In this document: in pieces, positions 1 through 64,000 of the stretch
Layout of the letters: every line of letters begins with the position of its first letter
How positions within the stretch are numbered: position 1 is the stretch's first letter
Source of the DNA: Chloroflexota bacterium
Lineage (GTDB): Bacteria; Chloroflexota; Anaerolineae; Anaerolineales; Anaerolineaceae
Direction: 5' to 3'
Length of the DNA stretch: 64,000 bases
Assembly: GCA_016838895.1 (NCBI GenBank)
Contig: JAEKNU010000010.1
Span: forward strand, 42,052 to 106,051
The notes under the pieces: generated by a model
What the model saw: only the letters and a program-made list of their open reading frames with translations
Told to the model about the DNA's origin: nothing
Databases searched by the model: none
Program-made: the position numbers and the translations under genes

Positions 1-315
1 ATTGTCAAGAAACATCGCCCGGCAACAGAGGCATTGCTCAATTCCTGCAAGCCCCTTTCCATTAAAAAAGGTGTTCTCAGCCTGGGTTTTGCCAGTGAGG
101 TTTTACGCGGCCGCATGGATCAACTGGAAAACACTGATCTTGCCCGGCAGGCGATTGCTCATTTATTTGATGCCGACGTACAGATACGCTGCGTGGTAAT
201 AAAAGAATCTCAGAATACAGATAACACGGTCACTGCACCTGATGAAAGTATGCTCAAAACCGTATTGGATTTAGGTGGAAAATTAGTGCCACCGGATGCC
301 AATCCGGAAAAATGA
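1..315 (+). CDS. dnaX: DNA polymerase III subunit gamma/tau, C-terminal end (partial)
   Basis: The reading frame is open from base 1, so the gene is cut by the window edge and only about 104 C-terminal residues are present. The segment with ALLNSCKPLSI and LGFASEVLRGRMD resembles the C-terminal region of clamp-loader gamma/tau subunits, which tethers the loader to the polymerase core. The assignment leans on synteny: ybaB and recR follow immediately on the same strand, the classical dnaX-ybaB-recR order. The listed TTG start at base 34 is an artefact of the missing 5' end. The ATPase domain is not visible, so identity depends on context plus weak sequence resemblance. Confidence 0.8.
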   Translation: MVKKHRPATEALLNSCKPLSIKKGVLSLGFASEVLRGRMDQLENTDLARQAIAHLFDADVQIRCVVIKESQNTDNTVTAPDESMLKTVLDLGGKLVPPDANPEK

Positions 316-369
316 GAGTAAAATTATCTCGGGATGTTGATCATCCCGCATGAATTGGAGGTATTTATT

Positions 370-729
370 ATGGCAAAAGGATACGGAAGACAAGCAGGCG
401 GACGTAAAGGCATGCCAGGGGGCGGTGCCGGCGGCGGAAATATGATGAATCAGCTCAAGGCCATGCAGGAGCAAATGGAAGCTGTGCAGGCCCAGGTTGC
501 CCAGGAAACCGTGACCGCCAGTGTCGGCGGCGGTATGCTCAAGATCACCATGACAGGTGACCAGGTCTGCCAGTCAGTAGAGATTAACCCCGAGATGTTG
601 ACTGACATGGATGCCGAAATGTTACAGGATTTATTGTTGAGCGGCATTAACAGCGCATTGGAACAATCCAAAGAGCTCTCCAGCAGCCGCATGTCTTCTA
701 TTACCGGCGGCATCCCTGGAATAGGTTAA
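370..729 (+). CDS. ybaB: YbaB/EbfC family nucleoid-associated protein
   Basis: A 119-residue protein of the YbaB/EbfC family, small dimeric DNA-binding proteins that coat the nucleoid. I chose the ATG at 370 rather than the longer TTG frame because a GGAGG box sits 8 bases upstream and the protein then begins MAKGYG. A Gly/Arg-rich N-terminal tail (residues 1-27) precedes the helical core MNQLKAMQEQMEAVQAQ and the characteristic VTASVGGGMLKITMTGDQ beta segment. It lies 54 bp after dnaX and 9 bp before recR, in the usual recombination/replication cluster. The Gly-rich tail is longer than in the E. coli protein. Confidence 0.92.
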   Translation: MAKGYGRQAGGRKGMPGGGAGGGNMMNQLKAMQEQMEAVQAQVAQETVTASVGGGMLKITMTGDQVCQSVEINPEMLTDMDAEMLQDLLLSGINSALEQSKELSSSRMSSITGGIPGIG

Positions 730-738
730 TAAAGAAAA

Positions 739-1350
739 ATGCCTGTACTCCCCCAACCTGTTCAGGATTTAATCGCTGCTTTCGAGCGCCTGCCCGGTAT
801 TGGTCCAAAATCGGCCTCCCGATTGACCTTCTACTTACTGCGCGCCGCAGAAGACATCACTGATAACCTGACAGAAGCCCTTTCCGCCATCAAACGCAGC
901 ACCGGCTCCTGTTCTGTATGTCATAACATTACCCTCGCTGAGCAAGATGTCTGTGAACTGTGCAGTGCCGAGGATCGTGATGAGAGCATCGTGTGCGTGG
1001 TGGAAGAACCCATCGATGTGCTCATGCTGGAACGTACTGGCGGCTTCTTCGGCCGCTATCATGTACTGCACGGCGTGCTCTCCCCCATTGAAGGTGTCGG
1101 CCCGGATGATATCAAAATGGCCAGCCTGGTCGAACGTGCCAAAACCGGCAAGGTCAAGGAAGTGATCGTGGCCACCAACCCCAGCATGGAAGGCGACGCC
1201 ACAGGGCTTTATATTCAGCAGCAGTTGGCCCCTCTGCCCAACGTGCGCGTCACGCGCCTGGCACGCGGCCTGCCCGTCGGCGGCGACCTGGAATACGCCG
1301 ATCAAAACACCCTGCTCAGGGCGTTGGCAGGACGACAGGAAATCAATTAA
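739..1350 (+). CDS. recR: Recombination mediator RecR
   Basis: At 203 residues this has the normal RecR length. RecR works with RecF/RecO to load RecA on gapped DNA in the cytoplasm. Visible landmarks are the N-terminal helix-hairpin-helix (LPGIGPKSASRL, about residues 18-29), a four-cysteine zinc finger (C58, C61, C72, C75), and the Toprim segment starting near IVCVVEEPIDV with the later LARGLPVGGDLEYAD motif. It is the last gene of the dnaX-ybaB-recR group and is followed within 25 bp by a strong terminator. Confidence 0.97.
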   Translation: MPVLPQPVQDLIAAFERLPGIGPKSASRLTFYLLRAAEDITDNLTEALSAIKRSTGSCSVCHNITLAEQDVCELCSAEDRDESIVCVVEEPIDVLMLERTGGFFGRYHVLHGVLSPIEGVGPDDIKMASLVERAKTGKVKEVIVATNPSMEGDATGLYIQQQLAPLPNVRVTRLARGLPVGGDLEYADQNTLLRALAGRQEIN

Positions 1351-1652
1351 TTACTTGACACTGAGCGAAATCAAAGTGCCGCTTGAGGAAATCCTCAAGC
1401 GGCACTTTTTCGTTTCGTAGGATGGGTAAAAGAGCGATTTTAAAAATATTACTTATCATACCAACAGCAGCTCTGTAACCCATCATTTTCCTGTAAAACA
1501 CATAACTATTCTCTGACATGCGCCTGTTGTAGGGTTGCGGAGCCTGAATAATACCAACAAAATTGAATTCCAATCATCACCTTCACCCAACATTCACAAC
1601 CCTAACAAAAATCCTGCTACAATAAAAACTATCTATCACACAGGGATACACA
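1351..1652. other. recR-HAD intergenic region
   Basis: About 300 bp without a credible gene. It holds the recR terminator and then AT-rich sequence. A TACAAT box (1618-1623) with a poor TTCACA partner 19 bp upstream could be the promoter of the HAD gene. The minus-strand ORF at 1343-1573 runs through the terminator and is not believed. Confidence 0.6.
1373..1412 (+). terminator. Rho-independent terminator after recR
   Basis: A 17-bp perfect stem (AAAGTGCCGCTTGAGGA and its complement) with a 2-base central spacer is followed by a T-rich tract. It starts 23 bp after the recR stop, so it ends the dnaX-ybaB-recR transcript. The left arm is fused to CACTGAGCGAAATCAAAGTG, which looks like a dispersed intergenic repeat motif. 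Confidence 0.9.
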
Positions 1653-2372
1653 ATGCAAATTCAAGCCATTCTATTCGATCTCGGCAACACATTATCCAAA
1701 AGCGCCTCCTTTGTTGAGGCCTTGCTTCAACTGGAGAACACCCCCTTCAGCCAATCTCTGGGATTGGATAGGGAAGCTTTAACCACCATCGGGGAAGAAT
1801 TCGGAAAAAACATACGTGAGCTATACAGTAAAGATGATCTCACCCAACCCCATTGGTTTGATGTCTGGCAGGCAGCAGCCATCAATAGCAGCATTAACCT
1901 CACGGATGTGCAAATCACGGAACTCAGTTATGCTCATTTGAATGCGTTCTTACAGCAGAGCCAGGTAGAACCTTATGCGATACCTTTGTTATCCATGATA
2001 AAAGAAAATCAGATTCCATTGGGGCTGATCTCCAATGTCACCGGACCGGTTGAACTCTTTGCCGCCGACTTCCAGAACAAAGGGATGGCAGATTATTTCG
2101 ACGTGATCATATGGTCCAATGTGATTGGTGTTCGCAAACCAGACAAACGCATTTTTCAAACCGCGCTGGATGGATTGAATTTACAAGCCAGCAAGCAAAT
2201 CATTATGGTGGGCGACAATGAAACAGCTGATATCCTGGGTGGCAATGCCATGGGGTTTACCACCATCAAAGTCATTGATGATGAAACACAAGAAGACAGT
2301 GCCGCGGATTATGTGGTTAATAAAGTGGGAATGATTGAGTTTTTCAAATCTAATATTATTGAAACGATATAA
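1653..2372 (+). CDS. HAD-superfamily hydrolase (subfamily IA-like)
   Basis: A 239-residue haloacid-dehalogenase-fold hydrolase. All four HAD motifs can be placed: motif I LFDLGNTL (nucleophile D9), motif II LISNV, motif III lysine in VRKPDKRIF, and motif IV MVGDNETADILG. In motif I the second aspartate of the classical DxD is glycine, so the general acid is absent. This occurs in some family branches but leaves the substrate unknown (phosphoglycolate- or nucleotide-type phosphatases are the usual guess). A helical cap lies at about residues 15-90. The gene stands alone; its stop codon falls inside a 22-bp repeat found again at 3864. Confidence 0.85.
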   Translation: MQIQAILFDLGNTLSKSASFVEALLQLENTPFSQSLGLDREALTTIGEEFGKNIRELYSKDDLTQPHWFDVWQAAAINSSINLTDVQITELSYAHLNAFLQQSQVEPYAIPLLSMIKENQIPLGLISNVTGPVELFAADFQNKGMADYFDVIIWSNVIGVRKPDKRIFQTALDGLNLQASKQIIMVGDNETADILGGNAMGFTTIKVIDDETQEDSAADYVVNKVGMIEFFKSNIIETI

Positions 2373-2390
2373 GCCTATTGTCGGGTTTCG
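2369..2390 (+). repeat. 22-bp direct repeat, copy 1 (left of opine dehydrogenase)
   Basis: ATAAGCCTATTGTCGGGTTT plus CG, identical but for one base to 3864-3885 in the same orientation. It overlaps the HAD stop codon. The two copies bracket the opine-dehydrogenase-like gene. Confidence 0.8.
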
Positions 2391-2432
2391 CTGATATTCA
2401 GCTTTGATCAGGTTTTGACTGAGCACTTGGAC

Positions 2433-3644
2433 CTAATCAACAATATCATCAATGGTCCGATAACCATAGAAATGCGGAATGCCTGATTTATATTTCTGTT
2501 TCAGATCTTCACTATCTAATTTCAGTTCACCATTTTCAATTAATACTTCCTGGCGTAATTCCTGTGCCCACTTGATAATTTCATCAATGGTAGGAACATC
2601 TATAGCTAAACGATCTGCTGCCCACTTTGCGATACACAATCCATAATGTATATCATCCGTGAAAAAACGATGATTTGTATTGATCTTCCATGTCCCCGCT
2701 GGTGTTTTCACAGTGGGTGGTTTGATAGCCCCTAACGTCCTGGACAATTGGAACGATTCAACAATATTATATACTTCTGTCTCATTTGTTGTAAAATCCA
2801 GCGTCAGATAGTCCAGCATGTAGGTAAATTTTTTCTGCGGGTATTTTTCCTTGATACTCTGACGAATTTTTGAATAGTCCGCGTCCAATCTGATGAGAAT
2901 ATCAGCAGATAATTGATCAAAATCTCTGTAAAAGTATGGAATAGTTGCAGCTTTATCCCATTCACCACCATGTTTTATAAATAACCCATAGCATCGTGAA
3001 GGATGGATGATTTGGTTATCTACTGATAATGTCAAGGACAAAAAATTATCAGCTTGCCGTACTTCACTTTTTCCGAACCATCCCACACAAACTTTTTCGA
3101 GGATTTTCTGGTTCAACCCTTCAAATTCCCCTTTGGGTGCTACAGCAGCAATATTTATCGGCTTGATTCCATACGTGATCCCTATTTTGCCATACTCTTG
3201 AATTCTGCAAATCCACGGGATTAAACCAAAACAAAACGTGACGATTTTTTCCAACCCAAAAGCATGCTTCATTTCATCAACCATCCAATTGAAACCCGCC
3301 TGACCATATACCGTGCCTACGTATACCTTCTTTTCAGGATTCAGATGAGCTCCCATACGATGAAGCGCATTTCTGTATTGGCTTACTGGCATACATAATA
3401 TAATCACATCTGATTCATAAATGAAATCTTTTGGATTTGAACTTATTTTGGATAATTGGCCTTCAAACTTTTCAATGACATCTCCGTCTGCGGACTGATA
3501 CTGCAATTCGATTTGTTTTGACCAACGTTCTGGCTTTCTTGTCAATAGATTTACATGATAGTTTGCAGCAGAAAGCAAGGGAATCAGAGTATGTGCACTT
3601 GCTCCTCCGCCTACAATTGTTACCGTTAAGTCTTCTGTCTTCAT
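2433..3644 (-). CDS. NAD(P)-dependent octopine/nopaline-type dehydrogenase
   Basis: A 403-residue protein of the octopine/nopaline dehydrogenase family, which reductively condenses an amino acid with a 2-oxo acid or runs the reverse reaction. The N-terminal Rossmann fold carries the dinucleotide motif IVGGGASAHTLIP (residues 10-22). The central linker and the C-terminal helical domain contain DNQIIHPSRCYG, the region holding the family's catalytic histidine. The start is supported by a GGAGGG box 11-12 bp upstream. It is monocistronic, convergent with the HAD gene, and flanked by direct repeats. Glycerol-3-phosphate or ketopantoate dehydrogenase is a less likely alternative. The substrate cannot be read from sequence. 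Confidence 0.82.
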   Translation of the reverse strand: MKTEDLTVTIVGGGASAHTLIPLLSAANYHVNLLTRKPERWSKQIELQYQSADGDVIEKFEGQLSKISSNPKDFIYESDVIILCMPVSQYRNALHRMGAHLNPEKKVYVGTVYGQAGFNWMVDEMKHAFGLEKIVTFCFGLIPWICRIQEYGKIGITYGIKPINIAAVAPKGEFEGLNQKILEKVCVGWFGKSEVRQADNFLSLTLSVDNQIIHPSRCYGLFIKHGGEWDKAATIPYFYRDFDQLSADILIRLDADYSKIRQSIKEKYPQKKFTYMLDYLTLDFTTNETEVYNIVESFQLSRTLGAIKPPTVKTPAGTWKINTNHRFFTDDIHYGLCIAKWAADRLAIDVPTIDEIIKWAQELRQEVLIENGELKLDSEDLKQKYKSGIPHFYGYRTIDDIVD

Positions 3645-3699
3645 ATTAAATATTTCCCTCCAAAACTAAAACATCATCATTCCTGTTTTTGCCACCCAA

Positions 3700-3773
3700 C
3701 TGGTTGATTAAGCAACATCTTAATGCGCGAAATCAAACAACTCAACTTTATCCTTGCTGGATAAAATCCCCTC
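3700..3773 (+). repeat. ~74-bp direct repeat, copy A
   Basis: Begins CTGGTTGATTAAGCAACATC and aligns by eye at roughly three quarters identity with copy B (3978-4051). A weaker third similarity (CAACGACCCAATGCATGAAA) appears near 4194. No coding potential is shared. Confidence 0.6.
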
Positions 3774-3863
3774 CCTCACCTGAACAACAAACCAGTCGTA
3801 GGACGGGTTGAGCAGATTGACAATGACCTTTTCAACGATTCCATGCGAAACCCGTCGAAGGGC

Positions 3864-3885
3864 ATAAGCCTATCGTCGGGTTTCG
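3864..3885 (+). repeat. 22-bp direct repeat, copy 2 (right of opine dehydrogenase)
   Basis: ATAAGCCTATCGTCGGGTTT plus CG; one mismatch to 2369-2390, same orientation, about 1.5 kb apart with a single gene between them. Confidence 0.8.
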
Positions 3886-3977
3886 GTTCTCGTTTTTTTC
3901 TAACAAGCATCATTCCCGACACCACCTCTACCCGACCTACGCATGCGCCGACTGTAGGACGGGGTTGAGCAAATCGG

Positions 3978-4051
3978 CTGGTTGATTGATCAACAACTTA
4001 ATGCGTGAAATCAAGCAAAACCACTTTGTCCTCAATGGATATATACCCTTC
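3978..4051 (+). repeat. ~74-bp direct repeat, copy B
   Basis: Begins CTGGTTGATTGATCAACAAC. It is the partner of copy A and is preceded by GTAGGACGGGGTTGAGC, an intergenic-repeat-like string that also occurs just after copy A. Confidence 0.6.
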
Positions 4052-4222
4052 ATCCATCCGAATGGAGAAGAATTCAAATTAACCCACATACAAAAAGATT
4101 TAATTCTGGTGGGTTCTTTGGGATCTAGGAAAATAGAAGTGCTTCTCTATATTGATCACAATACCACAACTATTCACTCACCATTTAACAAATCAACGAC
4201 CCAATGCATGAAACACCACCCC

Positions 4223-5863
4223 TCACCCAAACAATAACACCGCCTGCTGCAGGGTGTACCCAAAACCAATCGCCAGTGGAATACCCACCGCCAACCAGGC
4301 CAGAATCACAACAATCAATGGACTTCCAGACGACTTACCAATGCTTTGATTGCTTTTGCTGAAACCTTCTGCAACACTGCGGTCACTGGCAACTACTTTT
4401 TCTTCGGTTAACTCCTCATCAGTCATAAAATGTTCATCTGCAACCGGTTTGATCATCATGTTCAAAAGCAATCCCAGCACCAGTAAACCCGCCAGGATAT
4501 ACAGGGTAGTATCATATGCATTTGCCCTTGAAACCCCATTTGCAAGTTGATATTCACGAATATAATTGACCAACACCGGTCCAAGCACACCGGCGGTTGA
4601 CCAGGCGGTCAGCAACCTGCCATGGATCGCGCCAACCATCTGGGTGCCGAACATATCCGCCAGATAGGCCGGAATGGTTGCAAAACTACCGCCATACATG
4701 GAAACAATAATGCAAAATGCGCCGACAAATAAAGCCAGCGAGCCCGTGCTTCCAAAGGTTGGCGTTAAAGCATACAGCAGAATGCCAAAAATAAAGAAAG
4801 CGGCATAGGTTGCTTTACGTCCGATAAAATCCGATAAAGAAGCCCACAAAATACGGCCGGCGATATTAAACAGGGACAACAAACCAGTAAAACTTGCCCC
4901 GATAATTGCAATCTGCCCTATTTGATCCACACTCAGCTCATTAAAGCCAAGCTGGATCCCGATCAGCTTGCCGCCAAAGACTTCCTGTAAAAGCGGAGAC
5001 GCCATGCCGATGATCCCAATACCGGCAGTAACATTCAAACACAGTACCCCCCAAATCAACCAGAATTGGGGAATTTTTAATATTTTGGACAAATGTACAT
5101 GCTTCAAGGTGATCATCCGATTGGTACTACCCGCTGCAGGTGCCCAACCCGCAGGCTGCCACCCTGATGGAGGAATCCGATAAGCCAGCGCACCGCCGAC
5201 CATGAATATAAAATAGATCCCTGCCAACATCAGAAAGGCTTGCCAAACCCCAACACTGCTGGAGGACGCAAAAGTACTCATCAGGCGATTGGCCAACGGC
5301 GCGCCAATCATGGCGCCGCCGCCAAAACCCATGATCGCCATGCCTGTCGCCATACCGCGCCTGTCCGGGAACCATTTAATTAGTGTTGAAACCGGCGAGA
5401 TATAGCCCAATCCCAAACCGATCCCGCCAATTACACCCGAACCAAGCCATAACAACCAGATCTGATGCAAATAAACACCTAGCGCTGAGATAACCAGGCC
5501 ACCGCACCAGCATAATGCGGAAACAACCCCAGCTTTACGCGGTCCGGCATGTTCCAGCCAACCGCCCCAAATGGCAGCCGATGAACCCAGAAACACGAAA
5601 AAGAGTGTATACATCCAGCCCAGCATGGAGATAGGCCAATCACAGGTGGTTGTGAAAATTTTGGCAACAAAACTCATGTTTTCAGGGCAGGCTACTGCCT
5701 CTTGAACCCCAATCGCTTTTGATAGCGGCAGCCAGAAAACAGAAAAGCCATAAGCCATACCGATACATAAATGAATGGCCAAAGCGGCTGGCGGAACCAG
5801 CCAACGATTGAAGCCAGGCTTTGCGATTGTGCGCTCTTTTTGAAAAAAATCCCAAAATGCCAT
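4223..5863 (-). CDS. MFS transporter, OFA (oxalate/formate antiporter) type
   Basis: A 546-residue inner-membrane carrier of the major facilitator superfamily with the OFA-family look: N-terminal NRWLVPPAALAIHLCIGMAYGF, an extended loop after helix 1, a GxxxDRRGMATG-type A-motif loop (KWFPDRRGMATGMAIMGFG), and an extra hydrophobic helix at the C-terminus (VVILAWLAVGIPLAIGFGY). OFA proteins move small monocarboxylates such as oxalate, formate, lactate or pyruvate. A strong AAAAGGAG box precedes the ATG. It is monocistronic with a long leader. The substrate is not determinable, but a small organic acid is likely. Confidence 0.87.
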   Translation of the reverse strand: MAFWDFFQKERTIAKPGFNRWLVPPAALAIHLCIGMAYGFSVFWLPLSKAIGVQEAVACPENMSFVAKIFTTTCDWPISMLGWMYTLFFVFLGSSAAIWGGWLEHAGPRKAGVVSALCWCGGLVISALGVYLHQIWLLWLGSGVIGGIGLGLGYISPVSTLIKWFPDRRGMATGMAIMGFGGGAMIGAPLANRLMSTFASSSSVGVWQAFLMLAGIYFIFMVGGALAYRIPPSGWQPAGWAPAAGSTNRMITLKHVHLSKILKIPQFWLIWGVLCLNVTAGIGIIGMASPLLQEVFGGKLIGIQLGFNELSVDQIGQIAIIGASFTGLLSLFNIAGRILWASLSDFIGRKATYAAFFIFGILLYALTPTFGSTGSLALFVGAFCIIVSMYGGSFATIPAYLADMFGTQMVGAIHGRLLTAWSTAGVLGPVLVNYIREYQLANGVSRANAYDTTLYILAGLLVLGLLLNMMIKPVADEHFMTDEELTEEKVVASDRSVAEGFSKSNQSIGKSSGSPLIVVILAWLAVGIPLAIGFGYTLQQAVLLFG

Positions 5864-6199
5864 CAGATTTACTCCTTTTCAATGAGTCAATGGATGCATG
5901 GGAAAGCCGGTTTGTTCAAGAAAATCATGTCGTAGATGCAAATACAATATAACATGTACTCATGTCGATCACTCGGATCATACGCCAGTATGCTGCGAAG
6001 ATGATGTAGATGTGCCTGGTTCAAACGTGGGTATATACAGATTATAACAAATCCTACTTCTCATGCACCTGTACAATTGAATTAGTCTGGGAAAATGTTT
6101 CAGGAATTACGATAATGAAATATCTACAGCCCAAGTGTAAAAGCCGACCTTTGCAGGTCGGCCTTTTTACATAATTATGCTATCAAATTTTGTTCTGGA
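5864..6199. other. Leader/promoter region of the OFA MFS gene and upstream terminator
   Basis: No gene. A minus-strand TATAAT box (complement of 6041-6046) could start the OFA-carrier message, with a leader of about 170 nt, but I see no convincing -35. The right part holds the terminator of the next MFS gene. Confidence 0.5.
6138..6170 (-). terminator. Terminator downstream of MFS gene 6200-7471
   Basis: An inverted repeat of GCCGACCT and AGGTCGGC around TTGC, flanked by A-runs on one side and T-runs on the other, so it can act on either strand. It closes the alpha-glucoside/MFS gene block reading leftwards. Confidence 0.85.
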
Positions 6200-7471
6200 T
6201 TAACATGCAATTTGCCCATCATTAGCATTAAATAGCTGTTTTTCCGCTACCTTCCCCGCCAAATAGGCCAGAAAAACGCCAATGCTCAATAGAATCATAT
6301 TCAACACAAAGGGTAGCGCTTTCTCCTGTGCAGAAAGCAATCCGGCAATCCAGCCAAATGGCGAGGTGATCAAAATCACCGCTACATATAAAATGGATTG
6401 TATACGCGCGCGTTCCTTGGCATCAATGGTCACAATCGTCATCTGTTCCAGCAATGGGGTTACTGTTGCCAGGCTGCAAGCCTCAAACAAAATACTGATC
6501 AACAACACCCCGTAGTTAGCCTGTGGCACCAGCACCAGAATCAATTGACTGAATAGGAAACCGCTGAAACCAACCATCATGGGAATTTTGAAATTTACCG
6601 TTTTCATTCTTGGAATCACTAAAAAGAAGAATAATAGCATCACAATCGATTTTGCAAAGGGATAAATGGCAATATGCTCGGCAGGGATGCCAATTTTCTC
6701 CGTCACAATCACCGACCAGAACGTCCCATTAATCGTCGTACTGATACTCATGATCGCCATAATGCCCATGGTAATCAGGGAGGCGGGGTTATTGAATATT
6801 ATTTTAAATACCCCGTCATATTCCTTCAAACTGGAGAATAAACTTTTCCCTCGGGTTTGTTCCATGCGCACCAATCCTTGCGTTGTTTCCGTGGTCAGAC
6901 GATAGGTCAGAAATGCCTTCACAGTAAACGACAACGCTGCAAACAGGTACATCATACGTACTGCAGGGATGAGATCAAATTTCATTATCAACAATCCGGC
7001 CAGAGGAACAAAATATGCAGAGGTTAAGCACATAATTTGAATCCAGGTGAAAATATCAATCAGCTCATCTGCCTCGGCATCCTCCACCATCAGGCAGGTC
7101 CAGGCATTCGCTGCCACGCGCAGGAAACTGGCCATCACAGCAGCTGCCAAAAAATGCCAATAGGTTTGTGCAAATGCAAAAATGATTGCCGGAATCGTCC
7201 AGGCAAAAATATCAAATATCAACGTCGTTTTTCGACGACCCAGCTTATCGGTAATCACACCCCCAAAGACCGCCATAATTAGTTGAAACACCCAGCCAAC
7301 ACTCAACCATAAACCAATTTGTTCATCATTGATCCCCAATGCCAGCATATACACTGAAACATATGGGGCTAATAAACTGTTCGGAATACCATTTAAAGCT
7401 TCAGTATAAACACAACCACGCGCATTGCCTTTAAAATTAATCAATGTTTTAAACATAGGATGGATTTTCAT
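6200..7471 (-). CDS. MFS transporter, paralogue 1
   Basis: A 423-residue 12-helix MFS carrier. I place the start at MKIHPMFKTL rather than the longer frame, because the paralogue next door starts with MKVHPMFKTL and both have AAGGAA about 10 bp upstream. It has the MFS A-motif FGGVITDKLGRRKTTLIFD. It is closely similar along its length to the 7696-8964 protein, so the pair arose by tandem duplication. Lying downstream of GH31/GH15 genes, it may import or export a sugar, but that is context only. A 28-bp hairpin sits 30 bp upstream of the start, as in the paralogue. Confidence 0.85.
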   Translation of the reverse strand: MKIHPMFKTLINFKGNARGCVYTEALNGIPNSLLAPYVSVYMLALGINDEQIGLWLSVGWVFQLIMAVFGGVITDKLGRRKTTLIFDIFAWTIPAIIFAFAQTYWHFLAAAVMASFLRVAANAWTCLMVEDAEADELIDIFTWIQIMCLTSAYFVPLAGLLIMKFDLIPAVRMMYLFAALSFTVKAFLTYRLTTETTQGLVRMEQTRGKSLFSSLKEYDGVFKIIFNNPASLITMGIMAIMSISTTINGTFWSVIVTEKIGIPAEHIAIYPFAKSIVMLLFFFLVIPRMKTVNFKIPMMVGFSGFLFSQLILVLVPQANYGVLLISILFEACSLATVTPLLEQMTIVTIDAKERARIQSILYVAVILITSPFGWIAGLLSAQEKALPFVLNMILLSIGVFLAYLAGKVAEKQLFNANDGQIAC

Positions 7472-7500
7472 TAGGCTGCGGTTCCTTGTAACCGAAAATT

Positions 7501-7528
7501 CTCCTCCAACACACATGTGTCAGAGGAG
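7501..7528 (-). promoter_or_regulatory. Leader hairpin upstream of MFS paralogue 1
   Basis: On the minus strand CTCCTCTGACAC pairs over 12 positions (two of them G-U) with GTGTTGGAGGAG around a 4-base loop. The distance to the start codon (30 bp) and the length (28 bp) match the element before paralogue 2, while the inner bases differ and still pair. No U-run follows, so it is not a terminator. Confidence 0.6.
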
Positions 7529-7695
7529 TTTATTTTACTGGACTATCTGATGATTAACAAAGATTTTTCAGACACAATTTTAATATATATATATGCAACT
7601 AAATTTTGGCCGGATAATTTACTGCTTACATCATTCACTATGAATTTGGTAAACGGAGAGTTCACATTTACCGATTTTGAGCAATTTTCCTACAA

Positions 7696-8964
7696 TTATT
7701 TTTTCCCTCCAACATTCGACAAAATCAGCTTCTTCTCAGCCACATTACCCGACAAATAGGCCAGCAATACACCAATACCCAATAACACTATGTTCAGTAT
7801 AAAAGGCAAGGCTTTTTCCTGTGCAGAAAGCAAACCGGCAATCCAGCCAAAGGGAGAAGTAATCAGAATAATCACCACATACAAGACAGATTGAATACGA
7901 GCACGTTCCTGGGGGTTAATGGTCAGCACAGTCATCTGGTCTACCAATGGGCTGAGGGCTGCCATACTGGCAGCTTCAAAGAGTATACTGATCATCAAAA
8001 TCCAATAACTATGGATTGGCACCAGCACAAGCAGAAATTGACTAAGTAAAAATCCGCCGAAACCCAACATAAGAGGAATTTTGAAGTTTATCTTTTTCAA
8101 TCGTGGAATAATCACAAAGAAAAAGATCAGCATCACCAATGACTTGGCAAAGGGATAAATGACGATATTCTCCGCTGGGATACCGATTTTTTCGGTAACA
8201 ATCACCGACCAAAAGGTACCGTTGATCATGGTTGTAATACTCATTACCGCCATGATGCCCATAGTATACAGGGTGGCGGGTGTGCTGATTAAAATCTGAA
8301 AAACACCTTTGTATTCCTTCAAGCTGGAAAAGATACTTATGCCTTTGGTAGCCTGCATACGCACCACTCCCTGACGCGTTTCCGTAGTCATGCGGTACGT
8401 TAAAATAGCTTTTACGGTGTATGAAATTGATGCAACCAGGAGCAGAATTCGCAATGCGGGCACTAGGTCAAATGCTTTGATCATCAATCCGGCCAGCGGT
8501 ACAAAATACCCCGAAAACAGGCAGGCAATTTGAATCCAGGAAAAAATGTCGATCAATTCATCCGGCTCTGCATCCTCAATCATCAAACAGGTCCAGGAAT
8601 TTTGGGTGATGCGAATAAACGAGCCTATCATGGCTGCGGCTAAAAAATACCAGAAGTTTTGTGCAATAGCAAATATCAAGGTTTGCACACTTGACGCCAG
8701 GATATCAAAAATTAAGGTGGTTTTACGGCGGCCTAATTTATCAGTGATCACCCCACTGAACAAGGCCATAACCAGTTGAAACCCCCAACCCACACTCAGT
8801 AAAAAACCGATTTGCGGTTCACTAATCCCCAATGCCAGCATATACACTGCCACATAGGGTGCTACTAAATTTGCCGGTATTCCGTTTATTGGTTCAGTAT
8901 AAACACAGCCGCGCGCATTCCCCTTGAACTCAATCAAGGTCTTAAACATAGGATGTACTTTCAT
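7696..8964 (-). CDS. MFS transporter, paralogue 2
   Basis: A 422-residue MFS carrier, a tandem paralogue of 6200-7471. It shares the opening HPMFKTLIEFKGNARGCVYTE, the A-motif SGVITDKLGRRKTT, the central linker (TTETRQGVVRMQATKG) and the C-terminal LLSAQEKALPF segment. It follows the GH31 gene by 73 bp on the same strand and so probably belongs to the alpha-glucoside locus. The start has AAGGAA 10 bp upstream. The two copies may have diverged in substrate; the sequence alone does not say which sugar or metabolite they carry. Confidence 0.87.
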   Translation of the reverse strand: MKVHPMFKTLIEFKGNARGCVYTEPINGIPANLVAPYVAVYMLALGISEPQIGFLLSVGWGFQLVMALFSGVITDKLGRRKTTLIFDILASSVQTLIFAIAQNFWYFLAAAMIGSFIRITQNSWTCLMIEDAEPDELIDIFSWIQIACLFSGYFVPLAGLMIKAFDLVPALRILLLVASISYTVKAILTYRMTTETRQGVVRMQATKGISIFSSLKEYKGVFQILISTPATLYTMGIMAVMSITTMINGTFWSVIVTEKIGIPAENIVIYPFAKSLVMLIFFFVIIPRLKKINFKIPLMLGFGGFLLSQFLLVLVPIHSYWILMISILFEAASMAALSPLVDQMTVLTINPQERARIQSVLYVVIILITSPFGWIAGLLSAQEKALPFILNIVLLGIGVLLAYLSGNVAEKKLILSNVGGKK

Positions 8965-8994
8965 GAAGCAAGAATTCCTTAATTATGGGTCATT

Positions 8995-9022
8995 CTCCCC
9001 TGACAAAGAACTGCCAGAGGAG
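8995..9022 (-). promoter_or_regulatory. Leader hairpin upstream of MFS paralogue 2
   Basis: On the minus strand CTCCTCTGGCAG pairs with TTGTCAGGGGAG over 12 positions (some G-U) around a 4-base loop, 31 bp before the start codon. Paired with the element at 7501-7528, it shows the same outer bases and altered but compatible inner pairs. Confidence 0.6.
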
Positions 9023-9036
9023 ATACATTTACATAA

Positions 9037-11841
9037 TTATTGGATTTTGATCGTCTTCATGTTACAAGTTTCAGGAAAATGGATGATGACTTCCTCGAGC
9101 TCTGCATGCCAATACCAGGCGGCCTGTAACCCAAACGACTGGTCATTATTAATACGTAGTAATGCTTTGTCATCAATCATTACACATCCTGGTTCCTTGG
9201 TATAAAGAATCAGATCTACTCCAATAGTCAACGCAGGAAGCATTATTTCAATAGTGCTTCCATCTGCATTCTGATTCACCTCAATGTTCACAGATTCATT
9301 GATCTCTGGCAGTTTTATGCTTTCATTGATTATTCCACCAGGAAAAATCCGCAGTGTGAGGTTGGTGAATGCATCAGTACGATTGCCAACAGGACTACCT
9401 AATGAGCCGGTTGCATCCGTTTGCAATGCAACCATACTGCTTTTACGTTGATATACCGGAATAAAATCTCGGGGTGCTTCTACTTCTTTGGTAATTGGTC
9501 CTTGAATCATTTCACCTGTCCAAAAATCACGCCATTCTCCTGCGGGCAGGTAAACTTTCCAGGTTTGTGCATTTTCTTCAACTACGGGTGAAACCAGCAA
9601 GGCATCTCCAAATAGATACTGCCAGGGATATGCCCGGCATTGCTTATCTTTGGGAAACTCCAAAGCAAGCGCACGCGTCATCGGCAAGCCACTTTGGCTG
9701 CTTTTATAAGCCTCATTTAAAATATATGGCATTAAGTTCATGCGAACATTGGTAAACCAGCGAAATACCGGAATAACATCTTCATCGCCACTCTGTTCCT
9801 GCATATTCCAGGGAGTGCGATCCCGGCTGGGTTTACGCTGATGATTAACATCTGAGTGATATTGCATAATCGGGCAAAATACCGAGAAAGCCGTGGCGCG
9901 CAAGTACAGTTCACTGGTTGGTATTGGGCCAGCGAATCCGGCGATGTCCCAACCAAAGAAGGGCACACCACTGATGCCCACATTCAGCATGGCATTGATG
10001 GTTGCTCGGAAAGCTTCCCAGGTGGAATTCTCGTCTCCAGCCCAATGGCAGGGATTTACCTGTGCACCGGTATACCCAGCCCGACTGAACAAAACGAAAT
10101 CATCCCCGCGATATTTTTCCATAAACTTGCGGTATGCTTCTTCATAATCTACTGGATATCGATTGATACTGCGATGTCCTCTCATCCCGTTATGGAAAAC
10201 AGTATTCAAATCCCAGATGTGTTCACCGCCATCGGTCTTGAAACCATCCACACCCATTTCCTGTACCAAATAGGCTCGTTTGCTAAACCACCAATCTTCG
10301 GCCCCAGGGTTGGTAAAATCCAGCACCAGGCTGTCACCGAACCAGGGCATATGGCTTTCCACCCGATGTGGATTTTCATCCTCGTTTCTTACCACGAACC
10401 CTTTTTCAATCACATAGATTTGATCTTGCTGATTCAGTTCCTGATCGAGATGCTCATCTTCTCTAGCCTGCTTGATTGCCGGATTTTGCCACAATACCAA
10501 ACGAATACCGGCTTGATGAAGTTCATCTACCATGGCTTTCGGATCAGGCCAACGCCCCTCGTGCGGAAAAGTGAAATCTGCCAGCGCTAATACTTCAGAT
10601 GAAGGTTTCATCTCATACTGTGCATCATTCCAAATATAAAAATTGATCTCGTCACTCCAGGCTTCAATAACCAGCACGGTAGCGGGGATGTCATATTCAT
10701 CGGCAAGTTGTAGTTGATGTAATACTTCCTTTTGGCTGTTCCAATCATTGCTGCTCATCCACAGACCAAACACCCAATCCGGAGGTAATTTCGGCATACC
10801 CGTCAGTTTTGTAAATGTTTGCACAATTTCTTTTGGAGACGCCTGCATTAGGAAAATCATTTCAAGCTGAGCGTGCTCACCGGTTGCTTCACCAATCACA
10901 TACCATCTATCCGGTGATTCTGCGGCCAGATCAAACTCAGCCTGACGATCTGTTTTCAGCCACATACCATAACCACGGGATGAAAGATAAAAGGGAATTG
11001 GCATGTAGGTACGCTTACCCTGACTGGTGTATTGACCATACACCCGGTTATCCAAATGTTGTCCACGCTGATCCAAGGCATTAAAGCGTTCCCCAAAACC
11101 ATAAAAACCCTCATCCTCTGGGCTGTCAAAACACAGACGATACTTTATCACATTACCCTGTGCATCGATCAGCACCTGTAATGCCGAAGTACTTTGCAGT
11201 ATCAACCCATCAGAAGTGCGGTGCAGCACAAAGCGCAATGGATTATTGAAAATTGAGAGATGCAGATTTCCCCATTGCGCGCTGACCTGGTCTAGCTTTC
11301 CATCATCAGCAGGTCTGATCTTTTCAGATACTTTGCTGAGTTGCACTCTTAACGATTCATTTTGAGTTTCCTGCACAACAAGGCGGATGAGTAAATCATC
11401 ATGTTCAGTTCTCAGAATGACAGATATCTGATCCACATTTTCTTCCTGTCCGACCACATCAAGAATGTTAATCCATCGAGTGACATGAAATGAAAATTTT
11501 TGGCTTTCCACATGCTGGTTTGCATTTTCTGCCAGAAAACGATACTGAACCGATTCTCCACCAATGAATGCAGGTAATTCAACCTGCCAGATATCTGTTT
11601 CTTCATCGGAAGATAATTTCACTGCGTCCGAGCAGGTATGCAGCGGATCGCTGTCAATTTGCCACAGACAACTAACGGATTGAACTGCAGCGTTTTTTTC
11701 GGTCTCAACTTGCAAGGTAATTGGCTCTCCACTGGCAGGATCACGCGGGCTGCGCTCACAAGTCATTGGAATATACGGATGATTCTCGCCATATGGCTGA
11801 TGCAGTATAGAAAAGGGGTTGGCTTTATTTTGATCAGTCAT
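9037..11841 (-). CDS. Glycoside hydrolase family 31 enzyme
   Basis: 934 residues from the chosen ATG. This start has AAAGGAAAG just upstream and overlaps the GH15 stop by 8 bp (ATGACTGA); the in-frame ATG 24 bp earlier lacks such a box. Residues ~20-125 form an Ig/CBM-like domain, 130-330 the GH31 N-terminal beta-sandwich, and 340-720 the barrel. The nucleophile is D537 in GFKTDGGEH and the acid/base D603 in HWAGDENS. There is no signal peptide, so it acts in the cytoplasm on imported alpha-glucosides. GH31 includes alpha-glucosidases, alpha-xylosidases and isomaltosyl/glucosyl-transferases; the GFKTDGGE version and the extra N-terminal domain make a transferase worth considering. Confidence 0.9.
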   Translation of the reverse strand: MTDQNKANPFSILHQPYGENHPYIPMTCERSPRDPASGEPITLQVETEKNAAVQSVSCLWQIDSDPLHTCSDAVKLSSDEETDIWQVELPAFIGGESVQYRFLAENANQHVESQKFSFHVTRWINILDVVGQEENVDQISVILRTEHDDLLIRLVVQETQNESLRVQLSKVSEKIRPADDGKLDQVSAQWGNLHLSIFNNPLRFVLHRTSDGLILQSTSALQVLIDAQGNVIKYRLCFDSPEDEGFYGFGERFNALDQRGQHLDNRVYGQYTSQGKRTYMPIPFYLSSRGYGMWLKTDRQAEFDLAAESPDRWYVIGEATGEHAQLEMIFLMQASPKEIVQTFTKLTGMPKLPPDWVFGLWMSSNDWNSQKEVLHQLQLADEYDIPATVLVIEAWSDEINFYIWNDAQYEMKPSSEVLALADFTFPHEGRWPDPKAMVDELHQAGIRLVLWQNPAIKQAREDEHLDQELNQQDQIYVIEKGFVVRNEDENPHRVESHMPWFGDSLVLDFTNPGAEDWWFSKRAYLVQEMGVDGFKTDGGEHIWDLNTVFHNGMRGHRSINRYPVDYEEAYRKFMEKYRGDDFVLFSRAGYTGAQVNPCHWAGDENSTWEAFRATINAMLNVGISGVPFFGWDIAGFAGPIPTSELYLRATAFSVFCPIMQYHSDVNHQRKPSRDRTPWNMQEQSGDEDVIPVFRWFTNVRMNLMPYILNEAYKSSQSGLPMTRALALEFPKDKQCRAYPWQYLFGDALLVSPVVEENAQTWKVYLPAGEWRDFWTGEMIQGPITKEVEAPRDFIPVYQRKSSMVALQTDATGSLGSPVGNRTDAFTNLTLRIFPGGIINESIKLPEINESVNIEVNQNADGSTIEIMLPALTIGVDLILYTKEPGCVMIDDKALLRINNDQSFGLQAAWYWHAELEEVIIHFPETCNMKTIKIQ

Positions 11842-12985
11842 GTTGCTTTCCTTTGTTGATTTCATTTACAAGAATGATGTACATGGCGTGGGACCATAAT
11901 AGAGGTTTAGCAACCACTCCCCATTTCTCCACCCAGGGTTGATAATGATGAGGTAATAAAACATAATCATTGATCTGTTCTGCAAGCAGCTCATTTTCAT
12001 CCGCACAGGCTTCAATCCATGCTTGCAGGATTTCCGCTTTATCAATCCTGCCGGTTTTGGCATAAATCCAACCCAACCAGGCAGTTAATAGAATCCATTC
12101 GCCGCCGCCATAGTATTCATCCGTTGTATAACGGTAAATTCCTCCCTGCGGACGCAGTAAATCTTGTTCAATTTTCTTAAGTGTATTTTGCATGATTTCG
12201 CTGTTCATATCAAATACACCATATGGAAGCATCAGGCCCAACAAACTGGCGTCTACGCCTATATCCATTATCGGGAATGGCTCATGATCATTCGTTGCGG
12301 GTTGAATCATTTTCGCCAATCGCTGATCTGCTACCGCATACTTCTCAATGAATGCCTTTACTTCCAACGCCTTTTCAGCGGCAGGAAAATCAAACGCTGT
12401 CAGCCAACCTTCATTCATCATAGTGGCAGCAGCCTGGAACCCTGCATAAACCGCACCCAACGAATAAGTGTGAATATACTCAGGATGTTCTTCCCAGCAA
12501 TCATAATTAGGTAATGACCAGACCAGCCCCAGATATTCCAGCGTAATCAATATTGCAGGGCGCACTTCCTGTAGGATCTTTGTATCGTCAGTGATGCGCA
12601 CATGCTCAGCCAAAGCCCACAACCAGGTACCATAACCATCCACCTGGAAATTACCCCAGCTTTCATCTTGTGTGTCTTCCTTCCCATCAAGCGTGAAGCG
12701 AGTGTGTAACACATCATCTTTACCGGGAAGAAGCCCTTGATCAAGGGTTTGCCTAATTTGCTCTAGCTTTGGGGCATACTTTCCAATGGTATTGCCTAAC
12801 CATTGGAAAAAAGAGGTGGCACTTTCGTGTTCACCGGCAGTATCCATGGCATGCGCAATAAAGCTGCCGTCTCTTAGCCAACTAAAATGGTAGGTTGGAA
12901 AAGCTGGCGAGGCAATATACGAACCCCACTTACTTTGATTTTCGAGAATTACCTGTCTGGATTTTGTATATAATCTACCACTCAT
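11834..12985 (-). CDS. Glycoside hydrolase family 15 (glucoamylase-like)
   Basis: A 383-residue (alpha/alpha)6-barrel enzyme of GH15, which releases glucose from non-reducing ends by inversion. Landmarks are YHFSWLRDGSF (34-42 region), WGNFQVDGYGTWLWAL (110-125), the general-acid region DCWEEHPEY (162-170) and, near the C-terminus, PWVEKWG followed by KPLLWSHAMY, which holds the second catalytic glutamate. It lacks the N-terminal beta-sandwich of secreted bacterial glucoamylases and any signal peptide, so it is a short cytoplasmic form. It follows the permease gene by 12 bp and overlaps the GH31 gene by 8 bp. Glucodextranase- or trehalase-type GH15 specificity is also possible. Confidence 0.88.
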   Translation of the reverse strand: MSGRLYTKSRQVILENQSKWGSYIASPAFPTYHFSWLRDGSFIAHAMDTAGEHESATSFFQWLGNTIGKYAPKLEQIRQTLDQGLLPGKDDVLHTRFTLDGKEDTQDESWGNFQVDGYGTWLWALAEHVRITDDTKILQEVRPAILITLEYLGLVWSLPNYDCWEEHPEYIHTYSLGAVYAGFQAAATMMNEGWLTAFDFPAAEKALEVKAFIEKYAVADQRLAKMIQPATNDHEPFPIMDIGVDASLLGLMLPYGVFDMNSEIMQNTLKKIEQDLLRPQGGIYRYTTDEYYGGGEWILLTAWLGWIYAKTGRIDKAEILQAWIEACADENELLAEQINDYVLLPHHYQPWVEKWGVVAKPLLWSHAMYIILVNEINKGKQHD

Positions 12986-12997
12986 TAATGAAAACCT

Positions 12998-13858
12998 CTA
13001 ACCTTTTAATCCAGTTAGCTTTATGCTCTGGACAAAATATTTTTGTAAAATGAAGAACAATATTAAAATGGGTAATACAGTCAGCACCGAGCCGGCCATC
13101 TGCAGATCCCAACGGGTGGTGTACTGCCCAACCAGGTATGATAAACCTACCGATAATGTCCTTTTTTCCGGACTGCTGAGCATAACCAGCGGCCATAGAA
13201 AATCATTCCAGACACTCTGGAAGGTCATCACAGCCAAGGTAGCCAATATCGGTTTGGAACTGGGCAATAAAATACGCAAATAAAACATCAATGGATTACA
13301 CCCGTCCAATTTAGCGGCATCTTCCAATTCTTTGGGGAAGCTGAGGAAAAACTGACGCATTAGGAAAATACTGAAACCATCTGCTACCTGGGGGAGAATT
13401 ACACCCAGATGCGTATTTACCAGATCCATGTAACGCATAATGATGAAATTTGGAATAATGGTGATTTGCGAAGAGATCATCATGGTTGCCAGGGTCAGTA
13501 CAAAAAGAAAATTACGCCCGGGAAATTTCATACGGGCAAAGGCATAACCTGCCATAGAGCAGATGATTAACCGAACAATGGTAACCGTAACTGTAATTTT
13601 CAGGGTATTCCAGCTATACAGGCCAAAATTAATGCGACTGAATACCTCAGTGTAATTGCTCCACACGAATGGGTTGGGCAGCCAGTTTGGCGGCCAGGCA
13701 AATAATTGTTGTTGATCCTTCAATGAAGTGGAAATCATCCAGATAAAGGGCACAATCATGATCAAGGCGCCAAGCGTCAATAAAACATACGCTGACACTT
13801 TTCCAAACGAGATTTTCTTTTTCTTCTTTTCAGAGGAATGAATAACTATTTCGCTCAT
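12998..13858 (-). CDS. Sugar ABC transporter permease (MalG-like, CUT1), system 1
   Basis: A 286-residue inner-membrane permease with about six helices. The EAA loop is ELEDAAKLDGCNPLMFYLRILLP and the C-terminus IKLTGLKG is the usual MalG-type ending. The N-terminal cytoplasmic tail has a lysine run (EKKKKK). It is preceded by GGGGAGGAG and lies 3 bp after the MalF-like gene. With its partner and the binding protein at 14882 it should import an alpha-glucoside oligosaccharide for the adjacent GH15/GH31 enzymes (inference from context). No ATPase gene is nearby. Confidence 0.93.
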   Translation of the reverse strand: MSEIVIHSSEKKKKKISFGKVSAYVLLTLGALIMIVPFIWMISTSLKDQQQLFAWPPNWLPNPFVWSNYTEVFSRINFGLYSWNTLKITVTVTIVRLIICSMAGYAFARMKFPGRNFLFVLTLATMMISSQITIIPNFIIMRYMDLVNTHLGVILPQVADGFSIFLMRQFFLSFPKELEDAAKLDGCNPLMFYLRILLPSSKPILATLAVMTFQSVWNDFLWPLVMLSSPEKRTLSVGLSYLVGQYTTRWDLQMAGSVLTVLPILILFFILQKYFVQSIKLTGLKG

Positions 13859-13861
13859 TTT

Positions 13862-14794
13862 CTACTCCTCCCCATAAACCCATCTACTGCGCATTTTCCA
13901 TTGAATAATGGTCAACACCAATAAGATTGCCATCAAGGCAAAGGACAAGGCCGCAGCATATCCCATTTTTGAATATTTAAAGGCATTCTGCCAGATATAA
14001 AAACCAACTGTACTGGTGGCACGTGCCGGTCCGCCTTCATGTTTCATGGACATGTTGTAAACCAGGTCAAAGGTCTGTAATGAACCAATGATGCCCATTA
14101 CCGCAGTAAAAAATATCGCCGGGCTAATCAGCGGCAGGGTGATATTTTTAAAGATACTGCCCTCATTGGCCCCATCCACTTCTGCTGCATCTCGCAGTTC
14201 ACTCGGAACATCCTGCAATGCAGCCAGGAAGATGACAACGTTGAAGCCCAGATTTTTCCAAACATCCACTATTGCAATGGATGTCAATGCATATTTGGTA
14301 TCATGCAAGAAATTAATTGATTCCAATCCAATATTGGTCAAAAAGGTATTGATCATGCCAAAATCTGACAGCAGCCAGACCCAGATAGCACTAACCGCTA
14401 CTGATGCCGCCACTACCGGTACATAATATGCCGTGCGGAAAAAGGCTAACCCCTTTATCTTCTGATTAAGTGCGATCGCCAATCCCAAAGAGATAACCAG
14501 ATTTAGCGGAACGCTTAATGCGGCATAATAAAAGGTATTGCCAAATACCTTTTGCGTGGTCGGGTCTGCAAATAAACGGACATAGTTGGTCAGTCCGATG
14601 AATTCAGGGGATGAAAGAAGATTCCAATTCGTAAATGAAATGATAAATCCAATAACCAGAGGAATTAATTTAAAAAACAATATGATCAGCATGCTGGGCA
14701 AGATAAACAAATATCCCCAAAAATATTTTCTTACCATCTTAAGCAATCGTTGCCATAATGTTGGTTTCATTTCAGTCATATGGTCGTTTTCCAT
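13862..14794 (-). CDS. Sugar ABC transporter permease (MalF-like, CUT1), system 1
   Basis: About 310 residues from the preferred ATG (protein begins MENDHMTEM), which has GGAG six bases upstream; the ORF-track start 18 bp earlier has no box. Six predicted helices, with YFWGYLFILPSMLIILFFKL as the first and the EAA loop ELRDAAEVDGANEGSIFKNITLP facing the ATPase. Translation is probably coupled to the MalG-like partner (3-bp gap). A 10-bp hairpin lies between this gene and the binding-protein gene upstream. Confidence 0.92.
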   Translation of the reverse strand: MENDHMTEMKPTLWQRLLKMVRKYFWGYLFILPSMLIILFFKLIPLVIGFIISFTNWNLLSSPEFIGLTNYVRLFADPTTQKVFGNTFYYAALSVPLNLVISLGLAIALNQKIKGLAFFRTAYYVPVVAASVAVSAIWVWLLSDFGMINTFLTNIGLESINFLHDTKYALTSIAIVDVWKNLGFNVVIFLAALQDVPSELRDAAEVDGANEGSIFKNITLPLISPAIFFTAVMGIIGSLQTFDLVYNMSMKHEGGPARATSTVGFYIWQNAFKYSKMGYAAALSFALMAILLVLTIIQWKMRSRWVYGEE

Positions 14795-14831
14795 AGCTGA
14801 CTCCATAAACATGCGGATTTTGTATTAATGA

Positions 14832-14856
14832 CGAAGGGCAGACTGGCTGCCCTTCG
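14832..14856 (-). promoter_or_regulatory. Intercistronic hairpin after binding-protein gene, system 1
   Basis: CGAAGGGCAG / CTGCCCTTCG arms with a 5-base loop, 25 bp after the solute-binding-protein stop. There is only a weak T-tract on the minus strand, so it is better read as a 3'-end stabiliser or partial attenuator than a full terminator. Confidence 0.75.
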
Positions 14857-14881
14857 CTCGTCCATGAGGAAAGACTTAATT

Positions 14882-16225
14882 TTATTCAGCTAAAATGGGG
14901 GCGATTGCATCGCAGGCAGCTTGCATGGCTTCCGGAACGGTGATGTCGCCCAGTAAAGCGGAATCTAATTGGGAGGAAATCGCATCTGAAATTTCTGACC
15001 AGCGGGCATGGGTTGGTACGCTCTTAGCAAATTCAGCAGATTCAAGGAATACTGCAGCATTGACGGGTTTCTTGCCTTCCATGGCGCTCAGGAAAGAACC
15101 TTCAGCTACCGCTTTGATCGGTGCAATTTCGAAACCTGCATCCTGACGGATTTGATCGCCTTCTGCACCGGTGACGAATTTCATGAATTCAAAAGCCGCA
15201 TCCTGCTGTTCAGAGCTGGAAAGAACTGAATAGGCATTTCCAAACAAGAATGTTGCTTTTTCGCCTGTGGGACCATAAGGTAAGGTGGTGGCATCCCAAT
15301 CGAAATCGACGATTACTTCATTGAATTCTGAGATAGACCATGGACCAATAGGATACATAGCGATACGTCCACCTTCGAACATGTGCCAGTCATCCTGAGC
15401 AGCCAGATCATTTGCTGAAGGAGCAACATAGTCGGTCAGGGTCAGATCAACCATGGCCTGGAAACCGTCAATCGCTGCTTGTTCGGTCAATGTACATTCC
15501 GTTGCATCAGCATTGAAAGGCGTTGCGCCGGTCATCAGCATATAGTATGGCCACCATAAGCGCGAGGTACCAAAGATATCGATGTTGCCGTCTCCGTTGG
15601 TATCCTGGGTCAGCTGTTTGTTATAGGCCATGAAAGTATCCCAATCCATGGTGTCATCCGGGTAAGGTAAACCGGCTGCATCAAATAAACTTTTGTTGTA
15701 AAACAATACTACATTGGAGTATGACGCGGGTAAACCATACTGGCCGCCATTATTTTGGAACATATCCAGTGTGCTTTGATAGTAGGCGCTGAGATCATAT
15801 CCATCGGCTTCAATCATGGGATTCAAATCAAGCAGAGCGCCACTGGCTGCCATCTCTTGCAGCATGGAAAGATCAAGGGAAGCAACATCAGGAGCGGTTC
15901 CTCCGGCAATCCAGGTCTTCAATGAAGTGAAGTAATCTGCGTAGGCGAGCAATTGGAAATCTACTACGATTTCCGGGTGAGCTTCCTGGAAAGCAGCTAC
16001 AACGGCTGCTTCAGCGCCTTCTTTGTTTTCATCATAGGTCAAGAAACTGACCACTTTGATGGTGACAGGTTCTGCTGATGAACCATCTGCAGCAGATTGA
16101 CCTGCCTGGGCTTCGCCACTGGCAGCAGATTCATTAGCCGGTTGAGCGGTTGAGGCGCATGCCCCTAAAAGAACACTCATGACAATCAATAGGGAAAGCA
16201 ACATAAATGGTAAGCGGTTTTTCAT
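14882..16225 (-). CDS. Extracellular solute-binding lipoprotein (family 1), system 1
   Basis: A 447-residue carbohydrate-binding lipoprotein. The signal peptide MKNRLPFMLLSLLIVMSVLL ends in the lipobox LGAC (lipidated C23), followed by an Ala/Ser/Gly linker. The mature part has the family-1 pattern (AGGTAPDVASLDLSMLQEMA, NKSLFDAAGLPYPDDTMDW, and GRIAMYPIGPW). It is the ligand-capture subunit on the outer face of the membrane. CAAGGAG precedes the ATG. It follows the ROK regulator gene and has its own promoter-like box; substrate by context is an alpha-glucoside. Confidence 0.95.
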   Translation of the reverse strand: MKNRLPFMLLSLLIVMSVLLGACASTAQPANESAASGEAQAGQSAADGSSAEPVTIKVVSFLTYDENKEGAEAAVVAAFQEAHPEIVVDFQLLAYADYFTSLKTWIAGGTAPDVASLDLSMLQEMAASGALLDLNPMIEADGYDLSAYYQSTLDMFQNNGGQYGLPASYSNVVLFYNKSLFDAAGLPYPDDTMDWDTFMAYNKQLTQDTNGDGNIDIFGTSRLWWPYYMLMTGATPFNADATECTLTEQAAIDGFQAMVDLTLTDYVAPSANDLAAQDDWHMFEGGRIAMYPIGPWSISEFNEVIVDFDWDATTLPYGPTGEKATFLFGNAYSVLSSSEQQDAAFEFMKFVTGAEGDQIRQDAGFEIAPIKAVAEGSFLSAMEGKKPVNAAVFLESAEFAKSVPTHARWSEISDAISSQLDSALLGDITVPEAMQAACDAIAPILAE

Positions 16226-16294
16226 CTTCTACTCCTTGTGCTAGGTAGGGTTGATTTTCTGTACTGTAGCTACAGGGTAACCATTACTTTATAC

Positions 16295-16305
16295 AGTGAA
16301 TAAAT
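16295..16305 (-). promoter_or_regulatory. Candidate ROK operator at the binding-protein promoter
   Basis: The plus strand reads AGTGAATAAAT; the same 11-mer with one change is at 17539 beside the ROK promoter. It overlaps the 3' end of the proposed -10 box. It lies within a TTTAT-N7-ATAAA inverted repeat. Confidence 0.4.
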
Positions 16306-16329
16306 AAACTTAATTTAAAAAAATTTCAA
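16301..16329 (-). promoter_or_regulatory. Promoter candidate for system 1 binding protein
   Basis: Minus-strand TTGAAA (complement of 16324-16329), 17-bp spacer, then TATTTA (complement of 16301-16306), about 75 bp upstream of the start codon and touching the ROK stop codon. Confidence 0.45.
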
Positions 16330-17520
16330 TCAAACAGCGTCACTCTCCTCCTTCTGGATAGGTGAACTGAAAATTTCAGCGATGACCAGGCTGGCGGCAC
16401 CTAATGCCCAAATATCATCTCCCCAGGAATCAATGCGGATTTCAGTATCTTTAGCCAATCCGGGCATAACATGTTGATTAAATGTACTGTGCACAGCAGA
16501 GAAAAAGACTTCGCCCATACGAATCCCCTCTCCGCTGATGATGATCAATTTTGGATCAAATAAGCTGACCAGATTGGCAATTTGTCCGCCCAAAAGTTTT
16601 CCTGCACGAGCCAGAATATTGGCTGCTTCTGAATTGTTTTCTGCTTTCAGGATAAGATCATCCAGATTTTTGATATTCGGATCAATTTGTTTGCGTGCTT
16701 GCTCTACTAACGCACGGTCGCCCAGAAGGCTTTCCAGGCAGCCACGCTTACCACAATCGCACAACGGACCATCCGGATCCACCATTACATGGCCCAACTC
16801 ACCAGCTCCTCCGCCCTTGCCACGGTAAATCTGTCCGTTGATTACAATGCCCATACCAATACCACGTCCAATGGTAATTACAATGAAATTATCTTCCATC
16901 AAGCCTGGCTCCAGCCATTTTTCACTGAGGGTCAGGGTATTTACATCATTATCAATATAGACAGGCACACGCATTTTTGATTTCAGCAAATCACGCAGCA
17001 TGATGTTTTTCCAACCAAAAAATGGATTCTGTTTGACAACGCCATGTGCAAAATCGACCACGCCTGCCAGACCAATTCCTACCCCCATAAGTTGTTTCTT
17101 CCTAATACCACTGCTTTTGATCAGCAGTGCGACTAAAGTTGTTAAGGCTTCTACACTGGACTCTAACTGATGATCTGGTAATTCAATGGTATCTTTTGCT
17201 AAAATAGAGGCATTCAAATCCGTCAGCGCCCCAACAGCATGGTCTTCCATCAGCTTGATGCCAATCACAAAACCACCACGCGGGTTAAGCGCCAGCATAA
17301 TCGGTGGGCGACCGCCAGTAGAATCACCGGTGTTCTTTTCAAAGATCATGTTCTCCTGAATCAACTGCCCAGTGATAGCGGTAACGGTAGCCGGACTAAG
17401 CCCGGTCATATGTACCAGTCCAACACGAGAAACGGCTCCTTCGCTCTTAATGGCGTTTAACAGGAGAGATCGGTTGATACTTCGGATGAGTTCGCGATTT
17501 GCGCGTGGCATTTTGTTCAT
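16330..17520 (-). CDS. ROK family transcriptional regulator (NagC/XylR type)
   Basis: A 396-residue repressor: an N-terminal winged helix-turn-helix (residues ~10-70, VSRVGLVHMTGLSPATVTAIT) joined to a ROK sugar-kinase fold. The kinase part has YIDNDVNTLTL with the usual catalytic-type aspartate (D192) and the structural zinc site GHVMVDPDGPLCDCGKRGC (H244, C254, C256, C261). Such proteins sense a sugar and release DNA. It lies upstream of the ABC/GH15/GH31 genes and divergent to a second GH31 gene, so both directions are its likely targets. A strong promoter precedes it, with an AGTGAATGAAT box just downstream of the -10 that suggests autoregulation. The ribosome-binding site is weak. Confidence 0.93.
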   Translation of the reverse strand: MNKMPRANRELIRSINRSLLLNAIKSEGAVSRVGLVHMTGLSPATVTAITGQLIQENMIFEKNTGDSTGGRPPIMLALNPRGGFVIGIKLMEDHAVGALTDLNASILAKDTIELPDHQLESSVEALTTLVALLIKSSGIRKKQLMGVGIGLAGVVDFAHGVVKQNPFFGWKNIMLRDLLKSKMRVPVYIDNDVNTLTLSEKWLEPGLMEDNFIVITIGRGIGMGIVINGQIYRGKGGGAGELGHVMVDPDGPLCDCGKRGCLESLLGDRALVEQARKQIDPNIKNLDDLILKAENNSEAANILARAGKLLGGQIANLVSLFDPKLIIISGEGIRMGEVFFSAVHSTFNQHVMPGLAKDTEIRIDSWGDDIWALGAASLVIAEIFSSPIQKEESDAV

Positions 17521-17538
17521 GGTATAATTACTTCGTTT

Positions 17539-17549
17539 AGTGAATGAAT
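17539..17549. promoter_or_regulatory. Candidate ROK operator at its own promoter
   Basis: AGTGAATGAAT lies between the ROK -10 box and its start codon. It matches the element at 16295 in 10 of 11 positions; its complement core TCATTCACTA recurs at 7631-7640 upstream of MFS paralogue 1. Confidence 0.4.
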
Positions 17550-17558
17550 TATGTTTCT

Positions 17559-17586
17559 ATTATAGGATCATTTCTCAGATTGTCAA
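17559..17586 (-). promoter_or_regulatory. Promoter of the ROK regulator gene
   Basis: Minus strand TTGACA (complement of 17581-17586), 16-bp spacer, TATAAT (complement of 17559-17564): both hexamers match the sigma-70 consensus exactly. Confidence 0.8.
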
Positions 17587-17610
17587 TACCCACTTCTGGA
17601 GTTGTGTTTT

Positions 17611-20202
17611 ATGGCTTTATCTTCTCTCTTTATTCCCTCGCCTTTTGATGCGTTGACAAATGCTCAATCCGTCTTTCATTTTGATGGCGTGCGCTTTTCA
17701 TTGCTCACTGAACGATTAATCCGCATTGAAATCAGCCCATCAAATCAATTCGAAGATCGTCCCAGCCAGGTATTCTGGTATCGCAATCAAACCACCCCAC
17801 AGGCCAAAATTGAATATCAGGCACAAAACCTGAAGATTGAAACAGATCATTTCATACTGGCCTATCAGGAAACAACCAACCAAAAGATCCAGGAAAACAT
17901 CAGCATTCTGATTAAGAAAACCGGGCAATCCATCCAACTGAATGCATCCAATCCGGGACAATTGCCAGGCACAACGCGCACACTGGACGAGGTTGATGGG
18001 GCCACTGAGTTACAACCCGGATTAATTTCACGGGACGGTTGGGTACAAATTGATGACACCTCCAGCCTGGTTTTTAACCCACAAGGATGGTTGGAAGAGC
18101 GTCCTGATGTAAAAGGGTATCGTGATTTATATCTACTCATCTATGGTTCGGATTACAAAGCTGCCCTGCAGGATTATCAACACATTGCCGGCACACCTCC
18201 TCTGCTGCCACGTGCTTTTTTGGGGAACTGGTGGTCACGTTATTGGCCTTACTCACAGGAAGACATCACAGATCTGGTGAATCAATTCCAACAAAAGGAG
18301 ATTCCCTTATCTGTATTGATCATCGATATGGATTGGCATATTACCCAAACCGGGAATCAATGTAGCGGCTGGACAGGATTCTCCTGGAATCATGAACTCT
18401 TTCCCGATCCCGAAAAAATGATCCATTGGCTGCATGAGCAAAAATTAATCACTTCCATGAATCTTCACCCAGCCGAAGGGATTCATGCACATGAAGCGCA
18501 ATACAAAGCTGCATCTAAAGCCATGGACATGGATCAGTCTGATATAAATCCCATTCCCTTTAATATCGCTGACCCCTTATTTGCAAAAACCTACTTTGAA
18601 CAGTTGCTTTATCCATTGGAAAAGCAAGGCGTGGATTTCTGGTGGCTTGACTGGCAACAAGGGGAAAGTACCGCGCTCAAAGGGTTGGACCCTCTGTGGT
18701 GGTTAAATCACCTGCATTTCTATGATCTGGGTCGCTCAAATGTCAAAAGACCCATCATTTTCTCGCGTTGGGGTGGCGCGGGCAATCACCGCTATCCCAT
18801 TGGTTTCTCCGGGGACACAATCATCACCTGGGCATCCCTGGCTTTTCAGCCTTTTTTCACTGCCAGTGCCGCCAATACGGCTTACGGCTGGTGGAGTCAT
18901 GATATCGGCGGTCACATGCACGGCATTGAGGACGGTGAACTATATGCCCGCTGGTTACAATTTGGCGTAGTAAGCCCGATCATGCGCCTGCACTGCGCCA
19001 ATGACCCCTGGATTGATCACCTGCCCTGGGCATACGATGCCGAGATTGAGCGCATCTCCCGAGAGGCGATGCAATTCAGGCATGCCCTCGTGCCATATCT
19101 ATACACGATGTCCAGACGAAATGAACGGGAAGGTCTACCACCCATTACACCCCTGTATTACGAGTGGCCGCATGAAGAAGCCGCTTATCAGGCACAAAAT
19201 CAATATCTATTTGGATCGGAAATGATGGCCGCGCCAGTGGTTAGTCCGATCATCCCTGAGTTGAAACAAGCCCGCCAACCCATCTGGTTCCCGCCCGGAA
19301 GCTGGTTTGATTTCTTTACTGGCGAGGAAATTCATGGGAATGAGTGGCAAGTCCGTTTGTACTGTCTGGATGAAATTCCATTGTTTGCCCGGGCTGGTGC
19401 CATTGTGCCGCTGCAGAAAAACGTAACACAAAATGGCTGTGACAATCCTGATGAAATTGATTTACATGTGTTCTCGGCAGGCGATGGTCAATTCAGTTTG
19501 TACGAAGATGATGGTGTTTTCCAAAAATATAAAACCCAAGGTGGATGCATAACCGGCTTTGATTCCAAATGGACAGGAAAAGCCCATCAATTTGAGATCT
19601 TCCCCGCAGTAGGAGATACAAGTACAATTTCACAAGAACGCACTTTCCATATTCACTTTCGTGGTGTTCGAGAACCATCACATGTACAAATCCGACTTGA
19701 TGGAGAGGAAATCACCCTCGATGCTACATACGATGCTGCTACCCTCACATTTCTCATTCCGAACATTCACATGGGCCATCAGCAGTATTTACATATTTCT
19801 ATTGACACGAATCACGATAGCCTGATCACCCCAGTCCCAAAATCAAGCATGAGCATAGAACAGTTCCTGCGAAGAATGCCGATGAAACCCGATCAGAAAC
19901 GGGAAATCATGAATCATTTACCCGCTTTATTGTTGGATATTCGGAACATCAAGAAACTAAAAATGCCCATGCGAAAAACGCAGAAAATCGCCTTAATCGA
20001 AGAAATCTGTGGTGTGGCGGCTGCCCCATTGACCTCTCCCACAGGACAAAAACATGTCGTCCTATGCAATCCAAATCAGACAGCAGGCTTCACCTGTGAG
20101 GTAATTAACCCGATTGATATACCGGCAACTGGTGTATTGATTGAAAAAAATCAATCCCCCATTGAGATAAATTATTTTGACATCTTCAACAATAAATACT
20201 AG
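17611..20202 (+). CDS. Glycoside hydrolase family 31 enzyme (divergent, second copy)
   Basis: 863 residues from the ATG at 17611, which has GGAG 9 bp upstream (the TTG at 17602 does not). Beta-sandwich N-domain to about residue 200, then the barrel beginning LLPRAFLGNWWSRYWPY. The nucleophile is D347 in FWWLDWQQG and the acid/base D402 in GFSGDTI. The C-terminal sandwich (DLHVFSAGDGQFSLYEDDG) is followed by ~120 residues (about 740-863) that I do not recognise. No signal peptide. It is only distantly like the other GH31 here. This subgroup often has alpha-glucosidase or alpha-xylosidase activity; the exact substrate is unknown. It is divergent from the ROK gene, so probably co-regulated. Confidence 0.9.
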   Translation: MALSSLFIPSPFDALTNAQSVFHFDGVRFSLLTERLIRIEISPSNQFEDRPSQVFWYRNQTTPQAKIEYQAQNLKIETDHFILAYQETTNQKIQENISILIKKTGQSIQLNASNPGQLPGTTRTLDEVDGATELQPGLISRDGWVQIDDTSSLVFNPQGWLEERPDVKGYRDLYLLIYGSDYKAALQDYQHIAGTPPLLPRAFLGNWWSRYWPYSQEDITDLVNQFQQKEIPLSVLIIDMDWHITQTGNQCSGWTGFSWNHELFPDPEKMIHWLHEQKLITSMNLHPAEGIHAHEAQYKAASKAMDMDQSDINPIPFNIADPLFAKTYFEQLLYPLEKQGVDFWWLDWQQGESTALKGLDPLWWLNHLHFYDLGRSNVKRPIIFSRWGGAGNHRYPIGFSGDTIITWASLAFQPFFTASAANTAYGWWSHDIGGHMHGIEDGELYARWLQFGVVSPIMRLHCANDPWIDHLPWAYDAEIERISREAMQFRHALVPYLYTMSRRNEREGLPPITPLYYEWPHEEAAYQAQNQYLFGSEMMAAPVVSPIIPELKQARQPIWFPPGSWFDFFTGEEIHGNEWQVRLYCLDEIPLFARAGAIVPLQKNVTQNGCDNPDEIDLHVFSAGDGQFSLYEDDGVFQKYKTQGGCITGFDSKWTGKAHQFEIFPAVGDTSTISQERTFHIHFRGVREPSHVQIRLDGEEITLDATYDAATLTFLIPNIHMGHQQYLHISIDTNHDSLITPVPKSSMSIEQFLRRMPMKPDQKREIMNHLPALLLDIRNIKKLKMPMRKTQKIALIEEICGVAAAPLTSPTGQKHVVLCNPNQTAGFTCEVINPIDIPATGVLIEKNQSPIEINYFDIFNNKY

Positions 20203-20213
20203 TTAATATAAAA

Positions 20214-20260
20214 AAAAAGCCGTTCACACTTCGACAATAGCTCGGTGAACGGTTTTCTTT
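20214..20260. terminator. Bidirectional terminator between convergent genes
   Basis: GCCGTTCAC / GTGAACGGT arms around a 16-base loop, with an A-run on the left and a T-run on the right. It serves the GH31 gene (plus) and the HerA-like gene (minus). Confidence 0.88.
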
Positions 20261-20268
20261 TTTTGAAA

Positions 20269-22752
20269 TTATGCTACACGAAAAGCAGGGGCGAGTTTTG
20301 CTCTATCATCATCAACAAGCTGATAATACGGCATCCACAGCACACTGAACACTGCCATATAAATATCTTTTTTATAGGGTGTTACTGATATTTCTGTGCT
20401 GTCATCTACAATATTTGCCCATTTATCATTAAGCTCTTTTAAGACATCTTCCTTCTCCGCCATCAAGTCTTCCAATTGAGCCTGCATATCTTCCAGCTCC
20501 TGGGTTTCCTGTTCCAGTTCTGCTTTTGCTTTAGACGTCATACGACGTTTGGTCATAGAAGACGATAAACTGGCTTTTTTGGAACTTAACATTTTCAACA
20601 ACACCGATCCGGCTGTGCCAATCTCTTCCATACGCCGTTGGCCTAATTCTGCTTCCTGCTGATCCACTTCCATTTCCTGACGCTTGATACGTGTTTCCAG
20701 CGTTTGCAGTTTTTTATCAAGTGCCCGTTCTAATTTTTGCGCTTCCTGATCACGAGCATCACGCGCTGCATCTGCACAACGTTTGCGAAAATCCGCTTTT
20801 CCTTCTTCCGGGTCCATGGCAACATTTAAAGTTTCATTGACCGTCAATGTTGCTGCACCTGTACGATATATCCAATCGATCAAGGCATTGTCCAATCCCT
20901 GAATCGATTTGGCATTACTAAACCCATCAGGTAAAGTGGCAAACAACCCATTCGATTCTGCACTGGTCAGGAAATCCTGCTCATCCAGGGGCTCCACTGA
21001 CAATTCTTCCCAACGCGGGCTACCGGAAGGTAATTCATGAATCATCGCTGCATGTTTCTTGTGCATGGTCAGGTTAAATTTTTTGGCATAATAAGTGGTT
21101 TCGGTTTGCAAATATACCGCCGGTTGATATACCACTTTCAGATCAGATCGCTTGATTTCAGCACCATATCCAGCGTCAGCTGGATCAAGCTTTATTCCTA
21201 AAAACTGTTCCTGTATACCACCAGGAATGCCCGGCCGACTTTGCGAAAAGCGACTGCTGGCCACCGTACTGGATGGTTTTGCAGCTTTTATCTCTGTTGA
21301 AGTCTTTGCAGACCCAGCCGCCGTTTTCCGACCGATAACTTTGCTTACCCCCATTAATTTGTTTAATGCGGGAATCTGCGTCCGAGTAAGCGGCCCTGCC
21401 AGATAGTTCATTACCCAGCGCGTCTGAAATAACTCAGGTTTCTTCTCATGCACATTGTGCAGCAAGAATACGCGCTTCTGTAAGCCTGAAATCATCTTGT
21501 CATATTCTTTTGCTGAACCTGTTCCAGCAACCCCTTCCAGGCCATCCAGTAAGCGCTGCTTGTCTCGTTCAGTTTGTAAGCGGCCAATCATCCAGGTCCC
21601 GATATTGGACAGCGCTTTATAGTCCAGATCAACCGGATTCTGTGTGGCCAGTACCAATCCTACGCCAAAAGCACGCGCTTGCTTGAGCATGCGCAGCATA
21701 ATCGGCCGTGAGGGTGGATTAGCAACCGGCGGTAGATACCCCAGGATTTCATCAAAGTAAATCAATGCACGTAGTCCACTGGAGCCACGCTGCATACGCA
21801 TCCAGGATTCAATCGCCGCAAATAATAACGTAACAAAGAACATGCGCTCAGCATCATCCAGGTGTGCAATATAGAAAACACTGTGACGCGGTTTGCCATC
21901 AGGTGTATATAGGATAGAAGCAATATCCAATGACTGCCCATCCATCCAGGTCTGGAAGGATGGTGAAGCAAGGAAATTGTTCAATAACATTGCCAGGTCA
22001 AAGCGTTCCTTCTCCGGATACAGATTCTCCAGCGGGAAGGCACCCAATTTATCAAAGGGTGGGTTTTGCACCTGCATAATCAGCTCTGTCAGATCCAGCG
22101 ACTTTCCAGCTGACCAGGCAGATTCCAGTATATTTGCCAGCAAGATATGTTCCCGCGAACGTAAGGGGTCGATATCATTCAGCCCCACCAAACCCAGGAC
22201 GCCTGTCACTGTAGCCGAAATCTTATCTCGCAGCATTTCTGCATTGGTTTCCCAATCCAGATCCGGGCAAGCAAAAGAAGACAAAATATTGACCGGAATA
22301 CCTGATTTTGAGCCGGGCGTATACACAGCAAAGTCAGCGGCATCTGTCAATTTCTGTAAATCTTCCTTTCCAACCCCCCAATCTCCAAGACCTTTTTTCC
22401 ATAAAGCGGCTTTTTCTTCCGCCATGATTTTTACTGTCTTGTCTTCACGACGCGCTTCATCCGGATCCATCCAGGGTTCAAAATCCGAAGGCAGTAAATC
22501 AGGGAAATGCAGCAATAAGTTGGTGAGATCCCCTTTCGGATCAATCATAATTGCTGGAATGCCCTGCAGGGCTGCTTCTTCCAGTAAGCCAATGCACAAA
22601 CCCGTCTTCCCGGAGCCAGTCATACCGGTTACAACAGCGTGCGTGGTCAGGTCAGCCGGATCATATAAGATGGGCGTATCCAGTAACTTTTTGCTTTGTA
22701 AATCGTATTGTTTACCTAAATAAAATTGCTTGTCTCGGTTAATAGAGGCCAT
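20269..22752 (-). CDS. HerA-like ATP-binding protein (FtsK/HerA superfamily)
   Basis: 827 residues. Walker A is GMTGSGKT (43-50), Walker B LRALIYFDE (D334/E335), with the nearby LKQARAFGVGLVLATQNP sensor segment typical of HerA/DUF87 ATPases that grip double-stranded DNA. About residues 660-790 form long charged coiled coils (ERALDKKLQTLETRIKRQEM and onwards), and a conserved-looking C-terminal tail follows. HerA proteins usually partner with NurA nucleases in archaea, and bacterial forms occur alone or in defence systems. No nuclease gene is adjacent here and both neighbours look unrelated, so the role (DNA processing or protection) is open. GGAGAGG supports the start. Confidence 0.85.
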   Translation of the reverse strand: MASINRDKQFYLGKQYDLQSKKLLDTPILYDPADLTTHAVVTGMTGSGKTGLCIGLLEEAALQGIPAIMIDPKGDLTNLLLHFPDLLPSDFEPWMDPDEARREDKTVKIMAEEKAALWKKGLGDWGVGKEDLQKLTDAADFAVYTPGSKSGIPVNILSSFACPDLDWETNAEMLRDKISATVTGVLGLVGLNDIDPLRSREHILLANILESAWSAGKSLDLTELIMQVQNPPFDKLGAFPLENLYPEKERFDLAMLLNNFLASPSFQTWMDGQSLDIASILYTPDGKPRHSVFYIAHLDDAERMFFVTLLFAAIESWMRMQRGSSGLRALIYFDEILGYLPPVANPPSRPIMLRMLKQARAFGVGLVLATQNPVDLDYKALSNIGTWMIGRLQTERDKQRLLDGLEGVAGTGSAKEYDKMISGLQKRVFLLHNVHEKKPELFQTRWVMNYLAGPLTRTQIPALNKLMGVSKVIGRKTAAGSAKTSTEIKAAKPSSTVASSRFSQSRPGIPGGIQEQFLGIKLDPADAGYGAEIKRSDLKVVYQPAVYLQTETTYYAKKFNLTMHKKHAAMIHELPSGSPRWEELSVEPLDEQDFLTSAESNGLFATLPDGFSNAKSIQGLDNALIDWIYRTGAATLTVNETLNVAMDPEEGKADFRKRCADAARDARDQEAQKLERALDKKLQTLETRIKRQEMEVDQQEAELGQRRMEEIGTAGSVLLKMLSSKKASLSSSMTKRRMTSKAKAELEQETQELEDMQAQLEDLMAEKEDVLKELNDKWANIVDDSTEISVTPYKKDIYMAVFSVLWMPYYQLVDDDRAKLAPAFRVA

Positions 22753-22931
22753 TTTTTCCTCTCCTCTAGATTATATTCATTGAATACATTCTACCTTAAT
22801 CAGGGAACAGAGAGCAAACCCGATTCGAAACTGCTGATGATACAAAGGTTAATAGTCATCAATCTGCACGCCTTTACCCTTCATGTTCCATTTGAAGACA
22901 AGTAGACATAATTATATTTTCTTCCTGGATA

Positions 22932-22975
22932 AATTTATAAAACAAGGTCACTTTGAAAACATTCAGTGACCTTGT
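22932..22975 (-). terminator. Terminator downstream of the GT-C-like membrane protein
   Basis: ACAAGGTCACT / AGTGACCTTGT, 11-bp perfect arms with a 12-base loop, 41 bp after the stop; the minus strand then reads T-rich. Confidence 0.8.
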
Positions 22976-23016
22976 ACTTTATTTGAGGTATATAAATTTT
23001 ATATCGCGCTTCTCAG

Positions 23017-25050
23017 TTACTGGTCAATACTTTCACACACCAATAAGAAAATTTCTTCACTTTGATAGCCATATGCTTCAAGGAAGTCCGCATCCAAAGA
23101 CAATTGATTGCAAATTGCAAAATGATCTGCACTTTGGTGTCCAATATTTGATTCCAGTAATGCAGCGGCATCATCCACTCGTCCAGCATTAACCAACCCT
23201 TCGATAAAGACAAGATATTCCGTTGTATCTTTTACATTAAAAGCTCTTATAATCATCTCATCATAAAGATTGCCTATCTGCTGCCAATCGCCTTTCTGCC
23301 TGGCTAATTCAGCTTTTTGATAGAAGTAGCACCAATCATGAGCAGGTTCTGATCCAAAAATCGTTTCCGGTGGAACTTGCTGTTCCACAGAAGTATCAAT
23401 CATTTCCAGATTAGAATAATTTCCAACCTCTTGTATCAATACTCTTTCATTGGCTGAATAAACCGGCTGCCTGCCGTCGATGGTATGTACGCAAGAATTC
23501 ATCTCCGGTTGGCTAAACAGCAAAAAATGTGAATAATACTTGGGCAGGTAAATATCACGCACATGCGGTTCAAGAAAACTTTGCTTATATAATTCAACTG
23601 CAGTATCCTGGTTCAATATTTCAGCTTGAATTTCAGGCCATTCCTGGGCTGTATCCCAATAAATAAGATTCAATGGTCCCCATATTTCATAATCCTGTTG
23701 AAATTGATAATCTTCTGGCGCATACGCCATCACCAATGTATTCCGCTCAATCTCAGGTGCTCGCCAGGTTACCTGCCACCAGAAATTCTTTTGCACATCC
23801 CAATACGTCGCCCATCGGGCTGTGTTCATAAATTGCGTTACCACGGATAATGCCAACAATGCAACCAGAAATCCAGTACGGGATTTAGGTTTAAGTAACA
23901 GTACCAACCCAAGCAACAAAATAATTACACCTGCCGATGGATGAAGCGCATATGCTTTATAAACATCGTGCAAATCAATGATACGATTCGATGCAACAAC
24001 CGGAATAATCGCACCAAGAGTAATTACAGCACCCATACTGATCAGAACAATAGGTAAACGCTCCTCATCCTCTACTTCTTGTACTTTGTGCGATTTTTGT
24101 AAAAATACAACAGCAAGAAAAACGACGACACCTGCTAGTAGCACCGCCACAGTCATTTGAGTAAAAGATGCTTTATAAATATAGGTGTAAGCCATCTCAA
24201 ACCAGGCGAAGAGGGATGCGGAGAAGAAATCCTTGATCGTCTGAAACAATAAACGTAATGACATATAACCGGGTTCATTCAAATATGAGCGTACCAATCC
24301 GCCAAAATTTGTTGGCCCGCGCGAGCTGTCGAAAATGAATAAACGCCAAATTAAAAACAAACCCAAAATAGCAATATATGGAATATAGGTTCGGATGACT
24401 TTGAAAATTGAAGCTTTTGTCTCACTTTTACTTCCTTGCCAAATCACCCAGAACAATAATGAGACACGCATCAATTCCAGCCCGATCATATATTCATAAA
24501 TCAATAAATAATAAGCCATACTCAGCAAAGCCAGTAGTATAAATATATATCTCTTTTTTACTCCATCTACGCTTGCAGCCTTGAGTGTTAACGCAATAGA
24601 TAATAAAGCAACAGCATAGCCCATCAATTGCATTACTTTTGTGGCCGCATTAGGCTGAGCCAAAAAGCCAGGGAAAATGACAAAGAGCATGCCAGCTAAT
24701 ACATATAATGATTTATTCTCGCGCGGCCAAACCAGATTCAATATCCAGTAAAAGAAGCACGCCCCTGATACCCTGAATAAGAGTGCCAAAACATGCCATC
24801 CCCAGATATGATCTTTTATCAAGGCATAGAATCCTGAATATATGATGCCCATGAAGGGTCTGTCAGTACTGAACAATGAAATCAGGCTGGACGTACCGCG
24901 GAAAGCACCAGACCAAAGCATATACCAGTCATCATGGTAGTAGCCCAATTCCGGAATCGCTATTCCATGCGTTAATACAGCGGTCAGGCTGATCATAAGG
25001 ACAGCCAGTACATAATGATTGGATAGATAGCGTTGGATTGCACGCGTCAT
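23017..25050 (-). CDS. Large polytopic membrane protein, GT-C glycosyltransferase-like
   Basis: 677 residues with roughly eleven or twelve hydrophobic segments in the first ~430 residues, then a soluble C-terminal domain of ~240 residues that is partly alpha-helical and repeat-like (DWQQIGNLYDEMIIRAFNV, GLVNAGRVDDAAALLESN). The first periplasmic loop has YYHDDWYML, an acidic pair placed as in GT-C glycosyltransferases that use lipid-linked sugars. I infer a mannosyl/glycosyl-transferase of the envelope, but the family is not firmly recognised. It is monocistronic, with GGAGAG before the ATG and a good terminator. Confidence 0.6.
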   Translation of the reverse strand: MTRAIQRYLSNHYVLAVLMISLTAVLTHGIAIPELGYYHDDWYMLWSGAFRGTSSLISLFSTDRPFMGIIYSGFYALIKDHIWGWHVLALLFRVSGACFFYWILNLVWPRENKSLYVLAGMLFVIFPGFLAQPNAATKVMQLMGYAVALLSIALTLKAASVDGVKKRYIFILLALLSMAYYLLIYEYMIGLELMRVSLLFWVIWQGSKSETKASIFKVIRTYIPYIAILGLFLIWRLFIFDSSRGPTNFGGLVRSYLNEPGYMSLRLLFQTIKDFFSASLFAWFEMAYTYIYKASFTQMTVAVLLAGVVVFLAVVFLQKSHKVQEVEDEERLPIVLISMGAVITLGAIIPVVASNRIIDLHDVYKAYALHPSAGVIILLLGLVLLLKPKSRTGFLVALLALSVVTQFMNTARWATYWDVQKNFWWQVTWRAPEIERNTLVMAYAPEDYQFQQDYEIWGPLNLIYWDTAQEWPEIQAEILNQDTAVELYKQSFLEPHVRDIYLPKYYSHFLLFSQPEMNSCVHTIDGRQPVYSANERVLIQEVGNYSNLEMIDTSVEQQVPPETIFGSEPAHDWCYFYQKAELARQKGDWQQIGNLYDEMIIRAFNVKDTTEYLVFIEGLVNAGRVDDAAALLESNIGHQSADHFAICNQLSLDADFLEAYGYQSEEIFLLVCESIDQ

Positions 25051-25430
25051 GGAAACTCTCCTGAAATAAACAACCCATTAAAAGTAAGATTGATAGACTG
25101 AGCGCCGACAATGAGTAGCATAATTTTGTAATGCTAGAGTAATTATAAGAGCATTGCTCTTTTGTGAACACATCTACTTTTACACTTTATCAATTTTTGT
25201 AAGTTTTACAGCGTATTGATCAAATTAAACAATATATATCGTTGACTTTTTTGCTGCTAAACAATTTTTTTGACTATTTGGTGAACTCGTTTTTTGGTTG
25301 GTGCTGAAATCAATTGTATCATCTCCCCCAGATCATTTTTCATAGAATTATTCGCCCATTCAACGAGTTGAAGTATCGAATTAATCGCTGAATTCAATCT
25401 CTCATGCAATTTCAAAACTGCTCATCCCGT
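25051..25430. other. AT-rich intergenic region
   Basis: 380 bp with no gene seen. Contents: a perfect AAGAGCA-T-TGCTCTT palindrome at 25147-25161 just upstream of a minus-strand TATAAT-like box that may belong to the GT-C-like gene, and a small TTCAACTCGTTGAA hairpin near 25362. No strong terminator is visible after the ribokinase gene. Confidence 0.5.
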
Positions 25431-26360
25431 CTACCCCGAAGGATGTTGTGCCAAAAAAGTTTGAACTCGCTTCAAAGTGGGTAGTGATGGTTGCGCACCC
25501 AGCTGGGTAACTGCCAAGGCAGCCGTTGCGGCAGCAAAACGCATGGCTTCAACATGAGATAGCCCTTCAGCGATTGCTTTCGTAAATGCACCAACAAAAG
25601 CATCTCCTGCCGCAGTTGTATCCAGCGCTTCTACGTGAAATGGCGGCATAAAAAATTCTTCATCCACTGAAACAAACCAGGCTCCTTTTGCGCCCAACGT
25701 AAGGATAATGCCTTTCACGCCCTGTGCAATCCACTTTTTTGCAAACTGTACAGCTTCGCCTTCATTGTTCATTTTCTGCCCGCTGATGATTTCCATTTCA
25801 GTTTCATTTAAAATCAAATAGTCTATCATTGAGATCAAACCATCACTTAACATCTGAGCAGGAGCCGGATTAAAAATAATTTGCATATTGCGCTGTTTGG
25901 CAAGCTGGGCAGCAAATTCAACTGTACGTATCGGAATTTCCAGCTGCATCACCAATATTGCACCTGCATGAAACAATTCATTTGCGCTGGTCACTTCTTT
26001 TTGTGTTAAATGCATATTGGCACCCGGACTGACCACGATACTGTTTTGTCCTTGGTCATCCAGCAGAATAATCGCCGTACCAGTTGGAGCCTTTGGAAGT
26101 TTATAGACATAAGTTGTATTCATACCTTCATGCTTGAAAGCAGAAATATGTTGGTCGCCATAGCCATCCATTCCGACCATACCCACCATAGCTACATCAG
26201 CACCCAATCGTGCCATCGCTACTGCCTGATTAGCCCCTTTCCCTCCACCCGCATTTTGTAGGTCAGCGGATAAAATGGTCTCACCCGGAACAGGTAAATG
26301 ATCGCATTGCAGAATTAAATCCGTATTGATACTGCCAAGCACAACGATTGATTTCATCAT
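25431..26360 (-). CDS. rbsK: Ribokinase (PfkB family)
   Basis: A 309-residue PfkB-family sugar kinase with ribokinase hallmarks: N-terminal SINTDLILQCDHLPVPGET, the substrate motif GGGKGANQAVA (38-48), NPAPAQ (164-169), and the C-terminal DTTAAGDAFVGAF carrying the catalytic base D253. It phosphorylates ribose to ribose-5-phosphate in the cytoplasm. It is the last gene of the LacI-1 operon, 3 bp after the citryl-CoA-lyase-like gene, with GGAG six bases before the first of two ATGs. Its place beside two ADP-ribosylglycohydrolase-family proteins suggests that the operon releases ribose or a similar pentose. Confidence 0.93.
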   Translation of the reverse strand: MMKSIVVLGSINTDLILQCDHLPVPGETILSADLQNAGGGKGANQAVAMARLGADVAMVGMVGMDGYGDQHISAFKHEGMNTTYVYKLPKAPTGTAIILLDDQGQNSIVVSPGANMHLTQKEVTSANELFHAGAILVMQLEIPIRTVEFAAQLAKQRNMQIIFNPAPAQMLSDGLISMIDYLILNETEMEIISGQKMNNEGEAVQFAKKWIAQGVKGIILTLGAKGAWFVSVDEEFFMPPFHVEALDTTAAGDAFVGAFTKAIAEGLSHVEAMRFAAATAALAVTQLGAQPSLPTLKRVQTFLAQHPSG

Positions 26361-26363
26361 GAT

Positions 26364-27128
26364 TTACTCCGCCTTAAGGTTTTCATCCAGAATTTCCACT
26401 GGAGGAGCAAACTGCATTGGTTTTCCATCACTCATTTGCTCATGTACATGCGCTGCCAATCCGGCTGAACGCGCAATAATAAAAATGGATTTTCCCAACT
26501 GCCAATCCAGTCCCAATTCACTTATAATGGCCGCAATTGCTCCATCCACATTGATTGGTAATGTTTTACCAGTTTGCTGCACCCATTGCGATTGAATGGC
26601 AATCATCAAGTTTAGATAGCGTCCGTAGAATCCTTCCTGCTCAGCCAGTTCAAAGAGTCGTACTGTTCTGGGGTCAGGATCATGCACACGGTGTCCAAAA
26701 CCCGGCAGACGTTTCTTATTGACAACAAATTCCTGTACGATATTTTCAGCGATCATTTCAATATTGCCATCCGGGTTTTGCTGGGTTGCTTCCTGCAGCA
26801 TTTGGGCACAGGCCTCTCCCGCGCCGCCGTGATGTTCCCCTACGGCACTTAAACCAGCGGCCATGCAGGTTTGTACCGGGGATCCGCAGGAGGCAACCGT
26901 ACGCGCTACAAAAGCAGATGGAGCGTTCACGCCGTGATCTACACTACTGACCAAAACAGCATCCAGCATACGTGCCTGATGTACATTCGGTAGTTTACCG
27001 ACTAGCAGCAAAAAAATCACCTCAGAAAATGTGTGAATGCCCATCAAATCCTGAATCAACGCACCGCGAACCTTTATCTCACCCGGCTTGATGTGAGTGA
27101 TACTCGACTTTATAGGTACATTCTTCAT
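26364..27128 (-). CDS. Citryl-CoA-lyase-like protein (citrate synthase fold)
   Basis: 254 residues, much shorter than citrate synthase (about 370-430) and matching the stand-alone citryl-CoA lyase domain that is also the C-terminus of ATP-citrate lyase. Visible are DHGVNAPSAF (64-73), EHHGGAGEA (98-106), and LPGFGHRVHDPDPR with the expected catalytic H146, plus a later NVDGAIAAI segment. The family cleaves a (3S)-citryl-type CoA thioester to acetyl-CoA and an oxo acid. ATGA overlap with the upstream synthetase beta subunit implies coupled translation. The true acid need not be citrate; the operon points to a sugar-linked or sugar-derived acid. Confidence 0.85.
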   Translation of the reverse strand: MKNVPIKSSITHIKPGEIKVRGALIQDLMGIHTFSEVIFLLLVGKLPNVHQARMLDAVLVSSVDHGVNAPSAFVARTVASCGSPVQTCMAAGLSAVGEHHGGAGEACAQMLQEATQQNPDGNIEMIAENIVQEFVVNKKRLPGFGHRVHDPDPRTVRLFELAEQEGFYGRYLNLMIAIQSQWVQQTGKTLPINVDGAIAAIISELGLDWQLGKSIFIIARSAGLAAHVHEQMSDGKPMQFAPPVEILDENLKAE

Positions 27129-27784
27129 CTGGGTTCCTCCTTAACGAAGATACGGGCATCTACTGCGTAAACACCCTCAGGTAAAACAATCACAGGATTC
27201 AAATCAATCGAAAGCAAACGATTGGCCTGGTCAACAACAATATGGTTAAGCGCCTGCAACAAATCAATCAGATGGGCTACATTGCAGGCAGGTATATCCC
27301 GATAACCTTTTAATATATCTGATATCCGGCTCTCCTGAATCATTTCTTCGATCTGCCAACGATTCAGCGGTGGAATACGTATCACGGTATCGTCCATCCA
27401 TTCCACGAGCTTGCCGCCGCTGCCAAAAATCAGAGTGTGGCCAAATTGCTCATCCAGAGTGGTGCCCATTAACACTTCAATCCCGCCTGATATTTGCTGC
27501 TGGAGCAAATATCCATGCACTTGCCACCCTTGAGTAATCTCAGACAAACGCTTGATATGCTGTAGTAGCTCATCTTCATCTTGAATATCCAACACCACCA
27601 GATGTTGATCGGATTTGTGTGTGGCTTGCGGGGATATCAGTTTCAAGACCAATGGATAGCCGATTTCACTGGCCGCATCGCGAACTTGCTCTTTTGGATT
27701 GACCAATGTCTGTCTCGGAAAAGGAATACCATAGGGCTGCAGGAAATCGCGGGTTTCAAAAAAATCAAGGCTGCGTGCTATCAT
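27125..27784 (-). CDS. Acyl-CoA synthetase (NDP-forming), ATP-grasp (beta) subunit
   Basis: 219 residues from the ATG that overlaps the alpha-subunit stop by 4 bp (ATGA); the longer ORF-track start lies inside the alpha gene and is rejected. It has the ATP-grasp pattern of ADP-forming acetyl-CoA synthetase beta subunits: IGYPLVLKLISPQATHKSD near the N-terminus and SIDLNPVIV near the end. It transfers phosphate between nucleotide and the alpha-subunit histidine. Length matches the separate-subunit type (about 230 residues). Flanked by alpha (overlap) and the citryl-CoA-lyase-like gene (overlap), so the three form one enzymatic module. Confidence 0.9.
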   Translation of the reverse strand: MIARSLDFFETRDFLQPYGIPFPRQTLVNPKEQVRDAASEIGYPLVLKLISPQATHKSDQHLVVLDIQDEDELLQHIKRLSEITQGWQVHGYLLQQQISGGIEVLMGTTLDEQFGHTLIFGSGGKLVEWMDDTVIRIPPLNRWQIEEMIQESRISDILKGYRDIPACNVAHLIDLLQALNHIVVDQANRLLSIDLNPVIVLPEGVYAVDARIFVKEEPR

Positions 27785-29229
27785 AACCTGGCTTCCTCTT
27801 CTGCATAATGTAGTAAATATCTGCTGCGGTATTGCCAATATCGACAAGCCTCTGATAGTGCCTTTACTGCATCACTGACCTGATCAAAAACCGGGATATT
27901 CGCCTGTGTTAGCAACTGTATAGCTGATGAATTTGCCTGATCTGATGAATTCAAGTGTTGCCCCACCCAAACAACCAGCAAAGGTTTTTTTGTTTTTTGT
28001 GCAGCCACAATAATTGCCTGAGCGGTTTCATGATCCTGCTCCTGAATGGTCGTACGAGCCAACAATAGCAGCACCAGATCGGAACGTTCATCTTCAAAGA
28101 AAGGCAAAAGGGTTTGCATTGTGGCATCACCGCGCAAACTTGTGCCACGCACATCTGCCGGATTATGCCAATGCGTTACTGCAGCCAAATGGGGTACATG
28201 CTTTAGGGAGCGGTTCAATCCTGGGGAGATTTCTGCCAACTGCAAGCCTTCTCTTTCCAAGCAATCTGCTGCCAGAGAGCCCATACCCCCACTCTGGGTG
28301 ACCACCATAAAGCGCTTGAAATCTGCCAGGCGATTACCAAAAGTAAGCTGGATTTTTAGCAGATGAAGCATGGGCTGCACATCCTCTACCAGCGTCGCTC
28401 CGAATTGCTCACAAACCGCCTGGAATACACGATCCGAACCGGACACCGCGGCAGTATGGGTGGCCGCCGCCTTTTGTCCGCTTTGGGTACGGCCGCTTTT
28501 TACCAATACGATTGGTTTTCCTGCCAATAGTGCAGATTCCAGACCATGTTTGAAACCCTGACCATCATTAATACCTTCGATAAAAGAACCAATCACTTGT
28601 GTGCTTTTATCCTGTGCCAGATAAATAAGGCCATCCCCCAGGTCAAGATCCATTTGATTTCCAACAGATATCAATTTATTCATGCCAATCTGTTCATCAC
28701 AAAATACGCCAAACAAGGCCATCATTAATGCGCCGCTCTGTGAGATGAAAGACATGCCGCCTTGCAAACATGCACCTGGTAATCGGGTGGCAATCAACCC
28801 TCCAGACAGGTCCGCATACCCGGCACAATTAGGACCTAATACAGCCACGTCGGATGCAGCAATTAATGCCCGCAATTCTTCCTGAATTTTTTCCCCCTGC
28901 GGATCACTTTCTGCAAAGCCGGCGCTGATAATCAATATGGCTTTGACATTGGCATCAATACATTGTTGCACTAAATCGAATACCCGATCACGATTGACTA
29001 CGATAATCGCCACTTCAACCTGAACTGGAATCTGGTTCAGGTTTGGATAACAATCCAGTCCAAAAACAGATTCATATTTCGGATTAACCGGGAAGATTTT
29101 TCCGGGAAATTCAAACTGAATTAAATTTTGAAGGATACCTGCCGGATATAACCCTCTTTCCGAGGCGCCAATGACAGCAATGTTTTGTACCTGAAAAAAG
29201 CGCGCCATTCCAATCGGTTCAGCGCACAT
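27781..29229 (-). CDS. Acyl-CoA synthetase (NDP-forming), CoA-binding (alpha) subunit
   Basis: 482 residues from the ATG that has GAGGTGG five bases upstream and overlaps the previous stop by 11 bp. Rossmann CoA-binding domain first (NIAVIGASERGLYPAG, residues 16-31), then ligase domain 1 with LGPNCAGYADLSGG (131-144) and MSFISQSGALMMAL, and ligase domain 2 with KAAATHTAAVSGSD, where H258 is the phosphorylated histidine. Such enzymes interconvert acid + CoA + ATP with acyl-CoA + ADP + phosphate. Coupled to a citryl-CoA-lyase-like protein, it could activate an imported hydroxy acid for cleavage. The acid specificity is unknown. Confidence 0.9.
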   Translation of the reverse strand: MCAEPIGMARFFQVQNIAVIGASERGLYPAGILQNLIQFEFPGKIFPVNPKYESVFGLDCYPNLNQIPVQVEVAIIVVNRDRVFDLVQQCIDANVKAILIISAGFAESDPQGEKIQEELRALIAASDVAVLGPNCAGYADLSGGLIATRLPGACLQGGMSFISQSGALMMALFGVFCDEQIGMNKLISVGNQMDLDLGDGLIYLAQDKSTQVIGSFIEGINDGQGFKHGLESALLAGKPIVLVKSGRTQSGQKAAATHTAAVSGSDRVFQAVCEQFGATLVEDVQPMLHLLKIQLTFGNRLADFKRFMVVTQSGGMGSLAADCLEREGLQLAEISPGLNRSLKHVPHLAAVTHWHNPADVRGTSLRGDATMQTLLPFFEDERSDLVLLLLARTTIQEQDHETAQAIIVAAQKTKKPLLVVWVGQHLNSSDQANSSAIQLLTQANIPVFDQVSDAVKALSEACRYWQYRSRYLLHYAEEEARL

Positions 29230-31291
29230 GAACCACCTCAAAACAGGTGTGGCAATTGGCGAAATTAGCCAGTCCGATCATACCGGTCAGATTGGGTTCA
29301 TCTTCATCTGTCCACTGCAATGACAGTTCTTCATCCGGCAACGCAATCGAGATGTGATTTCCGGAACCATCTATAGTCAGTCGCATTGATGCTTCAAGTT
29401 TCATTGAGCAAGACGTTGAAATCAATTCCCGATACAGCCCATCACTCTTCTTAAACAGGACCAATTTATTATCAGAAACACCTGCGGCATAGGCTCTTAG
29501 TGCGCCCTGTACACGGAAGAGCACCAAATGAGTATCGCCCAAAATTGGCTTGAGACGGCTTTCAATATGCATATCATCCCAATCCAACAGCCCAGTATAG
29601 GATTCATTGGTTTCAGTTCCGCTGGCATGAAGTCCATCCGATTCCGAGCGCCAGAACCCGCGCAAATATGTCCATTGTGCAGCAGATCCAACCTGCATTG
29701 GCCAATCCGCTAGATTCATCTCCAGATTTGGTCGTCCACCCCAATCCAGCTCTTCTAAGTAAAATTCACCCTTCCATGTTTCAGGCGACATATTGCGAAG
29801 CACCAAACCGACCTGTGATAAACAGGCGTTTGGGATTGCAGGAATCACCCATTCTACTTCCTGAGATTTACCTGGCAGCAAATGAAGGGCACCACCTTTG
29901 ATCATTTTTCCTGAGTGATTGTCAAAAACATACAGTGCCGCATAAATCTGATCCGGCTGTCCTTCAGGTAGATATAATCGTGCAGTTATTTTCTGCCCTG
30001 GATAAATGGTGGGTGAAAAACCTGCTCCGTAATAATTGGAACTAAGCTGCTCAGGAGTCAGGTAAGTATGCAGATAAATGCCCATTTCCTGTTTTTTCTT
30101 CAATAGGCGTACAGTACATCTCAACGCGCCCTGATCATTAAGCGTAGACTGGCGCATCAACAAAATATTGCGCTGCTCGCCCCAATATCTGAACCCACGA
30201 GTGGAACCCGGTAAGGAAAAATGGCATTTGGGCTTTTTCTTTGTTCCAGCAGCCGAGTTCAACTTCTGGTTGATAGTCACAATGCGTTCAACAACATCCG
30301 GGATATCCACGATATTGGCCGAACCAATTACACTGGCTGCGACAAAAGTATCATTCTGTGGTGCTCTCCAACGCTGTTCAATGCCAGCCAAACCGACCGC
30401 AGTGGCAACCACACAACCTACATTGCCTACATTACAGTCTGTATCCCAACCAGCCATATTGGTAATACAAATTGAACGAGAAAAATCACCTTCGCCATAA
30501 AGCAATCCCATCATAATTACTGCTGCATTAGGAATAATATGTACTATGCCCGGATAACGATTATAGCCAAAGTTCTTATAAATATATTCATAGCAAGCAC
30601 GCCAATCTGCGGGATTGGATTGATAGAAATCAACAATAGCCTGTACCACGCGGGTATATTCACAATCAGCAGGGATCACCGAGAGCCCAGCCTGTATCCA
30701 ATGCAATGGTTGTGAACTGGAAAATGCTGCACTGACCATCGCAGCAATAAACATTCCGCCGTAAATTCCATTGCGGTCATGCGTAACGGATGCTGCTTTT
30801 TTAGCATATGCAGCCGCTTGCTGCTCATCACCTGGGAACAATAAACCCCAAATATCAGAAAATATTTGTCCGCCAATCTGTTCCGCGACGGTGAAACCAT
30901 TCATCATTGCCGATCCCGATTGAGGAGCAGCAATGCCATTTTTCAAATTTAAATAAGCTGTATGTTCTGTGGATTGTCCGTAGCCCCCCCACCATAAACT
31001 GCCATGCTGATCACCCAAATAATTGAGCAGTGTTTTTCCCATCTGCTCGGCGCTGACATTTTCACCATAATCTTCAATTGCGCGCAAAAAAATTAATGGT
31101 ACCGATGTATCATCATCTGGCTGAAAGATTTTCCCCTCTGCTATGGGCAGGTAAGAATCAATTTCACCAATAAAATCCTGTATTTGATGATATGTCCAGT
31201 TCTCGATGGGTGCCCCAAAACGTACACCAATACATTTTCCTAGCCACCCGGCATAAACTTTTTCTTGATAATTTTCTGGTATAGGCACCAT
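29219..31291 (-). CDS. ADP-ribosylglycohydrolase-family protein with C-terminal beta-sandwich domains
   Basis: 690 residues from the ATG after AGAGAG; the longer start would lie inside an upstream hairpin. Residues ~1-330 are an ADP-ribosylglycohydrolase (ARH/DraG) fold with both metal motifs: PDDDTS (58-63) and GWDTDCNVGN (281-290). The remainder (~350-690) looks like two beta-sandwich modules (AGFSPTIYPGQKITARLYLP and SEDGLHA-like HIESRLKPILGDTHLVLF regions), resembling carbohydrate-binding or lectin-like folds. There is no signal peptide, so it acts in the cytoplasm. The family cleaves N- or O-glycosidic bonds to ribose. In this operon a small ribosyl or glycosyl compound is a more likely substrate than a modified protein. 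Confidence 0.85.
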   Translation of the reverse strand: MVPIPENYQEKVYAGWLGKCIGVRFGAPIENWTYHQIQDFIGEIDSYLPIAEGKIFQPDDDTSVPLIFLRAIEDYGENVSAEQMGKTLLNYLGDQHGSLWWGGYGQSTEHTAYLNLKNGIAAPQSGSAMMNGFTVAEQIGGQIFSDIWGLLFPGDEQQAAAYAKKAASVTHDRNGIYGGMFIAAMVSAAFSSSQPLHWIQAGLSVIPADCEYTRVVQAIVDFYQSNPADWRACYEYIYKNFGYNRYPGIVHIIPNAAVIMMGLLYGEGDFSRSICITNMAGWDTDCNVGNVGCVVATAVGLAGIEQRWRAPQNDTFVAASVIGSANIVDIPDVVERIVTINQKLNSAAGTKKKPKCHFSLPGSTRGFRYWGEQRNILLMRQSTLNDQGALRCTVRLLKKKQEMGIYLHTYLTPEQLSSNYYGAGFSPTIYPGQKITARLYLPEGQPDQIYAALYVFDNHSGKMIKGGALHLLPGKSQEVEWVIPAIPNACLSQVGLVLRNMSPETWKGEFYLEELDWGGRPNLEMNLADWPMQVGSAAQWTYLRGFWRSESDGLHASGTETNESYTGLLDWDDMHIESRLKPILGDTHLVLFRVQGALRAYAAGVSDNKLVLFKKSDGLYRELISTSCSMKLEASMRLTIDGSGNHISIALPDEELSLQWTDEDEPNLTGMIGLANFANCHTCFEVVHVR

Positions 31292-31306
31292 ATTTCTCTC
31301 TATTTC

Positions 31307-31336
31307 ATGGGGATGGCAGTTTAATGCCATCCCCAT
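31307..31336 (-). promoter_or_regulatory. Intercistronic hairpin after binding-protein gene, system 2
   Basis: ATGGGGATGGCA / TGCCATCCCCAT, 12-bp perfect arms around 6 bases, starting 13 bp past the binding-protein stop and ending 15 bp before the hydrolase start. There is no T-run, so it is a likely mRNA stabiliser or partial attenuator. Confidence 0.8.
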
Positions 31337-31348
31337 AGGTTAAACTAA

Positions 31349-32740
31349 TTACTGTGATAATCCAGCGTTGTTTTTATCCAGACATTCTTGTGCGTCCACA
31401 ACCAAAGGCGGGACAATACTCTCCAAATCAGTATTTCCTTCATCAATGTAGCCTGTTGTTACGGTATCGAAGATACCACCCACACAATCCCAATAGAATT
31501 GTGAGCGTTCATAGTTCAGAACACGAGCTGGTTTTTCCAATTCGGCGTAGATGGGTCCCAGAATCGGATCTTCAAGCCAACCCATTTCTTCCCAAATTTG
31601 AGGAATGGCGGGCGTCCAAATGCCGGCTTCGGCCATCAATACGCCGCCATCATAACCACTGAGGAATTTCATGAAATCCCAAACGCGGCTCTTATAAGCA
31701 CTGTCGCTATTCATGTAAAACATATAGGAATCTGTCCAGGGAATCTCCTCAACGCCATCTTCAAAGGCTGGGGGTGCAATCACACCATATTCAAAATCGA
31801 CCTGTTCCAGGAAAAGCGGTACTTCCCAGGTGGTCATCCCAAACATACCAATTTGACCGGAGAGGAAATCCAGTCCGAATTGATCAGCCAAACCTGCCGG
31901 AGCAGATACTTTATCAGTGGCAGCCAGATCCAGTACATATTTCATGGCATTAATTGCCTCAGGTGTATCCATATAGCCAGATACAGTTTTTCCATCCAGG
32001 CTTACAAAATCAGCACCCAGATTAAAGGAGAAAGGATGCCACTGGAACCAACCGGAATCAATGGTTGACAAACCATAAATATTATTTCCAGCATCGGTGA
32101 CCGCAATGGCTTTCTCACGTAAATCTGCGGATGTCCAGCCTTCCTGTGGATATTCCACACCAGCGCCATCGAAGATATCTTTATTATAGAGGAATACATA
32201 TCCGGTGGCATCACGTGGTACGGCATAGTATTTTCCCTCATATTCACCACGGATGGCGCCAATCGGGAACCATAATTCTTCAGGATTCAGACCGTCATTT
32301 TCCATGTAGGGGGTCAAATCTTCCAGAAAACCTTGAGATGCAATATCCGGTGACCAATAGTGATACCAAACATCCGGGCCCTGACCAGCAGCAATCGCAG
32401 TAAGCACACGTGTTGCAAATCCACGAGATGGGAACAACGAAACAGCAACCTTGGTATTTGGATGCGTTTCTTCAAAGGCGCGCGCCAATTGATAATGCAT
32501 TTCGCGTGTCTCGGCTGTATCGCGGCCTTTTTCGGTGCCCCACCAGGTAATCGTGACGACATCTTCATCACTGATTTCAGGTTCAGCTTCTGGCATCCCA
32601 GTTACTTCAACATTTTTCTCAACAATCTGAGTCTGAACGACAATCTCTGCCTGTGGTTGTGCTGCCGGTTGACAGCTTGCCATCATCATTGAGATGATTA
32701 CGAGTAGACCAAATAACGGATATATCTTGTGAAATTTCAT
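31349..32740 (-). CDS. Extracellular solute-binding lipoprotein (family 1), system 2
   Basis: 463 residues from the ATG following AAAGGAGAGAG. The signal peptide MKFHKIYPLFGLLVIISMMM runs into lipobox MASC (C23). The mature part shows the usual family-1 layout: TITWWGTEKGRDTAETREMH, AAGQGPDVWYHYWSPDIASQ, NKDIFDGAGVEYPQEGW, and GQIGMFGMTTWEVP. It binds the operon's substrate outside the cell. Here the permease genes precede it, unlike the other three systems, and the hydrolase gene follows after a hairpin. Confidence 0.94.
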   Translation of the reverse strand: MKFHKIYPLFGLLVIISMMMASCQPAAQPQAEIVVQTQIVEKNVEVTGMPEAEPEISDEDVVTITWWGTEKGRDTAETREMHYQLARAFEETHPNTKVAVSLFPSRGFATRVLTAIAAGQGPDVWYHYWSPDIASQGFLEDLTPYMENDGLNPEELWFPIGAIRGEYEGKYYAVPRDATGYVFLYNKDIFDGAGVEYPQEGWTSADLREKAIAVTDAGNNIYGLSTIDSGWFQWHPFSFNLGADFVSLDGKTVSGYMDTPEAINAMKYVLDLAATDKVSAPAGLADQFGLDFLSGQIGMFGMTTWEVPLFLEQVDFEYGVIAPPAFEDGVEEIPWTDSYMFYMNSDSAYKSRVWDFMKFLSGYDGGVLMAEAGIWTPAIPQIWEEMGWLEDPILGPIYAELEKPARVLNYERSQFYWDCVGGIFDTVTTGYIDEGNTDLESIVPPLVVDAQECLDKNNAGLSQ

Positions 32741-32823
32741 TTTCTCTCTCCTTTGCCTTAGATAGGTTCGTTTTCTCTTGGGGTACAAAAACATCCGGTT
32801 GATTTTCTTTCCACCTCCTCCTC

Positions 32824-33690
32824 TTATCCTTTCCTTCCTGTCATTGAAATTCCACCCATTAAACGCTTTTGCGTGATAAAAAACAATATTGCAGGCGGCA
32901 ACATAGCGATCAATGATCCAGCCATTAACATCTCCCAGGCAGTGAACTTGGCTCCCTGGAAAAATGCCAATCCGATTGATACAGTAAATTTTTGCGGATC
33001 ATTGATGTATACCAACGGCCGTAAAAAGTCATTCCAAACATCAACAAATGTAAACACCGTAACCAAAACCAATGCAGGTACACACAAAGGCAGGATGACA
33101 TGCCACAATACCTGTATTCGATTTGCGCCATCCAGCAAGGCAGCTTCATCGTATTCCAACGGAATGGTTAGCATATATTGGCGCATCAGGAATATGAGAT
33201 ATGGACTTCCCGCAAAGGAAGGCAATATCAATGGCAAATAAGAATTTGTCAAACCCAATTTGGCAAACATCACGAACTGAGGTACTAATGTGATGGTATT
33301 TGGAATCATCAAAGTCGCCAATAAAATCAGGAAGAGTACATCGCGTCCCGGAAAACGGAAGCGTGAAAAGCCATAGGCGACCAATGTTGTGGCAAACAAT
33401 TGTCCAAGAATATTCCAAAATTCCAGCACGAAAGTGTTGCCGATAAATCTTGCGAAAGGAATTTCCTCAAAAACCTTTGGAAAATTCTCGAAAGAGATCG
33501 GATTCGGAATCCATGAGGGAGGTAGCTGTAAAATCTGATCAGGAGAACGCAAAGCAGTGGCGAGCATCCAGTAAAATGGTACTCCAATGACAATGGCAAT
33601 ACTAATCAAAACCAAATAGGACCAAATTTTTCGGCGTGTTTTATGTGAGATGGATGGCTTTTTTTGTTTCTTAATCGTTGTTTCAATCAT
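32824..33690 (-). CDS. Sugar ABC transporter permease (MalG-like, CUT1), system 2
   Basis: A 288-residue inner-membrane permease with six hydrophobic segments, the EAA loop EYDEAALLDGANRIQVLWHVILP and the typical end ISMTGRKG. A basic N-terminal tail (TIKKQKKPSISHKTRRK) precedes the first helix. It follows the MalF-like partner by 11 bp with AGGCAGG before the ATG. Together with 33702-34670 it forms the channel of the LacI-1-controlled importer. Confidence 0.93.
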   Translation of the reverse strand: MIETTIKKQKKPSISHKTRRKIWSYLVLISIAIVIGVPFYWMLATALRSPDQILQLPPSWIPNPISFENFPKVFEEIPFARFIGNTFVLEFWNILGQLFATTLVAYGFSRFRFPGRDVLFLILLATLMIPNTITLVPQFVMFAKLGLTNSYLPLILPSFAGSPYLIFLMRQYMLTIPLEYDEAALLDGANRIQVLWHVILPLCVPALVLVTVFTFVDVWNDFLRPLVYINDPQKFTVSIGLAFFQGAKFTAWEMLMAGSLIAMLPPAILFFITQKRLMGGISMTGRKG

Positions 33691-33701
33691 CTATCACCTG
33701 C

Positions 33702-34670
33702 CTACTTCTTTTCTGCTTCATAATGCACCCAATATGGCGAGCTGCGGAATACCAGAATCGTGATAACCAGTATAAATATGGTCAACAGCCAGGATAATGC
33801 TGAGGCATACCCCATTTGTAGATTTTGCCAGCCCTTTACATAGACATACAACATAAAGAAATAAAGCTCTTTGATCGGTCCGGCATAGCCATTCGCCTGA
33901 GAGACAACGTAGGCTGGTGTAAAGGTCTGGAAAACACCAATTAACTCGACGACAATCTGGAAGAAGACTATCGGTGACAACATCGGCAGGGTAACATTCC
34001 AGAATTTTTGCCAGGCAGAAGCACCGTCAATATCAGAGGCATCATATAATTGTTCAGGAATATTTTGGAGTCCAGCCAGATAGATAATGGCACTGGCCCC
34101 CAGCCGCCACATGGCGATCATGATGATACCCCACAATGCGTAGCGCGGATCCTTAAACCAGTTTGGGCCATCGATTCCGATGTAGCTTAACAAAATATTG
34201 AATAAACCATACGTTGGCTGCAAAATCCACATGAATATTAATGAAGCGGCAATGGCTGGTGCAATGGTAGGTAAATAGAAGAGCGTACGAAAAAATGCAA
34301 TCCCACGAATTTTAGAATTGAGTGCCATAGCCGTGATAATGGATAAGATCGTTATCAATGGAATGTAAATTCCAGCATATTTGAAAGTGACAAAAACACT
34401 GTTCCAAAAATTCTTATCCCCGGTGAAAATCTCAATATAATTATCCAGGCCAATCCAGATCGGATCACTGACAATATTCCAGCGCGTAAAACTCATACCC
34501 AACGAAATCAAAGCAGGACCGGCATAGAAAAAGAGAAATCCGATCAGCCAGGGAAGGATGAAGAGTATGCCTGTTATTGCCTCTTTCCTACGTTGGTCGG
34601 ATAAATCTCTCCAACGAAGTTTAATGCGTTTCTTTTTCGTTTCTTCCTGAATTGCACTCAGATTTGCCAC
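33702..34670 (-). CDS. Sugar ABC transporter permease (MalF-like, CUT1), system 2
   Basis: A 322-residue permease starting at GTG (sequence GGAGGAGGTGCCTAGTGGCA, well-placed box). Helix 1 is EAITGILFILPWLIGFLFFYAG; the EAA loop is QLYDASDIDGASAWQKFWNVTLP. It sits 13 bp after the second ADP-ribosylglycohydrolase gene and pairs with the MalG-like gene. CUT1 permeases usually carry di- or oligosaccharides and glycosides, consistent with a glycosylated compound entering for hydrolysis inside. Confidence 0.93.
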   Translation of the reverse strand: MANLSAIQEETKKKRIKLRWRDLSDQRRKEAITGILFILPWLIGFLFFYAGPALISLGMSFTRWNIVSDPIWIGLDNYIEIFTGDKNFWNSVFVTFKYAGIYIPLITILSIITAMALNSKIRGIAFFRTLFYLPTIAPAIAASLIFMWILQPTYGLFNILLSYIGIDGPNWFKDPRYALWGIIMIAMWRLGASAIIYLAGLQNIPEQLYDASDIDGASAWQKFWNVTLPMLSPIVFFQIVVELIGVFQTFTPAYVVSQANGYAGPIKELYFFMLYVYVKGWQNLQMGYASALSWLLTIFILVITILVFRSSPYWVHYEAEKK

Positions 34671-34683
34671 TAGGCACCTCCTC

Positions 34684-35634
34684 CTATCCGGGTAACTGAC
34701 ATAAATCAGTTGCTAACTCAAGCATATCTTCCTGTGCAGCAGCCTTGATACAAATTCCACTGGGTTTACGAACACGCTCCACCCAATTATCCGGGATGGC
34801 CTGCAAACCATGAATTGCACCGCCTAACGCACCTACTACGGCACCGATGGTGTCTGCATCCCGTCCAAAATTACAGGCCCAGAACATACCTTTCTTAAAA
34901 TCACCGCCCGTTAATCGGAAAATAGAAAATATCTGCGGCATCGCCTCAGCGGATTGGGCATGAGAAGGCGTCCAGAAGACATTATGCAAGTCTTCCCAGG
35001 CATCCTCGATGGTGCCGGCGTCAGTGCAAATCTTATCTGCTAATTGCATGGCATAGCCTAGCCATGAATCCTCAGGTATACGGCTGATGGCCTGCTCCCA
35101 GATTGCATCAACCGAAGCGCCGACCATTGCTAAAGAAACAGCCGCAGCCACAGCCTGAGCGGCCCAAATACCATCCGTATAATGGCTGACTTCAGCATCC
35201 AGTTCAGCTAAGGCAGCCGCTTTATCAGGATCGCCTGCCGCATAAACACCGAATGGAGCGGCACGCATGGCTGCACCATCATCGTCATTATTAACATTGA
35301 AGCGACCGGATTGAGGCGGCAGCATGCCACGATTCAAATTGGCTACCGCCCCATAAAGTGGGGCTCCACCCCGGTCAAACAAACCGCCCTGATCCAGAAT
35401 ATACTTTTTCCAACCATCCAAAACTGCCTGGCGGGTTAATTGCCCCTTGCAATCCAATAAAATACGCGCGCTTAGTACAGCGAATTCGGTATCATCTGTA
35501 CTGCGAGCATCGCCGTAAAAGTTTGTAATAATGCCATAGCGTTTACGAAATAGATCAGAGCGACCTACATCTCCGAGCGCATCGCCACATGCCAGCCCTA
35601 CCATACACCCTTTGGCTCTTTCTATCTTTTCCAT
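34684..35634 (-). CDS. ADP-ribosylglycohydrolase-family protein (single domain)
   Basis: 316 residues, the length of a bare ARH/DraG domain. The two metal-binding motifs are complete: STDDTE (45-50) and GRDADTIGAVVGALGGAIHG (257-276), so a dinuclear metal hydrolase is expected. It shares little beyond these motifs with the larger hydrolase at 29219, so the operon has two distinct members. It is the first structural gene, with ATAGGAG before its ATG and a LacI-type palindrome 28-47 bp upstream. By analogy with E. coli yegU beside the kinase gene yegV, it may act on a nucleoside-like riboside. Confidence 0.88.
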   Translation of the reverse strand: MEKIERAKGCMVGLACGDALGDVGRSDLFRKRYGIITNFYGDARSTDDTEFAVLSARILLDCKGQLTRQAVLDGWKKYILDQGGLFDRGGAPLYGAVANLNRGMLPPQSGRFNVNNDDDGAAMRAAPFGVYAAGDPDKAAALAELDAEVSHYTDGIWAAQAVAAAVSLAMVGASVDAIWEQAISRIPEDSWLGYAMQLADKICTDAGTIEDAWEDLHNVFWTPSHAQSAEAMPQIFSIFRLTGGDFKKGMFWACNFGRDADTIGAVVGALGGAIHGLQAIPDNWVERVRKPSGICIKAAAQEDMLELATDLCQLPG

Positions 35635-35661
35635 ATGACTCCTATCATCTAAATTAAAATT

Positions 35662-35681
35662 TGGGGTTGAACGTTCCCATA
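35662..35681 (-). promoter_or_regulatory. LacI-1 operator upstream of the structural operon
   Basis: Core GAACGTTC (35669-35676) inside GGGTTGAACGTTCCCA. It shares the minus-strand string TGGGAACGTTC with the site at the lacI-1 promoter. It lies between the lacI-1 stop and the first structural gene. Confidence 0.7.
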
Positions 35682-35694
35682 AATTGGTAAATTT

Positions 35695-36705
35695 TTATGC
35701 CGGTCTGGTGGTTGAACCACGTACCACCAATTGACATGGTACCTTTGATATCTGCTGCTTGCCTTGCTCAACTGCTGCGGTCATACGTTGAATCAGGTAA
35801 TTGGCAGCGATTTTCCCTATTTGGTATTTGTCTTTCCGTACCGTGCTGAGGGCCGGAATGGATAAAGAGGCCGCGTATATATCATCAATACCCATGATGG
35901 ATATATCCTTGGGCACCTGATACCCCATGGAATTGGCCACTTGCAAGGCGCCCAGCGCAATCAAATCATTCGAAGCGATCACAGCTGTGGGTTTTTCAGG
36001 CATTTGTAATAATTGCGTCATCCCCTCTTCCCCACCGTGATTATCAAAGCGTACATTGACAACAAATTCCGATTGCACTGGTAAATCACGTTCAGCAAAG
36101 AAATTTAGAAAATTGTTTTTCCGCGAATGGCTAGACCCAGTCTCTGAACTGCCCAGAAGCAAAGCAATGCGCTCATGTCCTAGTCGCACCAGGTAGGCCA
36201 AGGCTTCGCGCATGGCTGCCGGGCTGTCAGACCCAACCATATCCAGGGTGTTAAACCCTGGGCGAATGCCAAGAACAACCGATGGAATTTGTGTGGTGAT
36301 GATCTGTTTTTCGGAAACATGAATTGGATTGATAAGGATGCCATCCACCCGGGTTTGCATGGCAATTTTTAAAAAGTCCTGTTCCCGGGCATGATTCCAA
36401 TCCAGATTGGCAAACACAACCGAATACCCCGCTTCATCCATGCGATCCTGTATACCGCGGGCAACTTCCGGCCAAAATGGGTTGGTAATGTCCGGAATCA
36501 TCAGCATGATGATATTGGTACGATCTGTCCGCAAACTACTGGCAATGGAATTATGTTGGTAACCCAATTCTTCAATGGCCTGACGAACGCGCTTTACCGT
36601 TTCATCACTGACCTTGCGAACATCATCATTGATCACGCGCGAAACCGTGGTCTTGGATACCCCTGCAATTTTGGCAACATCAATGATCGTTGGACGGTTT
36701 ACCAT
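35695..36705 (-). CDS. LacI family transcriptional repressor 1
   Basis: A 336-residue LacI/GalR repressor. The N-terminal helix-turn-helix and hinge read PTIIDVAKIAGVSKTTVSRVINDDVRKVS, with YQHNSIASSLRT at the hinge; the periplasmic-binding-like effector domain follows (IIMLMIPDITNPFWPEVARG, MTAVIASNDLIALGALQVAN, GIDDI). It should repress the 35634-25431 operon and itself: the palindromic GGAACGTTCC overlaps the start of its transcript, and a related site precedes the operon. The inducer is likely the imported compound or a product such as a pentose. AAAGGAT precedes the ATG. Confidence 0.95.
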   Translation of the reverse strand: MVNRPTIIDVAKIAGVSKTTVSRVINDDVRKVSDETVKRVRQAIEELGYQHNSIASSLRTDRTNIIMLMIPDITNPFWPEVARGIQDRMDEAGYSVVFANLDWNHAREQDFLKIAMQTRVDGILINPIHVSEKQIITTQIPSVVLGIRPGFNTLDMVGSDSPAAMREALAYLVRLGHERIALLLGSSETGSSHSRKNNFLNFFAERDLPVQSEFVVNVRFDNHGGEEGMTQLLQMPEKPTAVIASNDLIALGALQVANSMGYQVPKDISIMGIDDIYAASLSIPALSTVRKDKYQIGKIAANYLIQRMTAAVEQGKQQISKVPCQLVVRGSTTRPA

Positions 36706-36725
36706 AGTTTATCCTTTATGGGGGT

Positions 36726-36735
36726 GGAACGTTCC
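36726..36735 (-). promoter_or_regulatory. LacI-1 autoregulatory operator
   Basis: Perfect 10-bp palindrome GGAACGTTCC immediately after the -10 box of the lacI-1 promoter, the classical repression position. Confidence 0.75.
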
Positions 36736-36736
36736 C

Positions 36737-36765
36737 ATTATAGCAATTCCAACAAGCAAAGTCAA
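36737..36765 (-). promoter_or_regulatory. Promoter of lacI-1
   Basis: Minus strand TTGACT (complement of 36760-36765), 17-bp spacer, TATAAT (complement of 36737-36742). Confidence 0.82.
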
Positions 36766-36775
36766 GGGGTATTTT

Positions 36776-36818
36776 ACATAAAAATAAAAAAATGGCTTTG
36801 AAAAATTCAAAGCCATTT
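36776..36818 (-). terminator. Terminator of the LacI-2 operon
   Basis: AAATGGCTTTGAA / TTCAAAGCCATTT, 13-bp perfect arms and a 3-base loop, followed on the minus strand by a T-rich tract. It separates the GT-B-like gene from the lacI-1 promoter. Confidence 0.92.
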
Positions 36819-36895
36819 CTACCTGTATATTAATCTAAAAAATTTTATCTTTATTCGGTTGGACTGCACTGGGAAAATAATCTAATGATATCTGA

Positions 36896-38425
36896 TCATT
36901 TGGCCTTTCTTTCCCATTTCTTACCCGTTGCTAATGCTACACAATTATAGGCACCGTCATAAATTCCAATTTGTTTATTCTTAACAATCTGCTCACAAAA
37001 CATTGTGAGTAAATCATCTTCATCTGTGAGAACGTCAATCGCCTGCAAAGTCTGTGGAATCGAACGGGCTTCAACGGTACCATCACCTAATTCGGCGCCG
37101 CGGATGGCACCCCACATTTCGTGCCCTCCCACCCTTTCATTGAATATCTTTGGAATCGGATAAAAAGCCAGTTCACTGGGTTTGGTGATCATCACATCCA
37201 CAACACGCATCAAATAATTTGTGGCATATACGCCATGAAATGTATTATCAAATAAAAATATATGCAAACCGCTGACAGAATGATCCCGGATAGCATCTGT
37301 AAAATCACGGGCTTCGTCCCAGGTGAAATACGTTTTGATCAGATCCTGATAGTCAGCCAATTCTTTTGACAGCCAATCCCAATTTGATTTATGATCTCCA
37401 AGATTAACAAATAAGGTTACTTTATCTTGCTTTATTAATGGAATACAGTGTTCAATAACTGCTTTAAATAATTCTTTTTGTGCGCCTGCGCCGCCCATTG
37501 TAATCATATAGCGGCGCGGCTCTTTTGCTTTCATGCGACGCAAACGTGCCGCACAGTCCACCTCAATATTTTCCACCAATTCATGATCCACATGGTGTCC
37601 GGTATAATACAGCGCATCTGACGGTATCGTTTTTAACGCGCGACTTTTATCATCAAAGCCGCGCATAATCTTAAATCCATAATATCCGGATGGCGATTGT
37701 ACACCATGTTTGGCACCTTCGGTCAGTTGGAAGGACATCGGCCAGTTATCAAACATCATATCCACCACATTCGTCATGCCGCCTGCAACAGCACCCATTG
37801 CATTCCACATATGGGCAGTTAACATGGGCATATCAGGGGGTAAAGCGGCATACATGTTACTAAATAATTCACTCATTTTATAATCTTTTACATTTGTTTT
37901 CAGAAATCGCCATGGCCACCCAACGATCCAGGCATTTAAGATCTGCCACACACCTGGAATCGCCTTCTCTCCAGTGGTTACGGACTCCCAAACATATTTA
38001 TTAAATAATGCACTGCTTTGAGAGAGCCGGGAAAAACGAGAATACCATGTATTACACCAGTTGATCACATCGCTGGTGACACCAGGTATGGCTAACAAAT
38101 CCAACCAATAAGGCGTAAACCCCATGGCTTTGGCACATGACATGCCCGCCATAGCAATCCGATAATGCCCATACCCCATGCGGATCGTACTAATGATTAC
38201 GGCATTATCCATATTGATGGGTTGCCCTTGATCACCGCGCACAATATCCTTGAGTTCAAACATCGAACCCAGATAGGGATTGTCTTGCAAACTCAAAGTG
38301 TATTTCTCTTCAGGATCATACTGAAATTTTTTGGCTAACATTGCTTTCCATCTATCAGATGCCGCTGATTGCTGCCTGCTGATCGCATTTCCGTATACTG
38401 TATAACAACCATTTACTTTTTGCAT
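36896..38425 (-). CDS. Unrecognised GT-B-like protein in a sugar ABC operon
   Basis: 509 residues from the first ATG (protein begins MQKVNGCYT); the ORF-track start is a TTG within the GAGGAG box. I do not recognise a named family. Two Rossmann-like halves are suggested: residues ~75-300 starting NAVIISTIRMGYGHYRIAMA, a GxGH-type loop reminiscent of MGDG synthase/GT28 enzymes, and ~310-509 with RRYMITMGGAGAQKELF and MITKPSELAFYPIPK, similar in position to the nucleotide-sugar-binding region of GT28. No signal peptide or membrane helix. It is the last gene of the LacI-2 operon. A glycosyltransferase or phosphorylase role is only a guess. Confidence 0.5.
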   Translation of the reverse strand: MQKVNGCYTVYGNAISRQQSAASDRWKAMLAKKFQYDPEEKYTLSLQDNPYLGSMFELKDIVRGDQGQPINMDNAVIISTIRMGYGHYRIAMAGMSCAKAMGFTPYWLDLLAIPGVTSDVINWCNTWYSRFSRLSQSSALFNKYVWESVTTGEKAIPGVWQILNAWIVGWPWRFLKTNVKDYKMSELFSNMYAALPPDMPMLTAHMWNAMGAVAGGMTNVVDMMFDNWPMSFQLTEGAKHGVQSPSGYYGFKIMRGFDDKSRALKTIPSDALYYTGHHVDHELVENIEVDCAARLRRMKAKEPRRYMITMGGAGAQKELFKAVIEHCIPLIKQDKVTLFVNLGDHKSNWDWLSKELADYQDLIKTYFTWDEARDFTDAIRDHSVSGLHIFLFDNTFHGVYATNYLMRVVDVMITKPSELAFYPIPKIFNERVGGHEMWGAIRGAELGDGTVEARSIPQTLQAIDVLTDEDDLLTMFCEQIVKNKQIGIYDGAYNCVALATGKKWERKAK

Positions 38426-38581
38426 CCTACGATATATTCTCCTCAATAAAATAGTATTCCAAACTGCAAGCGTGAAAAGATCAGCCAGTAAAACATCTAC
38501 GAATAAAATTCTGCCAACCTTCTACAGCGCAAGATCAAATATCAAATACAAAATTGAATAAGCTCCGCTAAACTGAACTGA

Positions 38582-39796
38582 TTACCCTTTTACACCACTA
38601 CTCGTGGCACTCTCCACAAAGAAGCGTTGAGCAAAGATATATATAATCAATGGAGGTAGAATGGCAATCGCGGCCCCTGCCATAACCAGATTTGCATTGT
38701 CGGCGGCTTTTCCACGCAGAATACTCAATGCCAGGGTTAACACATGATTATCCTGATTCCCTGTATTTATCACAATCAATGGCCAGAAGAAACTATTCCA
38801 GGCATATAAAAATGAGAATGTTGCTAAAGTAGCCAGCGCTGGGGTGGCAGAGGGCAGGAATATTTTCCACAATATTTGCAATCGGGAAGCTCCATCAATC
38901 AGAGCCGCTTCCTCTATCTCCTTTGGCATGGTGATAAAGAATTGACGCATCATAAATGTACCATATGCGCTGAAAACCCATGGAATAATCAGGGAAGCAA
39001 GTTTATCCACCCACCCTAACATAACCATTAATTGATAGAGCGGTGTGATTAATACCACAAAAGGAATCATAATCGTGCCCAAATACACCAGGAAAATTTG
39101 CTCCCGTCCGGGGAATTTCAATCTTGCCAATGCATACCCCCCCACTACGCTGGTTACCAATTGCCCAAGCACCACCAGAATGGTCACCAATGCCGTGTTG
39201 GTTAAGGCTCTGTCTAATCCCTGTAAATCTCTCACCCTGGTATAGTTCTCAGGAACAAGCGTTGGCTCTTCGACGGCCACACTCAAACGTAAATTTTGGA
39301 ATGCCGTAATTTGGGGTTGCTGCGGATCTACAAAGCGCCCTAATGCCGTTTGATCTGTTAGCACCATTTGTAGCATTTTTCCATTCAAAGGCACATCCCA
39401 CAGTTTTACCGTTTCTCCTTGATAGACTGTGGTTAATTGAGCTGCTTCGCCTCCGCTTGGTTGAACAAGTTCCAGGGCAACCGTAGCGCTTTGATTCACA
39501 TCTGCGGGGTTTACATAGATTCCAGCCGGTACACTGCGTTCAACCAGCGCAAATTCACGCTCATCACCTTCAAACTGCACAATATATAATGGTTTTAGGT
39601 CATCGTATCCCAGCACCTCAGCTTCAACCGGCTTCATTGGAATCAGGCGTGGCGGATAGCGATACGTATCTGTTTGCAATTTGAAGGAAGTTGAGAACAT
39701 AAACAAGAATGGAAAAAGCATAATATATGCAAACCCAATCAACAACGCATAAACCAGCGCATTTCCCAGGTACTTCAAGATTCGATATTTACTCAT
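38582..39796 (-). CDS. Sugar ABC transporter permease (MalG-like) with periplasmic insert, system 3
   Basis: 404 residues, about 120 longer than typical MalG permeases. The excess is one hydrophilic block between helix 1 (LVYALLIGFAYIMLFPFLFM) and helix 2, roughly residues 45-190, with beta-rich sequence (ATVALELVQPSGGEAAQLTT). By topology it lies outside the membrane and could contact the binding protein. EAA loop EIEEAALIDGASRLQILWKIFLP and end SATSSGVKG are normal. GCGGAGGG precedes the start. It pairs with 39809-41485. Confidence 0.9.
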   Translation of the reverse strand: MSKYRILKYLGNALVYALLIGFAYIMLFPFLFMFSTSFKLQTDTYRYPPRLIPMKPVEAEVLGYDDLKPLYIVQFEGDEREFALVERSVPAGIYVNPADVNQSATVALELVQPSGGEAAQLTTVYQGETVKLWDVPLNGKMLQMVLTDQTALGRFVDPQQPQITAFQNLRLSVAVEEPTLVPENYTRVRDLQGLDRALTNTALVTILVVLGQLVTSVVGGYALARLKFPGREQIFLVYLGTIMIPFVVLITPLYQLMVMLGWVDKLASLIIPWVFSAYGTFMMRQFFITMPKEIEEAALIDGASRLQILWKIFLPSATPALATLATFSFLYAWNSFFWPLIVINTGNQDNHVLTLALSILRGKAADNANLVMAGAAIAILPPLIIYIFAQRFFVESATSSGVKG

Positions 39797-39808
39797 CAAC
39801 CCTCCGCT

Positions 39809-41485
39809 TTAATATGCGCCTTTTGATTTATTCTGACGTTGAAATTGCACTAAGGTCACCACGAAAATAATAAGAAACAGAACCCAGGCAACAGCAGAAG
39901 CGTAGCCCTGTTGAAAACGCTGAAACCCTTTCTGATACAAATACAAAACGATCGTCATGGTGGAATTTGCCGGGCCACCCGGCGGTTCGGTAGGAATCAA
40001 GACGTAAACCTGTTCAAAGACCTGCAAAGCATTGATCACTGCCGTTGTCACGACATAAAAAGTTGTCGGCGCAAGCAGCGGCAATGTCACATTCCAGAAC
40101 CGGGAAACCGCATTTGCCCCATCCACTTTTGCTGCTTCATACAACTCTTTGGGTATGTTCTGCATACCCGCCAGAAAAATCACTGCGTAATATCCCAGCC
40201 ACTGCCAGGCTGACATAATCACCACAGCCAAAAGAGCAACCTTCGTATCCGACAACCAGCGTATCTGCGGATCAGCAATTTGAGTACCGAATAATCCATT
40301 AACAGATTCAATCACATTCAAAATAGAAAAATTTATATACCCTACCGCGGCATTATAAAGCCACTGCCAGATCAATGCCACACCTACTACGGCGGCAACG
40401 GTTGGCAAAAAATATACCGCCCGGAAAAACTTCATACCCGGTAGTTTGCTGTTTAACAAGGAAGCTAACAGCAATGCCGGAATAATACTCAACGGAAGTG
40501 CCAAAAAAGTGAATACGATTGTATTACGTAATGCAATCCAAAATAGTTTGTCTTCTGCCCCAATGATCACACCATTTCCGATCCACTTAATACGAGTAAG
40601 TTCATCATATACCGTGGTATCCAGCACTTCGGTCACCGGTTGATCCACTCCTTCCAATTTGGCAATGGTCAAATTGAATATCTTGGCGTAATTATCCATA
40701 CCAACCCAGTCCTGCGTTCCAAATGAGTCAGAATTGGTAAAGCTGACGTATAAGGAAAGCAGGAGAGGGCCAGCAAAGAAAAACAAAAAACCCAAAAGAT
40801 TTGGGGAGAGGAAAAGAAAACCACTAATGGCTTCGTTATGCGATGATTTGGCATGCAATGCTGTGGCAAATTCCTGACTGGATAGAACCCGTAAAACGAA
40901 TATCGTTATGCCAATCATTGCCAACAAAAAAAATGGCAAAGGTTTATTAAATTGTTGGGCGATATATACCAATGCCTGCAATATGCCGATCGAGTAAAAA
41001 AAGAACACCAGGAATCCGTATATAACATAGCGTCCTATGCTACGAAAAAGTTGCGAGCGATTGTCCTCACTGCTAAATTTATCTGCCATTGAGTTAATCA
41101 GGTATCCGGCGATAACCCCACCAAGCCAGGGAATGCCCCGTCCAAATGTATCACCCAAAGCGTCAATGCCCACGAATATACCGAGATATTGAAGTAATCC
41201 CAATAAACTGGTTAAAAAAACCAGATAATTAATAATCAATGCGATAATCCTGCCGCGATGCCGTTTACGCCAAATCATCGGCACACTGAACCCTGCTGCT
41301 GATCCCAATATCCCCAATAAAATCAAAATAATTAAATATAACCAAGTCGGAAATGGCTGCGCACTACTGCCAAGTTGATAAACAATACCGATTGCAGCCC
41401 CAACGGCCAGGAAACCCTGCCAGATGGAGACACCTTTAATTTGCCTTTCAGTACGTATATCAACATGCTGGGTGCCTTCGACCAT
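39809..41485 (-). CDS. Sugar ABC transporter permease (MalF-like) with N-terminal membrane extension, system 3
   Basis: 558 residues from the ATG after GGAGGAGG, versus about 300 for a standard MalF-like permease. Residues ~15-215 add about six extra hydrophobic segments before the normal permease start (SGFLFLSPNLLGFLFFFAGP). A further hydrophilic insert (about 265-310, LDTTVYDELTRIKWIGNG) follows the first core helix. EAA loop: ELYEAAKVDGANAVSRFWNVTLP. The extra membrane domain is not recognised and may regulate or scaffold the transporter. A 30-bp perfect palindrome separates it from the binding-protein gene. Confidence 0.9.
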   Translation of the reverse strand: MVEGTQHVDIRTERQIKGVSIWQGFLAVGAAIGIVYQLGSSAQPFPTWLYLIILILLGILGSAAGFSVPMIWRKRHRGRIIALIINYLVFLTSLLGLLQYLGIFVGIDALGDTFGRGIPWLGGVIAGYLINSMADKFSSEDNRSQLFRSIGRYVIYGFLVFFFYSIGILQALVYIAQQFNKPLPFFLLAMIGITIFVLRVLSSQEFATALHAKSSHNEAISGFLFLSPNLLGFLFFFAGPLLLSLYVSFTNSDSFGTQDWVGMDNYAKIFNLTIAKLEGVDQPVTEVLDTTVYDELTRIKWIGNGVIIGAEDKLFWIALRNTIVFTFLALPLSIIPALLLASLLNSKLPGMKFFRAVYFLPTVAAVVGVALIWQWLYNAAVGYINFSILNVIESVNGLFGTQIADPQIRWLSDTKVALLAVVIMSAWQWLGYYAVIFLAGMQNIPKELYEAAKVDGANAVSRFWNVTLPLLAPTTFYVVTTAVINALQVFEQVYVLIPTEPPGGPANSTMTIVLYLYQKGFQRFQQGYASAVAWVLFLIIFVVTLVQFQRQNKSKGAY

Positions 41486-41601
41486 GAATACCTCCTCCAT
41501 TGGGGTGATAAATAGATTTTTGTATCCCTACGGAGACTCCGGAAACACAAAACGGCTTTTATTCATTGTGTCACTCGAGTCTATGCGGGATAAAATTTAG
41601 A

Positions 41602-41631
41602 GAAGGATAGGCGGCATGCCGCCTATCCTTC
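41602..41631 (-). promoter_or_regulatory. Intercistronic hairpin after binding-protein gene, system 3
   Basis: Perfect 30-bp palindrome whose half is GAAGGATAGGCGGCA, starting 13 bp after the binding-protein stop and more than 110 bp before the next start. Minus-strand T-tract after it is short, so partial termination or 3'-end protection is likely. Confidence 0.85.
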
Positions 41632-41643
41632 ATTATAAATAGA

Positions 41644-43047
41644 TTATTCTGTAAATGATTTATTTGCTTCGGAGCAGATACTGGCTTTGAAATCTTCAAT
41701 GCTGGTGCTACCAGTCATTAAGGATGCAATCGCCGGATCCATTACTGCTGCGAATTCGGGCCATGAGCCTGCCCATACCGGACCTTCCGCAACTGGGCTG
41801 TCTGCTAGCCCATTCAGGAATGCCTGATTATTGGCAGGTGGAGTGAAGGTCAGGAAAGCATCCAGGGCTTCCTGGCTGACACGGCTGGGAATATTAGCGC
41901 CTAAAGCAGAGATTTTTGCTTGTGTATCTGCCTGAGTAAGCGCCTGAACCAATTGCCATGCTTCTTTGGGGTATTCGGTATTTGCGTTGACAACATATGC
42001 ACCCCAGAACAACCAGTTACCTGCATTATCGGCAGGTCCCTTTGGCAATTCAACAACATCCCAATTAAAGGTGGCATTGCTGCGTGTGCCAGGTGTGGCC
42101 CAACGGCCATTCTGGAACATACCCACACGACCAGCCATGAAGGGAGGTTCGCTGTCTTCACCGTAAGGTACGGCTACATCAAATTCCTGATATAGGGTTT
42201 GTTCAAATAGCAAACCTTCAATGGATGCATCGTTATCCAGGTTACAGGCATCACGAGTTTCATTGAAGAAACCACCACCAGCGGAGTTCATCCAGGTACC
42301 GTAGGGGCCCCACCATGCATTGGCACCATATCCGTAAATATCACTACCAAGTGCACGAACTTTCTTGGCTGCATCCAGGAAAGCTTCCCATGTCCAGGTT
42401 CCATTCTCTGCCATGGTGCGAGGATCCAGGTCGCCGGTCAAACCAGCTTCAGCCAATAAATCCAGATTCAAATACAGCGCGAATGTAGACACATCTCGCG
42501 GCAAACCCCAGAAAGCGCCGCTATCTGCACCAAACATAGCTGATTCAGGATTATAGGTCATATGATACATTGGGCCAGGATAGAATGCATTCACATCAAA
42601 GCCTTCCGTTGCGGATGCCATATCAGCCATGTTCAAAATCAAACCACGTGAGGCAAAATCTGCAACGTCGGTGCCTGGGATCCAGAATACATCAGGTGCC
42701 GTACCTGCGCTGATTTCTGTTTTTAATACATCCTGATAGGATGATGATTCCGATCCACCCGGTTCATAGGTCAGGGTAATGCTGTCCATGCTCTTGTCGA
42801 GATCATCACTGATTGCCTGATAAACCTCAATCTCCGCCTGATTATCTGGGCGTGTACGCCAGCGAAGCATAATTTCTTCCATAGCAGGTTCTTCAGCTAC
42901 TGGAGCTTCCGCTGCAGGTTCTTCCTCTGCTGGGGCTTCTTCAGCAACTGGGGCTTCCGCTGCCGGCGCTGCCGGGGCACATGCACCTAACATCATGGTA
43001 AAAATTACCAGGACTGAAAATAAAACTAAAATTGAATTTCGTCTCAT
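41644..43047 (-). CDS. Extracellular solute-binding lipoprotein (family 1), system 3
   Basis: 467 residues. Signal peptide MRRNSILVLFSVLVIFTMML with lipobox LGAC (C23), then a ~35-residue Ala/Pro/Glu repeat linker (APVAEEAPAEEEPAAEAP) that would hold the domain away from the membrane. The mature domain has AGTAPDVFWIPGTDVADFAS, LNLDLLAEAGLTGDLD and AGRVGMFQNGRWA, as in CUT1 binding proteins. AGAGGAG before the ATG. It follows the LacI-2 gene by 89 bp and is probably transcribed from the lacI-2 promoter or a weaker one in that gap. Confidence 0.95.
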   Translation of the reverse strand: MRRNSILVLFSVLVIFTMMLGACAPAAPAAEAPVAEEAPAEEEPAAEAPVAEEPAMEEIMLRWRTRPDNQAEIEVYQAISDDLDKSMDSITLTYEPGGSESSSYQDVLKTEISAGTAPDVFWIPGTDVADFASRGLILNMADMASATEGFDVNAFYPGPMYHMTYNPESAMFGADSGAFWGLPRDVSTFALYLNLDLLAEAGLTGDLDPRTMAENGTWTWEAFLDAAKKVRALGSDIYGYGANAWWGPYGTWMNSAGGGFFNETRDACNLDNDASIEGLLFEQTLYQEFDVAVPYGEDSEPPFMAGRVGMFQNGRWATPGTRSNATFNWDVVELPKGPADNAGNWLFWGAYVVNANTEYPKEAWQLVQALTQADTQAKISALGANIPSRVSQEALDAFLTFTPPANNQAFLNGLADSPVAEGPVWAGSWPEFAAVMDPAIASLMTGSTSIEDFKASICSEANKSFTE

Positions 43048-43136
43048 TACTATTTCTCCTCTTTAGACAATTGTTTGCACTAACACACGGTGTCCATTCA
43101 AAATAATCAAAAATGATTCTTACTCACCTCCTGAGT

Positions 43137-44147
43137 TTATGTATGAAAGACAGCTGTCGATTTACGTAAAATAAGTTCCACAGGCATCTTTGCATGCCTG
43201 CGTTGTTTCTCAGGATTTTCAATGGCGCGGATTAATAAACGAGCAGCCTCACGCCCCATACTGAAGGGATCCTGACGGATGGTGGTTAATGCCGGGTCAT
43301 AATAGGAAGCTAAAGGCATATCATCAAAACCGATAACGGAAACATCTTCCGGCACCGATTTTCCTGCTTCACGCAGTGCACGGATAGCACCTACCGCCAT
43401 TCGATCGTTTTGGGCAAAAATGGCTGAAAATTGTATTTTATTTGCCAATAAATGCTGTACTGCTTTATAGCCTGAGGTTGCAGTCCAATCCCCCTCGACA
43501 ACCTTTTTGGGATCAAAATTGATATCTGCATCTTCCAGACAGGCCACGTATCCGGATTGGCGATCCCTGCAGCAGTCCTCTACAAAAGGACCAGTGATCA
43601 TGGCAATCGAACGATGGCCCAATTCCAATAGATGGCGAATGGCAAGACAACCAGCTTCTTCGTCATCCAAAAAAACAGAATCCATTGTATTTACAGAAGA
43701 TCGTGCACCTACATAAACCGTAGGAGAAAATTGAGGTAATTGGGTATGGCGATTATCCAAAAATGGATTAATTACCAGCAAGCCTTCAGTACGTCGACTT
43801 GCCACCAATTGCTCGACCAACATGGAAAATGTGCCCGTATCCGGAGCAGAAGCAGACATTAAAAAATAGCCTGCTTGTCTGGCTTCAAATTCAGCACCTT
43901 CTATGATACTGGCATAGGTATAGTCGGTCAGATTCGGTGAAAAACATGCCAGGGTCTTGGTGCGTCCTTTCGCCATAAATCGGGCAATCGCATTGGGCTG
44001 ATACCCCAGTTTTTCGATCGCGGATTCAACTTTGATACGTGTTTCTTCATTTACTCGCTCACTCTTGTTAATCACACGAGAAACGGTCTGATGTGAGACA
44101 CCTGCGCTTGCGGCAACGTCACGTATTGTTATGCGCTCATTATTCAT
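43137..44147 (-). CDS. LacI family transcriptional repressor 2
   Basis: 336 residues. Helix-turn-helix RITIRDVAASAGVSHQTVSRVINKS, hinge YQPNAIARFMAKG, and an effector domain with FSAIFAQNDRMAVGAIRALRE and VSVIGFDDMPLASYYDPALT, all typical of LacI/GalR repressors. Its gene is preceded by a near-consensus promoter overlapped by a 36-bp perfect palindrome, the probable operator, so it should control itself and the downstream transporter operon. The effector sugar is unknown. Confidence 0.95.
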   Translation of the reverse strand: MNNERITIRDVAASAGVSHQTVSRVINKSERVNEETRIKVESAIEKLGYQPNAIARFMAKGRTKTLACFSPNLTDYTYASIIEGAEFEARQAGYFLMSASAPDTGTFSMLVEQLVASRRTEGLLVINPFLDNRHTQLPQFSPTVYVGARSSVNTMDSVFLDDEEAGCLAIRHLLELGHRSIAMITGPFVEDCCRDRQSGYVACLEDADINFDPKKVVEGDWTATSGYKAVQHLLANKIQFSAIFAQNDRMAVGAIRALREAGKSVPEDVSVIGFDDMPLASYYDPALTTIRQDPFSMGREAARLLIRAIENPEKQRRHAKMPVELILRKSTAVFHT

Positions 44148-44184
44148 ATAATTTTCTCTCTACAGTAAATAAATTGTGGAATTC

Positions 44185-44220
44185 TATGATGTTACCGGTC
44201 ACGTGACCGGTAACATCATA
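44185..44220 (-). promoter_or_regulatory. LacI-2 operator, 36-bp perfect palindrome
   Basis: Half-site TATGATGTTACCGGTCAC followed directly by its exact complement. It overlaps the 3' half of the -10 box and covers the transcription start of lacI-2. Confidence 0.85.
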
Positions 44221-44246
44221 TTACAGGAATTTATTTCGCTTGTCAA
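44218..44246 (-). promoter_or_regulatory. Promoter of lacI-2
   Basis: Minus strand TTGACA (complement of 44241-44246), 17-bp spacer, TAATAT (complement of 44218-44223). Confidence 0.85.
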
Positions 44247-44297
44247 GCACCTTTTGCTGGATATTACATTTCCCCACTTTCTACATTACAACTATCA

Positions 44298-46376
44298 TTA
44301 AATTCTGTTTATTGGAATCAAGACACTGGAAAAATTCGAAAGAGAAAGCCGTATACCTACCTCTTCCCATGCTGATCCGCTTTTTATTTGCCCCACTATT
44401 TCATAAAGCTGATTTGCTGCTAACCCACGTGGATAGATCGTTGGTGTTTCGACTGGTTCTGCGCAATACGTGCGAAAAGCGAATAACACACCATTCTGCT
44501 GATCCTGTGATATATACAAAACCGCTGAAACCGCATACTCAACCGCTGATCGCAAAAGGTAACGATCACCCCAATGGATGATCTCCCGATATTTTTTATA
44601 TTCGGAAATCCAATGTTTGGCTTCTTCTCGTTCAGTATCTGACCAATTGGCAATGTTTCCCCCGATACCCAAAACGCCGCACATGCTGACATGAAAGCGA
44701 AAAGCAAGCGGAATCACAGCTTCATTCTGATCGGTAACCCAGCTCTCCATAGTGGCTGCCGGAAAGAGCTGTAAATAATTTTCCTGAATACATAGCCTGG
44801 CGCTGGCTTCGGTATTATCACTGGGCCACACCTGATCAGCATACTTCATTATACCTAAATCTACCCGACCTCCCCCGCCAGAACAACTCTGAAAAATAAT
44901 ATTTGGATGCCGTTGTCTTAACGTCTGCCAAACATGATAGACACCCATGGTATAGCGCACCCACAGTTCACGTGCATCTCCTGATGCGTCCGGCCAACCG
45001 GGTTCACTGACATTACGATTCATGTCCCACTTGATGAAGCGAATATCATTTTCCGATAGCAGTTTATCCAATACGGAAATCAAATATTCCTGCACTTCAT
45101 TTTTTGCCAGATTCAAGATCAACTGATTGCGTGCCAGTGTCCTATCCAGACCCGGAAAATGAATTACCCAATCCGGATGAAGTCGATATAAATCACTATC
45201 CGGATTGACCATTTCAGGTTCAATCCATAGACCAAAATCCATACCCAGTTTTTTTACTTCATCAATTAATGGTGTTAAACCCTCAGGAAATTTCTTCTCA
45301 TCCGGCCACCAATCGCCCAAACCGGCACGATCATCATTACGTCTATTAAACCAGCCATCGTCCAGAACGAATAATTCAACGCCCATTTCAGCAGCGTTTT
45401 TTGCCAACGCAATTTGCGAATGCACATCCACATCAAATGTTGTCGCTTCCCAGGAGTTATATAAAATCTTGCGCGTGATTTTTCCGTGCGGTAAATATTC
45501 TTCCCGCACATAATCATGCATTTTTTGACTGGCCTCATGAAACCCTTCACTGGAAAATCCACCGATTGCATGTGGGGTCGTAAATCGTTCACCTGGCTGT
45601 AGCTGCCAATTAAAATCCCAATCATTAATGCCGCTCAATATCTGTAACATCTGATTCTCGGAAATTTCTGCAATGGTTTTCCAATTTCCACTCCAGGCAA
45701 CAGTACCAAACCATACCTTTCCTGTGTATTCGGTTGCGGTTCCATCATCCAGCGCAAACCATGGATTGCCATTATGTCCAGTAATCAAGCGACGGCTCGC
45801 CAATACTTTTTTCCCGGGACCTAAAATTTCATGATGCATTTTCATTTCATCAGCCCATTTTCCGCTGGTGTAGCTTAAACGATATGTCTCCAGATCAGGT
45901 AAATGCCAGATACTGGAAAAAATACGGGAAACATCAATGGGTTTCATCCCTTCTTGATAAATCTCGACCCAACGTTCTATGAGATCATAACGGCTGTGAA
46001 TTTGATAGCAAAGGATTACATGCAGCTCATATGAAAGATCTGTCAAATGGATTTTCAAAATGTCTTTATCCTGTTCTGCTTCCGCGTCGACAAAACGCAA
46101 ACGAACATCTCGCACACCATCCTGGAAACGAATACATAGGCATGGATCACGATAATCAGCGCCTTCTGCAGTAGGGTATTCTAGCAATCTTCTATTTTCT
46201 GGCAAATTAAAACTATCTTCTTCATCTGGATCCTTAGGCAAAGGATAATCGTCGGCATGTTGTAATCGAGGTCCCCAATAGCGGTGCGTTAGATATCCAT
46301 TTGGCGACAATCCGAGTGCATACGCACATGAATCCATCTCCAATACCCAACTATTTTTATCAATAATAATTGACAC
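44298..46376 (-). CDS. Alpha-galactosidase, GH36
   Basis: 692 residues starting at GTG with GGAG six bases upstream. Classical GH36 architecture: beta-sandwich (1-~300), barrel (~300-620) and C-terminal sheet. Active-site signatures: YNSWEATTFDV, LFVLDDGWF, nucleophile D451 in FIKWDMNR, CSGGGGRVDLG, and acid/base D520 in VWPSDNTEA. It is a retaining enzyme releasing galactose from raffinose-type or galactomannan oligosaccharides. No signal peptide, so it is cytoplasmic. Its own promoter and a 10-bp-arm inverted repeat lie upstream. Some relatives prefer alpha-N-acetylgalactosamine. Confidence 0.93.
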   Translation of the reverse strand: MSIIIDKNSWVLEMDSCAYALGLSPNGYLTHRYWGPRLQHADDYPLPKDPDEEDSFNLPENRRLLEYPTAEGADYRDPCLCIRFQDGVRDVRLRFVDAEAEQDKDILKIHLTDLSYELHVILCYQIHSRYDLIERWVEIYQEGMKPIDVSRIFSSIWHLPDLETYRLSYTSGKWADEMKMHHEILGPGKKVLASRRLITGHNGNPWFALDDGTATEYTGKVWFGTVAWSGNWKTIAEISENQMLQILSGINDWDFNWQLQPGERFTTPHAIGGFSSEGFHEASQKMHDYVREEYLPHGKITRKILYNSWEATTFDVDVHSQIALAKNAAEMGVELFVLDDGWFNRRNDDRAGLGDWWPDEKKFPEGLTPLIDEVKKLGMDFGLWIEPEMVNPDSDLYRLHPDWVIHFPGLDRTLARNQLILNLAKNEVQEYLISVLDKLLSENDIRFIKWDMNRNVSEPGWPDASGDARELWVRYTMGVYHVWQTLRQRHPNIIFQSCSGGGGRVDLGIMKYADQVWPSDNTEASARLCIQENYLQLFPAATMESWVTDQNEAVIPLAFRFHVSMCGVLGIGGNIANWSDTEREEAKHWISEYKKYREIIHWGDRYLLRSAVEYAVSAVLYISQDQQNGVLFAFRTYCAEPVETPTIYPRGLAANQLYEIVGQIKSGSAWEEVGIRLSLSNFSSVLIPINRI

Positions 46377-46407
46377 TTTTCACTCCTCTATTTGTGGAAT
46401 ACCTACA

Positions 46408-46436
46408 ATATTACAAGCAAATAGAATTGTTGGCAA
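46408..46436 (-). promoter_or_regulatory. Promoter of the GH36 gene
   Basis: Minus strand TTGCCA (complement of 46431-46436), 17-bp spacer, TAATAT (complement of 46408-46413), about 25 bp upstream of the expected leader. Confidence 0.7.
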
Positions 46437-46444
46437 TCCAGCGG

Positions 46445-46473
46445 TTGTTCCATTTAAATTTTCAATGGAACAA
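46445..46473. promoter_or_regulatory. Inverted repeat upstream of the GH36 promoter
   Basis: TTGTTCCATT, 9-base spacer, AATGGAACAA: perfect 10-bp arms centred about 60 bp upstream of the expected start of transcription, a position suited to an activator. Confidence 0.5.
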
Positions 46474-46610
46474 AGCGGAACCGACAATATTCATTTAAGA
46501 TAATATATAGTCTGGTAATGGTTTGGTCAGGGGAAGAACTCAATAATAATCAGGGAAAATGAGCACAGGTAATAAAATAAAAGCTTCACGGAAAGGATTT
46601 AAGGATATTG

Positions 46611-47402
46611 CTACTTTGCGCTTTTCACAATTGAACATATGACGGTTACCCCTCGCTGTTCAATTGCCTCAACCAATTGCAATTCAAGATTATTGTCTGT
46701 CACTATCGTATTGATTTTTTCAATCGGTGCCAGAAAAGATGTCGCAACCCGTTCAAATTTGGAAAAATCTGCAACGACAATCACATTGGAGCTGATTTTC
46801 AATACGGCGCGGTCTGTCATCGTTTCCGGCATAAATTCATGGGTTAGGCCATGTTCCAGACTAATAGCCGGGGTGCCAATAATCACTTTATCCGCCCTGA
46901 ATTCAGAAATAGACTGCTCGGTAATATGACCGATGAAAGAGAGCTCACTGGATCGCAATTCCCCACCTAATCCAATGATGTTGTTATCTGTTTTACTGAG
47001 TGTGTTTAATATTGGCAATGAGTTCGTAATAACTGTCAGGTTTTTATGATTAACTAATGCTCTGGCAACTTCCAAAACCGTCGTTCCACTTCCCAAAAAG
47101 ATAGTTTCCCCGTTGTTTATCAATTTCGCAGCTTCCAGACCGATCAATCGCTTTTGTTCGCAGTTCATATCCTGTCTATCAATAATTGGCACTTCCAGGG
47201 ATGGTGAGTCCAACGCAATCGCACCGCCATATACACGTTGAATCATGTCGTGTTCATCCATAAATTCCAGATCACGTCTTGCAGTTGCCTCGCTTATCGC
47301 AAAGCGTTCGCAAATATCAAGTACACTGACCCGCTTATTGCGCTCAATCATCTCTACGATCTCTTTATGGCGTTCGGTACTTGATAATGAATGAATGGTC
47401 AT
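46611..47402 (-). CDS. DeoR family transcriptional regulator
   Basis: 263 residues. N-terminal DeoR-type helix-turn-helix (TERHKEIVEMIERNKRVSVL, ISEATARRDLEFMDE) followed by the sugar-phosphate sensing domain with GETIFLGSGTTVLEVARAL and ADKVIIGTPAISLEHGLTHEF. Relatives (LacR, AgaR, GatR, GlpR) respond to phosphorylated sugars such as tagatose-6-phosphate. It is the last of the 15 genes, 29 bp after the GatZ-like gene, and probably represses the operon at the repeated operator at 63638-63671. One family variation: TPAIS where many have xxGIx. Confidence 0.93.
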   Translation of the reverse strand: MTIHSLSSTERHKEIVEMIERNKRVSVLDICERFAISEATARRDLEFMDEHDMIQRVYGGAIALDSPSLEVPIIDRQDMNCEQKRLIGLEAAKLINNGETIFLGSGTTVLEVARALVNHKNLTVITNSLPILNTLSKTDNNIIGLGGELRSSELSFIGHITEQSISEFRADKVIIGTPAISLEHGLTHEFMPETMTDRAVLKISSNVIVVADFSKFERVATSFLAPIEKINTIVTDNNLELQLVEAIEQRGVTVICSIVKSAK

Positions 47403-47431
47403 GTAGGTCGTTATTCCTTTAAATGCTAGTG

Positions 47432-48766
47432 CTATTCTACTCCAGATCGCTCGCTGAGGGTAGCGCTTTGGCAGGCTTGCTGATAGGTTCGCAGCACATC
47501 CTGAATACGATCTAATATGATTGTATGCGGAGTGTTCTTCAATTGCCCTGAACGAATTCGCTCATACTGTTGGGGGACGTATTGGCTCAAAAGAGAATAA
47601 GGAATGTCCAACGCATCCAGATTATGCATCAATTTCGCCAGTGCCTCCTGAATGCGCGTATCGGGCCAATAATAACGCACCCGGTCACTCAAACTGAACT
47701 TACGCGCAAAGCGTAAATCATATTCATTGCCGCCATAATATTTTGACCAATACTCCGGCAAATTAACCATCACATCATCCATCACGTCCAGTAATTGGGA
47801 GCGCTGCATGGGACGAATATGAGTTTGTAATTCATTTTCGATACTTGCCAGGGCAAACACGGCTTCGCGAAAGGCAAAGGTCAATGCCGGACCCACTTTT
47901 AGGATGGCAAAATGATCCCGCACCAGATCTGATAAAGCCTGACCGGTTTGATAATCCGTGGAATGCGCTTCAAATACCATGTTTGGTTCACCCTCGATAA
48001 ATTTCACCAGGGTTTTTACCTCTTCAGGTTTATATTCCAGCACAAAATCATCCCCAAATTCAACGCCGGGTTGAACAACCAGCGCAATCACCCGTTCCCA
48101 GGCCTTTTCTAATCCACGTGCCTGAAATGCTTTTCGGGTAATCTCAATGGTTTCCTTTGCATCATCAGCCGATGTAAGCTGTACTCCATTTTCATGCTCC
48201 TGCGCTCCTCCTGGAACCGGCACTTCGGTACCAATGATATAACGTGGAGCAGGTCCCTGACAGCAATCTTTCCAGGTTTGCTCGGCAGTCTGAGCCAGAT
48301 CAGCGGCACGTCCAGCAGAAACCTCAACAGGCAAAGCAGATAGCTCAGCATCATCAGCTAATTTCATGCTGGCATCCAAATGAATCTTGGTAAAGCCAGC
48401 CTGTACATAAGCCCGTACCAATTCCTTCGATTTTTGCATAGCGATAACTGCATTTTCATGCTGCCAGACGTTTGGTCCTAAATGATCCCCACCTAACAAT
48501 AACTGATCTATAGCAATATGATTTTCATTGGCAATGCCCTGTACAAAATCTACAAATGACCGCGGGGTCATACCGGTATATCCGCCAAACTGATTTACCT
48601 GATTACAGGTCGATTCTACCAATACCTGCGTATTGGTTTCTCGGGCATGCAACATGGCAGCTTGTAACACAAATGGATGCGCTGAGCATAACGAAGCAAT
48701 ACCTGTAGGTTGGCCCTGCTTTTGTTCATCGACCAAACGATCCAAAAAATGCTTATCCATCGACAT
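47432..48766 (-). CDS. GatZ/KbaZ-like protein (tagatose-bisphosphate aldolase non-catalytic subunit or ketose 4-epimerase)
   Basis: 444 residues from the ATG (protein begins MSMDKHFLD) with AGAGG nine bases upstream; the longer ORF-track start lies within the kinase gene. It matches the GatZ/KbaZ family: GIASLCSAHPFVLQAAMLHA, LVESTCNQVNQFGGYTGMTP, LLLGGDHLGPNVWQ and FEAHSTDYQT. In E. coli this subunit stabilises the class II aldolase GatY/KbaY, but no GatY is present and the aldolase here is LacD. Members from thermophilic Chloroflexi have been used as fructose/tagatose(-6-phosphate) 4-epimerases, so an epimerase role is plausible. Its start overlaps the kinase stop. Confidence 0.85.
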   Translation of the reverse strand: MSMDKHFLDRLVDEQKQGQPTGIASLCSAHPFVLQAAMLHARETNTQVLVESTCNQVNQFGGYTGMTPRSFVDFVQGIANENHIAIDQLLLGGDHLGPNVWQHENAVIAMQKSKELVRAYVQAGFTKIHLDASMKLADDAELSALPVEVSAGRAADLAQTAEQTWKDCCQGPAPRYIIGTEVPVPGGAQEHENGVQLTSADDAKETIEITRKAFQARGLEKAWERVIALVVQPGVEFGDDFVLEYKPEEVKTLVKFIEGEPNMVFEAHSTDYQTGQALSDLVRDHFAILKVGPALTFAFREAVFALASIENELQTHIRPMQRSQLLDVMDDVMVNLPEYWSKYYGGNEYDLRFARKFSLSDRVRYYWPDTRIQEALAKLMHNLDALDIPYSLLSQYVPQQYERIRSGQLKNTPHTIILDRIQDVLRTYQQACQSATLSERSGVE

Positions 48767-49676
48767 ACTGCATAACCTCTTCCAGGGTAGGCTGTGATTG
48801 TGTTCCGCCGGCTGCCCTGGTAGAAAGGGAACCACTGATAGCAGCTGCTTGTACCATTTTTTGCAAAGGCCACTGTTGCAAGTAACCATAAAGGAAGCCA
48901 CTATCAAAGGTATCCCCTGCGCCAACTGTGTCCACAATATCCATGTGTAATGCCTGGGTGCGTGCTATCTCTCCATTCTGACAAGCTAAGGCGCCATCAG
49001 CACCTTGCTTTATGGCAACCACAGCACAGGATTGCGAAAGTACAGCCAAAGCGTCCTCTGCAGAAGATGTTCGTGTTAATGCCAAGGCTTCATTTTCATT
49101 GGGCAGGAACACATCCACCAGTTTAAGCAATTCATAAAAGTCCTGCCATTTTCCGGATGGATCCCAATTGGTGTCCAATGAAATTGTCATGCCAAATTGA
49201 TGGGCACGTTTGAATAAATCTACAATACCTGTTTGCAATTGGGTTTGCAGAAAATAGCTGGCAATATGTAAATGTCTGGCTTGTTGAAGCAGGGCGTCAC
49301 TGATCTGCTCTGCCCGTAACTCAGGGATTAATCCCGGAAAAGTGAGGATTGCGCGATCGCTCCGCCGATTGAGAATCACACTAATCCCGGTAGCGGCGTC
49401 TTTGCGAACAATTACCGATGAGGTATCCACAGCTCGCTGCTGCATAGCATCCATCATGAAGCGGCCGAAAACATCATCTCCGCATAAGCCGCTAAAAGCA
49501 ACCTGTAAACCCAATCTGGCCGAACCGCAGGCCATAATCACAGAAGATGAGCCAATCGTCATATCTGCCCGATCAATCAATTTCTCTACTTGTCCGAATT
49601 CAGGTTGCACATCGCCAGACAGAATCAAATCAGGATTTATTTCCCCTGCTACTAACAAATCAAATGGTTTTGACAT
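48753..49676 (-). CDS. PfkB family carbohydrate kinase (tagatose-6-phosphate kinase candidate)
   Basis: 307 residues from the second ATG, which has AAAGGA at the right distance. PfkB fold with GEINPDLILSGDVQPEFGQ at the N-terminus and the catalytic DTVGAGDTFDSGFLYG (base D255) near the C-terminus. It lies between an MFS gene and the GatZ-like gene and overlaps both, in a cluster with LacD. That context suggests phosphorylation of tagatose-6-phosphate (LacC role) or of a free hexose or hexosamine; the sequence does not separate these. Confidence 0.85.
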   Translation of the reverse strand: MSKPFDLLVAGEINPDLILSGDVQPEFGQVEKLIDRADMTIGSSSVIMACGSARLGLQVAFSGLCGDDVFGRFMMDAMQQRAVDTSSVIVRKDAATGISVILNRRSDRAILTFPGLIPELRAEQISDALLQQARHLHIASYFLQTQLQTGIVDLFKRAHQFGMTISLDTNWDPSGKWQDFYELLKLVDVFLPNENEALALTRTSSAEDALAVLSQSCAVVAIKQGADGALACQNGEIARTQALHMDIVDTVGAGDTFDSGFLYGYLQQWPLQKMVQAAAISGSLSTRAAGGTQSQPTLEEVMQYVDG

Positions 49677-50841
49677 ATACATTCCTTTCTTGCTTATGCT
49701 TAAATCGTTGATCCAGCACCAAAAAGAGCAGTAACCCCACAGCCATAACCAACGCCATCAGACGGTACATCGCAGCAGCGCCAATGGATTGATATAACCA
49801 GCCGCCCAAAATCGCGCCCACTGCAGCACCAATGCCCAGCTGAACACCAGCATACATCCCTTGTGCTGTTGCCGATAAACCCGCTGGTGCCATCTGATCC
49901 GCATAAGATACACCCGCCGACCAGGCCAGTGAAAAACTGAATCCATGCAATAATTGGATTAATAAAAATGATACTGGCGTTCTGGCAAAGGAGAGCAGTA
50001 AGGCGCGCAATCCAATAAATACTAGAGCAGCATATAGCAAATGAGTTGCTGAAAAACGTTGCAATAAACGATTGGCAAAAAACAGAACGGGTATTTCCGA
50101 TACGGTAGCGATGGTCAACGCAATACCCATTACACCTTCATTAATACCTAAAGATTTCATATATAAAAATAGAAAATTCGAAATGGTGGATAAAGTCAGG
50201 CTACCTAAAAAGACGATGCACAAAAACAATATCCAGGCCGGATTTTGCATAAACTGCTTCATGCCAAGCCAGAACGGACTACCGGATGTGCCGGGTGTGA
50301 ATACCATCAAGCGAGTTAGCAGCAAACTTAGCAGGATTAAGCCAGCATAGCCCCAGAATGCCCATTGTAAACCGCTCTGTTCAATCACCCTTCCCATCAA
50401 TGGAGCAGAGATACCCCAACCAATGGCACCCCACAATCGGATACGTCCGTACTGCTGCTTTAGTCCGCCCAGCATGCGCAAGGTCTCATTATCCATCAAA
50501 GGCATGATCGGAGATGAAAACAAAGCAAACCCTGCGATAGCCGGAATCAACCAGAATGTTCCACCACTGAGCAGAATCAATAATCCGGCAGCAACTGCGC
50601 CAAGCGTAGTGAGGTATAAAATCCTTTTATGTTGGCGTGTTCCATCTGCCAGTGCCGTCCAGAAAGGAGAGGCAAAAAGCCCAATCAACGGCAGCAACGC
50701 CGATAAATATCCAATCTGGCTGCCGCTCAATCCCATGCGGGCATAAAATAAACTCAAAAATGGGAATAAACTGGCGGCCCCAGCATAATACAGGAAATAA
50801 TAACTGGCTGTAGTAAAGCGCCGATATGGCTTACTCGCCAT
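49660..50841 (-). CDS. MFS transporter (LacY/nucleoside-symporter-like)
   Basis: 393 residues from the ATG beginning MASKPYRRF, overlapping the LacD stop by 11 bp. Twelve hydrophobic segments; opening YYFLYYAGAASLFPFLSLFYARMGLS and the loop WTALADGTRQHKRILY are of the MFS_1-like group that includes sugar and phenylpropionate symporters. It likely moves a monosaccharide linked to the tagatose-phosphate genes. The exact substrate is unknown. Unrelated at a glance to the two paralogues at 6200-8964. Confidence 0.83.
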   Translation of the reverse strand: MASKPYRRFTTASYYFLYYAGAASLFPFLSLFYARMGLSGSQIGYLSALLPLIGLFASPFWTALADGTRQHKRILYLTTLGAVAAGLLILLSGGTFWLIPAIAGFALFSSPIMPLMDNETLRMLGGLKQQYGRIRLWGAIGWGISAPLMGRVIEQSGLQWAFWGYAGLILLSLLLTRLMVFTPGTSGSPFWLGMKQFMQNPAWILFLCIVFLGSLTLSTISNFLFLYMKSLGINEGVMGIALTIATVSEIPVLFFANRLLQRFSATHLLYAALVFIGLRALLLSFARTPVSFLLIQLLHGFSFSLAWSAGVSYADQMAPAGLSATAQGMYAGVQLGIGAAVGAILGGWLYQSIGAAAMYRLMALVMAVGLLLFLVLDQRFKHKQERNVYVKTI

Positions 50842-51805
50842 ACTGGCTGTACCACTGCGAATCAATTGACGGCATGCTGTAAAAATCCTGCCAGGGTTTT
50901 GCCAGCGCAGTGCATAAAGCAGTCAGGCGGATAAGGCGTTGAAGCGCTGTATACTGCAGGAAATTTTTTCTTTGCTCACCTTTCATCTGTACGGATTCCT
51001 TCCATACGGCACGCCCTACGGCTATCCCAGAGGCACCTGCCTGGCAGGCCACAATCACCTGACGCAGGAAGAGTTCATAATCCACTGCCGCAGAAAGCAA
51101 TATCCAGGGTGCTGGACTAGCCGCTGAAATTTCAGCGCAAGCTTCAGCCCAGGTAGCTTCATCCTGATCCACAGTCGGATCAAGCGGGAACTCCGCCTTA
51201 AGCACATCCACACCCGGAACAACCAGACGCCGCGCAGTTTCCACCACCACATAGCGTTTCTCAGCCGAATCCAAGGCTTTATTCTGCAGGTCCAAGGTGT
51301 AAGAGAGCGGTTCCAACATTAACCCCAGATCTTCTTGTACACATTCTGCGGCGACCTTTTTTACAAAATCTTCAATCTCACCAGCAGTGGGGGAATCCGG
51401 GTGATAATAAACCAATAATTTAATCATATCGGCTCCCATGTGCTTGGCTTTTTTTATACTCCAGCCAGGTAGTATCTGACTTTGCCGTGCGGTGGGTTCA
51501 CCGCCATAACCGGTAGATTCAACTGCCACCACCAGACCGGTATTCCGTGGCACAACACTTTTGCTGATTGCCTGTGCCGCAGAATACTGCGGATCCAGCA
51601 GGACAGCAGTCGCCTTTTCAGCCAGCAGAGAGGTGACTTCCAACTTGAAATCAGACAAATCCTGATCGGTGACCAGATCCACGTTTTCGGGATTTAGTGC
51701 TCTGCGTAGATTTTGGCGATGATCCAATGCCAGACAGGTAAACGTCCCTCGTGCTGAAGTACAGCGCTGTAGAGCGCGTATTTTTCCTATGGATAAATTT
51801 TGCAT
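50831..51805 (-). CDS. lacD: Tagatose 1,6-diphosphate aldolase (class I, LacD type)
   Basis: 324 residues, normal LacD length. LacD splits tagatose-1,6-bisphosphate to dihydroxyacetone phosphate and glyceraldehyde-3-phosphate via a Schiff base. Visible are LALDHRQNLR (26-35), ADMIKLLVYYHPD (K129) and VDVLKAEFPLDP, where K203 is the expected Schiff-base lysine, plus GASGIAVGRAVW near the C-terminus (phosphate binding). The gene lies 12 bp after the GH4 gene and overlaps the MFS gene, in an operon with PfkB, GatZ-like and DeoR genes, consistent with galactose- or galactosamine-derived sugar breakdown. Confidence 0.92.
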   Translation of the reverse strand: MQNLSIGKIRALQRCTSARGTFTCLALDHRQNLRRALNPENVDLVTDQDLSDFKLEVTSLLAEKATAVLLDPQYSAAQAISKSVVPRNTGLVVAVESTGYGGEPTARQSQILPGWSIKKAKHMGADMIKLLVYYHPDSPTAGEIEDFVKKVAAECVQEDLGLMLEPLSYTLDLQNKALDSAEKRYVVVETARRLVVPGVDVLKAEFPLDPTVDQDEATWAEACAEISAASPAPWILLSAAVDYELFLRQVIVACQAGASGIAVGRAVWKESVQMKGEQRKNFLQYTALQRLIRLTALCTALAKPWQDFYSMPSIDSQWYSQYGE

Positions 51806-51817
51806 TTTGTTCTCACT

Positions 51818-53146
51818 TTAAGGTTTAACCGATTTAAATTGCGGTAAATATTCTTTATTTTGCTCAAACATAACCGTGACCATTTCCTTAATCTCAGACA
51901 TAGAAAGCACCGAGGCTGTCAACGGATCGTGCAAAATGGCCTGCATGGTCAAGCGCGGATTGCCAGTAATCGCCGACTCAATTGCCATTTCCTCAATGCT
52001 GGCATTGGTGTGCACAATGGCATTTAGCTGGGCAGGCAATTCACCCACGTGCACAGGATGGAAACCGGCTTTGTCTACATAGACCGGCACCTCAACACAG
52101 GCACCCTCAGGCAAGTTCGTAATCAGATTGATGTTTGGCACATTGCCATTGAAGCCAAATGTTTCCCCGCCCATTAAAGCATTGATGATATAAGCGGCAT
52201 ATTCATGGCCACGCTGCAGATCATCCGCTGACATGGGTTTGTCAAGTTCCTTTCGGATTTCATCCTTCCATGTTTTTTCCGTGTTTTGATATTCCTTGAG
52301 GATATAAGCATATTCACCCGGATTCCAGCCTGTACCGTCTTTGCAATATTTTTCTATCAGATCAGAACGCTTGCGGAACCAGGGGTTGTATTCCGAATTA
52401 TGCCCACTGGATTCGGTAGGGTAATAATCCAAATGAAGATACATTTCATTGCGCACCTGTTCTTCATTGAAAATCTCAGTTCGTTCAGTGATCGCCTTGC
52501 GGATTAATGGATAGGCATCTTCGCCATTCCATTCATATTTCAAATAAAATGCCTGATGGTTGATTCCGGCGCATGTGTAGGTTATTTCATCATGTGGGGC
52601 AGCAATCCAGTCTGCCAACATCATGGCCGTGCCCTGCACAGAATGACATAAACCTGTCACGGTTATATTGGTTTGGCGCTGCATTGCGCCGCACAACATG
52701 GCCATCGGATTGGTATAGTTCAACAATACTGCCTTCGGGCAATATACTTCCATGTCCCGTACAATATCCATCATAGGCGGCAGCGTTCGCAAGAAACGAA
52801 ATATACCACTTGGTCCGCGTGTATCACCAACATTGATATCTACTCCATAACGCTTAGGAATTTCAATATCATGGCGCCAGATTTCAGTCGTTCCTGATAG
52901 GATGGTTGTCAGGACAACATCCGCGCCATCGAGTGCTATACGCCGATCCAGTGTCGTTTCCACTTTAGCGGGATAATTACCAGCATTGATAATTTTCTCA
53001 ACTGCCTGTCGGGAAAAATCAAGACGCTCTTGGTTAATATCCATTAATGCGAGAGTTGTGTTCTGCAATAACGGAAAAGTTAATATATCCCGCACTAAAC
53101 CAGCGGTAAAACCCAAACTTCCAGCGCCTATAAATGCTATTTTCAT
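51818..53146 (-). CDS. melA: GH4 alpha-galactosidase (MelA-like)
   Basis: 442 residues of glycoside hydrolase family 4, which uses NAD+ and a divalent metal in an oxidation-elimination mechanism. Motifs: dinucleotide loop FIGAGSLGF (5-13), [18 protein letters not shown] (104-121), LNYTNPMAM, the metal residue C167 in GLCHSVQGT, and H197 in AGINHQAF. The GDTRGPSG and CHSVQGT forms are typical of alpha-galactosidases rather than 6-phospho-glucosidases. AAGGAG before the ATG. Cytoplasmic, so it should act on imported alpha-galactosides. 6-Phospho- or glucuronide specificity is less likely. Confidence 0.88.
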
Positions 53147-53170
53147 GGTTCAAGTCTCCTTAATTGTTTT

Positions 53171-53704
53171 CTACCAGGGTGATCCACATAAATCTATCTC
53201 GCCTACTGGGAATGATTCATCCGAAAACTGAAAAATCATTACATTGCTTTCAAACCGATGAGTTTGACCACCTTGCTGATATAGCACATGGTCTGCGATA
53301 TCCTGCCAACCCAGCGATCGATACAGTTCACATGGCATACCATCACAGAGTAATAATGCAAATGAAGTGTTCAATTCCTCGCGGATGAATTTTTCTGTCG
53401 CTTGCAGCAAAGCTTTGGCATATCCCTTACGTTGGAATTGGGGATGCGTGGCAACCCCACCAATCCCTGAAACCCAAAGTGAGTGCCCATTAATCCTGAT
53501 TTCACGTTCCAGGCAGCCGAGTTGTGTAGCTAAACAGCCATCTACACTGCCTAATCCTATCCATTGAGATGAGGCCCATTCGATTTTTTGATTTTCTTCA
53601 TGCCCGGCAACATTTTCATAAGCAAGTTGATCAAGAGCATCTATCTCATCATGTTTTGCTTGAGGAATATCCTGTGCTGCCAAAAATGCTAATTTCAGAT
53701 TCAT
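53171..53704 (-). CDS. GNAT family N-acetyltransferase
   Basis: 177 residues with the GNAT acetyl-CoA-binding segment IGGVATHPQFQRKGYAKALLQATEKF and a later LLLCDGMPCELYRSLGW (motif B). It transfers an acetyl group to an amine. It follows the DUF2723 gene by one base, so it is part of the operon. In a hexosamine-related locus a sugar-amine substrate is attractive, but GNAT targets cannot be predicted from sequence. Confidence 0.85.
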   Translation of the reverse strand: MNLKLAFLAAQDIPQAKHDEIDALDQLAYENVAGHEENQKIEWASSQWIGLGSVDGCLATQLGCLEREIRINGHSLWVSGIGGVATHPQFQRKGYAKALLQATEKFIREELNTSFALLLCDGMPCELYRSLGWQDIADHVLYQQGGQTHRFESNVMIFQFSDESFPVGEIDLCGSPW

Positions 53705-53705
53705 A

Positions 53706-55307
53706 TTACTTCATCCCCTCAACTTGATAAAGCATAATATTCCCTTTTTTCACAGGACGCAATATCAACCTGCTACTGTTATCATCATTTGGCCGTTGAC
53801 TAAAATAAATTGGACGGTCCAAATTGTCTTGAATATAAATCATAATGGATAATGACAATCCGTCTTCATCATCCTGAGGATAAGTTTCATGAAAATCCAT
53901 CCCTATATTTTGCTCTTCTACATGTGCTACAAAGTAATATGGGAACAACATATCCCAATCGGTAAATAAAATTGCATTCTCTTCAAGTGCATCCACAACC
54001 TTAATTGCGCGTTGATGCGGTGCATCAGGGGTATCAATTGGATATGGATATTCGTCCAATTGGGTATCTCTGATGAAGGTTACGTTTTTCTCCTGCCAGG
54101 CATCCGAAATCATGGGATAAGCTGAATATACTGTTGCAAGGAAAATAAATATGCCAACAGAACCTGGTATATATGTAAATACTTTCTTCTTTTTTAACGC
54201 ATCAGAAGTGATGAGAATAGAAATGCCATCCAGAATAGCAGCAACCCCCACAGCACTGCAAACGCTTATAAATACAAATGCGGGGATAAAAAACACGTAA
54301 TAATCATAAACTTCATAATTTAGCGCAAATAGTAATTGTGCAGCGGCTGCAAGTAGTATCAGAATACCTTCCCGCCAGTGACGTGCAAGCAAATACAACA
54401 AGCCAAATAAGCCCAGTGGAATGGAAAACGGGACAAAAACCTCCCGAAAAATATATAATAGACCATCCCCATTTTCAGCCATTACCGTTTTTGGATTAGC
54501 AAACATTTGATATTGGAATTGTTTACCAAAATACAGGAATGAGAATCGCTCAATCGGTGAATCGAAATCTGCTTCTGTCATCTGCCATGTACTCAGAGAA
54601 TGTTCTACCGTTGCATTATAGTACCCTGCATCCGCGTTCAATCTATCGATGAATAAAAAACTGCCTGCAAAGAGCAGGAGTCCAATCAAACCACCAGCAA
54701 CAGCCGCCATCCAGGCTTTTTTGTTTGCATTGGATATGAATAAGTAAACCAAAATTGCCGGAGCAAGCAAAGCCACTGTACTATGCACGCCCAGGCTTAA
54801 TCCGCCAAGCATGCCTGCCATCAGCAAATAGCGCAATTGATTTTTCTGCCGCCATTGTAGCATCAATATAAAGATCAAAGCCGTCAGCAAACAAGCTGGA
54901 ATATATAATTCTGCGACAACTGCATAAAACCAGAACAGCGGATTAATCGCCAAAACAAAGCCAGCGTATATCCCGGCAACTCGCCAGCCAATTAGCATCC
55001 GAACCAATATGTAGATACAGCTTATTGTTAGTGCGCCTTGAAAAGCAATATATAAATTCGCTCTCCAGGTTAATGCCCCCACTGGGAGTAGGGTGAATAA
55101 TTTTCCCAATAGAACAAAAACCGGATACCCTGTTGGATGCGTCATACCCACACTATAAAAAAGGGTCTGAAATTCTCCACTATCACCATATAACAATGTA
55201 GGCACCAAAGTCCGTATGTATAAAGCAAACGACAGCACAAATACAAGGATACTGTATCCAAGATCACGTGGTTCAAGAGGATGAAAGTTGAGATTTACCT
55301 TCTTCAT
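53706..55307 (-). CDS. DUF2723 family membrane protein (GT-C, protein O-mannosyltransferase-like)
   Basis: 533 residues with about eleven hydrophobic segments. The N-terminal periplasmic motif LLYGDSGEFQTLFYSVGMTHPTG is the DUF2723/TMEM260 hallmark, with an acidic GDSGEF loop as in GT-C transferases. A soluble tail (~420-533) ends the protein. The family is thought to glycosylate exported proteins from lipid-linked sugars. Its ATG overlaps the GH114 stop by 4 bp. A surface-glycosylation gene inside a sugar-uptake operon is unusual. Confidence 0.82.
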   Translation of the reverse strand: MKKVNLNFHPLEPRDLGYSILVFVLSFALYIRTLVPTLLYGDSGEFQTLFYSVGMTHPTGYPVFVLLGKLFTLLPVGALTWRANLYIAFQGALTISCIYILVRMLIGWRVAGIYAGFVLAINPLFWFYAVVAELYIPACLLTALIFILMLQWRQKNQLRYLLMAGMLGGLSLGVHSTVALLAPAILVYLFISNANKKAWMAAVAGGLIGLLLFAGSFLFIDRLNADAGYYNATVEHSLSTWQMTEADFDSPIERFSFLYFGKQFQYQMFANPKTVMAENGDGLLYIFREVFVPFSIPLGLFGLLYLLARHWREGILILLAAAAQLLFALNYEVYDYYVFFIPAFVFISVCSAVGVAAILDGISILITSDALKKKKVFTYIPGSVGIFIFLATVYSAYPMISDAWQEKNVTFIRDTQLDEYPYPIDTPDAPHQRAIKVVDALEENAILFTDWDMLFPYYFVAHVEEQNIGMDFHETYPQDDEDGLSLSIMIYIQDNLDRPIYFSQRPNDDNSSRLILRPVKKGNIMLYQVEGMK

Positions 55308-56179
55308 TCACAAATCTCCAACCAGCGATCCAGGTTGCGATGTTTCAGAATCGTGGAAAAACCAAGCACTTTAGATTCTTCACAGTATGCCCCTAAATCA
55401 CCTGCAAGATCCGTATATTCAACTGCAAAAACAGGTTTATCTGCCTGAATATAAGGCAGCAGATCCGTTGTCCATTCATAATAGAAGGCATCCTCGACAA
55501 TAGCGAAATCAAATAAATCAACCAGATCATTCACCATATCTGATGCATTCTTTTGCCCAATTGCCAAACCTCGCATATGTGCCTGATCTGCCAGCCATTG
55601 AGCATAAGTCAATTGATCTTTATATGTTAATGGGAATCCCGTATTATTGGTATAAACTTCCAAATTATCAAATTCCACACCGTCAAAATCCTTTGCAACA
55701 CATTCATCCATACGATTTTGCATAATAGGTGCTAATAAATCAATACGGCGGATATCCAGCCATTTCTCTCCAGCCCAGCCTTCATAATCAAGACCTAACA
55801 CTTCTTCGGGGAACTGATCTGCGTCAGCACGCCAATCCTCATAAGACCCAGCGCTAATGTAGCATACAACCCGTGTTCCACGAGCATGATAATAATTAAC
55901 AGTAGAATGATCTACTTCCATGTCCAGATCTATCATATCGGTTTCCAAATCCAGATCCAGTTTTCCGGTGAACTGAATTTGCCAGGTCAGGCCTGCCTGT
56001 GGTTTCCACCAGTCTGTTTGGGGCATAGCTGACGGAATTACGTTTGTTGGTGGTACCAATTCCTGTATTTCAGCTTCATTTCGAGAAGTACATGCAGTCA
56101 TGAGCATAAAAACGCTCAATAATACAAAAATAAACACGATGGATTGATTTCGTTTTCCAAAACGTATTATGCTCATCAT
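55304..56179 (-). CDS. GH114 endo-alpha-1,4-polygalactosaminidase-like lipoprotein
   Basis: 291 residues. Signal peptide with lipobox LMTAC (C30), so a surface lipoprotein. The mature protein follows GH114 closely: WWKPQAGLTWQIQFTG, IDLDMEVDHSTV, TRVVCYISAGSYEDWR, GWAGEKWLDIR, DFDGVEFDNLEVYTN-type loop, GLAIGQKNASD and FAIVEDAFYYEW. Characterised members cut alpha-1,4-linked galactosamine polymers such as those in galactosaminogalactan. It follows the MalG-like gene by 5 bp, so the polymer fragments would feed system 4. Conserved acidic residues in VEFDN and VED are intact. Confidence 0.9.
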   Translation of the reverse strand: MMSIIRFGKRNQSIVFIFVLLSVFMLMTACTSRNEAEIQELVPPTNVIPSAMPQTDWWKPQAGLTWQIQFTGKLDLDLETDMIDLDMEVDHSTVNYYHARGTRVVCYISAGSYEDWRADADQFPEEVLGLDYEGWAGEKWLDIRRIDLLAPIMQNRMDECVAKDFDGVEFDNLEVYTNNTGFPLTYKDQLTYAQWLADQAHMRGLAIGQKNASDMVNDLVDLFDFAIVEDAFYYEWTTDLLPYIQADKPVFAVEYTDLAGDLGAYCEESKVLGFSTILKHRNLDRWLEICE

Positions 56180-56184
56180 TCTTA

Positions 56185-57036
56185 TTATCCTTTGGAACCG
56201 GTTAAGGTAATCCCTTCAACAATCCAGCGTTGTGCAAACAGGAATACAATCAGCACCGGCAAGATAATCAACACCGAAGCCGCCATGGTAATATGATCAT
56301 TACTGACCATGCGGTTCTGGAACCATGTCAGGATAATCGGTAAAGTTCGCACTTTCTGTTCTGTCAGAATAATTAACGGCCATAAATAAGCATTCCAATT
56401 AAACATGAAGGTCAACATACCAAAGGTTGCCAATGCTGGCCCAAATTGGGGCAGCACAATCTGACGGAATATTCGAAACTCGCCTGCACCATCAACTCTG
56501 GCAGCATCTAGTAATTCGTTTGGTATAGAGGTAGCAAATTGTTTGAAAAGAAAAATACCAAATGCATCGATTGCGGCAGGAATAATTAACGCCAGCAGAT
56601 TATTTATTAAGCCAAGTTTCGCCAGAATTAAATACCCGGGAATCATGGTCATCTGTTGAGGAATCATCATAGTAGCCAGAATAAACCAGAAAACAACACT
56701 CTTGAACTTGAACTCAAACTTGGCAAAAATGTAGCCAAACAGGGAGCTGGTAAACAATACCTGAACAACATTTGCCAATGCAATAATCAGGGAATTTTTA
56801 TAGAAAAGCAGAATCGGTAAATCCGCATCACTTAGTACTTTTTGATAATTCGCCAACGTAAATTCCTGCGGAAAAATCGTGGGTGGAATCTGACGCATTT
56901 CTGCACCTGTTTTGAATGATCCCAATATCATCCAGATAAATGGCAGCAGGGTTAATAAACTGGCCGGAATGAGTATAAAATATGCCGGATTGATTTTGAA
57001 TTTATGGCGCGGTTTGTTTTCAACGGTTGTGATCAT
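56185..57036 (-). CDS. Sugar ABC transporter permease (MalG-like, CUT1), system 4
   Basis: 283 residues, six hydrophobic segments, EAA loop ELLDAARVDGAGEFRIFRQIVLP, C-terminal ITLTGSKG. It begins one base after the MalF-like stop with GGGAG in the overlap region, so translation is coupled. It forms the membrane channel for the system adjacent to the GH114 lipoprotein and AgaS-like enzyme; a galactosamine or galactose oligosaccharide is the likely cargo by context. Confidence 0.93.
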   Translation of the reverse strand: MITTVENKPRHKFKINPAYFILIPASLLTLLPFIWMILGSFKTGAEMRQIPPTIFPQEFTLANYQKVLSDADLPILLFYKNSLIIALANVVQVLFTSSLFGYIFAKFEFKFKSVVFWFILATMMIPQQMTMIPGYLILAKLGLINNLLALIIPAAIDAFGIFLFKQFATSIPNELLDAARVDGAGEFRIFRQIVLPQFGPALATFGMLTFMFNWNAYLWPLIILTEQKVRTLPIILTWFQNRMVSNDHITMAASVLIILPVLIVFLFAQRWIVEGITLTGSKG

Positions 57037-57037
57037 A

Positions 57038-58036
57038 TCAATACTCCCAATCTGAACGCATCATGCGAGTTTGAATTAATGAGATGGTGAAAATAATCAG
57101 GAACAAAACAATGGATACCGCTGCGGACCAGCCCATCTTTTGATATCGGAATGCATAATTATAAATATTCAGCAACAATACCTGGGTGGTATCATTTGGT
57201 CCGCCGTCCGTCATTACTTGCACAATATCAAACACCTGAAACGCTGAAATCATCGTCAGGATGGCTGCCAGCAAAATCGTGGGTTTCAATAATGGTAAGG
57301 TTATATGAACAAATGATTGCCATGTTGAGGCACCATCAATTTTGGCAGCGTCCTTAATTGCCTGCGGAATTCCTTGTAAGGCAGCAATAAAGATCACCAG
57401 GTTATATCCCATATCCTGCCAAAGATAAGCCACAATAATTGCAAACAAGGCAACCGGAATGCCCAGAAAAGTTAGCTTTGGATCACCGGTCCAGTTAATG
57501 CCCACCATTTTCCCGCTGAGCAAACCCAGAAATGCATTTAACGCACCACGTTGAGGATGCAAAATGAACCCCCACATAATGGCAACACCCACAGAGGGTG
57601 CCAATACTGGTAGAAAGAATAATATCCGAAAAATGCTCTTGGCTTTTTCATGTACTGATTCAATCATAAAAGCCAGAGGCAATGTCATTAGCAAATTTAA
57701 AGGAACAACAAGAAAAGCAAATATAAGTGTGATTTTGATACCGATATGGAACTGTTGAACTTCAAGTGGTGCATTGATCGAGAAATCCAGCATTTTTTGG
57801 AAATTCAGCAAACCCACAAACGGGTTTTCCCCACCAAATCCGAGGAATCCGCCACCTATACGGCGAGAACTGTAGTCAAAAAATGCCAGGGCAAAACCCC
57901 ATAGCAACGGAAACAATGTCCAAAAACTCATGAACAGGACTAATGGTCCAATGGTGGCTGCCAGGAACTTCTTTTTTGCTGCGTCCCGGCCTTTAAATAA
58001 TCGTGGCCAGGTGTAACTATTTGGGTTGGATGCCAT
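57038..58036 (-). CDS. Sugar ABC transporter permease (MalF-like, CUT1), system 4
   Basis: 332 residues from the ATG (protein begins MASNPNSYTW) with GGAG seven bases upstream; the longer start lies within a hairpin region. EAA loop AIKDAAKIDGASTWQSFVHITLP. Helix 1 is AATIGPLVLFMSFWTLFPLLWGF, and a first loop of ~65 residues is somewhat long. Partner of 56185-57036. Confidence 0.92.
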   Translation of the reverse strand: MASNPNSYTWPRLFKGRDAAKKKFLAATIGPLVLFMSFWTLFPLLWGFALAFFDYSSRRIGGGFLGFGGENPFVGLLNFQKMLDFSINAPLEVQQFHIGIKITLIFAFLVVPLNLLMTLPLAFMIESVHEKAKSIFRILFFLPVLAPSVGVAIMWGFILHPQRGALNAFLGLLSGKMVGINWTGDPKLTFLGIPVALFAIIVAYLWQDMGYNLVIFIAALQGIPQAIKDAAKIDGASTWQSFVHITLPLLKPTILLAAILTMISAFQVFDIVQVMTDGGPNDTTQVLLLNIYNYAFRYQKMGWSAAVSIVLFLIIFTISLIQTRMMRSDWEY

Positions 58037-58050
58037 TGTCAACTCCATTG

Positions 58051-58077
58051 AGGAGATGGAATATACTTCCATCTCCT
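58051..58077 (-). promoter_or_regulatory. Intercistronic hairpin after binding-protein gene, system 4
   Basis: AGGAGATGGAA / TTCCATCTCCT, 11-bp perfect arms with a 5-base loop, 22 bp after the binding-protein stop and 15 bp before the permease start. Confidence 0.8.
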
Positions 58078-58098
58078 TTAATTTCTAATACCTAAAAC

Positions 58099-59433
58099 CT
58101 ACTCAAAAGAGCCTTGTACGGAACGATCCATAGTTTGTAATGTTTCTTCCATTGTTGCATTACCCTGTAAGAAATTCAACACATCCGGGTAAGTCACTTC
58201 GTACCACACAAAATCACGATCCGGGAAATGTCCTTCATAAATACCATATTGCAGGATATCCAGGAAAGCATTGAAATATGGGTACTCAGTTAATAATTTA
58301 TCAGCATTGGCACCGCTGATATTCTCTTGTAATGCAGGTAAAGTACCAGACGCCAGGTTAAATTCTACAGCATTATCCGCATTCAAAGTTACGTATTGTA
58401 CAAAGTCCCATGCGGCATCCTGAACCGTGCTGTTTGCGGATACTGTCAAACCCCATCCCGAGGCTGCCGCATAAACAGGTTCTTCACCAATACTGGGTAG
58501 AGGTTGATAAATAGTCGTTTCAACAACTTCCGGATAATCACCGCTATATTCGGGTACTGCCCAGGGACCGATCAAACCAATGGCAGTACTGCCATTGAAA
58601 TATGAATCGCCCACCCAGTTTTCTTCATCATTGAAAAGCAACGGATCAACTACACCATCAGTCACCAGTTTCTGCATTAATTCCAACGCTGCTTTGCCTT
58701 CTGCTGTATCAACAGAATAACCTGCATCCGTCAAATATTCTCCACCAGCCTGTAAAATGAGGGAATGAAACATGGTGGCGATACCATCGGATCCGGTGAA
58801 ATGGAAACCTGCGCGGGTCATAACGCCATCCTGGGAAATAGCCATTTTTTGTGCATCAGCACTGGCTTCGTCCCAGCTCGCCCAACCATCTTCATAATCG
58901 GTTGCACCAACTTCGGCTGCCGTGGCGGTATTGAATAAAACAGCACCGTATTCAATATTGAATTCCTGTGGAATACCATACAGAGCATCATTACAGGTAT
59001 ATCCACCTATTGTAGCCGAGAATAATTGTGCCTTGGCATCATCCATCGTCAGTACAGCATCGGGCACTGCTACCAGGCTGCCGCCATCTGCGTAAGAACA
59101 TACCCATGAACCAAACATTTGCAATATATCTGCTTCGGTTTTTGCCGGCAAAGCTGTTTGCAGGGTCTGGATATAGGAATCATAATCGAATGTTTCAAAT
59201 ACAATCTCTACATCAGGATGTTCTTCCATGTAGGATTGTGCGAGGGCATCATATCCGGCATTGAAGGAATCATTTTGATGTGTCCACACGCGAACGGTAG
59301 TCACGTCACCTTCTGCCTGAGCAGATTGATTTTCCGATGGTGCAGCTTGATCTGCTGGTTGAGCAGTGTTAGGGGTACATGCTGTTACAGCAAGAACAAC
59401 GATAAGCAGCATAGTTACTAAACTCTTCTTCAT
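58099..59433 (-). CDS. Extracellular solute-binding lipoprotein (family 1), system 4
   Basis: 444 residues from the ATG after AAGGAG. Signal peptide MKKSLVTMLLIVVLA with lipobox VTAC (C19), then a Gln/Ala/Ser linker. Mature domain: TTVRVWTHQNDSFNAGYDAL, LPAKTEADILQMFGSWVCSY (where many relatives have GxxPDV), NTATAAEVGATDYEDGWASW and GSTAIGLIGPWAVPEY. It captures the cargo of system 4. It sits 73 bp after the AgaS-like gene and is followed by a hairpin. Confidence 0.94.
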   Translation of the reverse strand: MKKSLVTMLLIVVLAVTACTPNTAQPADQAAPSENQSAQAEGDVTTVRVWTHQNDSFNAGYDALAQSYMEEHPDVEIVFETFDYDSYIQTLQTALPAKTEADILQMFGSWVCSYADGGSLVAVPDAVLTMDDAKAQLFSATIGGYTCNDALYGIPQEFNIEYGAVLFNTATAAEVGATDYEDGWASWDEASADAQKMAISQDGVMTRAGFHFTGSDGIATMFHSLILQAGGEYLTDAGYSVDTAEGKAALELMQKLVTDGVVDPLLFNDEENWVGDSYFNGSTAIGLIGPWAVPEYSGDYPEVVETTIYQPLPSIGEEPVYAAASGWGLTVSANSTVQDAAWDFVQYVTLNADNAVEFNLASGTLPALQENISGANADKLLTEYPYFNAFLDILQYGIYEGHFPDRDFVWYEVTYPDVLNFLQGNATMEETLQTMDRSVQGSFE

Positions 59434-59506
59434 CTTTTTCTCCTTGAATAGATTATTCATTAATATTCAATCAGCTAATTCAATGATATCGGATTCGCTC
59501 ACCTCC

Positions 59507-60529
59507 TTACAATTTAACCACTGCATCCAGATTATGGGGCAGGTCAGGGTTCAATCCCTTCGCCATAGAACGTTCAAATGCAACTAGCTGCCCAAATGGC
59601 AGATATAGCACATTACGGATACGTTCATCCAACCCCGAATTGAATATCACAGTGGATTGATCTTCTCCGATGGGTAAAACCTTGCCACCCAACGCTTTTA
59701 ATTCATTTAATACACTTTGTTCATGTTCATAATGAGAACTGGATTGCAGTCCAATCACCTGCGCGGTCTTGGTAATCATGGATTTTGGCCCATGACGAAA
59801 TTCCATAAAATGAAAAGGTTCACTATGCGTCAGGGACATTTCTTTCATCTTCAAACTTAATTCACTGGCTAACCCGTAACGAAGCCCCGAACCCAACCAG
59901 TAAAAACGATCCTTTGTCAAATCCCCGCCGATCTCCTTTGCCAGATCGCTGTAGGTATCCAAAATATGTTGTCCTACAGCCGGCAACTTGTTCAACTCTT
60001 CATATAAATCATCGCGACCTGCGGCAATCAAAGCAAATGCAACTGTACCTAAATACAAAGTGGAGAATGCCCGTGTTTGAGCAATACTTTGTTCTGCACC
60101 AGAGCTGAAAACAAGATTAATATCACCCATAGAAGCCAATGGCTCCTCCGCATAACAGGATAAGGTGATTAGCTTTCCACGTTTTTGCTCTTTGAAAGTT
60201 TTGCAGGCAATCAATGTTTCCGTGGTTGCTCCTGATCGACTAATGGCTACCAGTAATACTTCTCCATTGGGATAAGAAGCCTGCGGATAATGCCACAATT
60301 CTGAGGCTGGCAATCCACGGGCACAGTTACCGGTAATATCCTGATAAAAGGCTGCCGCGGCTAATGCCAAATAATAGGTTGATCCGCAACCGGTAAACAA
60401 CACCTGGCGCTGCTGCCCCTGGGAAAGTGCCAGCAGCTCATCCTTTTGCTCGGCAAGCATCTGCATGGCTGCCTGCCAGGCTTCAGGTTGGGAATAAATT
60501 TCTTGTCGTGTATATAATCCTCTTTCCAT
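59507..60529 (-). CDS. SIS-domain sugar-phosphate isomerase/deaminase (AgaS-like)
   Basis: 340 residues with two tandem SIS domains as in the isomerase half of GlmS and in AgaS. The first has VLFTGCGSTYYLALAAAAFYQ and AISRSGATTETLIA; the second FYWLGSGLRYGLASELSLKMKEM followed by EFRHGPKSM. The glutaminase domain is absent, so it is not GlmS. AgaS converts galactosamine-6-phosphate to tagatose-6-phosphate plus ammonia. With LacD, a PfkB kinase and a polygalactosaminidase-like lipoprotein in the same operon this assignment is attractive, though FrlB-type deglycases are alternatives. AAGGAAG supports the start. Confidence 0.82.
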   Translation of the reverse strand: MERGLYTRQEIYSQPEAWQAAMQMLAEQKDELLALSQGQQRQVLFTGCGSTYYLALAAAAFYQDITGNCARGLPASELWHYPQASYPNGEVLLVAISRSGATTETLIACKTFKEQKRGKLITLSCYAEEPLASMGDINLVFSSGAEQSIAQTRAFSTLYLGTVAFALIAAGRDDLYEELNKLPAVGQHILDTYSDLAKEIGGDLTKDRFYWLGSGLRYGLASELSLKMKEMSLTHSEPFHFMEFRHGPKSMITKTAQVIGLQSSSHYEHEQSVLNELKALGGKVLPIGEDQSTVIFNSGLDERIRNVLYLPFGQLVAFERSMAKGLNPDLPHNLDAVVKL

Positions 60530-60558
60530 AATGTTTGGCTTCCTTAAAGTACTAATTT

Positions 60559-62562
60559 TTAATCAATCTCGGGCACAGCTTTAATCAACAAGGCATGTTT
60601 AAAACCTATAGTTAAACTTGCCTGTGGACCATTAACCGTTCCCAGGTCTGTTTCGTTTATATAATCCATGATTTGATACGCTCTGGCTTCCAAGCCGCGT
60701 AAAATCAAAGCACCTTCAAAGGCTTCCTCTGAATTCTCTGTGAAGAATGCATAATAAAGTTCAGTCCCTTTCTGAATGACATGCGTCTCGGGTTTGTCAT
60801 ATGCCAAATCATATAAGTTTAGATACTCACCATCAGATAGCATGTGCTTGTTATACAGCGCAAACCATTTTTTCCAGAGGGTTTCTTTCTCTTCATCCAA
60901 TCCCCACCATTCCTGTAACCTAGGGCGGATCGCTTCATCTTCTGCCAGGATGAATTTGGTCGCCAGAATACCACCCGTGCCCAATTCACTGGCAAAATCC
61001 ATACCGCCATCCGAGAGCTCAACATGGTCAGCAAAAACTGCACATCCTGGCCCCAATAATGCCTTATAAAATTTAATACGCCTTCGAATCTGAATACTGC
61101 TGGTTGGGTCAGCAGTGACTGCCTGATCCATCGCCGGAATCAAAGTATGTGTAATCTGCGCTCCACATGGACAGATTTGAGTCACACTGTATGGCTTTAA
61201 TTTCCGGGTCAGCTCAAATATCTTGCGATAAAGCTGTGCAAAAACATCCACTGATTCATTGGCATGTTGATGTCGATGGGCCGGATTATGACAGGGTGGC
61301 ACGGTGTAAATGTTATCCAGTTTATGCCCATCAAAATCCCAATTTTCAATAAAGAGTCGTGTCAACGCCAAACTATATTCCTGTACTTCTTTTACAGCAG
61401 GACAAAGAATTGCCAGACCACGATTATTGCGAGCGACACTACCATCTTTATTTAATAACAGCCAATCCGGGTGTTCTTCAAGGATGTGTGAAGTACTGTA
61501 TTTGAAACCATCCCACTCACCCACACCATCCTCAACACATAACGGATACCACCATAATTGTGCATAAGCATTCTGGGCATGGATTTTCGCTACCATTTCT
61601 TTCATGGTCTGCTCTCCACCAGGGAAGGTATCTTCACGTGGTTGCCAATCCCCGTAATGATCAAACCAACGATCGTCCAGGGTTAACCAGCGAATATTCA
61701 TTTCACGCAATTTGGGTAATACGCTTAACATTTCCTGCGGCTGCACATCAAATTCGTATCCCCAGGAACACCAGGCGGCTTGATAATCTTCTGTATTCAT
61801 TTCAGGAAAGGCGATGCCCTTTAACCGCATCATCTCCCGGTACAGCGCTAACGGCTCAAAGAAATCGCCTTGATGATAGGAAATCAAACTCTGTAAACTG
61901 GTAAAGGTTTCTCCAGGTGCAAGCACTACAGTTTCACGATTTTCCAGGGATAATTGCACTACATTAACACGTTCAGCAGCTACCGGCATATACCATAAGG
62001 CCTGAGTGGGTTCCAAATGCGCCAAAGCAACGCCGCCATTCTGATTCCATACATACACCAGCGGAATGCCACCGCCTTCGCCATGATCGGTGTGACCCAG
62101 ATAATTTTCTCTGGTAAATGGGAAACGCAGTGGGAATGCAAAATCCTGTCCCCATTCAACAGCCACGCCCTGCATCGTCCAGGCATCTGTTGAAATATGC
62201 GGTGATACCGAAATGCAAGGCATACTCACGCCACTTAAAGTGATCGCTTCATTTGCTATGTTGCGTACTTGCCAATGTAAAACAAAAGCTCCCTGCCATT
62301 GAACAAACTGATCAATTGTCAATGTGATTTCCAAATCTGAACTTGCCAACACAGCGATACTGCGCTGAGCAGCACCCAGATCCGTTTGCACCAAAGCTGA
62401 TTGCCGCAGAAAAGTCGTGTCTTTTACATTTAAATTATATGCAGACGGCAGATTCAAATGAATTTCGCCAGATGCAATTTCGAGTGATCGGTCTGCCAGT
62501 GAAATCGAAAAACTGAAATCATTATGTATTTCTAAAATCAGGTTATCTGAATAGTTTTTCAT
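60559..62562 (-). CDS. GH36-like alpha-galactosidase / alpha-N-acetylgalactosaminidase candidate
   Basis: 667 residues: N-terminal beta-sandwich (1-~245), barrel (~260-570) and C-terminal sheet. Clan GH-D signatures are present but divergent: RWLTLDDRWFDHYGDW (291-306), nucleophile D416 in FDGHKLDNIY, a cysteine-rich QICPCGA (462-468), and acid/base D485 in VTADPTSS. It is clearly different from the classical GH36 at 44298. No signal peptide. Its ATG overlaps the amidohydrolase stop by 4 bp. In a galactosamine-type operon an alpha-galactosaminide may be the real substrate. Confidence 0.82.
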   Translation of the reverse strand: MKNYSDNLILEIHNDFSFSISLADRSLEIASGEIHLNLPSAYNLNVKDTTFLRQSALVQTDLGAAQRSIAVLASSDLEITLTIDQFVQWQGAFVLHWQVRNIANEAITLSGVSMPCISVSPHISTDAWTMQGVAVEWGQDFAFPLRFPFTRENYLGHTDHGEGGGIPLVYVWNQNGGVALAHLEPTQALWYMPVAAERVNVVQLSLENRETVVLAPGETFTSLQSLISYHQGDFFEPLALYREMMRLKGIAFPEMNTEDYQAAWCSWGYEFDVQPQEMLSVLPKLREMNIRWLTLDDRWFDHYGDWQPREDTFPGGEQTMKEMVAKIHAQNAYAQLWWYPLCVEDGVGEWDGFKYSTSHILEEHPDWLLLNKDGSVARNNRGLAILCPAVKEVQEYSLALTRLFIENWDFDGHKLDNIYTVPPCHNPAHRHQHANESVDVFAQLYRKIFELTRKLKPYSVTQICPCGAQITHTLIPAMDQAVTADPTSSIQIRRRIKFYKALLGPGCAVFADHVELSDGGMDFASELGTGGILATKFILAEDEAIRPRLQEWWGLDEEKETLWKKWFALYNKHMLSDGEYLNLYDLAYDKPETHVIQKGTELYYAFFTENSEEAFEGALILRGLEARAYQIMDYINETDLGTVNGPQASLTIGFKHALLIKAVPEID

Positions 62563-63599
62563 ATGCGCCTGCCTAAGATGATTCTCTCTGCATTCTGGTA
62601 ATACACTTGGCGCAGCACCTCATCAGGCAGATATAAACCATGTACATGCCAGCGACCTTGCAACGGTATTTCTGCATCATTGTAATTAAAGTACTCATCA
62701 TCGGTTTCCAAAAAGCGATAACTGATGCGATAGGAATTAACCTCCGGTCCTACATCCAGTCCGAATAGAATTCGATCAGAAAATTCCAAAAAGAATTTTC
62801 TGGCGCTGTACGGTTGGCGACCTAACTCACCAATACGCCCGCTGATATCCACATGAAAATTTGGACAGCGCCGCAGCAAATCACTAACCCAAATCAAATT
62901 CTCGGCATAACAGCCAACATGCGCGCCGATAAATGTGGTTTGTGGATGAGTACTGACCAGGTTGGCCAAAGATTGCATAATACTCATAAAAGGTGGGAAT
63001 GGCGGACTGGTAAAAATCCAATCCGGGTGCTCATGCAGCTCTTCCCAGCGTTCATTGTGCTCATTCAGCGGTTCAAAAAAAGCTACCGGATCCCCCACAT
63101 GTATCAGGACAGGTAAACTCAAATCCGCAGCTGTCTGCCAGATCGGATCCAGGCGGCAATCATCTACTGCAACGAGTTGTTGATTGTGATCTTGCACTGA
63201 TAATCCCAACGCCTTCCAGATTTTCAATCCCTGAGCCCCACGATCTTTTTGTGCAAGTAGGCGTTTGGCCGCCCACTCCGGAAAAGCATCCCCCAGTATC
63301 TGCCATTGCAACCAATCCACGCCGCCAAAAACGGTAAATCGTTCCGGTACTGGTTGCTTGAAATAATCCAGATGCTGATTCAAAATCTCTTCGCCCCATC
63401 CACCATCCAGATCAATATAGTGAACAACACCCGCCTCATCCAAGTTATCCAGTAATGCAGACAACGGCTTCTCATCCCATCCTCCCCCAAATGGTTCAGC
63501 CAGATGGTTGTGGGCATCAATCACTTGAAAGCGAGGCTTCTGAATGACTGTTGTTTTCGTTTTCAATTGCGCAATCGGGCGAAAAGACTCAAGTTCCAT
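62559..63599 (-). CDS. Amidohydrolase-superfamily protein (PF04909 type)
   Basis: 346 residues, a TIM-barrel metal hydrolase of the amidohydrolase-2 group. Metal ligands can be placed: HxH in VIDAHNHLAEP, Lys in AQGLKIWKALG (possible carbamate or catalytic role), His in LPVLIHVGDP and TFIGAHVGC, and Asp in ILFGLDVGP. Relatives hydrolyse sugar lactones or decarboxylate aromatic acids; it is not a NagA-type deacetylase by sequence. First gene of the 15-gene array, with a leader of about 65 nt containing the DeoR-type repeats and a poor ribosome-binding site. Confidence 0.8.
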   Translation of the reverse strand: MELESFRPIAQLKTKTTVIQKPRFQVIDAHNHLAEPFGGGWDEKPLSALLDNLDEAGVVHYIDLDGGWGEEILNQHLDYFKQPVPERFTVFGGVDWLQWQILGDAFPEWAAKRLLAQKDRGAQGLKIWKALGLSVQDHNQQLVAVDDCRLDPIWQTAADLSLPVLIHVGDPVAFFEPLNEHNERWEELHEHPDWIFTSPPFPPFMSIMQSLANLVSTHPQTTFIGAHVGCYAENLIWVSDLLRRCPNFHVDISGRIGELGRQPYSARKFFLEFSDRILFGLDVGPEVNSYRISYRFLETDDEYFNYNDAEIPLQGRWHVHGLYLPDEVLRQVYYQNAERIILGRRI

Positions 63600-63637
63600 G
63601 AGAAAATCTCAATTTGTCTACATATTGATAAAATCAA

Positions 63638-63671
63638 TCATTTACAATCATTTTATGTCATTTATAATCAT
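63638..63671 (-). promoter_or_regulatory. Candidate DeoR operator: direct repeat ATGATTRTAAATGA
   Basis: Minus strand carries ATGATTATAAATGA and ATGATTGTAAATGA with a 20-bp period (63658-63671 and 63638-63651), starting right after the -10 box. Tandem sites are typical of DeoR-family operators. Confidence 0.65.
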
Positions 63672-63700
63672 ATTTTACGATTTATTTTGAGTATTGTCAA
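63672..63700 (-). promoter_or_regulatory. Promoter of the 15-gene operon
   Basis: Minus strand TTGACA (complement of 63695-63700), 17-bp spacer, TAAAAT (complement of 63672-63677). The predicted start is about 65 bp before the amidohydrolase ATG. Confidence 0.8.
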
Positions 63701-63779
63701 GTGTTTTTCAAAATTCCATCGGGATTCAGTGAATTTCCACGATTTATCTTATGTTTTTTAATAAACAGTTCATCACCAT

Positions 63780-63808
63780 AAAAAAAACAGCCAGGAAAAT
63801 TCCTGACT
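63780..63808 (-). terminator. Minus-strand terminator-like hairpin
   Basis: Minus strand reads AGTCAGGAA TT TTCCTGGCT followed by a run of eight T after a G; one mismatch in the stem. No minus-strand gene lies immediately upstream within the window, so what it terminates is unclear. Confidence 0.6.
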
Positions 63809-63880
63809 ATGCCAGCACCCAATATGCCATTGTTGTAAATCATCCTATCTTCATCTAAATTACCTTTAAAGGACCCGCCC

Positions 63881-63909
63881 TTGACGGACGCTCATACTTG
63901 TACTACAAT
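63881..63909 (+). promoter_or_regulatory. Promoter of the initiator tRNA gene
   Basis: TTGACG (63881-63886), 17-bp spacer, TACAAT (63904-63909), ending 17 bp before the tRNA. Confidence 0.8.
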
Positions 63910-63926
63910 CATTGAGCATTACCCGA

Positions 63927-63998
63927 TGCGGGGTAGAGCAGTGGCAGCTCGTCGGGCTCATAACCCGGAGGTCAGTGGTTCGAATCCGCTCCCCGCTA
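63927..63998 (+). tRNA. tRNA-fMet (anticodon CAT)
   Basis: The cloverleaf can be drawn: acceptor GCGGGG/CCCCGC, D-arm AGAGCAGTGGCAGCTC, anticodon arm TCGGG CTCATAA CCCGG with anticodon CAT, T-loop GGTTCGAATCC. Two initiator hallmarks are present: three consecutive G:C pairs in the anticodon stem and no Watson-Crick pair at position 1-72 (T opposite T). The discriminator is A; the 3' CCA is not encoded (CT follows at the window end). It initiates translation by carrying formyl-methionine. Confidence 0.95.
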
Positions 63999-64000
63999 CT

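Follow-up and report, generated by a model that had tools for sequence, protein, structure and literature searches.

A conserved LacI-controlled operon that probably breaks down a citrate glycoconjugate

What compound is consumed by an operon that joins an ABC importer to two ADP-ribosylglycohydrolase-family proteins, an acyl-CoA synthetase, a citryl-CoA-lyase-like protein and a ribokinase? The locus lies in a 64,000-nt stretch of a Chloroflexota genome (hereafter the window), and the sequence-only reading of this DNA had proposed that a ribosylated or otherwise glycosylated hydroxy acid is imported and split. We consider it probable, on balance, that the locus is a LacI-controlled, self-contained operon whose products break down a glycoconjugate of citrate, or possibly of citramalate in some carriers.

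Operon layout and operators

The nine tightly packed same-strand genes reported behind lacI were all located as claimed, on the minus strand with short gaps or overlaps, and the gene families agreed as well (PF03747 twice, PF01547, PF00528 twice, CoA_binding/Succ_CoA_lig, ATP-grasp_5, Citrate_synt, PfkB and LacI). The LacI-family repressor (35695..36705) is nearest to the RbsR, CytR and PurR models and scores below the cut-offs of all. Sixty bases downstream lies ARH316 (34684..35634), a hydrolase of the ADP_ribosyl_GH family that consists of a single domain, has the STDDTE and GRDADT motifs conserved and anchors the conserved cluster described below. It is followed after 13 bases by a CUT1-type ABC permease resembling MalF/UgpA (33702..34670), after another 11 by a second resembling MalG/UgpE (32824..33690), both assigned by family models, and after 29 by an extracellular solute-binding lipoprotein assigned by the SBP_bac_1 model (31349..32740). 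The binding protein probably starts at ATG 32740, which gives the lipoprotein signal MMMASC and has a better ribosome site than the longest-ORF start at 32794.

Twelve bases separate this gene from ARH705 (29219..31336), which combines an N-terminal ADP-ribosylhydrolase fold with a C-terminal beta-sandwich part that includes a CBM66-like domain. ARH705 overlaps by 23 bases the alpha subunit of an ADP-forming acyl-CoA synthetase (ACSa, 27781..29241), which carries an ATHT segment as expected for phospho-histidine and may alternatively start at ATG 29208. ACSa in turn overlaps the ATP-grasp_5 beta subunit (ACSb, 27125..27784), whose start is probably ATG 27784, giving a 4-base overlap. A further 4-base overlap leads into a citryl-CoA lyase of the citrate-synthase superfamily (26364..27128), and 3 bases on lies a PfkB-family ribokinase (25431..26360). 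The SBP_bac_1 protein and the two MalF/MalG-type permeases are those of a CUT1 importer, and there is no ABC ATPase gene, MalK-type or other, in the operon. The genome encodes a single MalK-type ATPase, on another contig (G000:C56), which is presumably shared with this importer.

What had been described as a palindrome matching the repressor turned out to be two operators. O1 lies upstream of lacI (36724-36736, GGGAACGTTCCAC; 36724..36737, TGGGAACGTTCCAC) and O2 between lacI and the first hydrolase gene (35666-35678, GGGAACGTTCAAC; 35666..35679, TGGGAACGTTCAAC). They are the only two occurrences of ATGGGAACGTTC in the 4.95-Mb genome, and TGRGAACGTTCYCA is kept at the corresponding place in orthologous loci. 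Across eleven whole genomes, no operator was found elsewhere than at this operon, and the idea of a broader regulon with further genes was rejected.

A conserved cluster with an exchangeable acid-cleaving module

We scanned about 85,000 genomes with ARH316 and kept 80 loci, which come from Chloroflexota, Spirochaetota, Bacillota, Gemmatimonadota and Neomarinimicrobiota. At 52 of them an acid-cleaving module adjoins the hydrolases and a sugar ABC importer, and only four untruncated loci have no recognised module; among control loci with only an ARH705-type hydrolase, the module was present in 0/18. This conservation, the control loci and the exclusivity of the operators rule out chance proximity of the genes. 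The genes form a cluster that is both old and conserved; the sequence-only reading had made its case depend on conserved co-occurrence elsewhere, and we found it across several phyla.

The acid-cleaving module comes in four interchangeable versions, with 10 module changes on the ARH316 tree. The window version pairs the ADP-forming synthetase with the citryl-CoA lyase. At 16 loci, the module instead consists of SucC and a SucD-citryl-CoA-lyase protein and resembles ATP-citrate lyase; the citrate-binding domain Citrate_bind (PF16114) was matched in 14/16 scanned proteins, one of them an ordinary SucC control. Ten loci carry citrate lyase CitDEF. At one of these, L142, the whole citCDEFXG set of citrate fermentation operons lies downstream of four ADP-ribosylhydrolase-family (ARH) genes, with CitF, CitC, CitD, CitG and CitX exceeding curated equivalog cut-offs and CitE below its own (340 of 443); cit genes occur in nine further clusters. 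Known citrate fermentation operons include a citrate carrier, whereas the cluster lyase is accompanied by a sugar-type ABC importer and ARH hydrolases.

The fourth version, at 22 loci, is an AtuA/DUF4387 pair. Both subunits match, over their full length, chains A and B of PDB 9ERQ, entitled 'citramalate lyase', and the cluster AtuAs share 47-53% identity with its CmlA (39-41% in one subgroup). The idea that this pair is a new citrate-handling enzyme was dropped, as the pair already figures in the PDB as citramalate lyase CmlAB. CmlAB (9ERQ, 9EVF) belongs to methylaspartate clusters, whereas the AtuAs of our clusters fall outside the proteins of those clusters, on two separate branches.

By homology, all four modules are predicted to act on citrate or citramalate. 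The hydroxy acid of the sequence-only reading thus has strong support and is almost certainly one of these two, because other loci have ATP-citrate-lyase-like proteins, citrate lyase or citramalate lyase in place of the synthetase and lyase. After the hydrolases and the importer, the module is the most consistent feature of the clusters, which exchange it for an analogue instead of losing it. This argues against an operon that salvages ADP-ribose or NAD-derived ribosides with citrate cleavage as an incidental activity, a reading that the joint presence of the ARH family and a ribokinase might suggest; the operon has no recognisable phosphatase, Nudix or NAD enzyme, and we regard such a role as extremely improbable. 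With four interchangeable solutions to one step, the acid half is better constrained than is usual in orphan operons.

In citrate synthase, the DPR and Arg positions bind the carboxylates of oxaloacetate. The window lyase retains the catalytic His, His and Asp together with the carboxylate-binding Arg residues, and full-length cluster lyases retain HGG/GH/D, DPR and Arg, while most non-cluster relatives do not. It scores above the curated cut-offs of three citryl-CoA lyase subfamilies (NF004869, 250 bits against 212; NF004866, 247 against 245; NF004868, 218 against 193) and reaches 188 bits against the citryl-CoA lyase PDB 6HXP, its nearest solved structure, compared with at most 84 against any citrate synthase. 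By family, nearest structure and retained residues, it is a predicted citryl-CoA lyase. No relatives were found in viral contigs.

The synthetase has the domains of an ADP-forming acyl-CoA synthetase (ACD), with CoA_binding and Succ_CoA_lig in the alpha subunit and ATP-grasp_5 in the beta subunit. Against TIGR02717 (ADP-forming acetate--CoA ligase) it scores 355 bits, below the equivalog cut-off of 567, and it was therefore not filed as acetate-specific. The citryl-CoA synthetase and lyase of the Hydrogenobacter reverse TCA cycle (PDB 6HXQ/6HXP) cleave citrate in two steps dependent on ATP and CoA, as is proposed for the window pair, and this lyase is the nearest solved relative of ours. The window synthetase, however, an ADP-forming enzyme with alpha and beta subunits, falls in a different subfamily from the SucC/SucD-like Hydrogenobacter type (the SucC type is found in relatives), and the window pair belongs to an importer/hydrolase operon rather than a carbon-fixation cycle.

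The conjugate could instead be a glycosyl-citramalate, with all four modules serving as citramalate or citramalyl-CoA lyases that yield acetate or acetyl-CoA plus pyruvate. The 22 clusters with AtuA/DUF4387 like CmlA of 9ERQ fit this reading, and clostridial citramalate lyases pass under citrate lyase annotations through homology (PMC4682846). However, the lyases of the window and of related clusters are similar to 6HXP, also at the DPR and Arg positions, the SucC partner bears the citrate-binding domain of ATP-citrate lyase, and CitF exceeds the citrate lyase equivalog cut-off. We regard citramalate throughout as possible but unlikely. For the window-type operon, we infer that the acid is most likely citrate; some carriers may use citramalate, given that the AtuA/DUF4387 enzyme is named a citramalate, not a citrate, lyase.

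The hydrolases, the kinase and the sugar

Both hydrolases belong to the ADP-ribosylhydrolase superfamily, with PF03747 above the gathering score, metal-binding Asp/Thr motifs and the invariant columns, and they have the fold and dinuclear metal motifs of DraG, ARH1, ARH3 and MJ1187. The metal motifs are invariant in the cluster hydrolases, but the motifs beside them are consistently altered, from GGDxDT to GRDADT and from NGAAMR to DGAAMR. GRDADT, GRDTDT or GRDSDT was found in 72/82 ARH316s (the pattern did not match the remaining 10) and D/S-DGAAMR or DDGAVMR in 68, in place of the GGDxDT and NGAAMR motifs of solved DraG-type relatives. The cluster hydrolases also differ from these relatives in their metabolic-operon context and in the extra CBM66-like domain of ARH705. 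Arg258 and Asp119 are among the conserved residues of ARH316.

DraG-type enzymes regulate metabolic proteins, and every cleavage module is expected to use citrate or citramalate, which raises the possibility that free citrate or metal citrate is imported and that the ARHs de-ADP-ribosylate the citrate-cleaving enzyme or the transporter. ARH316, however, lies far under the DraG and ADP-ribosylarginine hydrolase cut-offs (67 of 337 bits for TIGR02662, 49 of 490 for NF041672), ARH705 matches no NCBIfam model, and both have altered motifs. Neither the operon nor the families that recur in related clusters include a recognisable ADP-ribosyltransferase gene. The importer is of the CUT1 type, and the two to four distinct ARHs per cluster (four in L142), together with a ribokinase, would be hard to account for. 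We judge such regulation very unlikely.

The unusual active sites, and the esterase-like proteins inside some clusters, could also mean that these enzymes cut an ester or amide of citrate rather than a glycosidic bond, in which case the bond that is cut need not involve a sugar. Members of the superfamily are known to act on N- and O-glycosidic bonds, however, and the sugar-type importer, the ribokinase in several clusters and the CBM66-like domain on ARH705 also point away from this alternative, which we hold to be decidedly unlikely. The family, the importer type, the kinase and the odd active site together suggest that the bond cut by the hydrolases joins the acid to a sugar. ARH705 is widespread in loci without an acid-cleaving module, and its reaction is therefore not tied to citrate or citramalate.

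The proposal of ribose as the sugar agrees with the kinase family, although the ribokinase is not a constant member of the cluster. The window kinase scores 352 bits against TIGR02152 (cut-off 299.65) and 318 against a second model, NF008353, where it falls short of 341. The TIGR02152 cut-off is exceeded in eight clusters, six PfkB kinases of Clostridia clusters score below it, and most clusters have no ribokinase, which led us to drop it as a core component; clusters may differ in their sugar, or its handling may fall to genes elsewhere. An ADP_ribosyl_GH-family protein also stands beside a PfkB kinase and a transporter in E. coli yegTUV and the Bacteroides ribose-utilisation (rus) loci. To our knowledge, these loci have no citrate-cleaving module, and the comparison with yegU/yegV drawn earlier holds at the family level and no further.

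A candidate pathway for citrate glycoconjugates

In the pathway we propose, the binding lipoprotein and the two CUT1 permeases, powered by the genome's single MalK-type ATPase, would import the intact conjugate. ARH316 and ARH705, acting as dinuclear-metal small-molecule furanosidases, would separate the acid from the sugar. The ADP-forming synthetase would convert citrate, ATP and CoA to citryl-CoA, which the lyase would split into acetyl-CoA and oxaloacetate, and the ribokinase would phosphorylate the released sugar, most likely D-ribose. In the literature searched, we found no description of such a nutrient or pathway and no natural ribosyl or furanosyl citrate.

We give about even chances to a broader reading, in which a common natural class of glycosylated citrate or citramalate exists and is broken down by a dedicated operon, a branch of the ARH superfamily having become its furanosidases. 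The conjugates would then probably be ribofuranosides or related furanosides, and the carriers at least dozens of species in several phyla. As the acid half is well constrained, a direct search for the missing substrate is possible in cultured carriers, which include Clostridium pascui, Alkaliphilus peptidifermentans and Geosporobacter ferrireducens. If the reading is true, the anaerobic carbon metabolism of sediments, sludge and gut would gain a new nutrient class and a new pathway, and ADP-ribosylglycohydrolase-family proteins, which are usually annotated as enzymes of protein de-ADP-ribosylation, would have a role in metabolism.

Organization and conservation of the operon

The operon (window 25431-36705, minus strand) is transcribed in the order lacI, a first ADP_ribosyl_GH protein (ARH316, 34684-35634), two ABC permeases of the sugar type, a solute-binding lipoprotein, another ADP_ribosyl_GH protein made of two parts (ARH705, 29219-31336), the alpha and beta subunits of an ADP-forming acyl-CoA synthetase, a citryl-CoA-lyase-like protein, and ribokinase. 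Neighbouring genes either overlap slightly or lie 3 to 60 bases apart. Two GGGAACGTTC palindromes are present, one upstream of lacI and one between lacI and ARH316. Gene order, spacing, and both palindromes confirm what the sequence-only reading described, tightly packed same-strand genes preceded by lacI and a matching palindrome. The next gene upstream of lacI (36896-38446), likewise on the minus strand, encodes a 516-aa DUF6937 + DUF6938 protein and lies outside the conserved cluster. An ordinary-looking galactoside/tagatose-type cluster lies at 44298-50865 (GH36 alpha-galactosidase, DeoR regulator, GatZ/KbaZ-like, PfkB, and MFS transporter genes).

We scanned an ARH316 alignment against ~85,000 genomes and took the best 80 loci, which come from Chloroflexota, Spirochaetota, Bacillota, Gemmatimonadota, and Neomarinimicrobiota. 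An acid-cleaving module (in the window, the ADP-forming acyl-CoA synthetase and citryl-CoA lyase) lies near the hydrolases and importer in 52 of these 80. Those without it are mostly cut by contig ends; only L117, L137, L175, and L177 are untruncated, and in L157 and L163 AtuA is present slightly further off. The gene set proposed earlier as a system thus recurs in several phyla. In one genome from a different family within the window's class (L036, the same locus as L160), gene order matches that of the window, operators occupy the same two places, and ARH316 and ARH705 are 61% and 48% identical, respectively. The control was 18 loci of the window's phylum (L038-L055, of which some are truncated) that have an ARH705-type hydrolase and lack ARH316; none has such a module. 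On a Gemmatimonadota chromosome, four consecutive ARH genes followed by an oxidoreductase-like gene (L137:9956-14430), with no importer or citrate module beside them, show these hydrolases put to another use.

In most Chloroflexota clusters, TGRGAACGTTCYCA-form operators occupy one or both of two places, upstream of lacI and in the lacI-ARH316 gap, and a near-perfect ACGT-centred palindrome occurs in 51/80 regions compared to 5/1600 shuffled regions. Each of ten relatives has one or two copies of the motif in its whole genome, none of them away from the cluster, and the matching 12-mer in the window's genome is found only at its two operators. The repressor therefore appears to have a single target, so the operon should hold the complete pathway, except for housekeeping genes such as the genome's single MalK-type ATPase.

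The acid-cleaving module

Among the best 80 loci, the module takes four forms: (i) ADP-forming synthetase plus lyase (the window and four further loci); (ii) a SucD-lyase fusion together with a SucC-like protein that bears a citrate-binding domain, a pair with the ATP-citrate-lyase architecture; (iii) classical citrate lyase, frequently with a CitD-CitE fusion; and (iv) AtuA + DUF4387, for which solved structures of relatives exist only for the two 'citramalate lyase' CmlAB subunits (PDB 9ERQ/9EVF). For form (ii), PF16114 matches 14 of 16 SucC-like proteins scanned, one of the 16 being an ordinary SucC control, and two Spirochaetota loci encode SucD and lyase separately. For form (iii), L142 carries CitC, CitD, CitE, CitF, and a CitX-CitG fusion directly after four ARHs, with CitC, CitD, CitF, CitG, and CitX exceeding NCBI's curated cut-offs. 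Parsimony on a quickly built ARH316 tree with long branches gives 10 changes among the forms, and the module slot has therefore been refilled repeatedly.

All four forms share a reaction that splits citrate or citramalate into a 2-oxo acid and acetate/acetyl-CoA. Against citryl-CoA lyase 6HXP the window lyase reaches 188 bits; no citrate synthase scores above 84. In cluster lyases whose domain is readable, the His-His-Asp triad and the DPR and Arg positions are intact, whereas most of the phylum's relatives outside the clusters have lost one or more of these residues. Because of this score and residue retention, sequence comparison favours citrate as the acid of the window-type module; citrate versus citramalate is one of the main uncertainties of the proposed pathway.

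In the ATP-citrate-lyase-like clusters, the SucC-like citryl-CoA-synthetase subunit (L160:16547-18124, L036:13304-14884) has an extra cysteine-rich C-terminal part similar to a 4Fe-4S ferredoxin domain, with a Fer4_9 match in one member. A second distant AtuA branch, 39-41% identical to the CmlAB subunit CmlA (L126:13067-14494, L144, L145, L153, L154, L163), entered ARH clusters by a separate recruitment and may act on a substrate different from that of the first. AtuA (DUF1446) + DUF4387 also follow methylaspartate ammonia-lyase in glutamate-mutase clusters of Prevotella and E. coli (L191:8998-10719, L194:8004-9688), the E. coli AtuA being ~92% identical to subunit A of 9ERQ. The fate of citramalate has been called unclear (PMC4682846); this likeness would answer that question.

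The proposed conjugate and its sugar

CUT1 importers, the class found here, carry oligosaccharides and glycosides. The ARH316 metal motifs T46 D47 D48 / D259 D261 T262 are invariant in 22/22 sequences. In DraG and the DraG-like protein of the window's genome the corresponding motifs are GGDxDT and NGAAMR; ARH316s instead have GRDADT (or GRDTDT/GRDSDT) and DGAAMR. A conserved Arg is thereby added next to the metal ligands, a feature that we infer would be expected of a carboxylate-holding enzyme.

Known CBM66 members bind fructofuranosyl ends. The high-confidence predicted structure of ARH705 (pLDDT 91) places beta-sandwich domains after an ARH fold, and one of them matches CBM66 (TM 0.84 to 4B1M, 1.8 Å, 19% identity); this modelled domain would fit a furanoside, which is not proof of the ligand. 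Some clusters encode, between permease or ARH genes and ARH705, a protein recognized by eye as alpha/beta-hydrolase-like (L121:13885-14982, L122:16104-17003, L136:8191-9117). These three gave no match in a Pfam search and are possibly esterases for the same substrate.

The window's kinase passes the ribokinase model, and so do those of L099, L123, L142, L151, L152 (no recognized module on its truncated contig), L159, and L162; remaining clusters have PfkB kinases under the cut-off or no kinase. These eight clusters span module types i, iii, and iv, and the likeliest single candidate for the sugar is therefore ribose. The window's genome has another LacI/ABC/ARH705/ribokinase operon (contig C47, L039:301-11409), which includes a GH35-type glycosidase but lacks an acid-cleaving module; this suggests that ARH705 and ribokinase also serve an acid-free riboside or glycoside.

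Proposed pathway

In the proposed pathway, a conjugate would be imported and hydrolysed by ARH316/ARH705 to acid and sugar, with bond type and sugar among the main uncertainties. Citryl-CoA would then be formed and cleaved to acetyl-CoA and oxaloacetate, a step whose enzyme type is strongly supported, and ribokinase would yield ribose 5-phosphate, a step supported in some carriers. All the parts are members of known families, but searches limited to open-access papers turned up neither their combination nor the implied nutrient. In kind this would be a glycoside utilisation operon, and the nutrient class itself has a reasonable chance of being new.
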